Origin: a virus
Reading direction: 5' to 3' (one strand)
DNA length: 54,812 bases
Virus record (IMG/VR): IMGVR_UViG_3300042301_002348
Location: 1 to 54,812 of that record
The position numbers and the translations under genes are program-made. The notes under the pieces are model-generated. The model worked only from the letters and a program-made list of their open reading frames with translations, searched no databases and was not told the origin of the DNA. This document shows positions 1 to 54,812 of the stretch, piece by piece. Position 1 is the first letter of the stretch; each line of letters starts with the position of its first letter.

Positions 1-347
1 TCTTCAGGTACTAAACAATCACTTTCTCCCCATACAATATATTTGTAATCATATTCCGACCCGTATATATCTCTTCTCCAATCACCTATATTATAAAATG
101 GATCTGAATCTTTTTTAGTTATTATTTCGGATTTACTAATTAATGGATGTTGAAGGAAATGTTTAAACATTTTTTCAGGTTCAATTCCTTCTTCTGGTTT
201 TTCTATATATGTTTGAGAATTTAAACATATTATAATATCTACATCTAATTCACTATGTATAATAGATTCTTGTAATGAATCTAATGTTTCTAAAATCATT
301 TCAGATTCATACCACATTATATGTAATGTATATAAAATTTTACCCAT
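1..347 (-). CDS. Glycosyltransferase-like protein, C-terminal part beyond the window
   Basis: An open frame on the minus strand starts at the ATG at 345-347 (MGKILYTLHIMWYESEMI) and runs off the left edge without a stop, giving 115 codons. The alternating hydrophobic strand DVDIIICLNSQTY and the segment YKYIVWGESDCLVPE look like the nucleotide-sugar-binding half of a GT-A glycosyltransferase; the acidic ESD would sit where the metal-binding DxD is expected. It starts 1 nt after the stop of the epimerase gene at 349, so both are probably co-transcribed. The family assignment is inferred from pattern only. Confidence 0.5.
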   Translation of the reverse strand, partial: MGKILYTLHIMWYESEMILETLDSLQESIIHSELDVDIIICLNSQTYIEKPEEGIEPEKMFKHFLQHPLISKSEIITKKDSDPFYNIGDWRRDIYGSEYDYKYIVWGESDCLVPE

Positions 348-348
348 A

Positions 349-1224
349 TTATTCATATTTTAAAATTTGTTCTATTCTTTCTTCAAGAGTATATTTTGGT
401 TTATAAATTGAAAGCATTAACTTAGGATTACAAACTCTATAAGATACTCCTATGGGTTTATTTGTTAAATGTAATATACCATTTTTAGGTTTCCAATCAG
501 ATATATCAAACATTGTTTTAGCTAACTCATTAAATGAAGTTGATATACCACTTCCTAAGTTTAGTGCATCTACTTGAATATCATCATTTACTACGGTCAT
601 TACCGCTTCAACAATATCTTCCATATGGATAAAATCTCTAACTTGATTCCCATCCCCCCAAATTTCAAAAGTATTAACTTTTCTTTTAATACGATTTATA
701 AAGGAAGGAAATGGATAAGTTAAATCTTGGTCCGCTCCATAACCTGAAAATGGTCTAAAAACGTAAACTTTTGTTCCTTGTTCCCTAACAAATTTAGCTA
801 AATATTCTCCTGTTAATTTAGACCAGCCATAGGTATAATCAGGAAGTCTAATATCATCTAGATTAATATCAGATTCTTTTAAGTGATATTTTAATTCTGG
901 TGTCTGTAAATGAATAGGGTAGGCTGCCGATGAACTAAAATATACTATTTTCGGTTGTTTTGTTTTTACAACCCAATTAAAAAATTCTGAATCGATTGAT
1001 AAATCTGTTGCTACCGATAATGGTTCATTTTCAATTGTTTCTCTACCACCTACAATAGCTGCTAAATGAATAATTAAATCAAATTTTTCTACTGAGTGCT
1101 TAAAAAAATTTCTACAATCATTCCCTTCTTTTAAATCAATCCCTGTTATATCATGTTGATTTTTAAAGTATTTTAAAAAGGATCTACCAACAAATCCTAA
1201 ATGTCCCGTTATTAAAATTGTCAT
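349..1224 (-). CDS. NAD-dependent epimerase/dehydratase (extended SDR)
   Basis: 291 aa. The N-terminal Rossmann motif GHLGFVG (residues 7-13) and the YGWSK catalytic Tyr-x3-Lys motif near residue 133 mark an extended short-chain dehydrogenase of the kind that makes UDP- or GDP-linked sugars (UDP-glucose 4-epimerase or GDP-fucose synthase types). The substrate cannot be read from sequence. WGDGNQVRDFIHMEDIVEAV is the usual C-terminal substrate-side motif of the family. It sits 3 nt downstream of a GT2 gene and just upstream of a partial glycosyltransferase, which suggests that it supplies an activated sugar for glycosylation of virion or host surface. Confidence 0.85.
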   Translation of the reverse strand: MTILITGHLGFVGRSFLKYFKNQHDITGIDLKEGNDCRNFFKHSVEKFDLIIHLAAIVGGRETIENEPLSVATDLSIDSEFFNWVVKTKQPKIVYFSSSAAYPIHLQTPELKYHLKESDINLDDIRLPDYTYGWSKLTGEYLAKFVREQGTKVYVFRPFSGYGADQDLTYPFPSFINRIKRKVNTFEIWGDGNQVRDFIHMEDIVEAVMTVVNDDIQVDALNLGSGISTSFNELAKTMFDISDWKPKNGILHLTNKPIGVSYRVCNPKLMLSIYKPKYTLEERIEQILKYE

Positions 1225-1227
1225 AAA

Positions 1228-1866
1228 TTAAATTGATTTGTAAAAATTATTTTGTTTTTCTTGACGTTCTATCGTCTTATGGTGTTCTATACAGTATTCT
1301 TCGTCTAAAGGTAATGATGAGAATTTTTGACCACCATAAACTTTCTCATGTACCTTACCATACCAACTCATTCCTTTCTTATATATTCTTCCTTGAGCAT
1401 CCGGAAAATTTATCCATCCATTTTCATTAACTCCCCAACCCCACTTTTGAATATGTTCTTCGGTTATACCCTCCACAGTGTTAATCCTCGGTACAAAAAT
1501 TAAATCAACATCTTTATTCATTTCCAATATTTGATGTAAATTTTTAACCATATACTCACTAATCATCTCATCTGCATCTAGTTGATAGATATAGTCACCT
1601 TTACAATAACCATTTAATATATTTTTAAAATCAGAGAAATTATTATTCCAATCGAAACATCTCCATGTTTGGACATTTGGAAATTTATTATACGGTAATA
1701 AAAAATCTAATACTTCGGGATTACCATTTGTTTCATCATATAGAACTACAATTTCGTCTTGAGCTCTCTTGTGTTTCAGTAAGAAAGGTACTAATCTCTT
1801 TATCTCCTCCAATTCCTTGCAAACTGTTATTGCAAAACTTATCTTCATATTTCTTTTTATTTTCAT
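1228..1866 (-). CDS. Glycosyltransferase family 2
   Basis: 212 aa. A GT-A fold is indicated by the early strand ISFAITVCKELEEIKRL, then a DDE-type loop, and QLDADEMIS near residue 96, which supplies the DxD metal/nucleotide-sugar site. C-terminal WYGKVHEKVYGG is seen in many GT2 enzymes related to Bacteroidota capsule synthesis. An alternative start at Met7 (1848) is equally plausible. Its 5' end overlaps the zinc-finger-like gene at 1736-1939 by 131 nt in another frame, which is unusual for this compact genome. Acceptor unknown; context says surface or virion glycan. Confidence 0.8.
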   Translation of the reverse strand: MKIKRNMKISFAITVCKELEEIKRLVPFLLKHKRAQDEIVVLYDETNGNPEVLDFLLPYNKFPNVQTWRCFDWNNNFSDFKNILNGYCKGDYIYQLDADEMISEYMVKNLHQILEMNKDVDLIFVPRINTVEGITEEHIQKWGWGVNENGWINFPDAQGRIYKKGMSWYGKVHEKVYGGQKFSSLPLDEEYCIEHHKTIERQEKQNNFYKSI

Positions 1867-1939
1867 TTATTGTTAATTCCTCACATTTCCAACACCACTC
1901 TCTATCATCCGTGTCCCAACTATGTCTTTCACATTTCAT
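1736..1939 (-). CDS. Small putative zinc-binding protein
   Basis: 67 aa. CxxH at residues 3-6 and CxxC at 16-19, in the spacing of a small zinc finger (MKCERHSWDTDDREWCWKC). The start ATG overlaps the stop of the upstream gene as ATGA (1936-1939), typical of translational coupling, and this is the main argument that it is real. The last 43 codons lie inside the GT2 gene in a different frame and look compositionally arbitrary. The true product may therefore depend on the zinc-finger N-terminus only, or on a frameshift into the GT2 frame. Moderate confidence. Confidence 0.5.
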   Translation of the reverse strand: MKCERHSWDTDDREWCWKCEELTINENKKKYEDKFCNNSLQGIGGDKEISTFLTETQESSRRNCSSI

Positions 1940-2184
1940 GCTCTATTTTCCCCCATTCTTAACCAATGGTTTAAATAATCAAAACCATGATTACCACCGC
2001 CGTTTATACTTCTTGTTATTACATTAATAATTTCTTCATCAATACCTCTGGCAATTTCTTCTGACATCATTCTAGTTAATTCAGCCTCAGCATCTATACC
2101 ATAATGCTCATGTTCTTGTGCTGACCACGTTGCGGTTAACGTACTTCTAATTACCCCGTGAAAAAATTTAAAATTCTTAACCAT
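1936..2184 (-). CDS. FKFF-tagged protein with a gp23-like (major capsid) segment
   Basis: 82 aa from Met at 2182-2184 (MVKNFKFFHG); a longer reading begins with a non-ATG codon and would overlap the previous gene more. Residues about 20-62 (LTATWS, then GIDAEAELTRMMSEEIARGI) resemble the C-terminal part of T4-type major capsid protein gp23, where a GMDVDAEL..ILATEI..EI stretch occupies the same position. The protein is far too short to be a capsid protein. It overlaps the next upstream gene by 8 nt. It could be a capsid-derived decoy, an assembly factor or a decayed duplication. The homology call is from memory of gp23. Confidence 0.6.
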   Translation of the reverse strand: MVKNFKFFHGVIRSTLTATWSAQEHEHYGIDAEAELTRMMSEEIARGIDEEIINVITRSINGGGNHGFDYLNHWLRMGENRA

Positions 2185-2413
2185 TTTGTATCTCCCTTGC
2201 AAATAATTTAAACTCTTTATCATTGTCGGTGAACAACATACTGGTATCTGAAGTTGGACTTAATCGAATTGAACATTCATTTGGTCCTGTTGCAAATACA
2301 ATAGGTTCATTGTTTCCGAACTGAAAACAAAACTCAACATTCTCTGGTGTAAATGTATGTGGTTGAAAAAGAAGTGTTGGTGTTTCATCACCTTTGAAAA
2401 ATTTGAAGTTCAT
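2177..2413 (-). CDS. FKFF-tagged small protein
   Basis: 78 aa, starting MNFKFFKGDE. The rest is predicted all-beta with QFGNNEPIVFATG, and the C-terminus FKLFAREIQ matches FKLFARPKK of the neighbour at 2416-2691. The two also share a QF(G/D)N(N/D)EP core, so they are paralogues. Only this one has the tag. It is in a tight minus-strand operon with the gp23-like protein and glycosyltransferases. No known domain recognised. Confidence 0.75.
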   Translation of the reverse strand: MNFKFFKGDETPTLLFQPHTFTPENVEFCFQFGNNEPIVFATGPNECSIRLSPTSDTSMLFTDNDKEFKLFAREIQNG

Positions 2414-2415
2414 TA

Positions 2416-2691
2416 CTATTTTTTTGGTCTAGCAAATAATTTAAATGTTTTACCTGATGTCGGGTCGGTAAACTTAATATAACCCTCGTTAGTATTTTGT
2501 ATCCTAATAATAACCTCAGGTGATTCTACGGTTTCATCTGCAGTTGTGAATAATTGAGGTTCGTCATTATCAAATTGAATCATCCATTCACAGGGCATAT
2601 ATGTTTCAATTTTTGGTTTATCGTCAACCGTTAATTTATCAATAACCGATTGTAATAATTCCTCCTTTATTTTTTTTCTACCTCTTGCCAT
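2416..2691 (-). CDS. Hypothetical protein, untagged paralogue of the 2177-2413 product
   Basis: 91 aa. A basic N-terminus (MARGRKKIKEELLQ) replaces the FKFF tag. The core CEWMIQFDNDEPQLFTT and C-terminus TFKLFARPKK align with the neighbouring tagged protein. Starts 1 nt after the stop of the GT-B gene upstream. Function unknown; duplicated beta-rich small proteins in an operon with glycosyltransferases may be virion decoration proteins (inference). Confidence 0.75.
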   Translation of the reverse strand: MARGRKKIKEELLQSVIDKLTVDDKPKIETYMPCEWMIQFDNDEPQLFTTADETVESPEVIIRIQNTNEGYIKFTDPTSGKTFKLFARPKK

Positions 2692-2692
2692 A

Positions 2693-3940
2693 TTATTTAA
2701 TTTTTGTTAATTTAGGTAAAATTAGTTTTTGTTCTTTTGGTTGTATTGAGAATGGATTGATGATGTCTTTAAACTTCTCTTTCATTTTTTCCATTGAGAA
2801 TTTTTCTTTATTCTCATCACCCAACATCATAGACTTTTCTAAAAACTTATCATAGTCTTTGTAAACCAATTTAAAAACTTCAGTCACTTCGTTGTAATTT
2901 GCGGTAAACCATTTAGAATCTTTTAATATGAAAGTATCGACTGCACTTTCGTGAACCTCAGTTAATTTTCCACCAATCATAATTGCTTTATCCATCGGTA
3001 AGAAATCCTTATGTCCCGACCAGTTTGATGCAATCACAGGTTTACCCGTCATCGTAAATTCTAATAAAGGTCTACCAAACCCTTCACCTTTTGTAATCGT
3101 AACCATTGATTTAACTTTAGGATGATTATATAAATTATTCATCTCATCATTAGTTAAATCACCAAACAACAAATAGATTGATGGTGGATTTTTATAATCA
3201 CTCACTAACCCTTCTATCTTCTTTCTAAAACTTTCTCTTTCTTTAATTGAGAACGATGCGGATGATGTTTTAAGTATAAGTGCGGGTCTATCTTCAACAT
3301 CCTTAAATGCTTCAGCGAAACATCTAATCAACATACCAACATCTTTTCTATCTTGACCTGTGTCACCCTTTAACCAATGACCAACAAACAAGTAAGCAAA
3401 ATCTTCTTTGATGTCAATGTCAATGTTGTTATAAACGTTGTTGTATATTTTGGTATCAACACCTTCGAATAGTACTTCTATCTGTCTTTCGATTTTGTGT
3501 TGTTTGATTAACTTACCCGTGTTTTGTTCATTCTCATTATAAACTGTTTGTAACAAAACATCTTTTGAAAAAGTGGACGTTGTAACAATTAAATCCATTC
3601 TATTACAACCATCAATCCAATCCTTAGGTGCAATAGTTGTTTCAATACCAGCAGTAATCCCGATATTAAATTTACCAACTCTTTGGAATTCATTTGGAAC
3701 AGTTACTTGAACGTAAATGTCTGGAGTCTTTTCTAATTGATTGATAATATTAGACTCAATCCATTTATGAAATAAATTATCTTCCAATGCCGTCATCGGG
3801 GTTGAACCCCACATACAACTATCAATCTTGATTTCAAACAAATCCATTTCATAAAGTGCTTGTAACAAATCTCTTGAGTGTGCACCGTATCCACTTCTTG
3901 TTTTAACTGGTCCTCTAAATAATAAAAATGGTTTATTCAT
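2693..3940 (-). CDS. Glycosyltransferase, GT-B fold (family 4-like)
   Basis: 415 aa. An N-terminal domain begins with FRGPVKTRSGYGAHSRDLL, a donor/acceptor glycine-rich loop of GT4 enzymes. The C-terminal domain has TKGEGFGRPLLEFTMTGKPVI, the E-x7-E nucleotide-sugar binding signature. It is separated by 1 nt from a second GT-B gene upstream, so the two probably build one glycan sequentially. The length is normal for the fold; a phage source suggests modification of virion or host surface glycans, but donor and acceptor are unknown. Confidence 0.85.
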   Translation of the reverse strand: MNKPFLLFRGPVKTRSGYGAHSRDLLQALYEMDLFEIKIDSCMWGSTPMTALEDNLFHKWIESNIINQLEKTPDIYVQVTVPNEFQRVGKFNIGITAGIETTIAPKDWIDGCNRMDLIVTTSTFSKDVLLQTVYNENEQNTGKLIKQHKIERQIEVLFEGVDTKIYNNVYNNIDIDIKEDFAYLFVGHWLKGDTGQDRKDVGMLIRCFAEAFKDVEDRPALILKTSSASFSIKERESFRKKIEGLVSDYKNPPSIYLLFGDLTNDEMNNLYNHPKVKSMVTITKGEGFGRPLLEFTMTGKPVIASNWSGHKDFLPMDKAIMIGGKLTEVHESAVDTFILKDSKWFTANYNEVTEVFKLVYKDYDKFLEKSMMLGDENKEKFSMEKMKEKFKDIINPFSIQPKEQKLILPKLTKIK

Positions 3941-3941
3941 A

Positions 3942-5300
3942 TTATATAATCTTGTATAAATTAAATTTACTTCTTGGTTTAAAATTCTCTAAGGTTTGTT
4001 CGATACCCTCAATCATTTTATCACACATTATTTTATTTGATAGATTGTTAATCATAAACTTTCTACCCTTTAATCCTTTTTCTTTTCTTTTCTTCTTACC
4101 AATTTTATACATTTCCATGATGGCATTTGCAACATCATTGTCATTAACTCTATCATCGAAGATATATGGTGTTGGTACCGAACCATTTAGATTAATTGCC
4201 GATGACCAAACAGGTTCAACCCAATCACCATGATTTATGTTGCCATGTACTTCTTTATTGTGAAGTGTACCTACATTAATGTAATCATCTTCAGTATAAT
4301 CAAATCCACATTGGTCTTGTAAACCACCAGTAACATTAACAATGATTGGCACACCTGCCATTAAACTCTCAGCAGTTGTTAATCCAAATCCTTCATTGTT
4401 TGCAATGTTAATCGTACAATCAACACCATTGTAAATTTCATTTAATTTATCTTGTTCCAATTTTAAATTAGTGAACTTAACATCATAATCTTTACAAACA
4501 GCATCAATTACCGCAGGCAAATCTGTACCATTTTCATCAACTGGATTTGTGTGCATTAGTAACAAACACTTATCTGCCTTTTCTTTTGGTAACATATCAC
4601 AGAACAATCTAAATGAATAAATTACATCACTTGGTTGTTTCCTTCTAATGTTTCTGCTGTTGAAGAATAAAACAAAATCATATTTCTTATCACCATGAAT
4701 TAAATTATTAATATCATCCGATATTCTATCCAATGGTTTAAATAAATCAGGATTAATGCCGTGAGGAACATAACTAATTTGCCAATCTTTCAATGGATTG
4801 AAAGTTACTTTATCGGTTCTCTTACCAACACGATGTACAATACCATACGTTTGTTTAGATATACAACCCAACCAATCGCAAGATTCAAAAACATCTCTAT
4901 TATATTGTGGGTCTGGTAAATCATCCCATATATGATAAAATAATATTGGAGTGTGTTGTCTTATTTCGTGTTCCACATCGTACAACCACTGCCAATAATG
5001 TGGGTCAGTAAAGTGTAAAATGGCGTCAGGTTTTTCTTCATCTATTAATTTACGAAGAATACCAACGTCACCATAACCATTATATGGAATAATTTTCAAA
5101 TTAGCATCTTTAACACCAGTCCTTGTTCTAATATCGTCGTTAACATCAACAACTTTACCAAACTCTGGATGTTTAATTGCCGCACCTAATTGTACCCAAT
5201 CATATTTGTGAATGGTACCCATCACAATTTCTTTCGACATTGTGGCAATACCACTTGTCATTCTTAAATCATCAGATAGTAATAATATTTTTTTCTTCAT
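3942..5300 (-). CDS. Glycosyltransferase, GT-B fold (family 4)
   Basis: 452 aa. Starts with a beta strand and SGIATMSKEIV loop (residues about 14-26), typical of GT4 N-domains. DFVLFFNSRNIRRKQP opens the C-terminal Rossmann domain, and NNEGFGLTTAESLMAGVPII gives the E-x7-E motif. This is the second of two adjacent GT-B enzymes. It starts 1 nt after the stop of the small RHH-like gene. No signal peptide or membrane segment, so a cytoplasmic enzyme. Confidence 0.88.
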   Translation of the reverse strand: MKKKILLLSDDLRMTSGIATMSKEIVMGTIHKYDWVQLGAAIKHPEFGKVVDVNDDIRTRTGVKDANLKIIPYNGYGDVGILRKLIDEEKPDAILHFTDPHYWQWLYDVEHEIRQHTPILFYHIWDDLPDPQYNRDVFESCDWLGCISKQTYGIVHRVGKRTDKVTFNPLKDWQISYVPHGINPDLFKPLDRISDDINNLIHGDKKYDFVLFFNSRNIRRKQPSDVIYSFRLFCDMLPKEKADKCLLLMHTNPVDENGTDLPAVIDAVCKDYDVKFTNLKLEQDKLNEIYNGVDCTINIANNEGFGLTTAESLMAGVPIIVNVTGGLQDQCGFDYTEDDYINVGTLHNKEVHGNINHGDWVEPVWSSAINLNGSVPTPYIFDDRVNDNDVANAIMEMYKIGKKKRKEKGLKGRKFMINNLSNKIMCDKMIEGIEQTLENFKPRSKFNLYKII

Positions 5301-5301
5301 A

Positions 5302-5499
5302 TTAAAATTTGGATCCTGTTGTTGCTAAACCATTATGGTTGTTTATTGAGTTTCTAAAGTTTTCATCTTTAGAATATAAATCTAAAGAACGATTTACTAA
5401 TTTTTGTAGGTTCATTGAACCTTCAATTGATTTAATTTTAAACTTCCTGTAAACATCATCTAAAATGTTAACACTTGTTAATTTTGTTTCTGCTTTCAT
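5302..5499 (-). CDS. Small ribbon-helix-helix-like protein
   Basis: 65 aa. TSVNILDDVYRKFKIKSIEGSM followed by NLQKLVNRSLDLY has the strand-helix-helix pattern of Arc/MetJ-type regulators: a beta strand with alternating T-V-I, helix A, a turn, helix B. It is the first gene of the minus-strand glycosyltransferase operon. It may be an autoregulator or merely a small structural protein; the fold is inferred from pattern, not a recognised family. Confidence 0.6.
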   Translation of the reverse strand: MKAETKLTSVNILDDVYRKFKIKSIEGSMNLQKLVNRSLDLYSKDENFRNSINNHNGLATTGSKF

Positions 5500-5536
5500 A
5501 TTGTTTTATATATATTCTTATATACTGAAATGATTA

Positions 5537-5565
5537 AAAAATATCGTCAATTAAGACGATATTTC
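5537..5565 (-). terminator. Rho-independent terminator of the 54-aa gene
   Basis: Perfect 10-bp stem (5539-5548 with 5555-5564, loop AATTAA) followed on the minus strand by TTTTTT. A second weaker dyad AATCGTT/AACGATT lies beside it at about 5570-5590. Confidence 0.75.
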
Positions 5566-5589
5566 ATTTAATCGTTAGTATAAACGATA

Positions 5590-5754
5590 TTATTGATTAT
5601 TTAAACGGTCAATAATTACATCAACCCCCGTTTGATTTGTTGTCGGTGCGGGTGCCGGTTGTGTGACAACAGGTGTTCCCGTTTCGGTTAATGTTATGTT
5701 CGTCGGTTGAACAGGTTGTGAGTCAGATTTGTTTTTTTTACATCCGCAGGCCAT
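5590..5754 (-). CDS. Small Cys/Pro-rich protein
   Basis: 54 aa (MACGCKKNKSDSQ..., then a Pro/Thr/Gln-rich linker TPVVTQPAPAPTT and a C-terminal helix VDVIIDRLNNQ). Small enough to be missed by usual length cut-offs. The TATTTATA octamer lies on its sense strand at 5768-5775, 13 nt before the start, which puts it with the octamer-preceded (probably late) genes. CxC near the N-terminus followed by lysines might bind metal or be lipid-modified; unknown. A terminator follows directly. Confidence 0.7.
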   Translation of the reverse strand: MACGCKKNKSDSQPVQPTNITLTETGTPVVTQPAPAPTTNQTGVDVIIDRLNNQ

Positions 5755-5776
5755 GGTATTCTTTTTTTATAAATAT

Positions 5777-5808
5777 TTTGGTTTATTGTTTTTTATTTCC
5801 TATATTTT
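5777..5808 (+). promoter_or_regulatory. Sigma-A-type promoter for the 5842 methyltransferase
   Basis: TTTG at 5777-5780, 20-nt spacer, TATATTTT at 5801-5808 (one mismatch from TAnnTTTG). Divergent with the octamer at 5768-5775 that faces the other way. Confidence 0.55.
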
Positions 5809-5841
5809 ACTAAAGTATACAAAAAAAATATTAAAAAACAA

Positions 5842-6555
5842 ATGGAAAAAGACTTTAAACCCGTAAAAAGTGTTTACAACAGTAACTACGATGCGATTAA
5901 AAACATTATGTTCCTCTATAATATCGAAAGATTCGATTTAGATTGTACATATTCAAAAGGTAATTTTTGGAAAGATTTACCCTCACCGGTTAATAAATCT
6001 GACATTTATCCTGTTAACGATACGGTTGTGGAATGTAGTTCAGAAAACTTATCGTTTGCGGACGGAACCATGAAAAGTATTATGTTTGACCCACCTTTTG
6101 TTATTGCTGGTAAATCCTATCGTGATAATAAAGATGGTAGTTCAATCATTGCAAAGAGATTTGAGGGTTATGAGTCATATAACCACCTAAAAAACCACTA
6201 TTATAATACATTGAAGGAATTGTACCGAGTTTGTGAGAAAGGCGGTTATGTGGTCTTTAAATGTCAAGACACGGTATCCGGAGGTAAGAATCATTTTTCT
6301 CACGTTATGGTTATGAATATGGCACAGGAATTAGGATTCTATCCGAGAGACTTGTTTATCCTTACATCAAACGTCCGTATTAATAGTTTTGGTACTAAGT
6401 GGACCAAACAAGAACATGCACGTAAATATCATTCGTATTTTTGGGTGTTTGAAAAGGTTAAACCAAGAGTAAAATATGATAGTCCTATCGAACAGGATTC
6501 TGAGGAGAACCAAGATACATTGCAACACGATCACCCACTTTCCAACCATCAGTAG
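5842..6555 (+). CDS. DNA methyltransferase with DPPF motif (N6-adenine or N4-cytosine type)
   Basis: 237 aa. DPPF at about residues 83-86 is motif IV of amino-methyltransferases. CTYSKGNFW near residue 37 matches the start of the family seen in phage DPP(F/Y) methylases, and YRVCEKGGYVVFKCQD is a following motif V-VI region. No separate target-recognition domain is apparent, and the length is short. The 3' end overlaps the convergent DUF192 gene by 71 nt. It is probably used to protect phage DNA from host restriction; target sequence not deducible. Confidence 0.75.
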   Translation: MEKDFKPVKSVYNSNYDAIKNIMFLYNIERFDLDCTYSKGNFWKDLPSPVNKSDIYPVNDTVVECSSENLSFADGTMKSIMFDPPFVIAGKSYRDNKDGSSIIAKRFEGYESYNHLKNHYYNTLKELYRVCEKGGYVVFKCQDTVSGGKNHFSHVMVMNMAQELGFYPRDLFILTSNVRINSFGTKWTKQEHARKYHSYFWVFEKVKPRVKYDSPIEQDSEENQDTLQHDHPLSNHQ

Positions 6556-6850
6556 TTCCTGCAGGAAATTCTATTACGTGATCACCAATACCGGTGTAAC
6601 GAGGTAGAGTCATCCTATGTGAATCTTCAACAGGACAATTGGAATGAATACGATTGATACGGTTGTTAAGTACAAAGACAATATCAAGTGGGATTAGACA
6701 ATTCTTCATCCAAAATGAATGATGACCTTTTCCCATTTTAAAAACCATACAACCGTCTAACGACTTTCTACCCATCATACCACGACTTATGTCCTCTGGT
6801 TGGGATAGATATTCAGCATTGAAAGTTTTGTTGTTAATGTGAACTGACAT
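6485..6850 (-). CDS. DUF192 family protein
   Basis: 121 aa. QPEDISRGMMGRKSL..GCMVFKM..HHSFWMKNCLIPLDIVFV is the full DUF192 signature (RGLM, FWMKNT.IPLDI.F), followed by the strand-rich VIEFPAGTTDGWKVGDRV. DUF192 proteins are small and extracytoplasmic or cytoplasmic of unknown function; phage copies occur in T4-like genomes. This is an isolated minus-strand gene in a plus-strand array and overlaps the methyltransferase 3' end tail to tail by 71 nt. Confidence 0.9.
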   Translation of the reverse strand: MSVHINNKTFNAEYLSQPEDISRGMMGRKSLDGCMVFKMGKGHHSFWMKNCLIPLDIVFVLNNRINRIHSNCPVEDSHRMTLPRYTGIGDHVIEFPAGTTDGWKVGDRVAMYLGSPQNPVR

Positions 6851-6861
6851 ACCTATAATTA

Positions 6862-6893
6862 TTTGGAATTACCAAAAGAATTTTATATATTTG
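6862..6893 (+). promoter_or_regulatory. Sigma-A promoter placing the start at the ATG (leaderless)
   Basis: TTTG at 6862-6865, exactly 20 nt, TATATTTG at 6886-6893, then only 4 nt (ACAC) to the ATG at 6898. The expected transcription start coincides with the start codon. Confidence 0.8.
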
Positions 6894-6897
6894 ACAC

Positions 6898-7104
6898 ATG
6901 GAAAGAATATTCGGAGGTTTAATTGAATTTGACAACATAGATGAGTTCGACCAATTCGTATACGATATTGATAAAGAATCTGCATTGACAATAATAGGAA
7001 AGGCATTAGATTTCTGTAATCAAAATAGAATGTTTAACTTAATGGAAGCCAATACGTTATATAAATGTTTAAATAAATTAAAAGAAAATGAAAATAAAGA
7101 TTAA
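6898..7104 (+). CDS. Hypothetical acidic protein
   Basis: 68 aa, two or three predicted helices (IDEFDQFVYDIDKESALTIIGKALDF). First gene of an operon of small membrane proteins leading to thyA and served by its own promoter with no leader. No recognised family. The small helical build would fit a host-interaction protein. Confidence 0.75.
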   Translation: MERIFGGLIEFDNIDEFDQFVYDIDKESALTIIGKALDFCNQNRMFNLMEANTLYKCLNKLKENENKD

Positions 7105-7264
7105 AGAAATCATCTATATAATGATGATATTAACGGGTATACTAGTTCAGAAGTATGGACTTAAAGGTACAGACCCCGAGTTAGTGAAGTATTTTGGATG
7201 GGGAATAATCAGTTTGGGGTCCCTTAACATCGTATTGGATTATTTTAGAAAGCCCAAAAAATAA
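7088..7264 (+). CDS. Small membrane protein
   Basis: 58 aa (MKIKIKEIIYIMMILTGILV...). Two hydrophobic segments (about 9-20 and 36-50) separated by a polar loop. It overlaps the previous gene by 17 nt and the next by 1 nt, which supports expression as part of the operon. Family unknown. Confidence 0.7.
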   Translation: MKIKIKEIIYIMMILTGILVQKYGLKGTDPELVKYFGWGIISLGSLNIVLDYFRKPKK

Positions 7265-7572
7265 TGAAAAATTATTTACTAATTTTATTCTTTCAAATTA
7301 TGTTCAATATCTTCAAAGTGTTGGAGATAAAATATACATATGAAAATAAACTTAAAGCGTTGTTATTCAATAGTGTTTTCATAAATTTAATGGCTTTAGG
7401 TTCGGCATATTATTCATTAGATGGTATGTTTAAAGGTGATTTTTACGGAATTATTTTTTATATTTTAGGTAGTGTCATTGGTAAATGGATTGCAATGACT
7501 CAGTATGAAAATTATCGTTCTAAAATTTATTCATTGTTTAATAAAAAGGAAGATGAAAAAGAAATATTATAA
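7264..7572 (+). CDS. Integral membrane protein
   Basis: 102 aa with three likely transmembrane helices (about 3-20, 33-53, 59-78), then a charged cytoplasmic tail. Arrangement and the GKWIAM helix recall DUF5698/YebE-like small phage membrane proteins, but this is only a guess. Begins 1 nt within the previous stop codon (TAATG overlap). Confidence 0.7.
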   Translation: MKNYLLILFFQIMFNIFKVLEIKYTYENKLKALLFNSVFINLMALGSAYYSLDGMFKGDFYGIIFYILGSVIGKWIAMTQYENYRSKIYSLFNKKEDEKEIL

Positions 7573-7741
7573 AGATTTTTTTATCTATAAGAAGAAACAT
7601 CATTGGTATATTTTACCGGCGTTTATATTTTACTATGATAAAGATGAATACTTAGAAGATGGTAAAACATCACCATCTTGGGGATTGACTATTAGATGGT
7701 TACAATATATGATTGGGGTTCAGATACAAAAAATTTATTAA
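7553..7741 (+). CDS. Small basic/aromatic protein
   Basis: 62 aa from the ATG at 7553 (MKKKYYKDFFIYKKKHHWY). Rich in Lys and Tyr at the N-terminus and ending WGLTIRWLQYMIGVQI, a pattern seen in many short phage proteins of unknown role. Overlaps the preceding membrane protein by 20 nt. An upstream ATG at 7505 exists, but it lies deeper inside that gene and adds an arbitrary-looking segment. Confidence 0.65.
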   Translation: MKKKYYKDFFIYKKKHHWYILPAFIFYYDKDEYLEDGKTSPSWGLTIRWLQYMIGVQIQKIY

Positions 7742-7742
7742 C

Positions 7743-8111
7743 ATGGAAAATAAAGATAGGAGTATATTGATGATGGGGGTAATTGTGTCCTTGTTTGGTG
7801 CAATGGTTTCATTAATGTATTTTAATGATAAACCAACGCCCGTTGTGACGACAAACATATGTAAGGAAGATTCGTTACAAAACGTAATTAACGAATTACA
7901 AATGGATTTGAAAATGCAATCAGATGGATTTGATTCTAAAGAAAGAAGATATGAAGATATTTTATTTGAATATGAATATGGTCTTGACCATTTAAAAAAT
8001 TATCAACCACACGCATATAGAGAGTTTCACCGAATTCTATCTCATAAAGAAAATTTCACCAGACAAGACGAACAAGAAAATATAAAAAGGTTGGAGACAC
8101 CAAAATGGTAA
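7743..8111 (+). CDS. Membrane-anchored coiled-coil protein
   Basis: 122 aa. A single N-terminal transmembrane helix (MMGVIVSLFGAMVSLMYF) follows a short charged lead. The rest is a periplasmic or cytoplasmic helical domain (SLQNVINELQMDLKMQSD). Resembles the 14328-14621 product in overall design (anchor, DSL-rich coiled coil, aromatic C-terminal end), so the two may be distant paralogues. Overlaps thyA by 7 nt. An Rz-like spanin role is possible but unsupported. Confidence 0.7.
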   Translation: MENKDRSILMMGVIVSLFGAMVSLMYFNDKPTPVVTTNICKEDSLQNVINELQMDLKMQSDGFDSKERRYEDILFEYEYGLDHLKNYQPHAYREFHRILSHKENFTRQDEQENIKRLETPKW

Positions 8112-9202
8112 ACATGAATAGATTAGATAAAAGATATCAAGATTTATTACAAGATATTTTAGATAATGGAGTCGTAAAAACGGACAGAACAGGTACTGGA
8201 ACCATTTCAGTATTTGGTAGACAAATTAAACATAAGATGTCACAAGGATTCCCATTACTAACCACAAAGAAAATCGCGTGGAATACAATGGTAACGGAGT
8301 TGTTATGGTTTCTTAAAGGAGACACTAACATCAAATACCTTGTCGATAATGGATGTAATATTTGGAATGGTGATGCGTATAAGAATTATCAAAATGTAAC
8401 CCAAATAGAGACCGCCTTAAATAAGGCCATGAACAATCATCCGCATTATAACCTATCAAAAGAAGATTTTATTGATAAGATAAAAACTAATGATGAGTTC
8501 GCAAAACAATGGGGTGAGTTAGGACCAGTCTATGGTAAACAATGGAGAGATTGGAATGGTTTTGACCAAATTCAAAACCTGATTGATGAACTAAAAACAA
8601 ATCCTGATAGTAGAAGATTAATGGTTAGTGCTTGGAATGTAGGTGAGTTAGACCATATGGTACTTCCTCCTTGTCATTACGGATTTCAAGTTTACACAAG
8701 GAAGTTAACAGGTGAAGAGATGTGGGTTTTATTAAAGAAAAAAGTAGGAGAAGAAAAGTTCCAATCAATGGTTGATGACATCGTTCCTTTTGGTGGCGGA
8801 TTAAGTGAAGAATTAGAATCTTATAAGATACCCAAACGAGCAATATCATTAATGTGGAATCAAAGATCTATTGACACATTCTTAGGTTTACCCTTCAATA
8901 TTGCCTCTTATGGGTTATTATTGGAAATATTAGGAATGGAAGTTAATATGGTACCAGAAGATTTAATTGGTAACTTAGGAGATGTTCATTTGTATTCTAA
9001 TCATTTAGAACATGCCAAAGAACAAATCAATAGAGAACCATTTAAAAACTTACCCGTATTAAAGTTTAGTCCAATACTCCTGACACATTTCGAACACCAC
9101 ATGGAAACTTTCGATAAATTTATAAGAAATAGTTATCCACATCAATTCATTATTGAAGGGTACGAATGTCATCCAACCATAAAAGCTCCGTTAAGTAATT
9201 AA
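8105..9202 (+). CDS. thyA: Thymidylate synthase with internal insertions
   Basis: 365 aa, about 100 longer than a bacterial ThyA. RTGTGT with the early Arg, the catalytic site LPPCHYGFQVY (Cys190), LMWNQRSIDTFLGLPFNIASYGLL and the C-terminal HPTIKAP region are all present, so it should convert dUMP to dTMP with methylene-tetrahydrofolate. Extra sequence sits at about residues 91-140 and again right after the catalytic strand (about 197-245, LTGEEMWVLLKKKVGEEK), between the CHYGFQVY and SLMWNQRS blocks. Both insertions are in frame and likely surface loops. Start could also be Met4 (8114). Confidence 0.95.
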   Translation: MVNMNRLDKRYQDLLQDILDNGVVKTDRTGTGTISVFGRQIKHKMSQGFPLLTTKKIAWNTMVTELLWFLKGDTNIKYLVDNGCNIWNGDAYKNYQNVTQIETALNKAMNNHPHYNLSKEDFIDKIKTNDEFAKQWGELGPVYGKQWRDWNGFDQIQNLIDELKTNPDSRRLMVSAWNVGELDHMVLPPCHYGFQVYTRKLTGEEMWVLLKKKVGEEKFQSMVDDIVPFGGGLSEELESYKIPKRAISLMWNQRSIDTFLGLPFNIASYGLLLEILGMEVNMVPEDLIGNLGDVHLYSNHLEHAKEQINREPFKNLPVLKFSPILLTHFEHHMETFDKFIRNSYPHQFIIEGYECHPTIKAPLSN

Positions 9203-9327
9203 CGACCTTGTCCTTGGTATTTTTTGGGTTTTTGGGCCTTAGGACCGTAACTTTTCTTATAAACACCTTTTTTTCTTTTTCCGAAAGTCTTCTTTATTGA
9301 AGACGACGTACCTTTTGCTTTCGCCAT
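9199..9327 (-). CDS. Small very basic protein
   Basis: 42 aa (MAKAKGTSSSIKKTFGKRKKGV..., ending KPKKYQGQGR), about a third Lys/Arg. Overlaps the thyA stop by 4 nt from the opposite strand. Small basic proteins of this kind are common in phage genomes and probably bind DNA or a capsid protein; the lack of a hydrophobic core argues against an enzyme. No octamer is exact upstream (TTATTAATA). Confidence 0.7.
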   Translation of the reverse strand: MAKAKGTSSSIKKTFGKRKKGVYKKSYGPKAQKPKKYQGQGR

Positions 9328-9370
9328 AATATATATTTTATATTAATAAGTATTTTCTAAATATTTTTTG

Positions 9371-9378
9371 TATATTTG
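9371..9378 (+). promoter_or_regulatory. Sigma-A-type -7 box (TATATTTG) before the PcfJ-like gene
   Basis: TATATTTG lies 19 nt before the ATG at 9398. The matching -33 TTTG is not present at the normal distance, so this is a weaker promoter call. Confidence 0.45.
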
Positions 9379-9397
9379 TCCTATAAACTATTAGACA

Positions 9398-11299
9398 ATG
9401 GAGGAAATTATAAATCAAAAATTCACCTATGCAACCATTACGGTTTTCAAGGATTATTGTAAAATAATTGATAAGAAAGAATCATTAAGTTCAATGGGGG
9501 TTGATTTAGACTCACTTGACGATGGGGATGATGATATATTTGAAAGTGCCAAGAGTCTTATAAAATTTACAATCGGCGATATGAGGAGACCGACCTTTGG
9601 TCGAACAACGGAATTTCCTGAAAAGGTAGGAAAAAGAAAAACAAAATTTTTCTATGGTGAACCTGGCATAAATGAACGTTCCATAATAAATTACGCAATT
9701 AGAAATTTCGAGACCAGGGACGATAGACACATTAAGAAATATTATGGTAGCCCGTTTAGTGAAATAACCGTTACCACAATTGAACGTTCTATTAGAAGAC
9801 ACGGAGATAAAATAACAATTAAACTATATCGACACCATAGACATAGGGCATTTAACAACATTTACTTTAAGAAATCAACTGGTGTTGAGTCAGTAACGTT
9901 TAATGTTAATAATGGTAATTTTACCACACTTAGTATGAATAAAAGTGGTAGGAAAACAACTAAGACATTTAGAACCAACAACTTCAACTTTTTGGAGATG
10001 CAATTCAAAGATGGTGGAATTTTAAACATGAGAAAGTGTTTAGATGACAACTCTGTTCTGTTGAAAGAGTATAACGAGACATTTAATAATACCGATTTCA
10101 TTTTTGAGATTGATAAGGTATTTAACCTTAATCAAAATTTTAGTTTTAATGGTATATGGTTCTGTCAATTAATGTTAGAACGATTTGTTGAATTGAAAAA
10201 GATTAAAGTATCTAACGATTATGGTATATGGATTAAAAAGTATTATCCCACTGAAAAGTTTTTAAAGAAAAACGACAGAAAATTAATTGCTTCGATTTTG
10301 GATATGTTTCAAATCAAATCTAAAATTACAATTAAAATAATGCATGAAAATACTAAAATAGATATACACGCATTATCTCGTTTATGTTATTTTTTTGGTG
10401 ATAACTTTTCAAAATATATTGGTAGTATTGATTTGGTACATTTTATGAATTCAACATACGAAGATACCGTTGATATTGGTTACCCTAAATTTAAATTTGC
10501 GGAAGAATTAAAAAAAGAAAAGTTCCTAATAACAAATATCGAAAAAGAAAATATCGTTAAAATCATTAATAATTTAAACAACGAAATACGAGGATATCAA
10601 AGATTAACCAATAAGAAAGAGACATTGATTAACCATAGATTTATCGGCGATTTAAATGATCATTTTAAGATGATTGATAAATTACGTAAATTCATACCTG
10701 ATTTATATTTAAAATCTAAAAACATAGATGATTTCGATAAAGAACATTTGGAATTATCTAAAATGATGAAATTCATTAAAAAGGGATATGTTATTGAATA
10801 TCAATTTGTTGATAAGATGGTTAACGATGTGGAGTCACCAATTAAAGTTAAGATTAATTTAAGTGATGATGAGTCAAATCCTGAATGGGTCACTCCCGAA
10901 TTCTATCCTTATATCTTAAAACGAGAAGAGGATTATGATGAGGAAGGTAATTTCATGCACCATTGTGTGGCATCATATTCGGATAAAGAAAAATCGATTA
11001 TTGTTTCGGTAAGAACTGAAGATAAAAAAGATAGGGTTACTTGTGAATTTGATTGTCAAACAGGTACTCTAATTCAAGCGAGACACTTTTGTAATAAACA
11101 ACCTCCTGCTGACATTGAGTTAGCTGTCAATATCCTAAAAGAAAAAACTAAGCACTATGCTAGAATGGGTTTATTACATTCTTTAGATAAAAAAAAGGTA
11201 CCGGTTAAAATTAATGGAATAGAAATTATACCTGAAATTAAAGAACCAACACGAATATCTGATGTGTTATTTGATATGAGGCGCGAACCAGCATTTTAA
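9398..11299 (+). CDS. PcfJ-like protein
   Basis: 633 aa. The C-terminal part (about 515-600) has the PcfJ signature: EGNFMHHCVASYSDKEKSIIV, SVRTEDKKDRVTCEFD, and a following RHFCNKQPPADIEL. PcfJ (named after an enterococcal conjugation protein) is frequent in phages and plasmids; its biochemical role is not established. The long N-terminal region (1-500) is basic and unrecognised, with a helix-rich domain. A second PcfJ-like gene follows, so the pair arose by duplication. Confidence 0.75.
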   Translation: MEEIINQKFTYATITVFKDYCKIIDKKESLSSMGVDLDSLDDGDDDIFESAKSLIKFTIGDMRRPTFGRTTEFPEKVGKRKTKFFYGEPGINERSIINYAIRNFETRDDRHIKKYYGSPFSEITVTTIERSIRRHGDKITIKLYRHHRHRAFNNIYFKKSTGVESVTFNVNNGNFTTLSMNKSGRKTTKTFRTNNFNFLEMQFKDGGILNMRKCLDDNSVLLKEYNETFNNTDFIFEIDKVFNLNQNFSFNGIWFCQLMLERFVELKKIKVSNDYGIWIKKYYPTEKFLKKNDRKLIASILDMFQIKSKITIKIMHENTKIDIHALSRLCYFFGDNFSKYIGSIDLVHFMNSTYEDTVDIGYPKFKFAEELKKEKFLITNIEKENIVKIINNLNNEIRGYQRLTNKKETLINHRFIGDLNDHFKMIDKLRKFIPDLYLKSKNIDDFDKEHLELSKMMKFIKKGYVIEYQFVDKMVNDVESPIKVKINLSDDESNPEWVTPEFYPYILKREEDYDEEGNFMHHCVASYSDKEKSIIVSVRTEDKKDRVTCEFDCQTGTLIQARHFCNKQPPADIELAVNILKEKTKHYARMGLLHSLDKKKVPVKINGIEIIPEIKEPTRISDVLFDMRREPAF

Positions 11300-11335
11300 C
11301 TACACAATTCAAATAAATCCATATATATTTTGTAT

Positions 11336-12748
11336 ATGGATTTATTATTTATACACAACCAAGAGAAGAAAGACAAGAAAAGTAAATCATTATCAACGTG
11401 TGATTTAAAGTTATATAATGACGATGATGATATTGTTTACAAATCTACATTTGATTTTGATTACCAAAGATATGGTAAAAATAAAAAAGTTCTTTTTGAA
11501 CATGAACTGGTTTTAAATAAAAAAACCGGAGACATCTTTATAACGTATAAAATTGTTAACGATGGTTTAACAGACATGAAAATGTTTAGAACCACTACCA
11601 AACAAAAAAAGAATAACTTTAGTTTATTATTAGATTTAACTGAGAATGGTTTTGAGAGGGGAGAAAAGAGAATTGGGTTTTGGGGAGTGAAGTATTCAAG
11701 AGCAACTAATAAAATAATAGAATTAATTTATAATTTAATCAAAGATAATTTCAAATCGGAATTTATCATTCAAAAAATTAATAGGGGTGAGTGTGAAATA
11801 AACTTTCTTTATGATATGGTTGTTGATTTTCACTTAGAGATGAAGGGTATTAAAGGACACGACAGTGTTTATTATGATATACAACATGATTATCCCAAAA
11901 AGAAATGGTTAGAAAAAAATGATTATAAGTTTTTACCGTCGGTGTTAGACCACTATGGAATCAAATCAAAATATCTTATTGGTGAATTGAATAAACAGAA
12001 TTCCCATAAGAGTATTAAGTTAGATTCTTTAAACTATATCTGTAAATTATTTGGTGACAATTACATAGATTATTTAAAGAAAATAAAATGGGAGAAACAT
12101 TGTTTTGATTATACACCCAACAAAAAATTACACGTATTAAAAAATGATACGGAAAAAAACTGTATGGTTAGTGTTATTAATAAGTGGGAGAGTGATTCTT
12201 TAAAAACAGATTCATTAGTTTATTTGGTCAATAAGTTATTATCAATTAGAGAGTTACTTGAAGCTAGAGGAGTTGAATTAAAATTTAAAGCTAAGAACGA
12301 TAATGAATTTGATAATTTATTGGAGATGTGGTCAGGAATTAAATTTCATTTCGCTCGAGGTTATAAAGTTAGATATGATTTACCAAAAGAATTTATGGAT
12401 GATATTGAGGAAGATATTATAGTTGGTGGGGAATTATTTAAACCCAAAGTTTTGGTGACAGAAGAGGATTTTAGAATTGAAGGGTTTAATATGAAAAACT
12501 GTATGTCTAAACAATTTCCACACGGATCAATATACATTTATGTTGGACTACAATGTAAACGAAAAAGGATAAACCTACAATATCGTAAGGGAGGTTTGGT
12601 ACAATCATATGGTAAAGCTAACACACCAACATTAGAGTTGTTCAACAATGCGATAAGCATATTAACCCAAAGGTTTAAAAAATACACATATCTTGAATGG
12701 AAAAAGGAAAAATACGACTTCCTAACTAACTCATTATCAATACCTTAA
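11336..12748 (+). CDS. PcfJ-like paralogue
   Basis: 470 aa from the ATG at 11336 (MDLLFIHNQ). The segment EDFRIEGFNMKNCMSKQFPHGSIYIYV matches the preceding protein's HHC core position for position (N-C replaces H-C), and both have a WLEKND/KFLKKND block with a following ILD(M/H)(F/Y)(Q/G)IKSK. Sequence between the two is diverged, so the duplication is old. TATATTTTG lies just upstream, so its transcription may start at or near the ATG. Confidence 0.65.
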   Translation: MDLLFIHNQEKKDKKSKSLSTCDLKLYNDDDDIVYKSTFDFDYQRYGKNKKVLFEHELVLNKKTGDIFITYKIVNDGLTDMKMFRTTTKQKKNNFSLLLDLTENGFERGEKRIGFWGVKYSRATNKIIELIYNLIKDNFKSEFIIQKINRGECEINFLYDMVVDFHLEMKGIKGHDSVYYDIQHDYPKKKWLEKNDYKFLPSVLDHYGIKSKYLIGELNKQNSHKSIKLDSLNYICKLFGDNYIDYLKKIKWEKHCFDYTPNKKLHVLKNDTEKNCMVSVINKWESDSLKTDSLVYLVNKLLSIRELLEARGVELKFKAKNDNEFDNLLEMWSGIKFHFARGYKVRYDLPKEFMDDIEEDIIVGGELFKPKVLVTEEDFRIEGFNMKNCMSKQFPHGSIYIYVGLQCKRKRINLQYRKGGLVQSYGKANTPTLELFNNAISILTQRFKKYTYLEWKKEKYDFLTNSLSIP

Positions 12749-12778
12749 GAATAATTTAAAAAATATTCTAAAATTTTT

Positions 12779-12808
12779 TTTGTATTTCATAAAATATACA
12801 TAACTTTG
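12779..12808 (+). promoter_or_regulatory. Sigma-A-type promoter of the Dcm-like gene
   Basis: TTTG (12779-12782), 18-nt spacer, TAACTTTG (12801-12808), leader of 23 nt to the ATG at 12832. Confidence 0.65.
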
Positions 12809-12831
12809 TTTCATCATTAAACAAAACAGGT

Positions 12832-13806
12832 ATGAAATATTTCTCAGTATGTAGTGGAATCGAGGCCGCAACCGTGGCTTGGTCCCCATTAAATTGGAAA
12901 TGTGAAGGGTTATGTGACTTCGCATCTTTCCCACAAAAAGTATTATCACATCACTATCCAACAACCCCATTATTTTCAGACTTAACAAAATTAAACGAAC
13001 ATGAAAGTTACAGAAACATCAGCTTCGACCTATTGGTCGGAGGAACGCCTTGTCAATCTTTTTCCGATGCAGGACTCAACAAAGGAATGGATGATGTCCG
13101 TGGTCAACTCTCCCTTGAGTATGGAAGAATTCTTAAAGAAAAACGACCAAGATGGTTCATTTGGGAAAATGTCGAAGGCGTTTTTAAAAGCAAACACAGA
13201 AAAGCGTTATGTGAAATCATCTCCTCTTTCACAGGTACTAACTTCAAAGCAGAAGACCTCGACAAACAAGGTGTTGTCCAAGGAGAAGAATACTCCATCG
13301 CTTATAGGGTTTTCGACAGCCAATACTTCGGAGTTCCCCAACGACGCAAAAGAATCTTCATTGTTGGATATCGTGGAAACAATTGGAAAGTCCCATTCTC
13401 CGTATTATTTGAAGAAGGATGTTTTGAAAGCGTTAAAGAGAAGAATCGAATCAAGAGGGATGAGTACGCCAGAAATGTTCTTGGAGAAATTAAACTCGCA
13501 GGTACAGTAACAAAATCACACGCATCTACATTGGTTGATGGGTTTGGTAAAGTATCTACGTCTAACTATTGGATTGATAACAACAGTATTAGAATCTTCA
13601 CAGAAAGAGAATTAGAGAGACTCCAAGGGTTTCCCGATGGTTATCTTGATTTTGAAATTGGTGGTAAAAAACCAAGTTATTCAAATGTTAAAGGTGCAAT
13701 AGGTAACTCTATGACTGTCAATGTAATGTATTGGATTGGTCAACGAATTAATTTTATTGACAATTATATTCAATCTAAAAATATTTTGAAATCCGAGAAA
13801 ATTTAA
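12832..13806 (+). CDS. dcm: DNA (cytosine-5-)-methyltransferase
   Basis: 324 aa with all main C5 motifs: FSVCSGIEAATVAW (motif I), GGTPCQSFSDAG with catalytic Cys74 (motif IV), FIWENVEG (motif VI, ENV 112-114), QRRKRIFIVGY (motif VIII, about 167), and the C-terminal RELERLQGFPDGY with GNSMTVNV (IX-X). The target-recognition segment between VIII and IX is short, about 40-60 aa. It has its own promoter. Likely methylates phage DNA to escape restriction. An overlapping 169-aa frame inside it (13001-13510) is not a gene. Confidence 0.95.
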   Translation: MKYFSVCSGIEAATVAWSPLNWKCEGLCDFASFPQKVLSHHYPTTPLFSDLTKLNEHESYRNISFDLLVGGTPCQSFSDAGLNKGMDDVRGQLSLEYGRILKEKRPRWFIWENVEGVFKSKHRKALCEIISSFTGTNFKAEDLDKQGVVQGEEYSIAYRVFDSQYFGVPQRRKRIFIVGYRGNNWKVPFSVLFEEGCFESVKEKNRIKRDEYARNVLGEIKLAGTVTKSHASTLVDGFGKVSTSNYWIDNNSIRIFTERELERLQGFPDGYLDFEIGGKKPSYSNVKGAIGNSMTVNVMYWIGQRINFIDNYIQSKNILKSEKI

Positions 13807-13818
13807 CTATATTAGAAT

Positions 13819-13983
13819 ATGCAAGAAAAAGAATCAAAAACAAACAGTCACTTCTGGATAAGTTTTATTAAATCCGTTATCAGATTTGTGGCTTGTTATT
13901 TCTTATTTAATGGTGATCTTAGAAGTTCGGCTTTGTTATTTGCATTAGCTGAAGGTTTGGGTATTGCCGAAGAAATATTTTAA
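13819..13983 (+). CDS. Small membrane-associated protein
   Basis: 54 aa (MQEKESKTNSHFWIS...), with a hydrophobic segment about residues 18-30 (SVIRFVACYFLF) and a small amphipathic end. It lies in the 220-nt gap after the methyltransferase; an alternative overlapping frame begins at 13986 but looks arbitrary. Function unknown. Confidence 0.6.
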   Translation: MQEKESKTNSHFWISFIKSVIRFVACYFLFNGDLRSSALLFALAEGLGIAEEIF

Positions 13984-14028
13984 CTATGAATTTTTATTTA
14001 ATACAATCATTCGTAAAAAAACTAAAAG

Positions 14029-14328
14029 ATGAACGAAACAAGAAGACCAACCAACAACTTAGACACGATAGTGTTCGAAGAATTGAACTTTCAACCACAT
14101 CCGGCGGGAATGGGACAACAGTGCATAGTTCAATTCTCAAACGGATACGGGGCTAGTATAGTTCAAGGACCACACACCTACGGAGGTAAAGATGGTTTAT
14201 ATGAAATTGCCGTCTTTGGTAAAGATGGTGAAATATCCTACTCCACTCCAATTACGGACGATGTACTTGGTTATCTATCGGAAGAAGAGGTAGAAAAAAC
14301 ATTAACTGATATTAAAAATTTAGATTAA
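14029..14328 (+). CDS. Conserved phage protein, unknown function
   Basis: 99 aa, beta-rich: QCIVQFSNGYGASIVQGPHTYGG, then GLYEIAVFGKDGEISYSTPITDD, and a closing helix YLSEEEVEKTLTDI. I recognise the NGYGASIV...YELAVL...PIT-D arrangement from many phage genomes, where it is annotated hypothetical. Start overlaps none; stop overlaps the next gene's ATG by 1 nt. Confidence 0.8.
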   Translation: MNETRRPTNNLDTIVFEELNFQPHPAGMGQQCIVQFSNGYGASIVQGPHTYGGKDGLYEIAVFGKDGEISYSTPITDDVLGYLSEEEVEKTLTDIKNLD

Positions 14329-14621
14329 TGACAACTGAAACTAAATTTAGAGCAGGAATTGCAACTTCTTTATTAGGGTTGGTGATGATGACATTTGCCT
14401 ATCTTGAAAAAGATAGGAAGTACAATGAAACCTATGATAAATTAACCCATACACGGGATAGTTTATCTACTCAAAAAACATTGTCAGATAGTTTACACGA
14501 TGAATTATTCATTTCAAAGGTTGAAAATGGTAGACACGAGTTTACCAGAGAATACTTCTTTGGTAAACACCCAAAACTACAATTAGAATACGAAAATTAT
14601 TTACATCACGAAACGGAATAA
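14328..14621 (+). CDS. Membrane-anchored coiled-coil protein
   Basis: 97 aa. Transmembrane helix at about 8-25 (AGIATSLLGLVMMTFAYL), then a coiled coil with repeated DSL (TRDSLSTQKTLSDSLHDEL) and a HxxTREYFFGKHPK end. Same architecture as the 7743-8111 product. Role unknown; a host-membrane interaction is plausible. Confidence 0.7.
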   Translation: MTTETKFRAGIATSLLGLVMMTFAYLEKDRKYNETYDKLTHTRDSLSTQKTLSDSLHDELFISKVENGRHEFTREYFFGKHPKLQLEYENYLHHETE

Positions 14622-14624
14622 AAC

Positions 14625-14948
14625 ATGTCAGATGAAGAATTTAGAAAACATATTAGTGGTGACCTAAATTTAGGTGGAACAAAATACTTAAACATAAAGG
14701 CCAGTACTATTATTAGTATGAACGAACAATTTACAGTTTATACAGAAGATGGACCAAAGTATTTAAATGTTAATATAAGTGCGGATTTTGATGAAATACC
14801 AAAAAAATATCATGAGGTATTTTTAAATGTATTGACCTCAAAATACTCAAACTCAGTTTCATTTGGAAATAATCCATTTTCAGAATGTAAACCAGTTCAA
14901 AAAAAGAAGTGGTGGCAGTTTTGGAAAACAGAATATTTCACAATTTAA
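14625..14948 (+). CDS. Hypothetical protein
   Basis: 107 aa. N-terminus EEFRKHISGDLNLGG, central beta strands (NVNISADFDEIP), and a C-terminal basic/aromatic tail KKKWWQFWKTEYF that looks membrane-associating. No family recognised. It lies in a chain of short genes with 1-10 nt spacing. Confidence 0.7.
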   Translation: MSDEEFRKHISGDLNLGGTKYLNIKASTIISMNEQFTVYTEDGPKYLNVNISADFDEIPKKYHEVFLNVLTSKYSNSVSFGNNPFSECKPVQKKKWWQFWKTEYFTI

Positions 14949-14958
14949 AAATATACAC

Positions 14959-15111
14959 ATGAAGTACGCAGCATTATTGATGTTTGTTACGGGTTTATGG
15001 ATTGCTTATGAGATTTGGAGAGCACCATTACTTGAAGAAACCGAAAACGGTAATTATAAAACTAAGAGGCCAACTAAAAAACTAAGTGACTTATGGCGAA
15101 AGCGAAACTAG
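14959..15111 (+). CDS. Small single-pass membrane protein
   Basis: 50 aa from the ATG at 14959: MKYAALLMFVTGLWIAYEIW transmembrane segment followed by a basic tail (KTKRPTKKLSDLWRKRN). Upstream alternative starts lie inside the previous gene and are unlikely. Ends inside the start of the next gene (19-nt overlap). Confidence 0.65.
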   Translation: MKYAALLMFVTGLWIAYEIWRAPLLEETENGNYKTKRPTKKLSDLWRKRN

Positions 15112-15338
15112 TGTACGATTTAAACGAACCGGATGATGTATACGCACATAAAAGAGCCGTTAAATCTTTAGATATGGCATTAGCACTATGGTCTATAACA
15201 CACAACACTAAGAAAGGGTTGGAATGGTCCATGGAAGGTAAGGAAATTGACAAATACGACGCTCTTGAGTTAGTGTTTGAAAAGATACATGAAATCATAT
15301 CCGAACATAATATTGATTTAGACGATCTAATAGTGTGA
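15093..15338 (+). CDS. Conserved phage protein, helical
   Basis: 81 aa. VYDLNEPDDVYAHKRAVKSLDMALALW is a pattern I recognise from many phage hypothetical proteins (D-D/E-P-D-D-x3-H-x3-VKSLDMALAL), of unknown function. The C-terminus is an amphipathic helix. It is the last gene before the Fe-S cluster pair. Confidence 0.8.
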   Translation: MAKAKLVYDLNEPDDVYAHKRAVKSLDMALALWSITHNTKKGLEWSMEGKEIDKYDALELVFEKIHEIISEHNIDLDDLIV

Positions 15339-15346
15339 TATTTATC
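15339..15346 (+). promoter_or_regulatory. TATTTATA-like octamer (TATTTATC) before the IscU gene
   Basis: Seven of eight match to the octamer that precedes the tagged proteins, 15 nt before the IscU start. Could mean that the Fe-S genes are co-regulated with the late class. Confidence 0.4.
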
Positions 15347-15361
15347 ATATAAACAAATACT

Positions 15362-15772
15362 ATGGCATACTCAGATAAGGTCTTAGACCACTACTCAAAC
15401 CCTAAAAACGTGGGGACATTGGACAAATCTAAATCAAATGTTGGTACTGGATTAGTAGGTGCTCCTGAATGTGGTGATGTAATGAGATTACAAATAGAGG
15501 TGGTTGATGATATCATTGTTGACGCTAAATTTAAAACTTTTGGATGTGGTTCAGCTATTGCATCTTCTTCAGTTGCAACCGAATGGTTGAAAGGTAAGAG
15601 TTTAGATGAGGCGGTGACAATTGATAATATGGATTTGGTAGAGGAGTTAAATCTTCCTCCAGTTAAAATACATTGTTCAGTATTGGCGGAAGATGCTATC
15701 AAATCAGCAATAAACGATTATAGAAAAAAACAAGGATTAGAGGAAATAATCTTTGAGGAAACTCACATTTAA
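15362..15772 (+). CDS. iscU: IscU-like Fe-S cluster scaffold protein
   Basis: 136 aa. Three conserved cysteines in the proper context (GAPECGD, Cys37; TFGCGSAIASS, Cys62; KIHCSVLAEDAI, about 105), with the N-terminal YSDKVLDHYSNPKNVGTLD of class I IscU. This full-length scaffold receives sulfur and iron and builds a [2Fe-2S] cluster with host IscS. It overlaps the next gene (A-type carrier) by 1 nt, making a two-gene assembly unit. An unusual cargo for a phage. Confidence 0.95.
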   Translation: MAYSDKVLDHYSNPKNVGTLDKSKSNVGTGLVGAPECGDVMRLQIEVVDDIIVDAKFKTFGCGSAIASSSVATEWLKGKSLDEAVTIDNMDLVEELNLPPVKIHCSVLAEDAIKSAINDYRKKQGLEEIIFEETHI

Positions 15773-16095
15773 TGGTAACAGTATCAGAAAAAGCAGCAAT
15801 TAAATTAAATTCACTTATTGAAGAAAGTGGGTTTCAAACTCCCTTTGTTAGAGTGGCTGTTAAAGGTGGTGGGTGCAGTGGATTATCATATGACCTTTCA
15901 TTTGATACCGAGCAACAACCTGCCGATACTCTTGCAGAAAACAATGGAGTAAAAATTTTAATAGACAACAAATCATTACTATATCTTTTTGGGACTGAAT
16001 TAGATTTCTCCGATGGACTTAACGGTAAGGGATTTCAATTTATTAACCCGAACGCATCCCGTACATGTGGATGTGGGGAAAGTTTCGCTCTTTAA
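15772..16095 (+). CDS. iscA: A-type Fe-S carrier (IscA/SufA/ErpA family)
   Basis: 107 aa. Three cysteines in the family positions: GGGCSGLSY (Cys35) and TCGCGESF (Cys99, Cys101), after the usual N-terminal VTVSEKAAIKLNSLI. The protein would pass Fe-S clusters from a scaffold to client proteins. Overlaps iscU by 1 nt (TAATGG), so the pair is translationally coupled. No IscS or ferredoxin nearby, so it must rely on host partners. Which of IscA, SufA or ErpA is the nearest relative cannot be told. Confidence 0.95.
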   Translation: MVTVSEKAAIKLNSLIEESGFQTPFVRVAVKGGGCSGLSYDLSFDTEQQPADTLAENNGVKILIDNKSLLYLFGTELDFSDGLNGKGFQFINPNASRTCGCGESFAL

Positions 16096-16144
16096 TTTTT
16101 TTATGTGAATAATTTTTTGTATATTTTATATATAAATTTTATTC

Positions 16145-16681
16145 ATGGTTACAGAAGAAGAAATTATCGAACATGTAAAAAGTTTATCTTATCAAGATAA
16201 AATAAAACTAATCAATAAAATTACCCCATTAAAAGATTTCAATAATCAAAAATATAGGGATAAGATTATGAGAGAGATGTTTGATATTCCAGAAACAAAG
16301 GGGTATTATGGTCCTGATTCAGAAACCACATCCCTTAAATCCGTTTCAATAACCCCAACCAAAAATAAAACATATAATATTACTAAAGGAAAAACTTTAG
16401 GCATATTAGGTAGGATTGATAAGGTGAGTACACATGACAATTCAGATACCATATTTGGTTTATTTAGTGAGGAAGGAGAAATTAAATTCGTTGTATTAGT
16501 TCATAGTGATGAGAATCTAGATAATCTTTTTAAAATGGAAAGAGAAATTAAACAAAAGAAGATGGAAAATGCTAAGAACAAATATGACGGAGTTACAATT
16601 AATTTCAAAGTCATTTTAAAATATAATTTATCATATAAAATTTTATATAAAAGTGACGATATTATATTAAAACACATTTAA
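16145..16681 (+). CDS. Hypothetical protein
   Basis: 178 aa, Lys/Ile-rich. An N-terminal helical pair (EEIIEHVKSLSYQDKIKLINKIT) is followed by a beta-rich C-terminal half (ITKGKTLGILGRIDKVS, then FGLFSEEGEIKFVVLVHS). Upstream TATATTTT-like sequence is imperfect. No family recognised. Confidence 0.65.
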   Translation: MVTEEEIIEHVKSLSYQDKIKLINKITPLKDFNNQKYRDKIMREMFDIPETKGYYGPDSETTSLKSVSITPTKNKTYNITKGKTLGILGRIDKVSTHDNSDTIFGLFSEEGEIKFVVLVHSDENLDNLFKMEREIKQKKMENAKNKYDGVTINFKVILKYNLSYKILYKSDDIILKHI

Positions 16682-16691
16682 ATTTAAAACT

Positions 16692-16973
16692 ATGCCAGAA
16701 TTTACATCAGAAGTAGACATCGACCCAAGTGAATTTATTGAGTCTTGTAGTAAGAAAGAAATAGACAGATTAGTTGAAATCCTTGTTGAGGATGGATACA
16801 TTCAATCAGACCAAGAAACTAAGAGTACTAACAATGGTGTCCGTAGACCGAACATTAATGACCAAACATTTTGGGAAAGTTTAGAACGTCTTGCAAAGTG
16901 TAGGCATTTATTATCCATCGAAGAAGAGAACTTCATCAATAACCTATCTAACAAGTTCAAATACATACGTTAA
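16692..16973 (+). CDS. Hypothetical small protein
   Basis: 93 aa. Helical; MPEFTSEVDIDPSEFIESCSKKEIDRLVEILVEDGY looks like an SRP-like or HTH helical module with the C-terminal SLERLAKCRHLLSIEEENFI. Overlaps the following methyltransferase by 1 nt. Often found in phage genomes as unknown. Confidence 0.7.
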   Translation: MPEFTSEVDIDPSEFIESCSKKEIDRLVEILVEDGYIQSDQETKSTNNGVRRPNINDQTFWESLERLAKCRHLLSIEEENFINNLSNKFKYIR

Positions 16974-17587
16974 TGAAAGTACTTGAGTTATTTGCGGGTA
17001 GTCGTTCAGTAGGAAAGATTGCAGAAGAATTAGGAATGGAAGTATTTTCATCTGATTTAATTGAATTTGAGGGTATTCATTACCCAATTAGTATATTAGA
17101 TTTTGATGTATCTAAAGTTCCGTTTCAACCCGATGTAATTTGGGCATCTCCACCATGTACTGGTTTCAGTGTTGCAGCAATCGGTCACCACTGGTCAGGA
17201 GGTAAAGGTGCTTATATACCTAAAACAGAAACCGCAAAGTTGGGTATTGAATTAGTTAGAAAGACATTAGAAATTATTAATCACTTCCAACCAACATATT
17301 GGTTTATGGAAAACCCACGAGGTGTTCTTCGTAAGTTAGATGTTGTTAAAGGATTGAAAAAGAATTCTGTAACTTATTGCCAATACGGTGACGAGCGAAT
17401 GAAACCAACTGACATATGGACCAACAGTGATGTTTGGATTCCAAAACCAATGTGTAAGAATGGTGACCCATGTCACGTTGCAGCACCAAGAGGTAGTAGA
17501 ACAGGAACACAAGGTCGAGCCAACGCTTATGAAAGAAGTAAGATACCGGCAGATTTATGTTTAGAAATATTAAAAAGTTGTAAATGA
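16973..17587 (+). CDS. C5-type DNA methyltransferase, short form
   Basis: 204 aa. MKVLELFAGSRSVGKIAEELGME is motif I; SPPCTGFS (about 55-62) holds the catalytic Cys; ENPRGVLRKL (about 113) is a variant of ENV. There is no separate target-recognition domain, and after ENP the protein ends with a Cys-containing segment (YCQYGD, PMCKNGDPCHVAAPRG). Phage proteins of this short type are usually annotated as DNA methylase or methyltransferase-like; some might act on another cytosine derivative. Overlaps the next gene by 4 nt (ATGA). Confidence 0.75.
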   Translation: MKVLELFAGSRSVGKIAEELGMEVFSSDLIEFEGIHYPISILDFDVSKVPFQPDVIWASPPCTGFSVAAIGHHWSGGKGAYIPKTETAKLGIELVRKTLEIINHFQPTYWFMENPRGVLRKLDVVKGLKKNSVTYCQYGDERMKPTDIWTNSDVWIPKPMCKNGDPCHVAAPRGSRTGTQGRANAYERSKIPADLCLEILKSCK

Positions 17588-18267
17588 AAAAAATTAAGCA
17601 CCCGTTAGTTAAAGGTGTGGTTAAAGAGGTGAAACCTCGAATATATTGTGTAACTATTGATGATGATTACGATAGGGCAATGTTGTTCTGTCGATACCAA
17701 GAGTTCTACGAATCCCCATATAAAAAATTCAGAGGTAAACGATTTACTTGGATGGAATATATGAGACATTATAAATTAGCGTGGAAGAAAAGAACATTTA
17801 CATACCCTGATGATTGGTCTGGTTATAACATTCCAAGTAATGTTATGGATAAAGCAAACGATATATTCTACAAAGATACCGAATATGATGTTATTATGAA
17901 TGACATTTATTTTTATTGTGCTATCGATTCACAAAATAAAAATAATGGTGCAAGATGTAATTGGTATTTGATTGGTACAAGTTCAAAAGATAAAGGAACC
18001 ACCAATCATGAAATTGCTCACGGTTTATATTTCACAAATGAAGAATATAAAAAGAACGTAACCAAGTTAATTAAAAATATTAAACCAATTCATTACGAAA
18101 AGTTAAAGAAGAAACTTGTTAAGATGGGTTATGTTGATGACAAGAAAATTATTGATGATGAGATTCAGGCATTTATGTCGACAGGTTTATATAATGGAAT
18201 GGAAACAAAAGAATTAAAGGTATACGAAAAGGAATTTAAAAAGAATTTTAGTAACTTTACAAAATGA
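17584..18267 (+). CDS. Putative zinc metallopeptidase (HExxH)
   Basis: 227 aa. HEIAH at residues 142-146 (GTTNHEIAHGLYF) gives the metal-binding site and catalytic Glu of a gluzincin-type protease; DDEIQAFM further on could give the third ligand. The surroundings (GTTNHE, then FTNEEY) are compatible with an M-clan peptidase fold but I do not recognise a family. No signal peptide. ATGA overlaps on both sides link it to the methyltransferase and HAD genes. The candidate function is inferred from the motif only. Confidence 0.5.
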   Translation: MKKIKHPLVKGVVKEVKPRIYCVTIDDDYDRAMLFCRYQEFYESPYKKFRGKRFTWMEYMRHYKLAWKKRTFTYPDDWSGYNIPSNVMDKANDIFYKDTEYDVIMNDIYFYCAIDSQNKNNGARCNWYLIGTSSKDKGTTNHEIAHGLYFTNEEYKKNVTKLIKNIKPIHYEKLKKKLVKMGYVDDKKIIDDEIQAFMSTGLYNGMETKELKVYEKEFKKNFSNFTK

Positions 18268-18794
18268 GACAGAAGATAATATTCATTGACATTGATGGAC
18301 CTTTAGCTTGGGGAACTTGGAATGACGGTCCCATCACAATCAATGGAGAAAGACACACGGAGTTTACTATTCCATATTCTTGGAACCAAGAAGATTGCAA
18401 TGCACTTAAACAAATATTAGATGAAACCAATGCTAAGTTAGTATTGAGTTCTGATTGGAGATTTCAATTCGCATTTAGACAGATGAAAGATATATTTCAA
18501 CACTATGGTATTCATGGATCTAATCTTTTGGATATGACATGTCAGTTTTCTTTGTGGAATAAGATGAGTAGAACGTCATTAGAACATGAAAGAGCATTAC
18601 AGATTGTTAAATGGGCTAAAGATAATAAGATTTCAAATTGGATTGCTATTGATGATTTGGATTTATACCACACATTCAAATGGTTAACGCCAAAGACTCC
18701 AATGTGGAGACATGTACAAGTTGATGGTGACCACGGTACTGGCGGTAGATTGAGGGATAAGGTTGATGAATGTATTAAGAAATTAGAAAGATGA
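18264..18794 (+). CDS. HAD-superfamily phosphatase-like protein
   Basis: 176 aa. IIFIDIDGPLAWG gives the HAD motif I (DxDG); LVLSSDWRF is motif II-like (Ser-Ser-Asp); WIAIDDLD is motif IV. Resembles the HAD domain of the Swiss Army Knife RNA-repair group. Phosphatase activity on a small nucleotide or on RNA ends is plausible. Overlaps both neighbours by 4 nt. Confidence 0.75.
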   Translation: MRQKIIFIDIDGPLAWGTWNDGPITINGERHTEFTIPYSWNQEDCNALKQILDETNAKLVLSSDWRFQFAFRQMKDIFQHYGIHGSNLLDMTCQFSLWNKMSRTSLEHERALQIVKWAKDNKISNWIAIDDLDLYHTFKWLTPKTPMWRHVQVDGDHGTGGRLRDKVDECIKKLER

Positions 18795-19153
18795 TATATA
18801 GAACAAGGAAGTTAATTAAACCAGGTGATTTAAACCCAAGAGGTACATTATTCGGAGGTCAATTATTAAAGTGGATTGATGAAGAAGCAGCAATATTCGC
18901 AATTTGCCAATTAGGTAGTCCTAATATTGTTACTAAAGCAATGTCTGAAATTGATTTTGTTACCACCGCAAAGGTTGGTGATGTAATTGAATTTGGTATG
19001 GACTTAGTTAGGTTTGGAATAACATCAGTTACATTATGTTGCGATGTTAGAAACAAAAACACTAAACAATCAATAATTAAAATAGATAAAATCATTTTCG
19101 TTCTATTGGATGAAAATGGTAAACCTAAAGCACATAATAAAAAGAATAAATAA
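18791..19153 (+). CDS. Acyl-CoA thioesterase (hotdog fold, YciA-like)
   Basis: 120 aa. NPRGTLFGGQLLKWIDEEAAIFA is the YciA/BFIT-type signature with the usual Asp in D(E)AA and following ASxN-like region (TKAMSEIDFVTTAKVGDVIEF). Hydrolyses fatty acyl-CoA to free acid and CoA. Unusual in a phage; perhaps used to alter membrane lipid supply. ATGA overlap with the HAD gene. Confidence 0.85.
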   Translation: MIYRTRKLIKPGDLNPRGTLFGGQLLKWIDEEAAIFAICQLGSPNIVTKAMSEIDFVTTAKVGDVIEFGMDLVRFGITSVTLCCDVRNKNTKQSIIKIDKIIFVLLDENGKPKAHNKKNK

Positions 19154-19154
19154 T

Positions 19155-19325
19155 ATGGAATACTTTCTAATTTTTGGAATAATGTTCATCATCATTGGTT
19201 TTATCTCATGGAGATGGGTTGTTGGTATTGATTATATGCAAAAAAATCATCCCGATTACAAAGGTGACGATTTTCTTAATTGGGGTGATGAAGACAACCA
19301 AGATGATAAAAATCAAATCATGTAA
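19155..19325 (+). CDS. Small single-pass membrane protein
   Basis: 56 aa (MEYFLIFGIMFIIIGFISWRW), transmembrane helix followed by an acidic tail (GDDFLNWGDEDNQDDKN). Start chosen at 19155, 1 nt after the previous stop; the longer reading overlaps the thioesterase by 43 nt. Confidence 0.65.
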   Translation: MEYFLIFGIMFIIIGFISWRWVVGIDYMQKNHPDYKGDDFLNWGDEDNQDDKNQIM

Positions 19326-19720
19326 TGGCAAAAAAGAAACCTGATCTAGTTGTATGGGACGAAGAAAAAGGATATTATCAAAGGGAATTAACTTATGGTA
19401 GTAATCAGGGTGCGCCTGCAATTAAATTGGAGGATGTTGGTGGTTGGAAACAAATGCAAGCGGGAATTGCCAACAAACAATTTAAATCAAGATACGATGA
19501 GTTAAAGGAAGAGTTTCAAAAGTTAATTGATGAAGTTAATTGGAATGAATTAGTTTATCAATCATCTTACTCATTCATACCGGTTATGGGTGAAACTTAT
19601 CACTTATATGTTAGGGAAGATGAGTCAACATTTCTATCCTTAATTCACCCCACACAATGGAATAAAAAATATGTCGGGTCCTTCAAACTAGACTCAACAC
19701 AAAAATGGATAAAAGTATAG
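19325..19720 (+). CDS. DUF2452-like protein
   Basis: 131 aa. Central and C-terminal YHLYVREDESTFLSLIHPTQW matches the DUF2452 block (YHLY...LSLI-P-W), with the lead DEVNWNELVYQSSYSFIPVMGE. Function unknown; present in Bacteroidota and their phages. Overlaps the previous gene by 1 nt (TAATGG). Confidence 0.75.
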   Translation: MAKKKPDLVVWDEEKGYYQRELTYGSNQGAPAIKLEDVGGWKQMQAGIANKQFKSRYDELKEEFQKLIDEVNWNELVYQSSYSFIPVMGETYHLYVREDESTFLSLIHPTQWNKKYVGSFKLDSTQKWIKV

Positions 19721-19728
19721 GTTTGTTA

Positions 19729-19736
19729 TATTTATA
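19729..19736 (+). promoter_or_regulatory. TATTTATA octamer before the endolysin gene
   Basis: Exact TATTTATA ending 5 nt before the ATG at 19742. Shared with the other N-terminally tagged genes; may be a late promoter element. Confidence 0.6.
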
Positions 19737-19741
19737 TTGAT

Positions 19742-21097
19742 ATGAAGAAGAATTTAATCGAACAGCTGGAAAGAATCCACAGACTTAACTATGGTAAAGA
19801 AGCTATCAAAGAAGGGTTTTTAGATAATATCCTTAAGGCTGTCGGTGTTAAAAAGACTGACAATCCTAAGAAAGCTGATTTAGTCTCTGACGACGTTGAG
19901 TCATTTTATAGTACGTTAGAAGATGCCGCTAATTCTGGTGGTTTGTCACAACAACAAAAGGGTTCGATGAATTTCCAAAAGAATGTTGAATCGATGCAAA
20001 TTGGTTTAAAACTATTGGGTTATGAATTACCAAGATATGGTGTTGATGGTCTTTTTGGACCTGAAACTGCATCCGCGGTTGGTAAGTTTACAAGTGAAAA
20101 AGTAAGTGGTGATACTAAAACCGCAATTAATGAGGCGTTTGTTCGATTGGGTGATACGAGTTATTCTAACGTAAAATTTGACGGTGATGGGACTCAAAAT
20201 GACCAAATAAATCAACCACTATTGGATGATTTACAGACGGCAGCATCTAATGCGGGTGTGACTGTTACAATAACAACCGCAAAATCCGGACATGGAAATC
20301 TAACCATAAATGGAAAACCGAGTAGGCACGCCACAAATACTGCCGTTGATATTGCAATATTAGATGGTATCGGTGCGGGAGGTGCATCAAACAAATCTAA
20401 TGGTAATCCAAGATTTAGGGAGTTAGGTGAAAGAGTGAAGAACGAGTTAGTTAAAATGGGTTATGCGTTAAATGCTGAGGGTGGTAATCAAAAAGCAGTA
20501 TTATGGCAAACAGACACCGGAGGTAACCACTACAATCATTTACACGTATCTAATAAAGAAGGAGTTTCAGGTTCTGCACCATCAGAAACGATGGCTAAAG
20601 CAACACCCGAAATGCTTAAAAAATTAATTGAATTATTAAAAGAAAAAGGAATTACTTCTGAAGATTTAAAAAAGAATATTGACACAATAAATGTTGATGA
20701 TTTGGCAGATAAGAACTTCTACGCTAAGTTACTAGAAAACTTAGGAGCGCCGATTAGTGATGAAAATATGAAATTCATGTATGCTTGGAGACAAGCTGAG
20801 GGTAGAGGAGGTACATACAATCCATTTAACACAACGTGGAATCTACCAAATTCAACCACGATGAATAGTGCAGGTGTTAGAAATTACACATCGTTAGAAG
20901 ATGGAATGGTTGCAACCATTAAAACCTTAAAAAATGGTAGATACGATTGTATCGTTAACGGACTTAAAAATGATATTGGAGCATCTAACATTGCAAGTTG
21001 CGAATCCCTTAAAACTTGGGGTACGGGTGATTTAGTTGCCAAAGTTGTTAATAGTTATAACAACGGAGCAAATCCCAAAATATCCGGTTTAGCGTAA
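19742..21097 (+). CDS. Multidomain peptidoglycan hydrolase with N-terminal tag
   Basis: 451 aa. Residues 1-24 (MKKNLIEQLERIHRLNYGKE) look like the tag of the octamer genes. A peptidoglycan-binding (PG_binding_1) repeat at about 80-115 (QIGLKLLGYELPRYGVDGLFG) is followed by a peptidase M15-like region (RHATNTAVDIAI, then NHYNHLHVS, with the His-x-His ligand pattern). The C-terminal third (YAWRQAEGRGGTYNPFNTT, NSAGVRNYTSLEDGM) resembles virion lysozyme domains with NPxxTT. It is likely a virion-associated enzyme that digests the wall during injection or release. Confidence 0.85.
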   Translation: MKKNLIEQLERIHRLNYGKEAIKEGFLDNILKAVGVKKTDNPKKADLVSDDVESFYSTLEDAANSGGLSQQQKGSMNFQKNVESMQIGLKLLGYELPRYGVDGLFGPETASAVGKFTSEKVSGDTKTAINEAFVRLGDTSYSNVKFDGDGTQNDQINQPLLDDLQTAASNAGVTVTITTAKSGHGNLTINGKPSRHATNTAVDIAILDGIGAGGASNKSNGNPRFRELGERVKNELVKMGYALNAEGGNQKAVLWQTDTGGNHYNHLHVSNKEGVSGSAPSETMAKATPEMLKKLIELLKEKGITSEDLKKNIDTINVDDLADKNFYAKLLENLGAPISDENMKFMYAWRQAEGRGGTYNPFNTTWNLPNSTTMNSAGVRNYTSLEDGMVATIKTLKNGRYDCIVNGLKNDIGASNIASCESLKTWGTGDLVAKVVNSYNNGANPKISGLA

Positions 21098-21172
21098 ATT
21101 TATATAATTTTATTAGTATTTTCTTGGATTTATCAAATATAATCGGTATTTTAGTATTCTAAAACCTATTAT

Positions 21173-21412
21173 ATGCCAAAAGAAACATGTATCTTGTGTG
21201 GTAAAGAAACACACGAAGAAATAACAACACACGTGGATTTCAGAACTGGTTATGTCGATGGAGCGGGACAATTATGTATTGAATGTTATCGAAAAGGTAA
21301 CTCATCAAGTAGAAATCACATAATGATACCAGAGGATTATATAAGCGATTACCCTAACGATATGGAGTTAGGTTCAAAAGTTAGAGAATTTTATCACAAC
21401 TCATATAAGTAA
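21173..21412 (+). CDS. Small zinc-binding protein
   Basis: 79 aa. CILCGK (CxxC) and LCIECYRKG (CxxC) are spaced 26 aa apart, with His and acidic residues between them; a small zinc ribbon. Found in other phages. It starts after 75 nt of intergenic sequence without a clear promoter. Confidence 0.75.
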   Translation: MPKETCILCGKETHEEITTHVDFRTGYVDGAGQLCIECYRKGNSSSRNHIMIPEDYISDYPNDMELGSKVREFYHNSYK

Positions 21413-21413
21413 C

Positions 21414-21881
21414 ATGAACATTTTCTTTTTAGATTGGAACCCAAAAAAATGTGCAGAATACCATAACGATAAACACGTCGTCAAAATGATATTAGAAACT
21501 GCCCAATTACTTTGTGGTGCACATTGGGCAACCGGTGGAGAGGCTCCTTATAAGTTATCCCACAAGAATCATCCTTGTTCTGTGTGGGTTAGAGAGGATT
21601 TACAGAATTATATTTGGTTAGTTGACTTAGGGTTCAACCTATGTCAAGAATATACATATCGATACGGAAAACGTCATAAAACACAGGATATTATTGAGTG
21701 GTGTGCTTATCACAGACCAAAAATTAAGGATTTAGAATTCACGCCACCAGCACTTGCAATGCCCGATAATTATAAAGTGTACGATGACACCATTCAATCT
21801 TATAGAAATTATTATCTTGGGGATAAAAAGGAATTTTGTAAATGGAAAGGTAGAGAAACTCCAGAATGGTTCCAATTGTAA
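21414..21881 (+). CDS. Conserved phage protein, unknown function
   Basis: 155 aa. MNIFFLDWNPKKCAEYHNDKHVVKMILETAQLLCGAHW, then THxNHPC-like SHKNHPCSVWV and a YGKRHK block. This signature (D-P-x2-C/A-Y-x4-DKHVVKM-L-E-AQLL) is widespread in phages and large viruses and is sometimes annotated as a pyrimidine dimer DNA glycosylase, but I do not see the evidence for that here. Conserved His and Cys could bind metal. Starts 1 nt after the previous stop. Confidence 0.75.
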   Translation: MNIFFLDWNPKKCAEYHNDKHVVKMILETAQLLCGAHWATGGEAPYKLSHKNHPCSVWVREDLQNYIWLVDLGFNLCQEYTYRYGKRHKTQDIIEWCAYHRPKIKDLEFTPPALAMPDNYKVYDDTIQSYRNYYLGDKKEFCKWKGRETPEWFQL

Positions 21882-21890
21882 TAATCCGAG

Positions 21891-21898
21891 TATTTATA
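21891..21898 (+). promoter_or_regulatory. TATTTATA octamer before the 444-aa tagged protein
   Basis: Exact TATTTATA 24 nt before the ATG at 21923. Confidence 0.5.
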
Positions 21899-21922
21899 TA
21901 GATATAAGAAATCTACAACCAA

Positions 21923-23257
21923 ATGAAAGAAATATTAAAAAAAGATTTACTAGCTAAATTGAACGAATCGTCCCTTGAAATGGACGAAATGTCAAAATAT
22001 AACCCAGGTAGAGAAGAAAAGAATCCATGGGATGAAACTCCTGAAGAAAGAGAAGAAAGACAAAGATTTGAGAAAAGATCTGTAACAAAGTCTTATCGTT
22101 TTCAGAAACCTCCGATTGGTACAAGACCAGAAGATATGCCACCGGTTGATATTTGGATTTATAACCCAACAAAAGACCCACAGGGTGAGAAAACCGCGGT
22201 TATACCAACAGGTTTAGAACCAATTACTGAAGAGCAATTAAAGGCGGCAAACCCTAAGTTTTTTGAATGGGCTCAAAAGGAAATGGGAGATAGAATTCAT
22301 ATTATCCGAATGAAAAAAGTTTTTCATGACCCTCTTGAACCGGGTAAAGCTAAACCTTCACCTAAAGCACTTGGTCTTAGACAAAAAGCCAATTTAAGTT
22401 TTGAAACTAAAGATTCTGGACCATCGACAGATAGAGAAAAGATATTAAGAAGGTTTAATCCAATTGTTAGTAGAGTATTAATTAATCAAGAAGTAAACGA
22501 TAAGTTAGTTGAATCTGGATTCCCCCCATTAAAAATGCCTGACCAAATGTTTAAAGGACAAAAGGCAGGAACTGACACACATAGTACCGTTGGTAATAGT
22601 GAAATTAATTTTGGTGGACATAACTATGATTTCTACTTAAGCATTGCGGATTTTGCACAAGCGAATGAAGATAGATTATATGGTGACGCACCAAGTGTTG
22701 ATATTTTAACCACTCACATGCCTCGTCAATACAATCCAGGTGCCAACTGGGATGCGTTAAGACCAACCGAAAATATGGATTTAAATTATAAAGAAAATCC
22801 ATTAACTCCATTGTTAAAATTAGCAAAGAGAGGATATCGTCCTGAAGATAGAGATGTTGCAGTTTCAAGTAGTATCTCAATTAGAGGTAAAGAAATAATA
22901 CAGGCTGATGGTAACTCAATATTTGAATGGACTATTGATTTTAGTACCTTAATTGGTAAGAAATTAAAAGACCAAATGAGAATTGCCGGTAATAATAGAC
23001 AAAAAGATAAAAACTTTACATGTACGGAATCATCTGTACCATTTTTATGTGCGGGTAATCCATTACAATATAGTGAATGTGTTGAGGCTTTAGTTAAATG
23101 TTTAAATAAAGTTAAGGGTGACATCTTATCAATGGATGTTACCGCGGAATTAGAATCAAGAAGTGTTGTTGATAGAAGTGATATCACACAAAGAATGAAT
23201 GAAGATACCATATCTAAGTTAGTATCGAACATTATGAAACAAATAAAAAGAAATTAA
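21923..23257 (+). CDS. Tagged hypothetical protein, likely virion component
   Basis: 444 aa. N-terminus MKEILKKDLLAKLNESSLEMDEM matches the tag pattern (I/L-x3-D-L-x2-L-N-E), and the C-terminal end NEDTISKLVSNIMKQIKRN repeats the pattern once more, most like the tag of the 25153 product (VSNI). The middle is proline-rich then beta-rich; FNPIVSRVLINQEVNDKLVE and MRIAGNNRQKDKN are unrecognised. The length, octamer and following strong terminator suggest a single-gene late unit. Confidence 0.6.
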   Translation: MKEILKKDLLAKLNESSLEMDEMSKYNPGREEKNPWDETPEEREERQRFEKRSVTKSYRFQKPPIGTRPEDMPPVDIWIYNPTKDPQGEKTAVIPTGLEPITEEQLKAANPKFFEWAQKEMGDRIHIIRMKKVFHDPLEPGKAKPSPKALGLRQKANLSFETKDSGPSTDREKILRRFNPIVSRVLINQEVNDKLVESGFPPLKMPDQMFKGQKAGTDTHSTVGNSEINFGGHNYDFYLSIADFAQANEDRLYGDAPSVDILTTHMPRQYNPGANWDALRPTENMDLNYKENPLTPLLKLAKRGYRPEDRDVAVSSSISIRGKEIIQADGNSIFEWTIDFSTLIGKKLKDQMRIAGNNRQKDKNFTCTESSVPFLCAGNPLQYSECVEALVKCLNKVKGDILSMDVTAELESRSVVDRSDITQRMNEDTISKLVSNIMKQIKRN

Positions 23258-23307
23258 CCTCTCCTTGGTAATTTCCAAGGACTGACCTACGTAGGGTTTC
23301 AGTTAGT

Positions 23308-23338
23308 CCCCCAAAGAAATTTGGGGGATTTTTTTTTG
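23308..23338 (+). terminator. Strong rho-independent terminator
   Basis: Stem CCCCCAAA/TTTGGGGG (23308-23315 with 23320-23327) with a GAAA loop, followed by ten T (23329-23338). Additional small dyad CCTTGG/CCAAGG just upstream at about 23262-23280. Confidence 0.9.
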
Positions 23339-23344
23339 CAATAT

Positions 23345-23375
23345 TTTGGAATATCAATAATAATATTTATTTTTG
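23345..23375 (+). promoter_or_regulatory. Sigma-A promoter of the 166-aa gene
   Basis: TTTG at 23345-23348, 19-nt spacer, TATTTTTG at 23368-23375, 19-nt leader to the ATG at 23395. Confidence 0.75.
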
Positions 23376-23394
23376 TGTTATAAACTAACTCACA

Positions 23395-23895
23395 ATGAGC
23401 ACAAACTACTACAGAATACCAACACACGAAGAGATGTTGAAAAGACAACAAACTCTAATTCAACAAGTTACAACAATGGACATGTCAATAGAAAACCTCG
23501 AAAGGGGAATGAAGTATATCTCACCAACAAAAGATTGGGAATGGTTTTCACCTTGGGAAATGTTTATCGATGGAACAAACATTCATTTAGGTAAACGAAG
23601 TGTGGGTTGGAAATTCTGTTGGAATTTCCATAAGGACAAATACTACGACAGTAAAGAAAGTCTATTAGATTTTATTCGTTCGGGTAGAGTTGTTAATGAA
23701 TATGGTGAAGAACAAGATATTGAGGAGTTCATCATAATGGCACTCGAATGGGGTGAACCTGACGGTTGGGTTGTAAATGCGGAGTATCGAAAAGAACAAC
23801 GTCAGAAAGGTGTGGGTTCTTTCTTTGATAAATCAGAATATGATGATAAGATTGTAGACGGATTAAGAGTTTCATCAGCGACAGATTTTTGTTAA
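23395..23895 (+). CDS. Conserved phage protein, unknown function
   Basis: 166 aa. HLGKRSVGWKFCWNFHKDKYYD and LDFIRSGRVVNEYGEE, then ADG-like GWVVNAEYRKEQ, a pattern present in many T4-like phage genomes without function. Transcribed from its own promoter. No metal or P-loop motif visible. Confidence 0.8.
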   Translation: MSTNYYRIPTHEEMLKRQQTLIQQVTTMDMSIENLERGMKYISPTKDWEWFSPWEMFIDGTNIHLGKRSVGWKFCWNFHKDKYYDSKESLLDFIRSGRVVNEYGEEQDIEEFIIMALEWGEPDGWVVNAEYRKEQRQKGVGSFFDKSEYDDKIVDGLRVSSATDFC

Positions 23896-23896
23896 T

Positions 23897-24550
23897 ATGA
23901 TTAAGATAGAAAATAATAGAAAGGTTTGGATAACATCCGATACACATTATAACCACACAAACATATGTCGTGGTGTAACTAAATGGAGGATGTTAGATGG
24001 TTCCGTACCCGAAGCACAAACTAGGGATTTCATAAATTTAGATAAAATGAATTCAGCAATTGTAAACAACATCAATGAGTATGTTGGTCAAGATGATGTG
24101 TTAATTCATTTAGGTGATTGGTCGTTTGGTGGATTTGAACAAATAGAAGAGTTTCGCAATAGAATTATCTGTAAAGAAATACATTTAACTTTTGGTAATC
24201 ACGACCATCATATTGAAAGAAATCGCGAGGATTGTCAAAGACATTTTGCATCATCACAATGGTTCTTACAATTAAATTATTTGGGTGAGACGCTTGAGTT
24301 GATGCACTATCCAATTGCTTCGTGGAATGGACTGAATAAGGGACGTATTCATCTTCATGGACATTGTCACCTACCTAACAATAAAAAGTTCGGTAATGGA
24401 CGTAGAATGGACGTTGGTATGGATGGGAATCTTGACTTTGCACCATATAATTTAAGAGACATAGTTAACTCAATGAAGAATAGACCAGTTGGTTCTGAAC
24501 TTGGGGTTGATGATCATCACATTGATGAATTAAAAAATGTTGTAGGATAA
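23897..24550 (+). CDS. Calcineurin-like metallophosphoesterase
   Basis: 217 aa. SDTHYNHTNI (DxH), LIHLGDWSFG (GD), TFGNHDHH (GNHD) and IHLHGHCHLP (GHxH) are the full two-metal motif set. Phage members of this group are annotated hydrolases or phosphoesterases; nucleic-acid or nucleotide phosphodiester substrates are possible. It begins 1 nt after the previous stop. A second, differently related member lies at 35671. Confidence 0.9.
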   Translation: MIKIENNRKVWITSDTHYNHTNICRGVTKWRMLDGSVPEAQTRDFINLDKMNSAIVNNINEYVGQDDVLIHLGDWSFGGFEQIEEFRNRIICKEIHLTFGNHDHHIERNREDCQRHFASSQWFLQLNYLGETLELMHYPIASWNGLNKGRIHLHGHCHLPNNKKFGNGRRMDVGMDGNLDFAPYNLRDIVNSMKNRPVGSELGVDDHHIDELKNVVG

Positions 24551-24559
24551 AAATTATTT

Positions 24560-25099
24560 ATGAAATTTACTGAAACAGAAATAGAAGGTTGTTATATAAT
24601 AAATTACAATACGTTTGTAGATAGTAGGGGATACTTTGCGGTACCATATAACAAAGAGGTTTTCAATAGTAACGTGGGTTACGATGTTGAGTTCGTTCAG
24701 GATAATATGTCATATTCTCATTTAGGGACCATTAGAGGACTTCATTTCCAAACAGGTGAGTACGAACAAGCTAAACTTGTTACGTGTACTAATGGACGTG
24801 TATTGGATGTTATCGTTGATATTAGAAAGGATTCCCCAAGTTATGGTAAAGTTGTTAAGGTGGAGCTCGGTGCAACATTAAACAAACAGGTGTTCGTACC
24901 GAAAGGATGTGCACACGGATTCTCTGCGTTAAGTGATAACACAATATTTCAATATAAGGTTGATAACCCATATAATAAGGAAAGTGAGGGTGGAATTATA
25001 TACAATGACCCAACTTTGAATATTGATTGGGGGGTGAGTGATTTTTTTGTAAGAGTCTCAGAAAAGGACTTAGAACTTCCAACTTTCTTGTCTTTATAG
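24560..25099 (+). CDS. rmlC: dTDP-4-dehydrorhamnose 3,5-epimerase
   Basis: 179 aa. RGYFAVPYNKEVF, FVQDNMSYSHLGTIRGLHFQ (SxSxxGTLRGLH), the jelly-roll strands VLDVIVDIRKDSPSYGK, and FVPKGCAHGFSAL are the RmlC signature with the catalytic His in RGLH. It gives dTDP-4-keto-L-rhamnose. Only this one of the four rhamnose genes is present, so it must draw on host or other phage genes. The start ATG overlaps a TATTTATG octamer-like sequence. Confidence 0.9.
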   Translation: MKFTETEIEGCYIINYNTFVDSRGYFAVPYNKEVFNSNVGYDVEFVQDNMSYSHLGTIRGLHFQTGEYEQAKLVTCTNGRVLDVIVDIRKDSPSYGKVVKVELGATLNKQVFVPKGCAHGFSALSDNTIFQYKVDNPYNKESEGGIIYNDPTLNIDWGVSDFFVRVSEKDLELPTFLSL

Positions 25100-25130
25100 T
25101 GTATTTATAAAAATAAAACCTAATAACAAG

Positions 25131-25138
25131 TATTTATA
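25131..25138 (+). promoter_or_regulatory. TATTTATA octamer, paired
   Basis: Exact TATTTATA at 25131-25138, 14 nt before the ATG at 25153; a second exact copy at 25102-25109. Confidence 0.6.
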
Positions 25139-25152
25139 TATAAAATAGAATT

Positions 25153-25377
25153 ATGTCAAAAGTTATTAAATTAAAACAATCTGATATTGAAAGAATTGTT
25201 TCAAATATAGTTAACGAGCAAGAAATGGGGGATGTAAATCCTGATAGTATTGCTCACGAAGAAGAAATAGATGAGGAAATGGGTGGTGGTGACATCGACG
25301 TTTATCCCGCTAAAGATGCAAAAGGTAACTTGTTTTTAGTCAACGCAAGGACTGGCCAAATTGTGGCTAAGGACTAA
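25153..25377 (+). CDS. Tagged small acidic protein
   Basis: 74 aa. VIKLKQSDIERIVSNIVNE is the clearest example of the tag family (basic-hydrophobic start, S/T-E/Q-D/A, then I-x-RIV). The remaining 50 aa are acidic (EEEIDEEMGGGDIDVY) and end KGNLFLVNARTGQIVAKD, a beta hairpin. NE near the end of the tag could be a protease site, as in T4 scaffold and internal proteins. Transcript is bounded by octamer and a strong terminator, so it is probably its own small late unit. Confidence 0.7.
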   Translation: MSKVIKLKQSDIERIVSNIVNEQEMGDVNPDSIAHEEEIDEEMGGGDIDVYPAKDAKGNLFLVNARTGQIVAKD

Positions 25378-25383
25378 TATATT

Positions 25384-25414
25384 CTAACCCTCACAAAAAA
25401 TGTGAGGGTTTTTT
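25384..25414 (+). terminator. Rho-independent terminator
   Basis: AACCCTCAC (25386-25394) pairs with GTGAGGGTT (25402-25410), followed by TTTTTT. It separates the tagged late unit from the next promoter at 25424. Confidence 0.85.
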
Positions 25415-25423
25415 ATGCTATTT

Positions 25424-25455
25424 TTTGGAATATTCAAAAATTTTATTTATCTTTG
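25424..25455 (+). promoter_or_regulatory. Sigma-A promoter placing the start at the ATG (leaderless)
   Basis: TTTG at 25424-25427, 20-nt spacer, TATCTTTG at 25448-25455, then 4 nt to the ATG at 25460. This fixes the start and excludes the upstream in-frame ATG at 25415, which lies in the terminator T-run. Confidence 0.85.
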
Positions 25456-25459
25456 TTAT

Positions 25460-25936
25460 ATGAAAAACACAGAGTACAAGATATATTGTGACATGGACGG
25501 AGTCTTGGTTGACTTTGATAAAGGTTACAAAGAATTAACCGGTGAGGATTTAACCCCTGGTGTGCATAGAAATGATACAGACTTTTGGGACCCGATTAAT
25601 AAAGCCGGTTATGATTTCTGGATTAAATTGGGTTGGATGAAAGATGGTAAAAGATTATGGAATTATATTGAAAAATATAAACCAGAAATATTATCTGCAC
25701 CATCTAGACAAAACGATTCAAGAGTTGCAAAACATGATTGGGTTGAAAGAGAACTACCTGACACACATTTAATTCTTAGAAGTGCAAAACATAAGAAAGA
25801 TTTTGCAACACCAACATCAATTCTAATTGACGACAGGTTGGATAATATTCAAGGATGGAGAGATGCTGGCGGTATTGGTATTCATCATGTTAATACTAAA
25901 CATACCATTGACCAATTAAAAGTTTTAGGATTATAA
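25460..25936 (+). CDS. 5'-nucleotidase / HAD-like phosphatase
   Basis: 158 aa from the promoter-fixed start at 25460. YCDMDGVLVDFDKGYKELTG is HAD motif I (DxDG); the C-terminal ILIDDRLDNIQGWRDAGGIGI gives motif IV (DD) and the following G-rich loop. The arrangement and size resemble mitochondrial-type 5'(3')-deoxyribonucleotidases, which dephosphorylate dNMPs. Role in nucleotide pool control is plausible alongside thyA. Confidence 0.8.
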   Translation: MKNTEYKIYCDMDGVLVDFDKGYKELTGEDLTPGVHRNDTDFWDPINKAGYDFWIKLGWMKDGKRLWNYIEKYKPEILSAPSRQNDSRVAKHDWVERELPDTHLILRSAKHKKDFATPTSILIDDRLDNIQGWRDAGGIGIHHVNTKHTIDQLKVLGL

Positions 25937-25946
25937 AATATAATTT

Positions 25947-26189
25947 ATGCTATTCAAATATACTATTAGTTTGGAAGTTGAGGTTGAATTCGAGGCACCA
26001 TTGTTAGGTGCCGACAACACCAAACACAAAAGAAAGTATGCTGGGTCAATTGCAAAAAAAACACTTCAAGAGATGGTAAGTCTTAATAGTACTTCATTGA
26101 TTGTTGATAGAAATATTGAAGAGGACAACTTTAATGGAACAATTAAAGGTCGAGCACATTTAGGTAAATCACTAAAAAACAAATATTAA
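25947..26189 (+). CDS. Hypothetical protein
   Basis: 80 aa, beta-rich (YTISLEVEVEFEAPLLG) with a Lys-rich middle and a C-terminal NGTIKGRAHLG. Small, unrecognised. It overlaps nothing and ends 1 nt before the next start. Confidence 0.7.
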   Translation: MLFKYTISLEVEVEFEAPLLGADNTKHKRKYAGSIAKKTLQEMVSLNSTSLIVDRNIEEDNFNGTIKGRAHLGKSLKNKY

Positions 26190-26190
26190 A

Positions 26191-26475
26191 ATGAAAAAGT
26201 TAATTATATTAATAATGTTGTTGGGAGTGACAACATTAGAGGCGAAGCCGAAATATCGTATTGAAACTTGGTTTCAAGACGAATACCAATATTTTTTACC
26301 ACAAAAAAAAGTATGGTATAAAACAAATTATTTTCCGTTGCCGTTTAAAGTATGGATATCTGGAGATTACCCATTTCAAAATAAAGACCAAGCAGAGGAA
26401 ATAATTAAAAATTGGAATCAATCGGATATTGATAGAAAAAAATATAAAAAATCAGAATTTATTTATATAAAATAA
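26191..26475 (+). CDS. Secreted small protein
   Basis: 94 aa. MKKLIILIMLLGVTTLEA is a good signal peptide (positive n-region, hydrophobic core, ALxA-like EA cleavage region). The mature part is aromatic and basic (WFQDEYQYFLP, WYKTNYFPLPFKVW). An exported factor of unknown function, possibly acting on the host periplasm. Confidence 0.7.
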   Translation: MKKLIILIMLLGVTTLEAKPKYRIETWFQDEYQYFLPQKKVWYKTNYFPLPFKVWISGDYPFQNKDQAEEIIKNWNQSDIDRKKYKKSEFIYIK

Positions 26476-26491
26476 AATAAAATACAAAATA

Positions 26492-27619
26492 ATGTCAAAA
26501 ATTAAAGAACTAAAAACCAATCCAGACAACAGTTTGAATTTGGTCACTGTACTTGAACTGTTTAGTCCTGAAGGAAAATCTAAGTATACTGATTTGTTAC
26601 TTAAATTGATGAAGGGCACCCCAAACTTAAAAGAACACACCAAAGAAATTAAGGAGACATTATCTAATGAATTTACATTTATTAGTGTAGAAAAATTGAA
26701 TCAATTTAGTGAAATTCAATTAATGTTATTATATAAATTTGTTGATAGTTTTTTTAACGTTCAAGATTTGGTAAATTTTAAGAAATTCTGCGATTACAAT
26801 GAAAGATGTCTTATTGACCAAAACGATTTAAGTAGATATAAAAAATTTGAGGATATTGTTAATGCGGTTAGTGTTGCCGATATGAAGGTAGAAACTAAGG
26901 ACATGGAAAACCAAATCATTAAAGTTTATGAAGATGATGAGTGGTTATTACTTAGACCGTTAACATATTTAGCATCTAAAAAATATGGATCTAACACAAA
27001 ATGGTGTACAACCCAATCAAACAATTCCGAATATTTTATTAAGTATAGTTCTAAAGGTGTTTTAATTTATTGTATTAATAAAAAGACAGGGTACAAAGTT
27101 GCCAGTTTTTATTCATTGGATAAAAATGACCAAGAGTTTTCATTTTGGAATCAAAAAGATACTCGTGTTGATTCATTACAAACTGAATTAAACGATGAGT
27201 TAAGAAAAATAATTAGTGAGACATCTATGGCTAAAAATGCCAAAACAAATAGATACCTATTAGATGATGACCAAAGAACTAAAGAAGATATTCTTTTAAA
27301 ACATAATGGGTTATTTAAGAGTGAGGCACTTTATGAACCGACACCAGTGGAGCAACCTGAAAGACGATTAAGTAATAGGATTGGTGCCGCCATTAGAAGA
27401 GAAAATGAACCAACAGAAGAAATGTTAGAAGAAAGAAGTCAAGAGGCGGAATATGAGGATAGCGAAAATGCTCAGGAACCACAAGAAGATTCGATATTGA
27501 CTAGAATGATGTGGAATTCTACTGGTGAAACTAACTCAATCCCCGAAACTATCGAACATAACAGAGAAAGTTATTACATTAGAAATGGAGGACCAAGTAC
27601 AGAAACACCAAGAGGGTAA
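26492..27619 (+). CDS. Tail- or virion-like protein with a WCT motif
   Basis: 375 aa. The motif KYGSNTKWCTTQSNNSEYFIKYSSKGVLIYCINKK (about 162-196) recurs in large phage proteins (G-x-T-x-WCT-x-F-x-Y-x2-G-x-L-Y-x-I), and resembles the HC...Y...I-x-S core of the PcfJ-like proteins. The C-terminal 100 aa are acidic and disordered (EERSQEAEYEDSENAQEPQ). No further domain recognised. It may be an adaptor protein. Confidence 0.55.
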   Translation: MSKIKELKTNPDNSLNLVTVLELFSPEGKSKYTDLLLKLMKGTPNLKEHTKEIKETLSNEFTFISVEKLNQFSEIQLMLLYKFVDSFFNVQDLVNFKKFCDYNERCLIDQNDLSRYKKFEDIVNAVSVADMKVETKDMENQIIKVYEDDEWLLLRPLTYLASKKYGSNTKWCTTQSNNSEYFIKYSSKGVLIYCINKKTGYKVASFYSLDKNDQEFSFWNQKDTRVDSLQTELNDELRKIISETSMAKNAKTNRYLLDDDQRTKEDILLKHNGLFKSEALYEPTPVEQPERRLSNRIGAAIRRENEPTEEMLEERSQEAEYEDSENAQEPQEDSILTRMMWNSTGETNSIPETIEHNRESYYIRNGGPSTETPRG

Positions 27620-27627
27620 TATTTATA
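27620..27627 (+). promoter_or_regulatory. TATTTATA octamer before the 78-aa tagged protein
   Basis: Exact TATTTATA, ending 3 nt before the ATG at 27631. Confidence 0.6.
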
Positions 27628-27630
27628 AGT

Positions 27631-27867
27631 ATGAAAGTAATTGTAACAGAATCCCAATATCAAAGAGTTGTTTCAGAAGGGTTTTATGAATCTGAAAAAC
27701 TATACCCAAGAGACTATATTGTTGGTAGATTAAACAGAGCTCCAAAATATATGAGAGAATATATTAAAAATTTACCTCATATTGAATGTACTGACAATAA
27801 AGGTATACAATCTATTTGTACCAAAATCCCCGAAGTGGTTTACCAATTTTTATTTGGAAATTTCTAA
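27631..27867 (+). CDS. Tagged small protein
   Basis: 78 aa. Tag VIVTESQYQRVVSEGF (T-E-S-Q-Y-x-R-V-V), then PRDYIVGRLNRAPKYMREYIKNL and a C-terminal CTKIPEVVYQFLFG. No known domain. The tag and octamer group it with the virion-like proteins. Confidence 0.65.
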   Translation: MKVIVTESQYQRVVSEGFYESEKLYPRDYIVGRLNRAPKYMREYIKNLPHIECTDNKGIQSICTKIPEVVYQFLFGNF

Positions 27868-27873
27868 AATATT

Positions 27874-27905
27874 TTTGGAATATTCTAAAAATTAGAATAT
27901 ATTTG
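27874..27905 (+). promoter_or_regulatory. Sigma-A promoter of the DnaA domain IV gene
   Basis: TTTG at 27874-27877, 20 nt, TATATTTG at 27898-27905, leader of 19 nt to 27925. Both elements are perfect. Confidence 0.85.
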
Positions 27906-27924
27906 TAATCTAAAACAATAAAAC

Positions 27925-28302
27925 ATGTTAGAGAACATCAGTCCCTACGTTTATCCTGGTATTAAAAATAACGAGGAGTATAAAAAATTAAGAAGGTTTA
28001 AAAGGGATAGAATTACAAAAGAGGAAATACTTGATATAGTTGCTAAGAATTGCTGTGTCACCGCTTCTCAAATACTATCAAGAGTTAGAGATAGAGAAGT
28101 AATCGACGCCAGATTTATTTTTGTTGCGGTTATGAAAAGAGAGTTTGGTCACACCTTAAAACACATCGGTAAAATTTTAAACAGAGACCATACAACTATC
28201 ATTCATTCATTGGAAACATTTGCCGATAGATACAAACAGTATGATGAATATAGAGAAGTTGCAGATGGGGTATTCGAAGAAATCAAATCAAAAATAGAGT
28301 AA
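27925..28302 (+). CDS. Stand-alone DnaA domain IV (DNA-binding) protein
   Basis: 125 aa. Residues about 62-95, ARFIFVAVMKREFGHTLKHI followed by GKILNRDHTTIIHSL, are the DnaA C-terminal domain: the helix-turn-helix and the RDHTTVLH signature that contacts the TTATCCACA box. No AAA+ ATPase domain is present, so it can bind DnaA boxes but not unwind DNA or load helicase. It may recruit host factors to a phage origin, or block host initiation by occupying oriC (inference). It has its own strong promoter. Confidence 0.9.
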   Translation: MLENISPYVYPGIKNNEEYKKLRRFKRDRITKEEILDIVAKNCCVTASQILSRVRDREVIDARFIFVAVMKREFGHTLKHIGKILNRDHTTIIHSLETFADRYKQYDEYREVADGVFEEIKSKIE

Positions 28303-28859
28303 TGAAAACTTTAATAGTACATCCGGCCGATGAGTCCACTACGTTTCTTGACATAGTTTATAAGAACATCCCAAATAAGACTGTTGTTCAAGGTGGTTGT
28401 AGTAAGATGGACGTTATGAACTTAATAAAAGAACATGACCGAGTAATGATGATGGGACACGGCAGTCCGGGAGGGTTATTCTCAATAGGTCAATTTGATA
28501 ATTGCGGTGCGAAATACGGTGGTTATATTATTGACCAATCAACGGTATCACTTTTAAAAGAAAAGGACAACAGTGTCTTTATTTGGTGTAATGCCGATAA
28601 GTTTGTTAATGTGTTCGGATTGAAGGGATTCTATTCTGGAATGTTCATCAGCGAAGTTGGTGAGGCGTTATATTGTGGATTACCCGGTACACAACAAGAT
28701 GAAGTTGACGAATCAAACTATGGTTTTGTAAACATCATTGGTAAGTACATTAATGAAGATAAGAACGTCATATATGAAAATGTGATGAAAGAATATGGAA
28801 TTATTGCGGAGGAAAACCCTGTTGCATTATACAATCACAATAGACTTTATAAATCATGA
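28302..28859 (+). CDS. Putative caspase-fold (clan CD) cysteine peptidase
   Basis: 185 aa. RVMMMGHGSPGGLFSI gives a His (53) followed by Gly after hydrophobic strands, and SVFIWCNADKFV gives a Cys (96) after another strand: the order and spacing of the clan CD (caspase, gingipain, CHAT) His-Cys dyad. MKTLIVHPADESTTFL would be the first strand and loop, and ISEVGEALYCG a final strand. No known phage family name is certain. Overlaps the DnaA domain gene by 1 nt and the next by 4 nt. Peptidase activity is an inference. Confidence 0.5.
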   Translation: MKTLIVHPADESTTFLDIVYKNIPNKTVVQGGCSKMDVMNLIKEHDRVMMMGHGSPGGLFSIGQFDNCGAKYGGYIIDQSTVSLLKEKDNSVFIWCNADKFVNVFGLKGFYSGMFISEVGEALYCGLPGTQQDEVDESNYGFVNIIGKYINEDKNVIYENVMKEYGIIAEENPVALYNHNRLYKS

Positions 28860-29368
28860 TAACAAACAAACAATACAAAGTAGAACTCTTAGATGGTAGA
28901 ATACCCGATAAGATATTCGAAACGAGACAAGAGGCGGTTAGAGAATACCGTGGTAACATTAGTAAATTAATCGAGTATCTCCCAAGAGAAATTAAAAAGA
29001 CAGTCGACACATCTGGTGACCAACTTGCAATATTAATTAGTGCAAGAAGTAACGAAGATTTAGACATATCTTTAGATTGTAGTTATGCGGTAATGTATAA
29101 TTGTCCTAAAAGAGATAAGATATATCCCGGTATGAAATACTTGGAGGTATCGGATGAATATGTTTTGGAGGCGGTAATCGATAAGTTAGAAAAATATGAG
29201 AAAGGTGCACATCCACATTGGAAAGGACCGGGTTATAAACCCACCAAAGAATGGAAATGGGCTATCTATCACAAGAATGGTAAGTTAATTAGAAGGGACA
29301 ACGCAGAACAAAAATATAGCAACTCTTTGAAGGGAACTCAAGGAGGAATTAGTTACATCAAAATTTAA
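28856..29368 (+). CDS. Hypothetical protein
   Basis: 170 aa. N-terminal mixed alpha/beta (YKVELLDGRIPDKIFETRQEAVREY), and a C-terminal HWKGPGYKPTKEWKWAIYHKNGKL with aromatic-basic composition. Overlaps the caspase-like gene by 4 nt (ATGA). Unknown function. Confidence 0.7.
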   Translation: MITNKQYKVELLDGRIPDKIFETRQEAVREYRGNISKLIEYLPREIKKTVDTSGDQLAILISARSNEDLDISLDCSYAVMYNCPKRDKIYPGMKYLEVSDEYVLEAVIDKLEKYEKGAHPHWKGPGYKPTKEWKWAIYHKNGKLIRRDNAEQKYSNSLKGTQGGISYIKI

Positions 29369-29371
29369 ATC

Positions 29372-29857
29372 ATGTCTAAAAAACCAACACAATACCCATT
29401 GGTGATTAGAGAATTAAGAGACTATATGAACGCCGAAGATTTGATTATTACATTATCATTTGGTAGAAAATGCTTAAGTGAAACACTTTATGTAAGTGGT
29501 GAATGGGAGGGTAAAGATTATTCACTTACCGCAGACATCAATTGGAGAAGTGGGGAACTTAAAACAACCGAAATGGACGTTTTTCAATTGGTTAAACTAT
29601 TGAAAACCAAGAACATTTCGGAGATGAATCATAAAGATTTTAATGGTTTGGAATTAATTGAAACAAGAGACGGAGATACAAGTTTTTATGATTTGGAATG
29701 GAGTGAACCTTTAACTGAAGAAGAGGAAGAAGTGGCACCAAGTGAATGGGATATGTACAATGACGGAGACATAAACGATGCTTGGTACGAATTCGATGGA
29801 GGTATCGATAAATTAGAAATAAGAGTTGGTGATTACGCAACCGAAATAACAGAATAA
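29372..29857 (+). CDS. Hypothetical acidic protein
   Basis: 161 aa. Beta-rich N-terminal half (TLYVSGEWEGKDYSLTADINWRSG), then a very acidic linker (EPLTEEEEEVAPSEW) and a short beta end. Position suggests the same unit as its upstream neighbours. Unknown function. Confidence 0.7.
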   Translation: MSKKPTQYPLVIRELRDYMNAEDLIITLSFGRKCLSETLYVSGEWEGKDYSLTADINWRSGELKTTEMDVFQLVKLLKTKNISEMNHKDFNGLELIETRDGDTSFYDLEWSEPLTEEEEEVAPSEWDMYNDGDINDAWYEFDGGIDKLEIRVGDYATEITE

Positions 29858-29858
29858 T

Positions 29859-30032
29859 ATGGATAGATTTCCCAAAGGATTTGCAAGATTTTTAAGTTTA
29901 ATGTCAGCTCTTATTTTAGGATCTTACATTACCCAACAGTTTAAATTTAATCAACCTGTTGAATTTTATAGATATTTTTTAACCTTTATGTTTGGTTTGA
30001 TGTTCTATATTCACGGAAATTCAAAAGATTAA
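29859..30032 (+). CDS. Small membrane protein
   Basis: 57 aa (MDRFPKGFARFLSLMSALIL...). Two hydrophobic stretches at about 9-24 and 38-50. Starts 1 nt after the previous stop and ends 1 nt before the next start, in keeping with local gene packing. Confidence 0.65.
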   Translation: MDRFPKGFARFLSLMSALILGSYITQQFKFNQPVEFYRYFLTFMFGLMFYIHGNSKD

Positions 30033-30033
30033 T

Positions 30034-30255
30034 ATGAAAAGATATAATTGTTTTTTAATTATCGGTAGTGAATTAAGAGAAGTAACGGTTCTTGCTGATA
30101 CGGTACACCCTGATTCTACATGTGCAACTAGATTTCATAAGAAAGTAAATGTAATTGGGGAGTATGGATCACGAGAAACTCATTTTGAACTTGTGGCTCA
30201 GTACCCATCTGATAGATTGGTTATAGAATCGATTGAAGATTTAACCATTGAGTAG
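30034..30255 (+). CDS. Hypothetical protein
   Basis: 73 aa. KRYNCFLIIGSELREVTVLAD, THFELVAQYPSDRLVI; beta-rich, no domain seen. A conserved small phage protein by gene order only. Confidence 0.65.
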   Translation: MKRYNCFLIIGSELREVTVLADTVHPDSTCATRFHKKVNVIGEYGSRETHFELVAQYPSDRLVIESIEDLTIE

Positions 30256-30263
30256 TATTTATT
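30256..30263 (+). promoter_or_regulatory. TATTTATA-like octamer (TATTTATT)
   Basis: Seven of eight bases match the octamer, ending 3 nt before the ATG at 30267. Confidence 0.5.
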
Positions 30264-30266
30264 AAT

Positions 30267-30785
30267 ATGAAAAAGGTTATTTTAACAGAAGCACAGTTTA
30301 GTAAATTGGTTGAACAAACCGTATTTTATGATTTGAGTGAACTACCATCTCATATTGAGTCTATAACGAAAGATGTTATCGAGGGTAAGAAATCTATGAG
30401 TAAACTAATTGGTTTTTTAAAAACAATCAATATTGGTAATATTCTTGAAGAACCTGCAAAGTATTCTAAAATCGTTCAAGATTGTTCTAAACTACATGAA
30501 GTTTATAGAGCAAAAAATAACAAATATTGGGATATTAGAGATTCGTTCGACGAACAGGAATATGAGAATGGTGGACGTTATAGTGACGAATTTTACAAAT
30601 TTGACCACTTAGTAAATGATATAGATAATTTACAAACAGATTTAGATAACTTACATGACATGTATAATGATATTATTGAACCATTTGTTGAATATGGTAA
30701 AGTGTCTGAAAGAATGTCATATTTTGAAAAAGAATATCCACCTGAAACAATTAACATTAAACCAATAGATAACAACCCTGAATAA
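30267..30785 (+). CDS. Tagged coiled-coil protein
   Basis: 172 aa. Tag KVILTEAQFSKLVEQ, then a mainly helical, acidic body (DLVNDIDNLQTDLDNLHDMYND), and proline-ending C-terminus. The stop codon overlaps a terminator stem, so the transcript ends directly after the gene. Group member of the octamer-preceded proteins. Confidence 0.65.
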   Translation: MKKVILTEAQFSKLVEQTVFYDLSELPSHIESITKDVIEGKKSMSKLIGFLKTINIGNILEEPAKYSKIVQDCSKLHEVYRAKNNKYWDIRDSFDEQEYENGGRYSDEFYKFDHLVNDIDNLQTDLDNLHDMYNDIIEPFVEYGKVSERMSYFEKEYPPETINIKPIDNNPE

Positions 30786-30804
30786 ATTTCAGGGTTTTTT
30801 TTTG
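30774..30804 (+). terminator. Rho-independent terminator overlapping the stop codon
   Basis: AACCCTGAA (30774-30782) with the inverted TTCAGGGTT beginning around 30788, followed by a long T-run. It overlaps both the stop codon and the -33 element of the next promoter. Confidence 0.8.
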
Positions 30805-30832
30805 GAATATACAAAATATTATTGTATATTTG
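30801..30832 (+). promoter_or_regulatory. Sigma-A promoter of the 157-aa gene
   Basis: TTTG at 30801-30804, 20 nt, TATATTTG at 30825-30832. A tiny ATG-TAA minimal frame follows at 30834 before the real ATG at 30854. Confidence 0.8.
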
Positions 30833-30853
30833 CATGTAAACAAAATATAAAAG

Positions 30854-31327
30854 ATGAACAAACATTTTGAATTTAGTGAAGAAGATTTTAATGACCCTAA
30901 AAAGTTTATGAAAAAATTTAGGGCTATGTTAAAAGATATGAGGGAGGGGTTAAGTGATGATAGAAGAAAAGAATTGGATGATTTTATGAAGAAAAGTAGA
31001 GTTAAAACTGATATGTTTGAAGTTCGTAATGTTAGAGGTGTGAGGTCGTTTGGTTTATTTGAAGAGGTTATGAATATTACTGAGTTCATGATAACAAACG
31101 GAATCGAGAGTTTCTTTTCTATTCCAAGAAGACCAGGTAAAACTTATGACGAACACATTGACGCCGTTTATGAACATTACGTTAATGTTGAGCAGTTAGA
31201 ATTTGACGAAACATTTATTAGTAACGTTAATTACCTTCTTGAATATTATGTTGAGGATGAACAATACGAAAAATGTGTTTATCTCCAATGGTTGAAGGAA
31301 CAATACACAGAGTACATTTCAAAGTAA
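30854..31327 (+). CDS. Hypothetical helical protein
   Basis: 157 aa. Lys/Glu-rich N-terminal helices (EEDFNDPKKFMKKFRAMLKDM, DDRRKELDDFMKK) and a helical C-terminal third (YLLEYYVEDEQYEKCVYLQWL). No known domain. First gene of a short operon with three others. Confidence 0.7.
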   Translation: MNKHFEFSEEDFNDPKKFMKKFRAMLKDMREGLSDDRRKELDDFMKKSRVKTDMFEVRNVRGVRSFGLFEEVMNITEFMITNGIESFFSIPRRPGKTYDEHIDAVYEHYVNVEQLEFDETFISNVNYLLEYYVEDEQYEKCVYLQWLKEQYTEYISK

Positions 31328-31333
31328 TTTAAA

Positions 31334-31558
31334 ATGGAACAATGTCAAAAAATAAAATTTGGAAAAAAGGAAGTTAAGACGGTCTTAAACTACATTCGTT
31401 TTAAACAAAGTAAACGATGGAGAAAAGAAGTACGATACTACCATTGTTCAGATTGTAACCATTGGCATTTAACATCTTGGGACAATTATGATGAAGAACC
31501 AATAGACATCCAAATAGATTATTCTAAATGGGAAAAATTATTAAAACAAGAATTATAA
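31334..31558 (+). CDS. Small zinc-binding protein
   Basis: 74 aa. VRYYHCSDCNHWHLTSW: CxxC followed by HxH, typical of small phage zinc-ribbon proteins with the RxYxCxxCxxWHLTS signature. The N-terminus is basic (SKRWRKEVR). Likely nucleic-acid binding; role unknown. Confidence 0.75.
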   Translation: MEQCQKIKFGKKEVKTVLNYIRFKQSKRWRKEVRYYHCSDCNHWHLTSWDNYDEEPIDIQIDYSKWEKLLKQEL

Positions 31559-31561
31559 AAC

Positions 31562-31744
31562 ATGGAAATTAAAATTAAAATTAAATATCATATCGAAGTT
31601 GGTGAAGAAATTATTGAGTGTGAAACTTTAGAACAGGCCGAAAAAAAGATGAAGAATTTAAGATCTTCTGAATCTGAATTTTATCTTTATCGCACAGAAT
31701 TAAAAGGTAAATCAATTAAAGAAATCTATTTAATCGGTAACTAA
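31562..31744 (+). CDS. Hypothetical small protein
   Basis: 60 aa. Basic beta-rich start (MEIKIKIKYHIEVGEE) followed by a helix ETLEQAEKKMKNL and a final strand. Unknown. 3 nt after the previous stop. Confidence 0.6.
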   Translation: MEIKIKIKYHIEVGEEIIECETLEQAEKKMKNLRSSESEFYLYRTELKGKSIKEIYLIGN

Positions 31745-31749
31745 CTCAT

Positions 31750-32085
31750 ATGATTAAAGCGTTTAAATTTTTTACTGGTAATGAAGAGGACGAAGATTAT
31801 CCAATCGAAGATATGGATATCGAAACCTTAGATGATGATAGTCCTTCTTGGTCATGGACATGTATGTTACCATTAGATGGTTACACATACGATATTGTCG
31901 AAACCCAAAGCAATGGGATACATGAATTCTTAAGTAGATTCCCAAACAGATTTTGTGTTCCTGTGTTATCGATAACCGGACCAAACGGAAGATTTCATGA
32001 TACTAACACACAATATGATGATGGTTGGGGATTTGATATCACATCCGATTTACTTACAATAAGATTTTTAAGATTTGAATCTTAG
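31750..32085 (+). CDS. FKFF-tagged protein
   Basis: 111 aa. N-terminus MIKAFKFFTGNEEDEDYP; the body is acidic, aromatic and beta-rich (SWTCMLPLDGYTYDIVETQ, then WGFDITSDLLTIRFLRF). Same tag as the 2177, 33155, 33496, 33927 and 34148 products. Function unknown. Confidence 0.75.
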   Translation: MIKAFKFFTGNEEDEDYPIEDMDIETLDDDSPSWSWTCMLPLDGYTYDIVETQSNGIHEFLSRFPNRFCVPVLSITGPNGRFHDTNTQYDDGWGFDITSDLLTIRFLRFES

Positions 32086-32109
32086 TTTCTTAAAAATAAT
32101 AGTAATATT

Positions 32110-32141
32110 TTTGGATATTCAAAATATAATTCGTATATTTG
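32110..32141 (+). promoter_or_regulatory. Sigma-A promoter placing the start at the ATG (leaderless)
   Basis: TTTG at 32110-32113, 20 nt, TATATTTG at 32134-32141, and TGGT before the ATG at 32146. Confidence 0.85.
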
Positions 32142-32145
32142 TGGT

Positions 32146-32571
32146 ATGAATACATCAATATTGACCTTTTTATTATCAATGTCACCATTGGTTATAAAAA
32201 CTGCAGAAGCTCCAAGTAGATTTAATTATCCGATAAAGATAACTAAATCAATTAGTTATGAGACAGTTACCCTTACAACCTATTCTGCAAGCGTAGGAGA
32301 AACTGACTCAACTCCTCACATAACAGCATCGGGATTTAAGATTGATACTGCTAATCCAAAAAAACACAGAATCATTGCGGTTTCAAGGGATTTAAAAAAG
32401 AAATGGCCGTTTGGTACTAAGGTTAGAATTAAAAGTGCGGGAAAATATAACGGAGTTTATACCGTTAAAGATGTAATGAACAAAAGGTATAAGAATAGAG
32501 TAGATATATTAATTGGTGAGGATGATAGACAAACCACCATGAACAACGTAAGAATTACTAAAATTAAATAA
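32146..32571 (+). CDS. Secreted 3D-domain / RlpA-like protein
   Basis: 141 aa. A signal peptide (MNTSILTFLLSMSPLVIKTAEA) precedes VTLTTYSASVGETDSTPHITASGFKI, then RIIAVSRDLKKKWPFGTKVRI and GVYTVKDVMNKRYKNRVDIL. These are the strands and Asp residues of the 3D (MltA-like double-psi beta-barrel) fold, with Asp at the DVMN and VDIL blocks. Such proteins act on peptidoglycan. Likely a phage-encoded cell-wall enzyme exported to the host envelope. Confidence 0.8.
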   Translation: MNTSILTFLLSMSPLVIKTAEAPSRFNYPIKITKSISYETVTLTTYSASVGETDSTPHITASGFKIDTANPKKHRIIAVSRDLKKKWPFGTKVRIKSAGKYNGVYTVKDVMNKRYKNRVDILIGEDDRQTTMNNVRITKIK

Positions 32572-32572
32572 A

Positions 32573-33019
32573 ATGACTCCTGATTTCACAGTTAGACCAT
32601 CCCAATTAATAAACATTCTTTGGGTATTTATTGGTGGATTTGCAGTATCTGCCGCAGTATCAACAGAATTTTATTGGATTGCACTTGTTGCACTAATACC
32701 AATCTATAAGATTTTAGATTATGCATGTTGGACCTACGATATCTATGACGACCGTATTGTAGAAAGTCGTGGTGTATTTTCTGTTACCACAAGAGAAGTG
32801 TATTTCCATAGAATTAAATCTGTAATGATGGAAAGACCTTTTTGGATGAGAATTCTTGGTGTTGGTAGTATCATGGTTAGAAGTTCTGACCAGTTTACCA
32901 GTTACTTTGTAATCTATGGTATCGATGACGTTGAGGAATTTGAAGAAGATTTCCAAGATGTTATTCAAGATAAAAGAAAGGAAAATGGAATGAAAGAACA
33001 TGAAATATTTCAAATGTAA
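32573..33019 (+). CDS. Membrane protein with PH domain (bPH2/YdbS-like)
   Basis: 148 aa. Two transmembrane helices (about 14-32, 33-50), then TYDIYDDRIVESRGVFSVTTREVYFHRIKSVMME..WMRILGVGSIMV, the bacterial PH-like (bPH2) pattern. Such proteins (DUF304) sit in the membrane of unknown role. Overlaps none; 1 nt after the previous stop. A phage copy is unusual. Confidence 0.8.
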   Translation: MTPDFTVRPSQLINILWVFIGGFAVSAAVSTEFYWIALVALIPIYKILDYACWTYDIYDDRIVESRGVFSVTTREVYFHRIKSVMMERPFWMRILGVGSIMVRSSDQFTSYFVIYGIDDVEEFEEDFQDVIQDKRKENGMKEHEIFQM

Positions 33020-33036
33020 AATATAAAACAATTAAT

Positions 33037-33141
33037 ATGAACAAGTTAATAATTAAATTTAAAAAAATCCTACAAGAAATATTGTTGGGGTTTAAAATTG
33101 CTGAAGAGAATAAACATAAATCCCAATGGGGTAAGTTTTAA
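33037..33141 (+). CDS. Very small basic peptide
   Basis: 34 aa (MNKLIIKFKKILQEILLGF...), amphipathic helix followed by a polar tail HKSQWGKF. It fills the gap before the FKFF-tagged gene. Support is only the open frame and amphipathicity. Confidence 0.4.
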   Translation: MNKLIIKFKKILQEILLGFKIAEENKHKSQWGKF

Positions 33142-33154
33142 ATTAAAAAAATGT

Positions 33155-33496
33155 ATGCGAGAATTTAAATTTTTCAGAGGGTATGAAATAAACCCATTTG
33201 TTTTTGATGGAGAACAAATAAATAATAATTTAATACAACCATTAACATGGCCAGGAACAACCACTAATACACCAACATGGATTACTAATCCAGGTTATAT
33301 TGTTCCACAACCATATACTATAACAACAACACCAGGTACTGGCACATATACGATTCCATTTAGCGGGACAATCAATACCGCAACAGGATTTAGTTTGACG
33401 ACATCAAATCCAAATGGAACAACATATACCACAACCGGTATGGGTGGAACTTTAACAACATCGGCAAACACATTTTATAATCAAACGATTAAGTAA
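33155..33496 (+). CDS. FKFF-tagged beta-rich protein
   Basis: 113 aa from the ATG at 33155 (MREFKFFRGYEINPFVFDGE). After the tag come Thr/Pro/Gly-rich repeats (TTTPGTGTYTIPFSGTIN, TTSNPNGTTYTTTGM). The composition suggests a fibrous or surface-exposed structural protein. Overlaps the next gene's start by 1 nt. Confidence 0.7.
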   Translation: MREFKFFRGYEINPFVFDGEQINNNLIQPLTWPGTTTNTPTWITNPGYIVPQPYTITTTPGTGTYTIPFSGTINTATGFSLTTSNPNGTTYTTTGMGGTLTTSANTFYNQTIK

Positions 33497-33933
33497 TGAT
33501 TGAGTTCAAATTTTTAAGGGGTTATGTTGGAACATTAAATGTAATGGATGGAGAAACTTATGCCACCGCATCACTCAATGACGATACACCAGAAGGTCAT
33601 ATGAATAGAAGAATGTTATATCACACAAATCATAATCTTCTTGATAATGTTAGAAGGGAAATACCAAGAGGTCGGTTTGGCACGCCCGAGAGACATCAAG
33701 ATATCCTAAGAAGATTACAAATGACTAACGATTCAAGAGATTTAAATGATAACCCTATAAGATTATTCCAAACAACATCAGTAACAACAGTTAACCCGAA
33801 GTGGTGGATGAAGATAAAGATGTTTTTTCAAGAGGCTAATTTTAATGGTGAAATCTTAGGTATTATTTTTATTGCTGGTTCATTAACTATTGGTGTAATT
33901 CTCGGAATTGCTAAATTATTAAATGCATGGTAA
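33496..33933 (+). CDS. FKFF-tagged protein with C-terminal membrane helix
   Basis: 145 aa. Tag MIEFKFLRGYVG, a conserved DGE as in the previous protein (VMDGETYAT vs VFDGEQINN), a basic middle (RREIPRGRFGTPERHQDIL) and a single transmembrane helix near the C-terminus (ILGIIFIAGSLTIGVILGI). A tagged membrane protein, so the tag is not restricted to soluble cargo. Confidence 0.7.
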   Translation: MIEFKFLRGYVGTLNVMDGETYATASLNDDTPEGHMNRRMLYHTNHNLLDNVRREIPRGRFGTPERHQDILRRLQMTNDSRDLNDNPIRLFQTTSVTTVNPKWWMKIKMFFQEANFNGEILGIIFIAGSLTIGVILGIAKLLNAW

Positions 33934-34151
33934 GCGAGTTTAAGTTCTTTCAGAAGAACAAGTATAAAGATAGATGTCGATTACAGATTGGTTCCTCATT
34001 TATTTTACGTGGATATTATTGTACCGTAACAAGAATGTTTGCAAACCATTTTGAATATTGGGTACAAGAAACGGAATTTACCATTGCTATGAGTTATAAA
34101 GATTATCTAGCCACACCATCGGCTGCAGGTAGACAATTAAATAGTATATGA
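33927..34151 (+). CDS. FKFF-tagged small protein
   Basis: 74 aa (MVSEFKFFQKNKYKD). Beta-rich after the tag: LQIGSSFILRGYYCTVTRMF. Overlaps both neighbours by 4-7 nt. Unknown function. Confidence 0.65.
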   Translation: MVSEFKFFQKNKYKDRCRLQIGSSFILRGYYCTVTRMFANHFEYWVQETEFTIAMSYKDYLATPSAAGRQLNSI

Positions 34152-34642
34152 TAAAACCTTTTAAACTACTTAAAGGATACACATATAGTGATGAGTATAC
34201 ATTACCAACACAACAAAATCCACCATTCAATTTATCACATCGTCATTGGAATTTGTTACCTCAAGATTTGAGAGGTGCGACATTACAAGAAATGGAATGT
34301 TATATTCGTGGATGGGAAGATGCTCGTAGTAATGTTGCTGTAAATCCATATATTGATAGAATAAGACGTAGTTTGTGGAATAGGGGGTTTCTAAGGTGGA
34401 GGGGTAGAGTAGGAATGAATTATCGTAATGTAAATCCTAACCTACCAATAGACGAAAGTTACCCTGAATATTATAACACAGATGATTTTGTCTTCTCTGA
34501 CGTGTCCTCAATTATGTTTGATCCAGTTAGTTCTCAACCATACAAACATATGATGTTTAGACATATTGAGGATGGAGATACGGTGGAAGGTAATAGAATA
34601 TTTCCCGACCACCCAATGTGGAACTTCCCTGATATAATATAA
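34148..34642 (+). CDS. FKLL/FKFF-tagged protein
   Basis: 164 aa. MIKPFKLLKGYTYSDEYTLP is a variant of the tag (FKLLKGY). The rest is Arg/Trp/Asn-rich with RRSLWNRGFLRWRGRVG, then a C-terminal acidic block. ATGA overlap with the previous gene, so these four tagged genes form one operon at 33.15-34.64 kb. Confidence 0.65.
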   Translation: MIKPFKLLKGYTYSDEYTLPTQQNPPFNLSHRHWNLLPQDLRGATLQEMECYIRGWEDARSNVAVNPYIDRIRRSLWNRGFLRWRGRVGMNYRNVNPNLPIDESYPEYYNTDDFVFSDVSSIMFDPVSSQPYKHMMFRHIEDGDTVEGNRIFPDHPMWNFPDII

Positions 34643-34700
34643 ATGACAAAGTCGGAAGTAAAAACGTGACAATCTCGGAAGTTAAAGATAATTATTATTT

Positions 34701-34889
34701 ATGAGAGAAAGAATTATAGGACCTTATTTGGTTCAACAACAAATTGTATTAGATCCTGAGGGAGAAGTCATTTTTTATAAAATTGACTCACCATTATTTA
34801 ATGGGGTAAAATTAACGGTTATGTCTGAAAGTGATTTAACTGAGGAAGTAATTGAACAACACTTACGGGTTCTGAATATAATGGTTTGA
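34701..34889 (+). CDS. Hypothetical small protein
   Basis: 62 aa, beta-rich (IIGPYLVQQQIVLDPEG, VIFYKIDSPLFNGVKLTVM) with a C-terminal helix. The start ATG is part of TATTTATG. Unknown function. Confidence 0.6.
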   Translation: MRERIIGPYLVQQQIVLDPEGEVIFYKIDSPLFNGVKLTVMSESDLTEEVIEQHLRVLNIMV

Positions 34890-34934
34890 TAATCAAAGTT
34901 ATGGTTAAAGAGAACTATATATTAAAAATTCAAT

Positions 34935-35612
34935 ATGAAAATTCTTTTAATTGCAAAAGGTAGATGTGGATCACATTCATTAATGGATTGGTTAAGTAAT
35001 GATTTTAATTTGGTAAAAATATATGAAAATGGGGATGTAGATACTTCAATCTTAAATGACTATATTCTTAAAAGACATCCGTCATTAGATTTGATTACTG
35101 ATGGATATGATTATGTTATAAGATTAATTAGAGAAAATACGATACTAACTTCTGAAAGTAATGTGTGGGCACAAGAAAAACAAAAATATCATCCGGTTGA
35201 CAACGAGAAATATATTATAGATGAGGACTTTTTAATAAATAACCATGAAGAAATATGGAATAAAAAAATAGGATATGATGAGTTCAATAATATGATAACT
35301 AATATTAATGCGGGTCTATTGGTTACATATGAAGAAATCTTTATACATGGAACAGGTCAGGAAAAGATAGAGAACTATATGGGATTTAAATCTAATTCAA
35401 AATTAAACACTGACGATAAAAAAGGTAGATTACATGTAATGGATAAAACATTACACACCACATATGATATTGAATACAAAAAATTCACTGATAAGTTAAA
35501 AGAAATGGAAAATTTTATTAAAATTAGAAATTTAACGATTGATAAATTAATAAAAGAAAAAGACAAGGTGATTAAAGATTTAGTCTCTTATATACCAAAA
35601 AAAATGATTTAG
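34935..35612 (+). CDS. Sulfotransferase-like protein A
   Basis: 225 aa. The first strand and loop KILLIAKGRCGSHSLMDWL match the 5'-phosphosulfate-binding loop of PAPS-dependent sulfotransferases (GRCGS-S-L, a variant of the RSGTT loop). A central Arg-rich strand (YDYVIRLIREN) fits the 3'-PSB region. A close paralogue is at 37162. The C-terminal third is a coiled coil (KLKEMENFIKIRN) not part of the family. Likely modifies a surface glycan. Confidence 0.7.
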   Translation: MKILLIAKGRCGSHSLMDWLSNDFNLVKIYENGDVDTSILNDYILKRHPSLDLITDGYDYVIRLIRENTILTSESNVWAQEKQKYHPVDNEKYIIDEDFLINNHEEIWNKKIGYDEFNNMITNINAGLLVTYEEIFIHGTGQEKIENYMGFKSNSKLNTDDKKGRLHVMDKTLHTTYDIEYKKFTDKLKEMENFIKIRNLTIDKLIKEKDKVIKDLVSYIPKKMI

Positions 35613-35670
35613 ATAATTGGGACAATGTTAAGAAATTATTAACGTCCGTCCCGGTTTCGGAGAACTATTT

Positions 35671-36360
35671 ATGAGGATGAAAATACAAGCATTATTTATC
35701 TCAGATGTTCATCTGGGTTCAAAAGGTTCCAACGCAAATGAGGTCCTAAACATTCTCAAACAATACCAACCCGAATATCTATTCTTAGTTGGGGATATAA
35801 TTGACGGATGGTTACTGAAAAGGAAGTTCCGTTGGCCCCAATCACATACCAATGTGTTAAGAAAGATATTATCACATTCAAAGAATGGGACAAAGGTAAT
35901 ATACATACCGGGGAATCATGATGAATTTCTAAGGGAATATGGTGAATTTTCTTTTGGAAACATTGAAATTCATAATGAGTATATATGGAAAAATACTTTT
36001 ATTACTCATGGTGATTTTTATGATGGTGTGGTTAAATTAAAATGGTTAGGTGTTCTTGGTTCAATTGGATATGATATGGCAATATCAATTGATAGAAGAC
36101 TTAAGAAATTGGGGATGAAGAGATCATTATCCAAGTTTTTAAAGGATAAAGTTAAAGAGGCGGTGAAGTTTATAACACAATATGAGGTGGAGTTAACCAG
36201 ACAAGCCAAGAAACATCGATGCACAACCGTGATATCTGGACACATTCATCATCCTGAGGATAGAATGATTGATGGTATAAGATACATGAACTGCGGGGAT
36301 TGGATTGAAAACAATAGTTATATAATATACAACAACGATGAATATAAGGTCATTAAATAA
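35671..36360 (+). CDS. LpxH-like metallophosphoesterase
   Basis: 229 aa. SDVHLGSKG (DxH), LVGDIIDGW (GD), PGNHDEFL (GNHD), THGDFYDG and SGHIHHPED (GHxH) give all motifs of the UDP-2,3-diacylglucosamine diphosphatase type, which cleaves UDP-diacyl-GlcN to lipid X in lipid A assembly. Members with this exact pattern (WPQ-x-H after GDIIDGW) also include lipid-diphosphatases of unknown substrate. It sits with sulfotransferase-like and GT2 genes, so an envelope-lipid or glycolipid target is likely (inference). Start ATG overlaps a TATTTATG sequence. Confidence 0.8.
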   Translation: MRMKIQALFISDVHLGSKGSNANEVLNILKQYQPEYLFLVGDIIDGWLLKRKFRWPQSHTNVLRKILSHSKNGTKVIYIPGNHDEFLREYGEFSFGNIEIHNEYIWKNTFITHGDFYDGVVKLKWLGVLGSIGYDMAISIDRRLKKLGMKRSLSKFLKDKVKEAVKFITQYEVELTRQAKKHRCTTVISGHIHHPEDRMIDGIRYMNCGDWIENNSYIIYNNDEYKVIK

Positions 36361-37054
36361 GAGATTAACAATAGTAATCCCGTCAAAGAACGAGGGAGTA
36401 ATCTTATACAATTGCATTCAGTACATATCAAGACAAAACCATATCGATGGGGTAAGAGTAATCATTGCTGATGTATCAGATGATAATGACTCCATACTAT
36501 GGATTAAGAAAGCGCAATTAGAGTTCAAACACTTATTAAAGATTACGGTAATCAAAGGGGGATATCCGGCAGAAGGAAGATTAAATGGAAGTATGTTGGT
36601 AACGACTCCGTATATGTTATTCTTGGATGCGGACATTTTATTAACCAATCCAAAGATTATTGAGGAGTGTTTATCTCATAAGAAGGATTTGGTAACGGTA
36701 CCATTCCACACAGATTATCCTTATAGATGGGTGTTCAGGGTATTTGATACCTTACAATCAATATCTACTTTAATCGGTTCACCATTTGCCATAGGGGGAT
36801 TTCAACTATGGAAGACGGAATCCTATTGGGAAGTTGGGGGATATAACCCACAAGAACTATTCGCCGAGGATTATTCAATATCACAGAAGGTAAAATCGAA
36901 TAACTTTAAGGTGGTAAACATAGAAGGAACATATACGTCATCCAGAAGATTTAAATCTAAAGGGGTATTATGGATGTTCAAGATAATGATTAAGAGTTAC
37001 ATAAACAGAAAGAACCCTGAGTTCTTCAAACATCATCATAACTATTGGAATTAA
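36338..37054 (+). CDS. Glycosyltransferase family 2
   Basis: 238 aa. TIVIPSKNEGVILYNCIQYI is the first GT-A strand; FLDADILL near residue 91 is the DxD; GGFQLWKTESYWEVGGYN and LFAEDYSISQKV give the ED-type catalytic region. Overlaps the phosphatase by 23 nt. Transfer to a glycan or lipid is assumed from the cluster context. Confidence 0.85.
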   Translation: MNIRSLNKRLTIVIPSKNEGVILYNCIQYISRQNHIDGVRVIIADVSDDNDSILWIKKAQLEFKHLLKITVIKGGYPAEGRLNGSMLVTTPYMLFLDADILLTNPKIIEECLSHKKDLVTVPFHTDYPYRWVFRVFDTLQSISTLIGSPFAIGGFQLWKTESYWEVGGYNPQELFAEDYSISQKVKSNNFKVVNIEGTYTSSRRFKSKGVLWMFKIMIKSYINRKNPEFFKHHHNYWN

Positions 37055-37055
37055 T

Positions 37056-37151
37056 ATGGGAACAATATTTCCGGTCATAATATCATTTACAATTGTAATA
37101 GGATTGACTATATTTTTAATGATAATTGACTACATCACAAAAAAAAGATAA
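37056..37151 (+). CDS. Tiny membrane peptide
   Basis: 31 aa (MGTIFPVIISFTIVIGLTIF...), one hydrophobic helix with the basic end DYITKKR. It fills the space before the next gene; start 1 nt after the GT2 stop. The open frame and transmembrane character are the only support. Confidence 0.45.
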   Translation: MGTIFPVIISFTIVIGLTIFLMIIDYITKKR

Positions 37152-37161
37152 AAAAAATTAT

Positions 37162-37899
37162 ATGAAAATTTTAGTAATTGCAAGGGGAAGATGTGGTTCA
37201 CATTCATTAATAGATTGGTTAGGAGAGGAATTTGACTTAAAAACCATCTACGAAAATGAAGATACGGACACTTCCAATCTTAAAAACTATTGTATTAAAA
37301 GATTTCCGACACCAGATTTAGTCACTGAGGGATACGATTACATTATAAGATTGATTAGGGAAAATACAATACTAACCGCTGAGAGTGATGTGTGGGCACG
37401 AGAAAAACAAAAATATCACCCGATGGGTCGGGAAAAATATATCATAGATGAATCCTTTTTGAGAAAAAATCACAATGAAATATGGAATAAAAAAATTGGT
37501 TACGATGAATCCAATGATTTAATAACGAATATGCCTGTGGGTATATTAGTTACTTATGAAGAATTATTTTTACGTGGAACGGGTCAGGAAAAGATAGAGA
37601 AGTATATAGGTTTTAAATCTATCACAAAATTAGATACCGACCTTAAGAAAGGTAGATTTCACATAATGGATAAAACGGCATTTATCACATATGATTTAGC
37701 ATATAATAAAACCACCATTTTAGAAAAAATTGTTAAAGAAAAAGATTTAATTATTGATAATCTAAACGAAAAGATTAAAAATTTGTCAAATCCTCAAGAA
37801 ATATCTAAAGAAAAAGATTTAATTATTGATAATCTAAACGAAAAGATTAAAAATCTTAACGAAACAATTGTAGATTTGGTATCATCAAAAAAGAGATAA
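37162..37899 (+). CDS. Sulfotransferase-like protein B with duplicated coiled coil
   Basis: 245 aa from the ATG at 37162 (MKILVIARGRCGSHSL). It is about 60% similar by eye to protein A at 34935 over the N-terminal 190 aa, with an identical P-loop-like GRCGSHSL and shared blocks IRLIRENTIL and EKQKYHP. The C-terminus carries a tandem repeat, KEKDLIIDNLNEKIKNL, twice, encoded by a 49-bp direct repeat at 37734-37782 and 37806-37854 (72-bp period). Confidence 0.7.
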   Translation: MKILVIARGRCGSHSLIDWLGEEFDLKTIYENEDTDTSNLKNYCIKRFPTPDLVTEGYDYIIRLIRENTILTAESDVWAREKQKYHPMGREKYIIDESFLRKNHNEIWNKKIGYDESNDLITNMPVGILVTYEELFLRGTGQEKIEKYIGFKSITKLDTDLKKGRFHIMDKTAFITYDLAYNKTTILEKIVKEKDLIIDNLNEKIKNLSNPQEISKEKDLIIDNLNEKIKNLNETIVDLVSSKKR

Positions 37900-38222
37900 T
37901 GATTAAAAGAAAGAAACCCTTTGCAAAGATTGTAAAGGAATGGAATGAGGCATCCACCATGGAAGTATGGGAAGGTGTAAGGGATAACTTTATATTTGGA
38001 TTCCTTGGTGCAACGATTGTTGTATTCATTGCCACCCGAGCGGACCTTATGGTTCTATTCGGGTATCTGACTTACTACTTTTTCATGGGAAGGATTGTTA
38101 ATAGACCCAAATACGTTACAGACTTAGGTAAACTAATTGTATTCCCCATCCCATCAGCTTTGGGAGCCTTTGCTGGGTATAAGTTCTCATATATTATTCA
38201 AGAGTTAATCCAACGTGTATGA
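37899..38222 (+). CDS. Multi-pass membrane protein
   Basis: 107 aa, three probable transmembrane helices (about 29-46, 49-64 and 77-95) after a basic cytoplasmic lead (MIKRKKPFAKIVKEWNE). No family known to me. Overlaps neighbours by 1 and 4 nt. Confidence 0.65.
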   Translation: MIKRKKPFAKIVKEWNEASTMEVWEGVRDNFIFGFLGATIVVFIATRADLMVLFGYLTYYFFMGRIVNRPKYVTDLGKLIVFPIPSALGAFAGYKFSYIIQELIQRV

Positions 38223-38800
38223 AGATATGTATAATATCATCCATAGGTAGATCTGGAACAACCTCACTATTTGATATGATGAGTTTGTGTCTACCAAGAT
38301 ACTACACATGTTTAAATGAACCATTCGGTCGATTTCAAAAAGGGCATGAGATGAATCTTATTGAAAACGCCCCCAATGTTCTTGTAAAGGAGTTATTAAA
38401 TAATACGGTTAACCATAAGGTTTTCCCATATGATTGGATGTACCAGACCTTTGATAAGGTTATTGTGATGGATAGAAGGAATAAGTGGGAACAGGCGGAG
38501 AGTCACGCAGCACATTCATATAAAGGGGATAACTATAAAAGTTGGCACAATAGAAGGGAATACGACTTAACAAACATACCCACGGAGTATATTAAGGCAT
38601 TAGCAGACCAATCGGAGGATTTAATGCAATATCATAGGGGTATGATTTACTATTACGAGGATGTGTTTATGGAACATAACTTGGATTTGTTGATGGAGAT
38701 TATGAATTCCGTGGGAATAACAGAGATACCCAATCAAATACTAAAGGATTATTTCTATAGTCCCAAGAAGAAGGTAAGGATAGTAAAGACCCTAATTTAA
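38219..38800 (+). CDS. Sulfotransferase-like protein C
   Basis: 193 aa. CIISSIGRSGTTSLFDMM is the textbook 5'-phosphosulfate-binding loop RSGTTSL; KVIVMDRRNKWEQAESHA contains the 3'-binding R/S elements; and the protein ends at about family length. Distinct from proteins A and B (34935, 37162), so not a recent duplicate. Predicted to transfer sulfate from PAPS to a carbohydrate. Confidence 0.8.
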   Translation: MKICIISSIGRSGTTSLFDMMSLCLPRYYTCLNEPFGRFQKGHEMNLIENAPNVLVKELLNNTVNHKVFPYDWMYQTFDKVIVMDRRNKWEQAESHAAHSYKGDNYKSWHNRREYDLTNIPTEYIKALADQSEDLMQYHRGMIYYYEDVFMEHNLDLLMEIMNSVGITEIPNQILKDYFYSPKKKVRIVKTLI

Positions 38801-38856
38801 GAGTGTCCAATTTAAAATATAACTGCGAACGGGGATTCCGGAGAACAGAAAATATA

Positions 38857-38888
38857 TTTGGAATATACTAGAATATCTTATATCTTTG
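38857..38888 (+). promoter_or_regulatory. Sigma-A promoter placing the start at the ATG (leaderless)
   Basis: TTTG at 38857-38860, 20 nt, TATCTTTG at 38881-38888, and TGGT to the ATG at 38893. Confidence 0.85.
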
Positions 38889-38892
38889 TGGT

Positions 38893-39153
38893 ATGAGAAG
38901 AAAGAAACCATATATGGATGATATCCATAAGACCACGCCCGTAACCATCACCTATAAGTTCTATAATGATACGGTGATAATGAAGAGAGATGTATATGAT
39001 TTAACAATCAGGGACCTAATGGAACTAAATCGGTCCATGGTGGTGAATGTCTTTGATGAACAACTCTATCAGGAGTATATTATCCAATTAGCAGGGGAGT
39101 TAACAAAGAAAAAGAATCCAATTAAGAACTTTATAGATAGAATACTAAGATAA
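38893..39153 (+). CDS. Hypothetical small protein
   Basis: 86 aa. Beta hairpin start (PVTITYKFYNDTVIMKRD) then helices VYDLTIRDLMELNR and a basic C-terminus. Codes for the first of two genes that are each read from a leaderless-type promoter. Unknown function. Confidence 0.7.
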   Translation: MRRKKPYMDDIHKTTPVTITYKFYNDTVIMKRDVYDLTIRDLMELNRSMVVNVFDEQLYQEYIIQLAGELTKKKNPIKNFIDRILR

Positions 39154-39154
39154 A

Positions 39155-39186
39155 TTTGGAATATACGGAATAATATGTTATATTTG
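39155..39186 (+). promoter_or_regulatory. Sigma-A promoter placing the start at the ATG (leaderless)
   Basis: TTTG at 39155-39158, 20 nt, TATATTTG at 39179-39186, and TGTT to the ATG at 39191. Confidence 0.85.
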
Positions 39187-39190
39187 TGTT

Positions 39191-40579
39191 ATGGGAAATA
39201 AATTAAAGGCAATACCAGGAACAAGATTCAATATAATAACCATCATAAAGGAAACCGAGGGTAAAAGATATAAGGATGGAACCCTTGCAAGGATGGTTAC
39301 AATTCAATGTGATTGTGGTAACATAAGGGATAAGAATTTGGCACTTGTATTAAGAGGTGAGGTAAAGAGTTGTGGGTGTTTATCAGGTAAAGGTGATTTA
39401 ACCAAAGATCAAGTAGGGAAGAAATATAATATGTTAACTATTACGGGGGAAGCACCTAAGAGACGTTCAAAAGGAGGTCATAGTCAAAGGTTCGTTAAGG
39501 TTAAGTGTGATTGTGGTAGTAAAGAGTACGAGGTCCAACTAAGTGCTATTGTCAGTGAAAATACAAAATCCTGTGGATGTTCCAAATTAAATGGTGGTAT
39601 AAAAAATAAGATAGATTATATAGGAAAGAGATATGGTAGATTAACTATTATAAAGGAATTACCTGGAGTAAGAAAACCTGGAGGATCCATTCAAAGAATT
39701 ATGGAATGTAGATGTGATTGTGGTGTAGTTAAACCACTAAGAATATCTGACATAAGAAGTGGAAGGACAACATCGTGCGGATGTTATATGAGACAGGTGT
39801 CAAGTGAATCAAATGCCATGAATGTGGAAATTGGTACAAAGAGAGGATTCATGACATTACTAAAAGAAACTGACAAGGTAACAAAATACAAGAAAGATGG
39901 TGGAATGTCAAGTAGTATAAGGTATGTAATGGTTAAATGTGACTCTTGTGGTGATATTGAGGAGATGACCCTTCATAGGTTCATAACGGAATCACAACCA
40001 ATCCATTGTGGATGTTTGACATCCAAAACAACCATGGGGAGATTAAATAGTAAAGAGATGATTATTGAGCGGTATAATAGTCTTGAGATTCTTAAGGAAC
40101 TTGATGAGGTTGAATATTATACACATGATGGGGTAATATATAAACAAAGGATGGTAGAATGTAGATGTGAATGTGGTAGTGTTGATTCTTACAAATATAA
40201 AGATTTATTATTAAGTAATATAAAGTCTTGTGGATGTAAGAGTCATTTTGATAGTCATGGGTTATGTAAGAATGAAAATACTCGACGAATGTATCAAAGA
40301 TGGAAAAACATGTTGAGTAGATGTTATAATCAAAGAGATGTACATTATCATCATTATGGAGGTAGAGGAATTGGAGTATGTGAAAGATGGAGAGAGTCAT
40401 GTGAGAACTGGATTGAGGATATGGGATTTCCACCTACATGGGAAGACACTAACGATAGAATCGATGTGAATGGTGACTATGGACCAGATAACTGTAGATG
40501 GGCAGACCATAAAACTCAGAGTATTAATAAGAGAAGTAGTAAGTGGTATAGGAATGGAGAAAAAAATCCCACCATATAA
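39191..40579 (+). CDS. Homing-endonuclease-like protein with five zinc-binding repeats
   Basis: 462 aa. Five tandem modules of about 55-70 aa (starting near residues 12, 75, 145, 212 and 290) have the pattern CDCG...SCGC (CxCG, then CGC about 17-25 residues later); the fourth uses CDSCG. The C-terminal 105 aa (RMYQRWKNMLSRCYNQ, YGGRGIGVCERWR, MGFPPTW, NDRIDVNGDY, then GPDNCRWADHKTQSIN) match an HNH/AP2-type phage endonuclease domain. Zinc repeats likely bind DNA and position the nuclease. It is the last gene of the plus strand and is read from its own leaderless-type promoter. Likely a mobile element, though no intron or split gene is seen. Confidence 0.75.
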   Translation: MGNKLKAIPGTRFNIITIIKETEGKRYKDGTLARMVTIQCDCGNIRDKNLALVLRGEVKSCGCLSGKGDLTKDQVGKKYNMLTITGEAPKRRSKGGHSQRFVKVKCDCGSKEYEVQLSAIVSENTKSCGCSKLNGGIKNKIDYIGKRYGRLTIIKELPGVRKPGGSIQRIMECRCDCGVVKPLRISDIRSGRTTSCGCYMRQVSSESNAMNVEIGTKRGFMTLLKETDKVTKYKKDGGMSSSIRYVMVKCDSCGDIEEMTLHRFITESQPIHCGCLTSKTTMGRLNSKEMIIERYNSLEILKELDEVEYYTHDGVIYKQRMVECRCECGSVDSYKYKDLLLSNIKSCGCKSHFDSHGLCKNENTRRMYQRWKNMLSRCYNQRDVHYHHYGGRGIGVCERWRESCENWIEDMGFPPTWEDTNDRIDVNGDYGPDNCRWADHKTQSINKRSSKWYRNGEKNPTI

Positions 40580-40588
40580 TCTTCACCT

Positions 40589-40623
40589 GTTCACGTTTAC
40601 GTGAACGTTCACTGTCCGTGAAC
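40589..40623. repeat. GTTCAC/GTGAAC inverted repeats
   Basis: GTTCACG-TTTA-CGTGAAC (40589-40606) directly followed by GTTCAC-TGTCC-GTGAAC (40607-40623), and TGTGAACA at 40634. Ten bases after the last plus-strand stop, so it might act as terminator or operator. Confidence 0.65.
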
Positions 40624-41228
40624 ATAGGTATTTTGTGAACACCTTTACTATCCTGAAGGGAGGAGACGAGAGTCTCCGACCGACAATTACACCCTATAAA
40701 ATTACCCCTCAGAACCCCTCCATAGGGGTTTTATTTTACCCCGAATTTTTTCCTGTTTATACCACTAAAAACCCTACTTTTTCCTGTCTGTTTTATCGTG
40801 ATCAATTAATATATCTAAAACTATCTTTTTCTATCCCATATTTGGGTTCTAGTATAATTTATCCACAATTCCCCACTTTCTCCCACTTACTAGGAATGTT
40901 CACTGGGATTGACCCGTGAGCGAATCACAGACCATTTTATTTTTTCTACCAGAATATACCCCTAATATCATTATATTATTACGGTCGGACTCTTCGAGTC
41001 CTCCCTTCAGGATGTCATACAACGTCTTAGTATAACCCTTTATATATTATATTAATCTGTCATACATTAGGTTCCACGTGGAACCCTGAAGGGGGACCGA
41101 AGGTCCCCCGTATAATAGAATATTCGTAATACAGGATGAAGGGGACCGAAGGTCCCCGAGTATACTTATAATACTTTTATACGGTCCTGATGTGATACGT
41201 CTATAATCCCTGAACCGTAATACAAACA

Positions 41229-41305
41229 TTACTGGGGAAACCCACCCATGGGAAATAGTTTGCCAAACAACATTAAGATTACTGGGGAGACCAATATTGT
41301 TTGGC
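41229..41305. repeat. Dyad with TTACTGGGG in its loop
   Basis: A 13-bp stem, GCCAAACAACATT (41262-41274) with AATATTGTTTGGC (41293-41305) with one mismatched pair, encloses a loop holding TTACTGGGG (41279-41287). Another TTACTGGGG lies just outside at 41229-41237. Confidence 0.7.
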
Positions 41306-41361
41306 AGATTATACGGGGACCTTCGGTCCCCTTCAGGAGAATCTCGGAATAATCCTATGGA

Positions 41362-41397
41362 AATTAAAAAAACCCTTAGGGATTTTCCGAAGGGTTC
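41362..41397 (-). terminator. Terminator of the minus-strand array
   Basis: AACCCTT (41371-41377) pairs with AAGGGTT (41390-41396). On the minus strand the stem is followed by TTTTTTT (complement of 41366-41371), ending transcription from the 41469 gene. Confidence 0.75.
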
Positions 41398-41468
41398 TTA
41401 GTATAGTACAATATATGTCTTACAAGGAAAGGATGAAGGGGGACCGAAGGTCCCCCGTAAGTAATACG

Positions 41469-42353
41469 TTATATCCATTTATAAATAAAGTTGAACTTAT
41501 CTAAATTACTTGAAAAACGAACAGGAACTAAATCATTTGATTTAAGTATGTATTTTATTCTTTCTGTTAATAGTGTTTCTAATAGTTCTTTTTTAGGTAC
41601 TGCATAATCTTCAGAAAGTTTTGGGTACTCTATATAGATTGGCATGAAATCGAAGTCTACTTCCCCAGTAATCTTGTTGTGGCTTCTTGCATCACATTTG
41701 AACTTAAGTTTAACATTTTTGGGGAATTTATAATATACCTTGATTTGTTTTAATTCACCATCATCTCCCATACTCGTATTGATTTCATCTGGTATTGTAA
41801 AGGTTCCCTCCTCGACGAAGTCAAGATGAACCTGAAGGTTATGTGGAGTATTCTTTTGGGATTGGAGTTGTCTCAGACCTCTATTAATTCTTTCCAAGGT
41901 GGTGTCGTCGAGTTCCATTACAGATCTGAATCCCACGGGATCTTTAAGAAAAGTCATCAGAGTCTTTACTTTACGAACTTCTTTTGTCCATTGAAGTATC
42001 TCCACGGGTAATACAGTGTCCATTGCACTGTTTAAGTTAAATCCAATGAATTCATTCATTCCCCCAGTAAATAATAGGTCACTGATCCTCACCATGGTTT
42101 CACCCATCTCATTACCATCTTTATCCATGTACTCGTCATACATGGGCTTGAACTTCTCCGCAATCTCGGTCATCAACTTGAATATTATATCTGGTTGGAC
42201 CTGAGTCTCACGTATTACGATGTTCAAGTAAGATCCAAATGTACCAAAAGTTTCAGGTAGTGTATAATAAATCTCACCGTTTATTGAGTTCAGCGGACCC
42301 CTCAGAGATTTTACGAATCTCTCGAAATCTGATTTGTCTAAAATTTTTCCCAT
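41469..42353 (-). CDS. Tagged protein, minus strand
   Basis: 294 aa. The tag KILDKSDFERFVKSLRG resembles the plus-strand tags (SDxERxV), and the octamer TATTTATA is at 42357-42364 on the minus sense strand, 3 nt before the ATG: the same tag-octamer pairing on the other strand. The remaining 270 aa include EDDTTLERINRGLRQL-type helices and a beta-rich half (YYKFPKNVKLKFKCDARSHNK, GEVDFDFMPIYIEYPKLS). No family recognised; probably a virion component. Last gene of the minus array. Confidence 0.7.
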   Translation of the reverse strand: MGKILDKSDFERFVKSLRGPLNSINGEIYYTLPETFGTFGSYLNIVIRETQVQPDIIFKLMTEIAEKFKPMYDEYMDKDGNEMGETMVRISDLLFTGGMNEFIGFNLNSAMDTVLPVEILQWTKEVRKVKTLMTFLKDPVGFRSVMELDDTTLERINRGLRQLQSQKNTPHNLQVHLDFVEEGTFTIPDEINTSMGDDGELKQIKVYYKFPKNVKLKFKCDARSHNKITGEVDFDFMPIYIEYPKLSEDYAVPKKELLETLLTERIKYILKSNDLVPVRFSSNLDKFNFIYKWI

Positions 42354-42366
42354 AGATATAAATATA

Positions 42367-42394
42367 AAAAAAAAGGTTCCATTGTGGTGGAACC
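42367..42394 (-). terminator. Terminator of the 59-aa gene
   Basis: On the minus strand GGTTCC/GGAACC stem (42375-42380 with 42389-42394) followed by TTTTTTTT. Terminates just before the tagged gene's octamer. Confidence 0.8.
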
Positions 42395-42421
42395 TCTTAG
42401 TAATACATGTGTGTAATAAGA

Positions 42422-42601
42422 CTATCGTCCCATTAACTCGTTACGGAACTGTACGGCCTTTCTCTTGCTTGAGAAATTCTTAGAGTACTTAGTACCATTA
42501 ACACTTACACGTACACGGTAAGATGAACCATCATGATAGATGTTGTCGGCAACAGGAACATATGTAGTAACTGTGGTGCGACGGGATGTTGTTTTTTTCA
42601 T
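42422..42601 (-). CDS. Small AP2/arm-type DNA-binding-like protein
   Basis: 59 aa. The segment YHDGSSYRVRVSVNGTKYSKNFSSKRKAVQFRNEL is like the three-stranded sheet plus helix of AP2 or tyrosine-integrase arm-binding domains (GxYRVRV-x-NGKRYSKxFxTxxEA). The N-terminus is basic (MKKTTSRRTTV). No integrase catalytic domain. Probably a small DNA-binding regulator. Confidence 0.6.
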   Translation of the reverse strand: MKKTTSRRTTVTTYVPVADNIYHDGSSYRVRVSVNGTKYSKNFSSKRKAVQFRNELMGR

Positions 42602-42747
42602 TTGTGACTATTTTAAGTTTATATATAAAATATAACAAATAATATCCAAATAAAAAAATCCTGCCAAAAAATATTTTACCCCAGTAAACTTAGACCATCT
42701 TGCTGTTGGTCAGAGGTGAATTCCCCAGTAATGTTCCGAGTCCCTGA

Positions 42748-42888
42748 TCAGGTCCCACTGTTGAGATATCTATCTCCCCACTTCTTGGTCATATAGGCAT
42801 CATACCTATGTACCTTGTTCGGGTTGAACAGGAATATCACGAAGTAGTAATCCCACTTCCACTCTAAATCTTTTAAAAACTTCTTCAT
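42748..42888 (-). CDS. Very small aromatic protein
   Basis: 46 aa (MKKFLKDLEWKWDYYFVIFL...). Hydrophobic and aromatic middle (YYFVIFLFN) and basic end. CCCCAGTAA copies flank it (42679-42687, 42723-42731, 42904-42912). Open frame and minus-array position are the only support. Confidence 0.55.
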   Translation of the reverse strand: MKKFLKDLEWKWDYYFVIFLFNPNKVHRYDAYMTKKWGDRYLNSGT

Positions 42889-42914
42889 ATGATGTTGTTT
42901 ATTCCCCAGTAATG

Positions 42915-43115
42915 TTATCCCATCTTCTCCTTCCTGAGGATGTCGGTCAGAAGATTTTTGTGATTTTGAACGATTACACCGTGCTGTTTCTTAAGAGCTT
43001 CCTCTAAGGACATTCGTTTGTGTGTAATCTTCCAATTGATTCTGTCGGTCGACTCCCATCGTTCCCAATGCTTACCACTAGGTGAGAGCTGAATTCTACT
43101 GTGAATCTTTTTCAT
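42915..43115 (-). CDS. Small basic protein
   Basis: 66 aa from the ATG at 43113-43115 (MKKIHSRIQLSPSGKHWERW). A longer reading would begin before the promoter at 43139-43170, so it is rejected. Basic, with Trp-rich KHWERWESTDRINWKITHKR and a helix SLEEALKKQHG. Nucleic-acid binding is possible. Confidence 0.65.
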   Translation of the reverse strand: MKKIHSRIQLSPSGKHWERWESTDRINWKITHKRMSLEEALKKQHGVIVQNHKNLLTDILRKEKMG

Positions 43116-43138
43116 TTGTTTTTTATTTGATAATTCCG

Positions 43139-43170
43139 CAAAGGTACGGTGTTTAAGGGTTAATACCAAA
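43139..43170 (-). promoter_or_regulatory. Sigma-A promoter fixing the start at 43115
   Basis: On the minus strand TTTG (43167-43170), 20-nt spacer, TACCTTTG (43139-43146). The leader is 23 nt. Confidence 0.8.
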
Positions 43171-43173
43171 CCC

Positions 43174-43740
43174 TTAAACAAATTCTTCAGTTTTAATCAT
43201 ATTGAAATCAATTGACTTCAGTTTGAATACTAAGTAGTCGATTGCTATTCCCACAATCTTTCCATTGTGCTTGGCTACAAGAAGTCGGTAGGAACCATCC
43301 CCATAACCTGAAGACGATACTACCCCAGTATTATATGATCCCCACTGTTGGCTTGACAAGGTTAATCTACACATCTTCTCATACCACTTATCTCCCTCAC
43401 CCTCACACGGTAACATAAAGTCCATCTTAGGTGCTGTTATCTCGTCAGCAATGGAATCATTCCTATAGGACTCCATATCAAATATCCCACACTGACCTGA
43501 GTCAACACCGATATCTGCTGCGGTAACTGTTCTCCAAGACAAATCGTCCTCCACATAATCCTTGTGGACAGCAACAAGTGCTGCACATCTTGTACCCCAA
43601 CCACCGGTCTCATCCGATTTGAATGCTGTGGAGGAGTACTCACCAGGTAATACATCTGTCAACTTATGCTGACACCAGGTAGGGACAGTGTAACAAGGGT
43701 CCGATACCATAACTTCCGAGCCTAAATAAATTTTTTCCAT
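43174..43740 (-). CDS. DUF4241-like conserved protein
   Basis: 188 aa. VMVSDPCYTVPTWCQHKLTDVLPGEY (VSDPCY-x4-W), then CAALVAVHKDY and GVDSGQCGIFDMESYR, and a terminal SYNTGVVSSSGYGDGSYRLLVA match a family (DUF4241) widely found in phages and bacteria, function unknown. Starts 1 nt after the previous stop. Confidence 0.75.
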   Translation of the reverse strand: MEKIYLGSEVMVSDPCYTVPTWCQHKLTDVLPGEYSSTAFKSDETGGWGTRCAALVAVHKDYVEDDLSWRTVTAADIGVDSGQCGIFDMESYRNDSIADEITAPKMDFMLPCEGEGDKWYEKMCRLTLSSQQWGSYNTGVVSSSGYGDGSYRLLVAKHNGKIVGIAIDYLVFKLKSIDFNMIKTEEFV

Positions 43741-43741
43741 T

Positions 43742-44065
43742 TTAAATTACATTTATTGTGAATGATTCTGTTTCGATTTGTCTGTGTAAATAAACTAAGT
43801 GTTCCATTGTAAGGTCGTTATAACCTAAGTCGTGGTAACCATCTCCTGTAATACCTTTGGTGATTAACTGACCTGTGCTTCCACATATCCCTATAACAAC
43901 TACTTTAACTTGGTAGTCGTCGTCGAAGTTTTGGGTAAACCACACTGAGAATGGATTGATTAATTCTAATTCAAATTCGTCCCCTCCGTTAAGTTTAACG
44001 GTTCTGTGGACAATATCTCGGTGAATGGAATCACGGAGCTTTAGTAACTCTTGAGAGTAATTCAT
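43742..44065 (-). CDS. Hypothetical protein
   Basis: 107 aa. Helical N-terminus (SQELLKLRDSIHRDIVHR) followed by a beta domain (FELELINPFSVWFTQNFDDDYQVKVVVIG). Unknown. A promoter with -7 TAATTTCG at 44090-44097 lies 24 nt before the start. Confidence 0.7.
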   Translation of the reverse strand: MNYSQELLKLRDSIHRDIVHRTVKLNGGDEFELELINPFSVWFTQNFDDDYQVKVVVIGICGSTGQLITKGITGDGYHDLGYNDLTMEHLVYLHRQIETESFTINVI

Positions 44066-44089
44066 ATGATTAATAGTTTAAGTGTAATA

Positions 44090-44121
44090 CGAAATTAAGT
44101 ATTCTTTTCGAATATTCCAAA
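44090..44121 (-). promoter_or_regulatory. Sigma-A promoter with one mismatch
   Basis: Minus strand TTTG (44118-44121), 20 nt, TAATTTCG (44090-44097). Confidence 0.65.
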
Positions 44122-44604
44122 TTATGCTAGAATATTTTTTAGAACTTTAATATTCTCGTCAATCTCAAGGTCCATCACTTTAAGTAACTTCTCCTTGGCT
44201 AACTCCATAAACTCTACACTGTTACCCAGTAAATCTATGTCCGTCCCGTGCACATCCGTCTTCCCGACGATAACCCTGATGTCCTTAGTACCTTTACCCT
44301 CTCTATAGAATAGAGCTCGAGCATAGATGTACTCACGAACCAAAGACAGTTTGATTTCATCTGCCACAGATTCCTTAGAACGGAGTTGCATAATGATTTC
44401 TTCTAACTTGGCTAACATCTCGAAGTTGGTCTTCATCATACGGATGCTGTTCTTATACTGATTACAGTACTTCACCAGCTCATCAGTGTGAGGAATACTT
44501 AAGTCGATGTCCACATTAAGGAAACGATCGTATGAACTAATTCTATCTCGGGTACCCACTATCTCAGTGAATACTCCTCCCGTTAAACGATTTTCTCTAC
44601 CCAT
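44122..44604 (-). CDS. Hypothetical helical protein
   Basis: 160 aa. Long helical middle (NSIRMMKTNFEMLAKLEEIIMQLRSKESVADEIKLSLVREYI). Overlaps the next upstream gene by 22 nt. Unknown. Confidence 0.7.
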   Translation of the reverse strand: MGRENRLTGGVFTEIVGTRDRISSYDRFLNVDIDLSIPHTDELVKYCNQYKNSIRMMKTNFEMLAKLEEIIMQLRSKESVADEIKLSLVREYIYARALFYREGKGTKDIRVIVGKTDVHGTDIDLLGNSVEFMELAKEKLLKVMDLEIDENIKVLKNILA

Positions 44605-44804
44605 TTTATTTTTGTTTTTAATTTGTTTAAAATCCCAGTAAACTTGTCCCCATCCTGGCTCACCTCAGGTGCGAACTCATATCTCGTGTTCATTGTACCC
44701 CCCAAATAACCAGTAAAGTATTTGGTTGGTTCAACATATTGACTCGATACTCTATATCTTTCCACCCACTCATTAAATGATAATGGGGTTTGGAATGTGC
44801 TCAT
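44583..44804 (-). CDS. Hypothetical small protein
   Basis: 73 aa from the ATG at 44802-44804 (MSTFQTPLSFNEW); this is 2 nt past the stop of the Api92-like gene (TAAGATG). Contains YFTGYLGGTMNTRYEF; TTACTGGT/G is part of the coding sequence. Overlap with 44122 gene is 22 nt. Confidence 0.65.
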   Translation of the reverse strand: MSTFQTPLSFNEWVERYRVSSQYVEPTKYFTGYLGGTMNTRYEFAPEVSQDGDKFTGILNKLKTKIKWVEKIV

Positions 44805-44805
44805 C

Positions 44806-45441
44806 TTACATTTCAGTTTCTTTTCCATATATCTCTTTTAATTCGTTAAAAATTTCTTCTAATTTTTTAAGGTCTTCGTCCCCAGTAATAAAATGGAACA
44901 TTTCCTTCACCGACTCGAAGGTTACATCTTCATCACTCTCGAACAAATAGTCAATGTCCCCGTCGATAGATTCAAAGAAGTTCTCCTTGTCGAAAAGATA
45001 TCTACCCTCATTGTATGAATAATCTTCTTCGGTTAATCCATTCTCATTGTCAAAATAAGATTTACCACAGAAGTCACAACCTGGTTCTTCATAATATAAC
45101 TCACACTTCACATTGAATAACCTACCCAAGTGTTGAATGAAGTTTATTGGTGGTGACCAAGCTGAATCGAACGACATTGTTATTGATTCGTCATCATAAG
45201 TGATATTAGCTTCGTTGTATGACACATCCCACTTACAACCCCAGTAATTAATGTTGGCATCGTACCATCCTCCGTGTTCGTATTCATTTAACTCAATAGA
45301 TTTGTCACGACCAACAAGAGCCATAAAAATACCAGGGGATGTGTTATCCTTACTCTCGATATCTTCGAGATAAAATTTAATTCTGTCCAAGTTTTCGTTA
45401 TCACCTGTAATAGTAAGGTGATTGTTGCACCAATTTGGCAT
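44806..45441 (-). CDS. Api92-like (ferredoxin-fold, DUF1281-type) protein
   Basis: 211 aa starting MPNWCNNHLTITG at 45439-45441, the classical start of the Api92/YubB family, found in phages and plasmids with unknown function. A non-ATG start 24 nt upstream lies against the promoter -7 box and is rejected. Central SFDSAWSPPINFIQHL and a later CDFCG motif are family features. C-terminus is acidic (ESDEDVTFESVKEM). Confidence 0.85.
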   Translation of the reverse strand: MPNWCNNHLTITGDNENLDRIKFYLEDIESKDNTSPGIFMALVGRDKSIELNEYEHGGWYDANINYWGCKWDVSYNEANITYDDESITMSFDSAWSPPINFIQHLGRLFNVKCELYYEEPGCDFCGKSYFDNENGLTEEDYSYNEGRYLFDKENFFESIDGDIDYLFESDEDVTFESVKEMFHFITGDEDLKKLEEIFNELKEIYGKETEM

Positions 45442-45462
45442 AGTTGTATGATTTATGTTTAA

Positions 45463-45494
45463 CAAAGATATAACAGGGATATCATTATTCCAAA
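45463..45494 (-). promoter_or_regulatory. Sigma-A promoter fixing the Api92-like start
   Basis: Minus strand TTTG (45491-45494), 20 nt, TATCTTTG (45463-45470). Confidence 0.85.
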
Positions 45495-45515
45495 TAATAT
45501 CCCCGTTATTTTATT

Positions 45516-45998
45516 TTACCAAGAAGCTCTGTATTCAAAGTCACCAGAGTACAATCCGTGTTCTTTGGATTGTTCGTGTTCTTCTAACAACTCCTCAATG
45601 ATTTTGATAGTTGAGTTTACATCTTCTTTGTAATACTCATCAATTTCATCACCACCGAAAAAGAAACCCTGTACTGGTGGAAGAAGTTCTTTAGCCTTAT
45701 CAAAGTTGGAACTAACTTCTTTTAGTGTTTCAAATAACTCTTTCAGCTTGTCCTCATCAACATTGATGTTTTGACATTCATCAATACCACCACCACAATT
45801 CTCAACGAACCATCCGTGAAGTGCATTGAACTTTCTCCAATACGCCACCTGTTCGGTGATGTAACAAATACGATTTGGTTTAATGTCGTTACGAACTACA
45901 CCATTCTTTTTAACTTCGATTTGGTGTTGTTGTTCAGGTGGGTTGTGTTCCCAATTTTGTACATAAGTTCTTTTGTACAGATACATGTCTAGTCCCAT
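45516..45998 (-). CDS. Conserved phage protein MGLDMYL family
   Basis: 160 aa. MGLDMYLYKRTY...VAYWRKFNALHGWFVENCGGGIDECQ is a signature I know from phages and bacteria, function unknown (some database annotations are unreliable). Conserved Trp-Arg-Lys-x-N-x-Ihxx-F pattern and GGG. A promoter is at 46030-46061. Confidence 0.8.
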   Translation of the reverse strand: MGLDMYLYKRTYVQNWEHNPPEQQHQIEVKKNGVVRNDIKPNRICYITEQVAYWRKFNALHGWFVENCGGGIDECQNINVDEDKLKELFETLKEVSSNFDKAKELLPPVQGFFFGGDEIDEYYKEDVNSTIKIIEELLEEHEQSKEHGLYSGDFEYRASW

Positions 45999-46029
45999 GA
46001 TTTTTTAGTTTAAGTGTTAATTAATAATG

Positions 46030-46061
46030 TAAAGGTATTACAATAATTTTATTATACCAAA
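46030..46061 (-). promoter_or_regulatory. Sigma-A-type promoter
   Basis: Minus strand TTTG (46058-46061), 20 nt, TACCTTTA (46030-46037). Confidence 0.65.
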
Positions 46062-46385
46062 TTATTTTATGAAAAGTTTACTATCGATTGTAAATAATTC
46101 TTTGTACTCACTTCCGTCAGCATTCTGTCCGTTTAAATTCCAGAATGGCAACACTCTTGGATTGTATTTTAAATGTGCGGTAGTTTCAGGAATAAAATCT
46201 TCGGTAAGAATTTCTATTTCTTTACAAAGAACATAAGCACAAACGACTTTGGTGGTTTCCCCAGTAAATATTTTCTGCGCTGCTGTCCTGTTGTTTTTCA
46301 GAACGCAATCAGTTAGTATTAACTGAACTTCAGCTGGGTGATAATATTTCACCCAGCCGTTGTTATATTCAATTTTCCATTTCAT
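46062..46385 (-). CDS. Hypothetical protein
   Basis: 107 aa from the ATG at 46383-46385 (MKWKIEYNNGWVKYYHPAEV). The longer reading lies inside the previous gene and is rejected. Beta-rich with KKKIFTGETTKV; function unknown. Downstream of the MGTRST gene by 34 nt. Confidence 0.7.
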   Translation of the reverse strand: MKWKIEYNNGWVKYYHPAEVQLILTDCVLKNNRTAAQKIFTGETTKVVCAYVLCKEIEILTEDFIPETTAHLKYNPRVLPFWNLNGQNADGSEYKELFTIDSKLFIK

Positions 46386-46419
46386 ATAGTTCTCTCCCTT
46401 TCCGAGATTGAACCTAACT

Positions 46420-46872
46420 TTATGCTTTTTCAACTTCTTCCTTTTTATATTTTTTAACAAATTGGGATGGAGTACCACGAAACAATTCAGTTTTATTTCC
46501 GTCGTTCTCATAACAAACAAACTCAATGGAGTAATCTTCTTTAACGATAACATCATAAAGATAATCTTCCCAAGAATTTCCACGACTTGACAAAGATTGT
46601 ACATAGGTGTTTCCTGTTTCGCCACCTTTTAATTTCCAAATGAGTTGAGCAGCTAAGCAACCAGCGCCGTTGAATACTAATTTCTTTTCATTAGCACCAT
46701 ACCCATTAACGACTTTTCCTGTTGATAACCATTCAGCGGTTTCAAGTGGATGACCTGTTGGGTATCCGTCGTACTGACGATAGATTAAACAGATTTCATT
46801 CTGTTTTACTTTTTTTACTTTTTTACCTGTTGAGTATTCCTCAATGATGCGGTAAGTTGAACGAGTTCCCAT
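46420..46872 (-). CDS. Conserved MGTRSTYR-type phage protein
   Basis: 150 aa from the ATG at 46870-46872 (MGTRSTYRIIEEYS); a longer reading would pass through the promoter. EICLIYRQYDGYPTGHPLETAEWL and NGAGCLAAQLIWKLKG are the family blocks. Found in phages and bacteria, function unknown. Confidence 0.85.
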   Translation of the reverse strand: MGTRSTYRIIEEYSTGKKVKKVKQNEICLIYRQYDGYPTGHPLETAEWLSTGKVVNGYGANEKKLVFNGAGCLAAQLIWKLKGGETGNTYVQSLSSRGNSWEDYLYDVIVKEDYSIEFVCYENDGNKTELFRGTPSQFVKKYKKEEVEKA

Positions 46873-46905
46873 AATAAATTTTTTTTTGTGATTAATATTA
46901 TGATA

Positions 46906-46936
46906 CAAAGATAATACTTTTTTATTACCTGCCAAA
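46906..46936 (-). promoter_or_regulatory. Sigma-A promoter
   Basis: Minus strand TTTG (46933-46936), 19 nt, TATCTTTG (46906-46913). Confidence 0.8.
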
Positions 46937-46979
46937 TTTATTTTCAACTTTTTTAAAAAAATATTTGCCGGCGTCATGC

Positions 46980-47105
46980 ATAATCCTAAACATTACTGGG
47001 GTGTAATACGGATCTGATCGGCGCACGATCTGCAAAACTGGCTAAACATTACTGGGATGTACCCCAGTAAACTTTCGCCTCAGGCCTGTGCAGATACAGT
47101 GCACA
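46980..47105. repeat. TTACTGGG island A
   Basis: TTACTGGGG (46993-47001) followed by TGTAATACG, then the inverted pair TTACTGGG (47049-47056) with CCCCAGTAA (47062-47070), 5-nt spacer. GC-richer than the genes (GATCGGCGCACGATC). Lies between a terminator and the next promoter. Confidence 0.85.
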
Positions 47106-47106
47106 G

Positions 47107-47136
47107 CAAAAAAAATCCCCACCTTTCGGTGAGGAC
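47107..47136 (-). terminator. Terminator of the gp88-like gene
   Basis: On the minus strand the CCTCACC-GAAA-GGTGGGG stem precedes TTTTTTTT (complement of 47107-47115). Confidence 0.8.
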
Positions 47137-47142
47137 ATTAAA

Positions 47143-47901
47143 TTAAAGTTGTATGACAAACTTATTCTTTGTTAACTTATTTCGAACTCGTTTATATTTT
47201 AGTCCGACAATTACATTCTTTTTATCTTTATACCTCATATCGTATAAATCCCCATCGATTACTTTCCTATCCCAAAATGTTTTAGGTACTTTATTAAAAA
47301 CAACCGCCACCCTTACATTCTTATTTAACATTGAGTGACACTCATTTAAATTGTGACCGCTATAAGAGAAAGTTAAATCGTAGTTCTTATATTTTTTAAG
47401 TAGTTCGATTCTTTTAGGAACCTTCGTATAATCGTAGAATTGAATATGTTGAAAGTATTGTAAAATATTAACGGGTTTATCATTTACATGAAGATAAAAC
47501 GATTCGGGTGTTATATCTGATGTGTTATTCAAACGAACTGAAAATTTATAACCTAACTTCTTAGCCTTCAATTCAGTTGCTTTAATTTCATCGAATAACC
47601 AACTGACAAAAAATTCTCTGTGTTCAAAAAACAATTTAGTTTTTGCAATTCGTGAACGATTAATTTTATCGTCCTCCATGTTCATCGTGTTCATCCCTGA
47701 TTCATTCAAACATAACTTTGTACATTCTTTTGTTCTCATAGGGCAAACCTCGTAACCGCTCATTTTTGCAGGAGCTAAGTACAAACTATATGTTAATTCA
47801 TCGTACTTGAATGCCTTCTGATGTTTGGTTGTCATATTAACGGAGCCTAAATAAGATATCCCTGTTAATCTTTTTGCTTGAGCTTTAGTAGTGTAAATCA
47901 T
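47143..47901 (-). CDS. Gp88-like phage protein
   Basis: 252 aa from the ATG at 47899-47901. YEVCPMRTKECTKLCLNESGMNT with the Cys trio, RSRIAKTKLFFEHREFFVSWLFDEI, and FSVRLNNTSDITPE are hallmarks of the phage gene-product-88 family. The cysteine arrangement could bind a metal or Fe-S cluster. Function unknown; common in mycobacterial and other phages. Its promoter region shares a 30-bp identical block with that of the 51836 gene. Confidence 0.8.
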   Translation of the reverse strand: MIYTTKAQAKRLTGISYLGSVNMTTKHQKAFKYDELTYSLYLAPAKMSGYEVCPMRTKECTKLCLNESGMNTMNMEDDKINRSRIAKTKLFFEHREFFVSWLFDEIKATELKAKKLGYKFSVRLNNTSDITPESFYLHVNDKPVNILQYFQHIQFYDYTKVPKRIELLKKYKNYDLTFSYSGHNLNECHSMLNKNVRVAVVFNKVPKTFWDRKVIDGDLYDMRYKDKKNVIVGLKYKRVRNKLTKNKFVIQL

Positions 47902-47922
47902 TTGTTTATTTTTTAGTGTACA

Positions 47923-47954
47923 CAAATATACAACTAATACTTTTATATTCCAAA
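47923..47954 (-). promoter_or_regulatory. Sigma-A promoter of the gp88-like gene
   Basis: Minus strand TTTG (47951-47954), 20 nt, TATATTTG (47923-47930), followed by a GTGTACAC palindrome. Confidence 0.85.
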
Positions 47955-47974
47955 TTTATTTTTAAATATTTTTT

Positions 47975-48122
47975 TGAGTCAGCGCATGCGCGCAGCACTG
48001 GCCTAACTTTACTGGGGTAATACGACACAGATTTTGCATGCAGATTACAGGTGAATAATTACTGGGATGTACCCCAGTAAACTTGTGCGCTGGTCCGAGC
48101 TGCGTTTGCGCTGAGGGTAATA
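47975..48122. repeat. TTACTGGG island B
   Basis: TTACTGGGGTAATACG (48009-48024), then TTACTGGG (48059-48066) and CCCCAGTAA (48072-48080) with the same 5-nt spacer as island A, then GTAATACG at about 48117. An open frame across it (47962-48177) is a by-product. Confidence 0.85.
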
Positions 48123-48123
48123 C

Positions 48124-48156
48124 GCAAAAAAAAGGGTGAACATTTCTGTCCACCCA
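48124..48156 (-). terminator. Terminator after the 104-aa gene
   Basis: Minus strand stem GGGTG...CACCC followed by TTTTTTTT (complement of 48124-48131). Confidence 0.6.
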
Positions 48157-48176
48157 ATCGTTCACACTAATAAACA

Positions 48177-48491
48177 CTAATCACTAATTCGTTTTTCTGT
48201 TCTAATACACTCAGCTTCCCACTGCTCACATAGAAGTAATACATCTTCCAACACATTCTCATTCAACTCCCAATAACTTTCTTCGTAGGTGTCGATAGCG
48301 TCAGAACTACTTGAACGAGGTTCGTACACATTTACTTCGATATAATCTTCTGTGAAATATTCACCCAACCCAACATAGTTACCTAGTGTACCAACGAGAA
48401 TACTATTCTCACCTTCTAATTCTCCAATACTAAAACATCCGTTGACTTTTAGTATGTCTGTAATACGATTAATGATTTCTGAATTTTCCAT
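48177..48491 (-). CDS. Hypothetical acidic protein
   Basis: 104 aa. Helix start (SEIINRITDILKVNGCFSIGEL), then a beta hairpin and a C-terminal LLLCEQWEAECIRTEKR. Unknown. Two nt after the upstream gene's stop. Confidence 0.7.
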   Translation of the reverse strand: MENSEIINRITDILKVNGCFSIGELEGENSILVGTLGNYVGLGEYFTEDYIEVNVYEPRSSSSDAIDTYEESYWELNENVLEDVLLLCEQWEAECIRTEKRISD

Positions 48492-48493
48492 TT

Positions 48494-48766
48494 TTAAATT
48501 GATTTAGTATTATCCCAAATTATATTACCTTCCTCGTCATACAACTCCTCCGTAGGTTCTCCACCATTTTCGTCAGGCATTATACGCTCAAGAGTTTCGT
48601 CAATATGTTCCCACGGCAGTTCAGTGGTTCCCATTTCTAAATGAAATCCAATTGCTAATTGTTTAGCCTCCTCCATTGAGTTAGCCTCGATTTCAAATTC
48701 GGTACGATACCAGGTCGTAACCTTTGTGTCCAAATGAAAGTTAAATGTTGTTAGGGTCTGTTCCAT
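48494..48766 (-). CDS. Hypothetical acidic protein
   Basis: 90 aa. TTFNFHLDTKVTTWYRTEFEIEANSMEEAKQLAIGF has the strand-strand-helix arrangement of small DpnD/PcfM-like sensors (EIEANSxEEA), but this is a weak call. Acidic tail PDENGGEPTEELYDEEG. Starts inside the 3' end of the small membrane gene by 26 nt. Confidence 0.65.
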   Translation of the reverse strand: MEQTLTTFNFHLDTKVTTWYRTEFEIEANSMEEAKQLAIGFHLEMGTTELPWEHIDETLERIMPDENGGEPTEELYDEEGNIIWDNTKSI

Positions 48767-48866
48767 TTTCTATTGATTTTTTAATTGATATAATAAGTAA
48801 TACAACCATTACCGAAAACAATACAATAACTCCGAATCCTAAAAGTAGACAATATAAGACATTCAT
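48741..48866 (-). CDS. Tiny membrane protein
   Basis: 41 aa (MNVLYCLLLGFGVIVLFSVM...), one strong transmembrane helix and a short tail SIKKSIENGTDPNNI. First gene of a short operon; the overlap with the next start by 26 nt supports coupled translation. Confidence 0.65.
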   Translation of the reverse strand: MNVLYCLLLGFGVIVLFSVMVVLLIISIKKSIENGTDPNNI

Positions 48867-48877
48867 AGTTTTAATTT

Positions 48878-49075
48878 TTAAAGTTCACGAATATACATAT
48901 AATCTTCTAATTCTTCCAAAGGAATTCTTCCGTTATTAGAACTATAATATCCTTGTCTTCGATATCGTTCTTTCCACTTGTCAAATGCCTCAAATGCTTT
49001 TTCCTTTGATGTGTAATAAGGTCTATCGAATTCAATCGTAAACCCGTCGGGGGATAATACTTCGTACTTTGTCAT
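48878..49075 (-). CDS. Conserved small phage protein
   Basis: 65 aa. YEVLSPDGFTIEFDRPYYTSKEKAFEAFDKWKERYRRQGYYSSNNGRI is a conserved phage pattern (VLSPDGF.. YxSxxEA...YxxQGYYSSxxGRI). Unknown function. ATGA overlap with the DUF1737-like gene. Confidence 0.8.
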   Translation of the reverse strand: MTKYEVLSPDGFTIEFDRPYYTSKEKAFEAFDKWKERYRRQGYYSSNNGRIPLEELEDYMYIREL

Positions 49076-49422
49076 AGTCCTGCATTTTTAATGATACAAT
49101 CTAATTTATATTCAAATTCTTCCCTCATACCTTCAATGTCATATACCTTTCTATTTTCATCCACTTCATTATCTTCATTAATGTAAGGATGATAAAAAGC
49201 AACATCCACTTCAATTACATTCGGTTTAAATTCCTTAACCATACTAATTGAATATTCGTGTTTAATTAAGGTATCTTGGTGTTGTGAACCACTATACCTA
49301 TTTTGTCTATGTTGTTCCACAACTTGGTGTGAACCCATAGGTTTCCAACCATTTTTAATTAGGTTGTTAATTTTCTCCGTCAATCCTTCGGGGGATGAAC
49401 TTGTTAATACTTTGTACTCCAT
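49072..49422 (-). CDS. DUF1737-containing protein
   Basis: 116 aa from the ATG at 49420-49422. MEYKVLTSSSPEGLTEKINNLIKNGWKPMGSH matches DUF1737 (WKPxG). A C-terminal acidic portion (EDNEVDENRKVYDIEGM) is extra. Function unknown. Leader fixed by the promoter at 49445. Confidence 0.8.
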   Translation of the reverse strand: MEYKVLTSSSPEGLTEKINNLIKNGWKPMGSHQVVEQHRQNRYSGSQHQDTLIKHEYSISMVKEFKPNVIEVDVAFYHPYINEDNEVDENRKVYDIEGMREEFEYKLDCIIKNAGL

Positions 49423-49444
49423 AATATTTTTGTTTAGTGTAAGA

Positions 49445-49476
49445 CAAAGATAAAACAATAATATTATTTTACCAAA
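49445..49476 (-). promoter_or_regulatory. Sigma-A promoter
   Basis: Minus strand TTTG (49473-49476), 20 nt, TATCTTTG (49445-49452). Confidence 0.85.
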
Positions 49477-49494
49477 TTTATTTTGAAGAATTTT

Positions 49495-49690
49495 TTTTCA
49501 GCCCGATCATCCTAAACATTACTGGGTTGAATTGTTAGCCAGCGCAAATTTCCTGATCAGCGCGCGCAAATCTGGCTAATGTTTACTGGGGTGTCCCAGT
49601 AATAATCACTTGCGCACAATGCCTGGTCCATGAGTTATTTGTAATACCCCAGTAAACTTCATGATCAGCGCACAGTGTGACGGGTTCTTC
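49495..49690. repeat. TTACTGGG island C
   Basis: TTACTGGG (49519-49526); TTACTGGGG (49583-49591) with CCCAGTAA (49595-49602), 3-nt spacer; GTAATACCCCAGTAA (49641-49655). Two TGATCAGCGC sites (about 49552 and 49662) and GC-rich CGCGCGC. 330-bp gap without a gene. Confidence 0.85.
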
Positions 49691-49695
49691 TAAAC

Positions 49696-49729
49696 AAAAA
49701 ACCCCCGAACCAAAAGTCCGAGGGTTTCA
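49696..49729 (-). terminator. Terminator of the 50060/49754 unit
   Basis: Minus strand: ACCCTCGGAC stem with GTTCGGGGG (some G-T) followed by TTTTTT. Confidence 0.8.
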
Positions 49730-49753
49730 CCAATCTAATCTTTAACCTTTGTC

Positions 49754-50032
49754 TTATCTTAGTCTTTCATCAACAACTAAGTTATAATATCCGTTTAAGA
49801 AATTAATTATTTCTGTAATACTTTCTTTTGACACTTTATGTTCTAATAACAATGATTCGATAAATCGTTTATTATCCGTCAAACCTAAACAATAAATAAA
49901 ACCATTATCATCGTTTTTAGTATTAAAAAAAGTAAAATCAATTTCAATCGGTTTTAATTTAATTCTTACTTTCTGATAATTCTCAGAATCAATTTTCAAA
50001 GTTTTAGTTTTAATAACTTTACTTGTGTCCAT
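49754..50032 (-). CDS. Hypothetical protein
   Basis: 92 aa. Lys/Ile-rich; beta strands KVRIKLKPIEIDFTFF then an amphipathic helix KESITEIINFLNGYYNLV. Second in an operon after the DUF932 gene. Unknown. Confidence 0.7.
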   Translation of the reverse strand: MDTSKVIKTKTLKIDSENYQKVRIKLKPIEIDFTFFNTKNDDNGFIYCLGLTDNKRFIESLLLEHKVSKESITEIINFLNGYYNLVVDERLR

Positions 50033-50059
50033 ACTTTTATTTTTTTAATTATTAATGTC

Positions 50060-50920
50060 TTACACTAAATGTACAAGTTCCTTAAAGATTTGTCTCTCAC
50101 GATTTCCGTAAGTTCCGAACATCTTATTTTCAGAATTGTCACCTTTACCCATACTATGAGTTGTGTATTTTGTTACACCACTAAATAAACCCCAAATGTT
50201 ATCACCCTTTTCGTTAATCTCACCATTAAGGTCGACATAGAATCTACTTAATTTGTTTCGTGTTACGATATGTAACGAATCAACATCCTTAATATCAACA
50301 TTCTTTTCGATATTGAATAATGATTTGATTACTCTATCCTTGATAATATCATCGAAACGAGTTTCACTCATTTTAACGATAGAACCGAACACATTCTTTT
50401 CTTCTTGTACTACACCCTCAATTTGTCGACAGATATCTTCTATCTTTAATTCCATATTCTTTGTATGACGTACCTTTGAATCTAAATCTTTGTACACACC
50501 GAAGAATGTGTTTTGACAACTGATAGTTTTCGAACTAGGACCGAACGATAATGAAGTCGAACCATCGAAAGAATTAATCCCAGTAACATAACCCTCGATT
50601 CTATCCGTCCCCAAAGTTAAGTCATTAGATTTTAACTGAACGAATACTTTTCGTCCACCACCGAACAAACCACCCCTATGAACATCAAGTCCAGTTTGTT
50701 GGGACACTTTGAACAATAGTTCCATCATTTGGTCATTCTGATATGGTACATAACCATTAGAGTGAATACCCAAGATTGTACTATCATCCTCACGAACGAT
50801 ACCAATTTTATCAGGGATAATAATTCCTGACGAAGTTTGAAGTCCTTCGGTACGGACTTTCCAATTTAAACCAGTTCTATCCAAGAACTGATTAACCCGA
50901 TTGTTTTCTACGATTTCCAT
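50060..50920 (-). CDS. DUF932 phage/plasmid-like protein
   Basis: 286 aa. IVREDDSTILGIHSNGYVPYQNDQMMELL, FGGGRKVFVQLK, GTDRIEGYVTGINSFDGSTSLSFGPSSKTISCQNTF are diagnostic of DUF932 (TIGR03299-like). The family is common on phages, plasmids and ICEs with no established role. VTGINS codes through a TTACTGGG-like site (50578-50585). Leader 37 nt from the promoter. Confidence 0.9.
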   Translation of the reverse strand: MEIVENNRVNQFLDRTGLNWKVRTEGLQTSSGIIIPDKIGIVREDDSTILGIHSNGYVPYQNDQMMELLFKVSQQTGLDVHRGGLFGGGRKVFVQLKSNDLTLGTDRIEGYVTGINSFDGSTSLSFGPSSKTISCQNTFFGVYKDLDSKVRHTKNMELKIEDICRQIEGVVQEEKNVFGSIVKMSETRFDDIIKDRVIKSLFNIEKNVDIKDVDSLHIVTRNKLSRFYVDLNGEINEKGDNIWGLFSGVTKYTTHSMGKGDNSENKMFGTYGNRERQIFKELVHLV

Positions 50921-50957
50921 CTGTTTAATTTTTATGGTTTAATAAATGATTGTATGA

Positions 50958-50989
50958 CAAAGATAAATCAATTTGGCATATAATCCAAA
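50958..50989 (-). promoter_or_regulatory. Sigma-A promoter of the DUF932 gene
   Basis: Minus strand TTTG (50986-50989), 20 nt, TATCTTTG (50958-50965). Confidence 0.85.
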
Positions 50990-51014
50990 TTTATTTTTAA
51001 GAAATATTAATTAA

Positions 51015-51115
51015 TTTTTTCTCCTGATCCACCTGTGATCAGAGCTCCCAATATTACTGGGTAATACTTGATGATACCCCAGTAATTTTATGGGATGATC
51101 AGGGACGAGAAATCT
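51015..51115. repeat. TTACTGGG island D
   Basis: TTACTGGGTAATAC (51054-51067) and CCCCAGTAA (51077-51085), with 15 nt between the half-sites; TGATC and TGATCAG sites flank it. A 51.02-51.13 kb island. Confidence 0.8.
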
Positions 51116-51123
51116 GTGGACAT

Positions 51124-51155
51124 AAAAAAACCCCCGACAGAATCGGAGGTCTTTA
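51124..51155 (-). terminator. Terminator of the 51171 gene
   Basis: Minus strand CCTCCGATTCTGTCGGGGG stem followed by TTTTTTT. Confidence 0.8.
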
Positions 51156-51170
51156 ATATAATAAGGGATT

Positions 51171-51494
51171 TTACTCCCCTAATAAATTTAGTACAAGGTG
51201 TTCGGAAGTTTCCTCCTCCCACACATCATCATTCCAATCCTCACCGACTTGTGTACAAGTCTTGTAGTCAAGGTAGACAATACCCATTTTAATTGTGACA
51301 ATTCCTTCGGTTCTTTCGTTGATGGGAACCAACTCTTTTTCCACAAGGAATAAAAGTACGGTTTCGTAGACAAAAAATTGGTCGGTATTTTCCGACTCAA
51401 CATATTCAACTTGACCTTGGAAGTCAAGGGAGAATTCGAATTCCATGTCAGAACTCAAAATCTTTTTAATCTCGGATAAGTATGTAGTATCCAT
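51171..51494 (-). CDS. Hypothetical acidic protein
   Basis: 107 aa. Beta-rich (EFEFSLDFQGQVEYVES, IVTIKMGIVYLDYKT), C-terminal very acidic (GEDWNDDVWEEETSEH). Unknown. Promoter TATATTTG at 51526-51533 upstream. The gene is a transcription unit on its own. Confidence 0.7.
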   Translation of the reverse strand: MDTTYLSEIKKILSSDMEFEFSLDFQGQVEYVESENTDQFFVYETVLLFLVEKELVPINERTEGIVTIKMGIVYLDYKTCTQVGEDWNDDVWEEETSEHLVLNLLGE

Positions 51495-51525
51495 AGTGTG
51501 TAGGTCTATTGGTTAGTAGACAATA

Positions 51526-51556
51526 CAAATATAAAAAAGAAATTCCGTTTTACAAT
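51526..51556 (-). promoter_or_regulatory. Sigma-A promoter, weaker -33
   Basis: Minus strand TATATTTG (51526-51533); the -33 element is ATTG (51553-51556), 19 nt away. Confidence 0.6.
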
Positions 51557-51589
51557 ACATTTATGAAAAATTATTTTACTTTTTTTCTG

Positions 51590-51770
51590 ACCCTGGTAAT
51601 CCAAATATATTACTGGGTAATACAAGAATTCCAGTTCGGGGACCTACTGGAAATTAATACTGGGTAAACTCCCCAGTAAAGTAATACGTCCGAACCGTCG
51701 CGTCGGAAATTCTAACACACACTATAAACTCCCCAGTAAAGTAATACACCTAACCGGTCGAGGACCTGAG
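51590..51770. repeat. TTACTGGG island E with tandem element
   Basis: TTACTGGGTAATAC (51610-51623); TACTGGG (51658-51664); two copies of CCCCAGTAAAGTAATAC (51671-51687 and 51731-51747), 60 nt apart, each followed by a CG-rich half (CGTCG, CGGTCG). 300-bp gap without a gene. Confidence 0.85.
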
Positions 51771-51777
51771 GTATGAA

Positions 51778-51810
51778 CAAAAAAAAAAGGATAGTCTTTC
51801 GACTACCCTT
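51778..51810 (-). terminator. Terminator of the 51836 gene
   Basis: Minus strand stem GGGTAGTC-GAAA-GACTATCC followed by ten T. Strong terminator. Confidence 0.85.
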
Positions 51811-51835
51811 CTTCACCTTTCCAACCTATGTATTT

Positions 51836-52396
51836 CTACACAACTACTCCTTCTAAATGTCGTAATACGGACTTACCTTCATCCCAACAATCGTCCTCAC
51901 TATAATAACTTCCACAACATTCAACTAATGTTTTGTGTTCGTGACCTTTATTACAAGTTTCAATTTCATAAACTTTGTATTGATAAACTTCACCCGTTAA
52001 GTATTCATCATAAATTCTAACTTCACTATTCATAATCAAACTTAACTTTTCTTCACCCCTTTCAAAATCTTTACCACACATTAAGTTCAATTGTTTTTCA
52101 CTAATGAAAATCCAACCAACTTGTCCACTATCCCATTGACAACTGAACGGACTTGTGGATATAGTTATACCACTATGGTCGTACATATACAAAGGTTTAA
52201 TCAAAAGGACTTTATGGTCACTTTCAATTTGTGACTTCAATTCATCCCAACTATCAAAGTCAACACTTTTGTAGTCAGTTTTGTCACCAATATCGTACCT
52301 TTTGTGAAAACAAATCATTGTAGTAATGTTATCCCACTCGGTACGAGGATTCATTGGGTCGTTATCGTGTTCGACAACTAATTCATACTTTCTCAT
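51836..52396 (-). CDS. Conserved phage protein, unknown function
   Basis: 186 aa from the ATG at 52394-52396. LIKPLYMYDHSGITISTSPFSCQWDSGQVGWIFIS is a recurrent phage signature (YxHSGxTIxTxPFSCxWDSGQVGxI). Start fixed by the promoter. A Cys-rich end (ETCNKGHEHKTLVECCGSYYSED) is also part of the family. Unknown function. Confidence 0.85.
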   Translation of the reverse strand: MRKYELVVEHDNDPMNPRTEWDNITTMICFHKRYDIGDKTDYKSVDFDSWDELKSQIESDHKVLLIKPLYMYDHSGITISTSPFSCQWDSGQVGWIFISEKQLNLMCGKDFERGEEKLSLIMNSEVRIYDEYLTGEVYQYKVYEIETCNKGHEHKTLVECCGSYYSEDDCWDEGKSVLRHLEGVVV

Positions 52397-52417
52397 TTTA
52401 ATGTTTTTTAGTGTACA

Positions 52418-52447
52418 CAAATATACAACTAATTCGGTTATATCAAA
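52418..52447 (-). promoter_or_regulatory. Sigma-A promoter with GTGTACAC
   Basis: Minus strand TTTG-like (52444-52447), 18 nt, TATATTTG (52418-52425), with the GTGTACAC palindrome next to it (52411-52418). A 30-bp block (52404-52433) is identical to 47909-47938. Confidence 0.75.
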
Positions 52448-52489
52448 AATAAATTTGTTAAAATATTGTCAAAGAATTTTGGATACCCG

Positions 52490-52622
52490 TGAAGGTAAAA
52501 TAATTTACTGGGATGTATGACAAGGATACCCCAGTAATTTTTCGACTCTGTCTTCCTGATGATGAGGTTCTTTTTGTATTACCCAGTAATAAAAACAGAT
52601 GGACGGAGATGGAGAAATTTTT
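52490..52622. repeat. TTACTGGG island F
   Basis: TTACTGGG (52505-52512) and CCCCAGTAA (52529-52537), then GTATTACCCAGTAA (52576-52589). 16-nt spacer between the first two half-sites. Confidence 0.8.
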
Positions 52623-52624
52623 GA

Positions 52625-52656
52625 ACAAAAAAAATCCACCCCTTTCGGAGTGGACT
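52625..52656 (-). terminator. Terminator of the 52680 gene
   Basis: Minus strand stem GTCCACTCC-GAAA-GGGGTGGAT followed by TTTTTTTT. Confidence 0.8.
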
Positions 52657-52679
52657 TCGGTTAGTAGGGGAACTAACCT

Positions 52680-53210
52680 TTAAATGAACTCGTAAATGTT
52701 TCCGTTGTATGACACTTCTTTAACATTATCCAAACTTACCGATAAGGTTTGTACCTTTCTTTCACTCGGTTGATTTTTGTAATTGTTTGACTTCACTAAC
52801 CAACTATCAAACAAAGTTTGGTCAATAGGGTTTCCCTCAAACTCAAATTCAACTTTTGGTTTCACTTCCATAAACCACTCGTATTGAAGATAATACTTTT
52901 TTGTATTTTCGTTGTAAAGGATAACATTGTTGATATGGTTACCAACTTTATTTTCACTTACTTGAAAATTACCTTCACCACCACCCTTAATTTCGTTACC
53001 CTTTACTCGTTGTTCGTACTCACCACCGATTAAAACTCTAACCGATTTTTTCTTCACAACTTTTCCATAATACTTGTTCAAACCTTCCCTACCCCCTTTG
53101 TTCATTTTTGGGATAGTGTGTGTAACTAAATTCATAAATGTAGGATTTTTAACCTCGTTCATCATTTTGATAAACTCACCTTGTTGGATTTTGAAACGAT
53201 TTTTTTTCAT
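52680..53210 (-). CDS. Hypothetical basic protein
   Basis: 176 aa. Lys/Asn/Gly-rich (MNKGGREGLNKYYGKVVKKKSVRVLIGGEYEQRVKGNEIKGG); C-terminal half with VKPKVEFEFEGNPIDQTLFDSWLVK and KVQTLSVSLDNVKEVSYNG. Conserved in phages by pattern but no family name. A clear -7 box is lacking upstream. Confidence 0.7.
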   Translation of the reverse strand: MKKNRFKIQQGEFIKMMNEVKNPTFMNLVTHTIPKMNKGGREGLNKYYGKVVKKKSVRVLIGGEYEQRVKGNEIKGGGEGNFQVSENKVGNHINNVILYNENTKKYYLQYEWFMEVKPKVEFEFEGNPIDQTLFDSWLVKSNNYKNQPSERKVQTLSVSLDNVKEVSYNGNIYEFI

Positions 53211-53280
53211 AACATTATTTTGTTTATTTTTTCAATACTCTAAATTACAACTTTTATCCAATATAACAAAATATATTTAA

Positions 53281-53640
53281 TATTTTTTTATCCACATTCT
53301 TAATTTTTTTTTGTGGACAAATTGTGGATAACTTTTTCCCCCTGATCCAGAAATAAATTACTGGGGACTCTCTGAGAAAAAATCTGTCCCGTTCAGGAAA
53401 ACAATACTGGGGAAAACGAAAAAACATGTATCGATGTGTTGATGCAGGAAAACAATACTGGGGACGTAAAGAAAAAAAATCTGTAAATCTACCTGTTCGA
53501 TATTACTGGGGTGTAATACGTTTTACCCCAGGAAACTTTTCCTGGATGATCAGATTCAAGGTTCATTGTTGTGTAATACCCCAGTATAGTTTTCCTGGAG
53601 ACTCGGTTCCACCCACACTTCTTAAAAACAAAAAACCCCA
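53281..53640. other. TTACTGGG island G with DnaA boxes (origin candidate)
   Basis: 470-bp gap. AT-rich start with TTATCCACA (53288-53296), TGTGGACAA (53312-53320, one mismatch on the reverse strand) and TGTGGATAA (53323-53331). Then TTACTGGGG (53358-53366); a 20-bp direct repeat CAGGAAAACAATACTGGGGA at 53394-53413 and 53445-53464; TTACTGGGGTGTAATACG (53503-53520); GTAATACCCCAGTA (53573-53586). A terminator-like hairpin for the 53682 gene follows. Confidence 0.7.
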
Positions 53641-53664
53641 CAACTAAAAGTCGTAGGGTTTCAA
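53626..53664 (-). terminator. Terminator of the DUF4314 unit
   Basis: Minus strand AAACCCTACGACTTTTAGTTGTGGGGTTTTTTG gives a stem (ACCCTACGAC with GTTGTGGGGT) followed by TTTTTT. Confidence 0.65.
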
Positions 53665-53681
53665 AAATAATCGTGTCGAGT

Positions 53682-53894
53682 CTAATATACTATTTCAAAC
53701 TTATCTTCATCGGGAATTACGGATAGTTTTCTTCCGTTATCCCAATTCACACCATAATAACCCATATCATCAACGAATACAATCGTACCCATTGTGTTAG
53801 GTTGAATAGGGTTTGTCTTTGGGTCATCATCCATTAGAATCAATCTAATTCTTTTACCAACTAATTCTTTTCTAATTTTTAATAGTTCAAACAT
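53682..53894 (-). CDS. DUF4314 family protein
   Basis: 70 aa. LVGKRIRLILMDDDPKTNPIQPNTMGTIVFVDDMGYYGVNWDNGRKLSVIPDEDKF is the whole DUF4314 domain (GxRIxLxxMxDD...P.GxxGTVxxVDDxGxxxVxWDNGxxLxxIPxxDxF). A conserved, short phage/bacterial protein of unknown role. 11 nt after the previous gene. Confidence 0.9.
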   Translation of the reverse strand: MFELLKIRKELVGKRIRLILMDDDPKTNPIQPNTMGTIVFVDDMGYYGVNWDNGRKLSVIPDEDKFEIVY

Positions 53895-53905
53895 TGTTAT
53901 AGGTT

Positions 53906-54106
53906 TTATTCGTGAGAAAATAACATTTCCAATAAACCTAAAACGATAGGATGTACCTCATTATTGTTTGAGTCCCCCCATTGTTTGACTTCCCCATTTT
54001 CTTGGATGTGAAAGTTTGTCTTTGTACCATCGGTCAGTTTGAACCAACCCTTAACTTCATTGTGTCCAATGAAATTGAATTTTTGTGTTGTGATTTGTGT
54101 AGTCAT
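53906..54106 (-). CDS. Hypothetical small protein
   Basis: 66 aa from the ATG at 54104-54106 (MTTQITTQKFNFIGH). Beta-rich GWFKLTDGTKTNFHIQENGEVKQW. A promoter -7 box TATATTTG is at 54128-54135. First gene of an operon with DUF4314. Confidence 0.65.
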   Translation of the reverse strand: MTTQITTQKFNFIGHNEVKGWFKLTDGTKTNFHIQENGEVKQWGDSNNNEVHPIVLGLLEMLFSHE

Positions 54107-54127
54107 TTTGTTTAAATGTTTAGTACC

Positions 54128-54135
54128 CAAATATA
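54128..54135 (-). promoter_or_regulatory. Sigma-A -7 box
   Basis: Minus strand TATATTTG (54128-54135). No TTTG at the expected distance. Confidence 0.5.
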
Positions 54136-54184
54136 CAAATATTATTTTTATATAAAAAGTTTTTTTGTTAAAATTTTGTGAAAG

Positions 54185-54360
54185 AATTTTCCCGTGTTGT
54201 TACATTGCTTTTATTACTGGGGTAATACGAAGATGTGGTTTTTTATAAGCAGACGACACGACATTACTGGGAAATGTCATACGTTCATCCCAGTAAAATT
54301 GTCCCATCTGCATTGTTGTAACGGCAGTTGCGTTTGAGCTGATTCGGTAATACACCTAAA
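54185..54360. repeat. TTACTGGG island H
   Basis: TTACTGGGGTAATACG (54214-54229); TTACTGGG (54264-54271) with CCCAGTAA (54289-54296), 17 nt between; GTAATAC near 54347. The gap 54107-54428 contains no gene. Confidence 0.85.
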
Positions 54361-54428
54361 AAGAGAAACCCCCACCATTTCTGATGAGGGCTCACTTACT
54401 AACCACACTATTAAACAAAACTATTGTC

Positions 54429-54575
54429 TTACATATCGTATGCAAATGTAGGGATAAAAAACCAAAACATAAAGTAAAATGTTCCAATTATTAATATCAA
54501 ACTAAAAATTGCATCCCAAAATTCCCTTTTGTCTTCCTTGTAGACCTCAATAATCGTCTTTATCATATCTTTCAT
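54429..54575 (-). CDS. Small membrane protein
   Basis: 48 aa from the ATG at 54573-54575 (MKDMIKTIIEVYKEDKREFW). A single hydrophobic segment LILIIGTFYFMFWFFIPTFAYD near the C-terminus. This start is 1 nt after the stop of the partial gene that enters from the right edge (TAAGATG); a longer reading to 54722 would overlap that gene by 146 nt. Confidence 0.6.
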   Translation of the reverse strand: MKDMIKTIIEVYKEDKREFWDAIFSLILIIGTFYFMFWFFIPTFAYDM

Positions 54576-54576
54576 C

Positions 54577-54812
54577 TTAATATGTGTTTTGATTATAGGT
54601 ATCATACGTGTTATAATTTCTTTGTCGATTGTTTTCTCGATACTCATTACGAGGAACACGTTGAGGATATCTTGGTCGTTGTATGAAGGAGTTTTCCATT
54701 TGTTCATCAATCGGTTGAACATTCCAATCTAAATCCATTTGTTTAGAATTTGCCCAATGAATGTTATAAATTGTTTCAAGTCGTTCAGTTACAATGATAT
54801 AACTATTCTCGT
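54577..54812 (-). CDS. Hypothetical protein, N-terminal part beyond the window
   Basis: 77 codons to the stop at 54577-54579. The visible end is Gln/Asn/Arg/Tyr-rich and probably disordered (PRYPQRVPRNEYRENNRQRN). No start in the window. A downstream gene begins right after its stop, which supports this reading frame over the overlapping one. Confidence 0.55.
   Translation of the reverse strand, partial: ENSYIIVTERLETIYNIHWANSKQMDLDWNVQPIDEQMENSFIQRPRYPQRVPRNEYRENNRQRNYNTYDTYNQNTY

Follow-up and report, generated by a model that had tools for sequence, protein, structure and literature searches.

Lineage-specific inverted half-sites follow intrinsic terminators in an early-gene block of very large, uncultured phages with probable Bacteroidota hosts

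Introduction

Stoperators are asymmetric sites that point along transcription and vary from one related phage to another (PMC6550527, PMC9283540). Judged by analogy, they are the nearest biological parallel to the intergenic islands described here. Like the stoperators of Cluster A mycobacteriophages (L5, Bxb1, TipsytheTRex), the islands consist of many short, asymmetric, transcription-oriented sites with a phage-specific consensus, and the effect on elongation proposed for those stoperators is one that we also propose for the islands. Stoperators are, however, single sites spread genome-wide and bound by a monomeric repressor, whereas the islands are mostly convergent, helically phased pairs, stand at a fixed distance behind terminators together with a second, constant word, and occupy one block in every large relative.

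Other systems share single features with the islands. Roadblock-type termination sites, such as those of Reb1 and TTF-I, follow a terminator at a defined spacing and are often orientation-dependent. The likeness is a protein site a set distance past a terminator, the protein being putative in the case of the islands; the Reb1 and TTF-I sites belong to eukaryotic RNA polymerase I/II systems, and the islands have no sequence relationship to them. Integron attC arrays also part small genes by inverted-repeat elements that are alike within a genome and different between lineages, but complementarity between the island arms is not maintained, every unit comes with a promoter and a terminator of its own, and a tyrosine integrase occurs in 1 of 12 records, outside the block. 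Phage repressor and activator operator arrays, such as MotA boxes, are phage-wide sites for one regulator; unlike these, the islands have a geometry fixed to terminators, not promoters.

The window analysed here (54,812 nucleotides) is a whole IMG/VR record and probably a fragment of a jumbo phage. Its motif is common to near relatives (97-100% in marker proteins), and contigs of further relatives reach 336 kb. A member of the Bacteroidota is the probable host of this family of very large uncultured phages, because the promoters have the form TTTG, then TAnnTTTG, which we take, from sequence and general knowledge, to be the Bacteroidota type. An annotated phage collection contained no match to the window DNA (30-54.8 kb) and no relative of the 59-aa protein discussed below, 84,980 bacterial and archaeal genomes contained no named phage relative by the pattern used, and a literature search on jumbo-phage intergenic inverted repeats and similar elements returned nothing matching.

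Results and Discussion

The half-site is confined to one block of the window

An initial annotation had described eight islands (A-H) with an inverted motif in the intergenic gaps of a minus-strand gene array. All eight are real and were found at their coordinates (Table 1), each situated after a minus-strand unit's terminator and before the following promoter, and the stretch TTACTGGGATGTACCCCAGTAA is identical in islands A and B. Counted on both strands of the whole window, TTACTGGG/CCCAGTAA occurs in 36 exact copies vs 1.37 expected, a number reached in 0 of 100 shuffles. The copies range from 41229 to 54296; the first 41 kb hold none, in agreement with the reported absence from the first 40 kb. 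The motif stands out against a shuffled model, and the check that the annotation had set, its frequency elsewhere in the genome, also favours the annotation's reading: each large relative carries the motif in one block only. GTAATAC, which reads GTATTAC in gene sense, is likewise found only beyond 41 kb, with 26 copies on the plus strand vs 3 on the minus strand.

Copies inside coding regions, of which the annotation had named four, are present as well (44881, 45240, 46260 and 50579). In the array coding stretches of the window block, TTACTGGG runs at ~10 sense copies to 1 antisense, and at 7:0 when only genes of 240 bp or longer are counted. Of the eight other array half-sites listed for 41664..46267 in Table 1, most lie within genes, and all match TTACTGGG when read in the direction of the minus-strand genes.

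Table 1. Positions of the islands, further half-sites and the 59-aa protein gene in the window
Feature	Position	Strand	Half-sites (orientation)	Remarks
Island A	46993-47070 (region 46980..47098)	-	46993(+), 47049(+), 47063(-)	GTATTAC (sense) at 47003; upstream terminator at ~47106-47138
Island B	48009-48080 (region 48000..48124)	-	48009(+), 48059(+), 48073(-)	GTATTAC (sense) at 48017, 48117
Island C	49519-49655 (region 49512..49680)	-	49519(+), 49583(+), 49595(-), 49648(-)	
Island D	51054-51085 (region 51046..51110)	-	51054(+), 51078(-)	GTATTAC (sense) at 51061
Island E	51610-51739 (region 51600..51760)	-	51610(+), 51657(+, ATACTGGG), 51672(-), 51732(-)	
Island F	52505-52589 (region 52497..52600)	-	52505(+), 52530(-), 52582(-)	
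Island G	53358-53587 (region 53350..53610)	-	53358(+), 53404(+), 53455(+), 53503(+), 53580(-, ATACTGGG)	
Island H	54214-54296 (region 54206..54356)	-	54214(+), 54264(+), 54289(-)	GTATTAC (sense) at 54222, 54347
Block left edge	41217..41290	+	41229(+), 41279(+)	tail-to-tail boundary
Pair of direct half-sites	42680..42731	-		
Other array half-sites	41664..46267	-	41664, 42063, 42905, 44225, 44634, 44881, 45240, 46260	
Half-site within DUF932 gene	50579..50586	-		sense orientation
59-aa AP2/integrase-arm-like protein	42422..42601	-		kept at this end of the block

Relatives carry the same islands with another half-site

In near relatives, the TTACTGGG motif occupies one block of ~20 kb. Relatives at ~45-75% protein identity do have islands without TTACTGGG, a finding that the annotation had counted against its own reading. 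Literally this is so, but another over-represented word fills the same place in the same kind of islands, which makes a stronger case for a trans-acting partner. The words found in relatives are TTACCRGG, TGTTTGGC, TGATTGGC, TGGTTGGC, TCTGTGGC, TCTTTGGC, TGACTGGC, TGTTTCGC and TTGTCTAGTTT. Blocks with different half-site words are homologous, and in large contigs the lineage word is found only in one block of ~15-45 kb. Even close relatives differ (TTACTGGG, TGTTTCGC, TGACTGGC); the median identity in an outlier-gene search among close relatives with different half-sites was only 57-61%. In two distant relatives (L026 and L028), a repeated TGTAAACTT adjoins the promoter, and no islands were found.

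Such variation between close relatives, like that of the stoperators of heteroimmune phages, would be expected of a superinfection-immunity array, in which a resident phage's protein binds and silences the early block of an incoming phage and thereby drives fast half-site change. The presence of some 20-60 sites in the early block and the sense orientation of in-gene copies fit this reading, although that bias is seen in TTACYGGG lineages only, several other lineages being without it. Against it, no immunity repressor (helix-turn-helix plus stoperator domain) was recognised among the ~19 proteins scanned, which are part of the genomes' proteins, a tyrosine integrase is absent from 11 of 12 records, so that lysogeny is not indicated, and coupling to terminators at 44 bp was not found described for stoperators. 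We consider an immunity array improbable.

Half-site position is fixed relative to the upstream terminator

Read along transcription, a unit runs through the terminator hairpin, the T-run, a spacer of ~40 bp, a sense half-site, GTATKAC and an inverted half-site, and downstream of the last comes an AT-rich stretch and then the next TTTG/TAnnTTTG promoter. Distances were measured in 14 contig blocks that together cover most of the half-site spellings. The first half-site lies a median of 44 bp downstream of the terminator T-run (IQR 38-52) and is in sense orientation in 154 cases vs 12 antisense, the second arms being inverted. A sense half-site stands 35-50 bp behind the terminator in 64 cases, vs 9.7 expected if sites were placed uniformly within the gap. 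No half-site accompanies 68 of the 234 terminators in the blocks. Half-sites occur in 132 of 151 tandem gaps with a detected terminator vs 27 of 62 without one, and in 7 of 20 head-to-head gaps, gap length being uncontrolled in each of these counts. As a separate observation, the 44-bp gap exceeds what direct contact with a terminating polymerase would need. This counts against a barrier, as do the terminators that lack a half-site and the lineages whose in-gene copies show no sense bias.

The last half-site lies a median of 76 bp upstream of the next promoter's -7 box, with an IQR of 52-91. The promoter distance is thus loose and the terminator distance tight, so the fixed geometry is that to the upstream terminator. 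Fixed distance and orientation relative to terminators suggest that the islands concern the exit of transcription from a unit and not its start. This bears on the suggestion in the initial annotation that the islands are operators or nucleoprotein sites for a phage regulator: the reading as DNA bound by a regulator-like protein is supported, whereas that of an operator working on the following promoter is not. That every island precedes a promoter, and that a lineage-specific partner would be expected, speaks for an activator or repressor that switches the block on or off from upstream of each early promoter. The positions, however, do not centre on that of a classical activator or repressor, most head-to-head promoter regions are without half-sites, and in TTACYGGG lineages the in-gene copies are sense-oriented; we regard promoter operators as unlikely.

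A replication origin, a partition (centromere-like) array or a packaging array, in which GTATKAC would serve as the signal that gives the DNA a direction, would agree with the restriction to one block, the many short oriented repeats and the directionality of GTATKAC. Nevertheless, the sites extend over 15-45 kb, with about one island per transcription unit, tied to terminators and unclustered, which makes these readings very improbable.

The arms deviate independently and the pairs are helically phased

Neighbouring half-sites are convergent, and divergent neighbours are nearly absent. The spacers of convergent pairs are phased at ~10.25 bp (R 0.44), with p ~2e-7 for all 78 values and ~0.002 for distinct values only, the former being inflated because related islands of one genome are not independent. 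In convergent pairs, arms depart from the lineage word at 115 positions; at 112 of these the other arm is unchanged, and 1 is compensated; the sense arm deviates at 36 positions vs 76 in the other arm. Since the arms deviate independently, the islands are better read as sites on double-stranded DNA than as a hairpin, and the phasing likewise favours the view of the annotation that they act as DNA. The confinement to one block, the lineage spelling, the geometry, the phasing and the arm independence are features of the sequence itself. We consider it very probable that a trans-acting protein binds the islands as double-stranded DNA.

A long hairpin or cruciform was rejected: single islands fold well, but pairing between their flanks does not exceed that of swapped flanks (mean z -0.16), and the single compensated change is again the only one. 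The related idea that the arms of a read-through transcript form a hairpin exposing GUAUKAC draws on the sense-directed GTATKAC between inverted arms. Compensation, flank pairing and the helical phasing of the spacers all stand against such an RNA element, to which we assign the slightest probability of the readings considered.

Rearrangements end at half-sites

When the window was compared with the relatives nearest to it, six differences had their ends at half-sites: one inversion, one deletion, two swaps of island interiors and two insertions of cassettes. In one relative (G002), the segment 49583-49655 of island C is inverted and the interior of island E is exchanged for another segment; in another (G003), a whole gene cassette is inserted at island C and a cassette at island D. 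At 42680..42731, a third relative (G001) and G002 have lost one half-site copy and the stretch between the copies. These events are what would be expected if the islands were exchange points for the gain, loss and inversion of small cassettes, and the annotation had listed a recombination signal among its possibilities. That proposal was not supported. No serine recombinase was found in the 12 records, and a tyrosine recombinase (PF00589) was found in only one, outside the block, so that neither family searched accounts for the rearrangements as site-specific recombination. In addition, the arms are not kept complementary, unlike folded attC-type sites, the fixed terminator distance is left unexplained, and repeated words of 8-9 bp may suffice for short-homology exchange anyway. 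A dedicated recombination signal is therefore quite improbable.

Candidate readers of the two words

GTATKAC lies mostly between the arms, sometimes directly after the T-run, and in sense orientation. Its sense copies number 4.4-18.2 per 10 kb in loci with the 59-aa AP2-like protein and 0-3.9 in those without it, with no overlap; in the former there are 506 sense vs 152 antisense copies, and in two loci with a divergent version of the protein GTATKAC is absent. The fold model of the protein (strand-strand-strand-helix, pLDDT 83.5) has a three-stranded sheet on one helix, as in AP2 domains and integrase arms, and both were among its best Foldseek hits, at TM ~0.5-0.6 and a weak E of ~0.85. Pfam profiles gave no AP2 match, and a PHROG HNH endonuclease profile matched only at E 0.07. 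The protein is probably the reader of the constant word, a link that is a correlation confounded by kinship.

The 59-aa protein was rejected as the reader of the half-sites: it is nearly identical, including its sheets, across phages with five different half-sites, and hence cannot be what distinguishes one half-site from another. Among conserved block proteins that evolve fast, those that we tested gave no DNA-binding match. Two such candidates were set aside, a 160-aa family with a helical model and no fold match, and a 176-aa family that was only aligned and had no usable family match.

A proposed polar barrier behind each terminator

The explanation that we favour, at about even odds, is that the islands form a stoperator-like barrier, one past each terminator, by which short transcription units are insulated; readings as promoter operators, origins, partition sites or recombination signals are a poorer fit. 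From the arrangement of the sites we infer the binding of a protein, its phage origin and its action on transcription. A lineage-specific phage protein would recognise the half-sites in double-stranded form, while GTATKAC would be read by another, conserved factor, for which the 59-aa AP2/arm-like protein is the probable candidate, and both would jointly form a polar nucleoprotein barrier that halts read-through polymerase before the next short transcription unit. The barrier might perhaps also block polymerase retained on DNA after termination; in vitro, RNA polymerase that diffuses after termination is hampered by a roadblock placed past the terminator (PMC7957599). In-gene sense copies may act like stoperators and damp elongation over the block when the protein is abundant.

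We put forward only tentatively, as somewhat doubtful, the fuller version in which a rapidly evolving DNA-binding protein and a conserved AP2-like partner form a polar barrier ~37-48 bp behind most intrinsic terminators of the block, isolating tandem genes and possibly sending terminated polymerase back to its own promoter, with half-sites kept distinct between competing phages. If true, the barrier would insulate transcription in a way that we have not found described in phages, with protein sites that follow intrinsic terminators at a given spacing, recur block-wide and are respelled in step with lineage. It would also offer a readable specificity code, half-site against its reader, over many natural variants, and a testable case of how the crowded small-gene blocks of jumbo phages keep their units independent.

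The spacer behind the terminator has a GC content of 0.40-0.53, vs 0.33-0.38 in the block. CTGAAG sometimes occurs 2-5 bp past the T-run, and the spacer ends in RRAWTT, directly followed by the lineage-specific half-site of TNNNTGGS type.

Word Direction and the Surroundings of the Island Block

Inside island C, the segment at window 49583-49655 is inverted in G002, a near relative; once inverted, it has TAATAC where TATTAC would be expected, as if the word's direction had been restored. At the block's left edge (41090-41460), a GGGGACCTTCGGTCCCC-type hairpin occurs several times, with copies facing either way. Here, an inverted repeat, TGCCAAACAA ... TTGTTTGGCA, flanks one copy of TTACTGGG (41250-41310) and includes TGTTTGGC, the half-site of another lineage, present within this phage.

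In two more distant relatives, L028 and L026, islands are absent, and a strong repeated word, TGTAAACTT, forms part of the promoters and sits immediately behind terminators.

The 12 records searched yielded a single tyrosine recombinase (L092:7797-8246, equivalent to G009 187797-188246), with about 40 kb separating it from the island block. The 462-aa protein left of the block had no match in Pfam, and the surroundings of the two paralogues are glycan-synthesis-like.

Protein-coding features outside the block
Feature	Window position	Strand	Description
Paralogue 1	34935-35612	+	Alike in sequence to paralogue 2; MKILxIAxGRCGSHSLxDWL
Paralogue 2	37126-37899	+	As paralogue 1
462-aa protein	39191-40579	+	Repeated zinc-ribbon-like modules (CDCG...CGC); HNH-like C-terminal part

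Follow-up and report, generated by a model that had tools for sequence, protein, structure and literature searches.

The window (the whole 54,812-nt stretch analysed here, a 54.8-kb virus record that is only a fragment of a larger genome) contains a cluster of three DnaA-box-like sites that looks more like a DnaA-responsive gene switch than like the phage's own replication origin. On the sequence comparisons set out below, our leading reading, which we regard as possible but short of probable, is that the cluster is a lineage-specific site for host DnaA, located between an operator-like island and the promoter of the adjoining 176-aa gene (the downstream gene), and that it regulates this gene (Table 1).

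Table 1 Positions of the features discussed in the text
Feature	Position	Strand	Details
Orphan DnaA domain IV protein	27925-28302	+	125 aa, no AAA+ domain
Lone exact TTATCCACA	9133-9141	+	isolated; covered by chance expectation
Lone exact TTATCCACA	40859-40867	+	isolated; covered by chance expectation
Gene downstream of the cluster	52680-53210	-	176 aa
AT-rich stretch beside the boxes	53225-53284	.	among the least stable 0.4% of the window; some 16 other places equal or worse
Imperfect Bacteroidota-type promoter of gene 52680-53210	53240-53270	-	TTTG (53270-53267), 19 bp, TAATTTAG (53247-53240)
DnaA box 3	53288-53296	+	TTATCCACA, exact; opposite orientation to boxes 1 and 2
DnaA box 2	53312-53320	-	TTGTCCACA, one mismatch; oriented as box 1, 2-bp gap
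DnaA box 1	53323-53331	-	TTATCCACA, exact
Double DnaA box (boxes 1 and 2)	53312-53331	-
TTACTGGG operator-like island	53358-53587	.	TTACTGGG at 53358+ and 53503+; TACTGGG at 53405+, 53456+ and 53580-
Exact 20-bp direct repeat CAGGAAAACAATACTGGGGA, copy 1	53394-53413	+	includes island motif
Exact 20-bp direct repeat CAGGAAAACAATACTGGGGA, copy 2	53445-53464	+
Intrinsic-terminator-like hairpin and T-run of upstream gene 53682-53894 (-)	53630-53663	-	repeat family D14

A preliminary description of this DNA had placed three DnaA-box-like sites, two exact and one with a single mismatch, within 44 bp, and their positions are confirmed here. No such cluster arose in 300 order-2 Markov windows trained on the whole window (0/300) or in 300 simulations trained on local intergenic DNA (0/300), and even two exact boxes within 44 bp were found in 0 of the 300 order-2 Markov windows. 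Box matches with at most one mismatch number 26 across the whole window against 25.95 expected; the box-density search that had been suggested as a check thus returned no excess, and the clustering alone is unusual. Around 1.3 exact TTATCCACA sites are expected by chance per window, and the exact box listed earlier at 40859 is indeed present, together with a second, at 9133, that had been missed. A box cluster beyond chance is a feature of oriC-type sites, and a double box with a gap of 2-3 bp is a feature of DnaA-regulated promoters (PMC11317965); the cluster shows both. In E. coli, chromatin immunoprecipitation sequencing found pairs of boxes with a 2- or 3-bp gap to be the main binding sites of DnaA, at nearly every target, and the double boxes bound in vivo sit mostly upstream of regulated genes (PMC11317965). 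The pair TTATCCACA-2 bp-TTGTCCACA occurs in at least 119 IMG/VR stretches, compared with 3 for a reversed control pattern (about 40-fold or more), which marks it as a unit found repeatedly in viral DNA. The DnaA-box arrays of those other viral contigs differ from the present one in being mostly richer in G+C, and their two-base spacer is usually another one, often GG or GC. The non-random clustering, the 2-bp double-box spacing and the recurrence in viral contigs lend good support to the earlier assignment of these sites to the DnaA recognition type; our leading reading further takes the cluster to be a true DnaA-binding site of high affinity.

Two close relatives, contigs G005 (176 kb) and G003 (131 kb), place the window in a larger genome. 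G005 matches the window up to 51.66 kb and extends 120 kb leftward, and G003 extends 56 kb rightward; together, these two separate overlaps suggest that the full phage genome measures some 230 kb or more. The presence of tail-fibre and SbcC-like proteins identifies a large tailed phage, and promoters of the form TTTG-N19/20-TAnnTTTG point to a Bacteroidota host. The annotated phage records that we searched held no near relative. Larger relatives are G047 (310 kb, terminally redundant), G042 (287 kb) and G037 (264 kb, its ends overlapping by about 120 bp). The cluster is present in every contig seen to span its position and is the sole such cluster in G003; G005 stops short of that position, as should two further relatives of 44.7 kb and 100.8 kb, judged by the distance from the DnaA-domain gene. 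Among the genes of the phage group is one for a sigma-70 type factor that has both region 2 and region 4 (L159:9431-10246, in G005).

The sites, their spacing and position, the operator and promoter layout around them and their phylogenetic distribution are direct observations. From 41.5 kb onward the genes lie on the minus strand, and many units of this block follow one order: gene, Bacteroidota-type promoter, TTACTGGG island and then the terminator of the upstream gene. For most genes with a clear TTTG-N17-21-TAnnTTTG promoter, the distance from the start of TTACTGGG to the -33 element downstream of it is about 36-67 bp (mode 54-58); for the downstream gene the distance is 88 bp, and the boxes occupy the extra space between island and promoter. 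The double box itself lies 42-61 bp upstream of the -33 element. This position agrees with the promoter layout of the block, although the promoter in question is degenerate, whereas other genes of the block have good matches (the Bacteroidota -7 consensus being TAnnTTTG; PMC9723704), and its -33 TTTG is missing from two of four aligned relatives. A degenerate promoter is as expected if an activator is needed. The arrangement resembles E. coli DnaA-regulated promoters with double boxes (PMC11317965) in having same-orientation boxes 2 bp apart upstream of a promoter; unlike those, the phage site is predicted from sequence, has an inverted third box and lies between a repeated operator island and the promoter.

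In the mechanism that we propose, for which we infer host DnaA as the binder, an effect on transcription and the direction of that effect, the double box and the inverted third box would have been acquired in this phage lineage and set between the TTACTGGG island and the promoter. Host DnaA, most likely, would bind the double box as a dimer and modulate the promoter, so that expression of the downstream gene would depend on the DnaA level or on the replication state of the host. If host DnaA does control one gene of a large phage, then the phage reads the replication state of its host directly. It is very unlikely that the cluster is instead a decoy that titrates host DnaA and holds back host replication, the alternative named in the preliminary description. 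A high-affinity double box would serve that end and the phage copy number would multiply the site, but there is only one three-box cluster and no genome-wide excess of boxes, which makes titration a weak account, and it leaves the exact fit between island and promoter unexplained.

Our preference for promoter control by host DnaA stems mainly from G037. This phage has exact double DnaA boxes at 49643-49662 and 65892-65911 and encodes no DnaA domain, so host DnaA is their natural binder there. The second of these double boxes lies 61 bp upstream of a TTGACA-17-TATATT (sigma70-type) promoter of a 167-aa gene.

The downstream gene has homologues in other jumbo phages, with 37-44% identity, and its 176-aa product had no match in Pfam, PHROGs, the PDB or phage records; its predicted structure was of too low confidence to be informative (mean pLDDT of 38). 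Upstream of the homologues in G042, which encodes two of them, and G047, the DNA has no DnaA boxes, so control by the boxes does not always accompany this gene. Between the five phage contigs aligned at the site, the boxes do not differ at all (no change in 46 bp), whereas the adjoining TTACTGGG island has diverged (67.5% identity with G003). We nevertheless rejected this conservation as evidence of a function, as the near-identity between lineages extends over all of segment 52680-53332: relative to G003, identity is about 99% for the segment, with 99.2% in the gene, 94.7% in the AT-rich part and 100% in the boxes, compared with 67-74% in the flanking islands and 92-96% in the neighbouring genes, and the lineages that share this segment differ by about 13% elsewhere. 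Such near-identity along the whole segment indicates that boxes, promoter and gene were probably exchanged recently as a cassette, and the conservation of the boxes is therefore not independent proof of a function. The recent exchange is also what a functionless passenger would show, such as a piece of an origin picked up from a host or plasmid and hitch-hiking with the segment; we consider this very unlikely, as it is at odds with the complete lack of changes over 46 bp in five contigs and with the separate double boxes of G037, one of them similarly laid out.

The preliminary description took the cluster for a phage replication start, and the sites themselves would also suit an origin. Under that reading DnaA (from the host, or from the host together with the phage domain) would open the AT-rich DNA at 53.22-53.29 kb and load the host helicase. 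We consider this unlikely, although several observations favour it. The cluster is the only one of its kind in the 131-kb relative, the adjoining DNA is very AT-rich, and 14 bacterial contigs share the three-box arrangement, with dnaA beside it in at least four. Moreover, DNA polymerases of families A, B and C and the DnaB helicase gave no Pfam match in the contigs searched, which are fragments, leaving room for use of the host replisome; their absence is not proof of host dependence, since the window's own lineage is represented by incomplete contigs only. Against an origin, the GC skew that had been proposed as a check has no replication-type change at the site. Among genes on one strand, the skew at third codon positions hardly differs between the two sides, with no switch in strand asymmetry, so the skew of the whole window reflects gene direction, and we rejected skew as a means of locating an origin because it follows gene strand only. 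The AT-rich stretch, a candidate DNA-unwinding element, ranks among the least stable 0.4% of the window, but some 16 other places are at least as unstable. The longest DnaA-trio run beside the boxes, three triplets, was at chance level, being reached by 63% of shuffles. The neighbouring genes had no match to any replication family. The cluster is also not conserved at the corresponding place in relatives: the near-complete G042 and G047 lack it and have no double box with fewer than three mismatches anywhere in their genomes, and G037 has its double boxes elsewhere. With no skew change, no adjacent replication gene and no cluster in these relatives, the replication-start claim is not supported. 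The site shares with bacterial oriC the tandem and inverted TTATCCACA boxes beside AT-rich DNA, in a three-box pattern that lies beside dnaA in some bacteria, but it differs from oriC in its few boxes, its lack of a skew switch and of a dnaA/dnaN neighbourhood, and its lack of conservation in related phages. We judge it rather improbable that this phage, of at least 230 kb, initiates replication at an oriC-like DnaA site within an operator island, with replication and gene control coupled through host DnaA.

We also considered the phage's own DnaA domain as the binder. The orphan DnaA DNA-binding domain reported earlier at 27925 is borne out by a match to Pfam Bac_DnaA_C (PF08299) of 56 bits, against a cut-off of 31.5. 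It keeps the equivalents of E. coli R399, R407, D433 and H434, which are conserved in its family, and the equivalents of P423 and Q408 are replaced. In E. coli DnaA, R399, R407, D433 and H434 contact the box (domain IV structure 1J1V). That this domain binds the cluster, for replication or for gene regulation and possibly in competition with host DnaA, is distinctly improbable. The retained contact residues and the presence of both domain and boxes in the window lineage are consistent with it, but the P423 and Q408 replacements count against it, and the two elements come apart among relatives. The window lineage, G041-G044 and G032 all encode the domain, but neither G041-G044 nor G032 has an exact double box; among these phages, exact double boxes are confined to the window lineage and G037, and the latter has no domain. 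In more distant relatives of the domain, no box pairs were found at 23 loci, and a single isolated exact box turned up across 23 records. Domain and boxes are therefore not a fixed pair, and we rejected their co-occurrence as a sign of joint function, since they are uncoupled in both directions; the earlier proposal tying the boxes to the phage's own domain is not supported. The presence of both an orphan DnaA domain and DnaA boxes in a phage does not by itself imply an origin of the DnaA type, because the two vary independently among relatives.

The TTACTGGG motifs beside the boxes, which the preliminary description had noted, are real (36 copies in the window against 1.4 expected), but they are not confined to this island: all copies lie at 41.2-54.3 kb (41229-54296) and they recur through the 41-54.8 kb block. 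The 20-bp direct repeat reported with them is likewise exact. TACTGGG sites are unchanged in G003 at 37 of 38 aligned positions, against a background of 0.55-0.56, and the octamer is therefore a selected DNA element; we take it to be the operator of a phage regulator. A role as an origin iteron was rejected, as the motif sits upstream of most promoters of the block and in coding regions in three frames, and so was a role as half of a sigma-factor promoter, as no second motif recurred clearly at a constant spacing. Copies of TACTGGG within coding sequences (41664, 42063, 43324, 44225, 44634, 44881, 45240, 46260, 48073 and 50579) are spread over three reading frames, most of them on the coding strand, and 12 of 12 coding copies are conserved in G003. 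A literature search for the octamer TTACTGGG returned no match.

In a homologous gene block, the octamer upstream of promoters differs by lineage, being TTACTGGG in the window lineage, TGTTTGGC in G047 and TCTGTGGC in G042. The island regions lie at 41229-54296 in the window, 60-79 kb in G003, 140-170 kb in G042 and 230-270 kb in G047. The octamer of each lineage is found at most 140 bp upstream in 11-14 promoters, compared with about 3-6 expected. The pattern suggests a stoperator-type system of regulation, with a DNA specificity that changes from lineage to lineage. It shares with the stoperators of cluster A mycobacteriophages (PMC6550527, PMC9283540) a short, asymmetric, many-copy and lineage-specific site; unlike those, TTACTGGG is kept to one block, in promoter-upstream islands and in both orientations, in large Bacteroidota-type phages. 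The end of the G005 contig coincides with a TTACTGGG island at 51.61-51.74 kb of the window, which suggests that the repeated islands break metagenome assemblies. In the convergent region of the window (41087-41459), several copies of a GGGGACCGAAGGTCCCC hairpin occur in both orientations and are probably bidirectional terminators.
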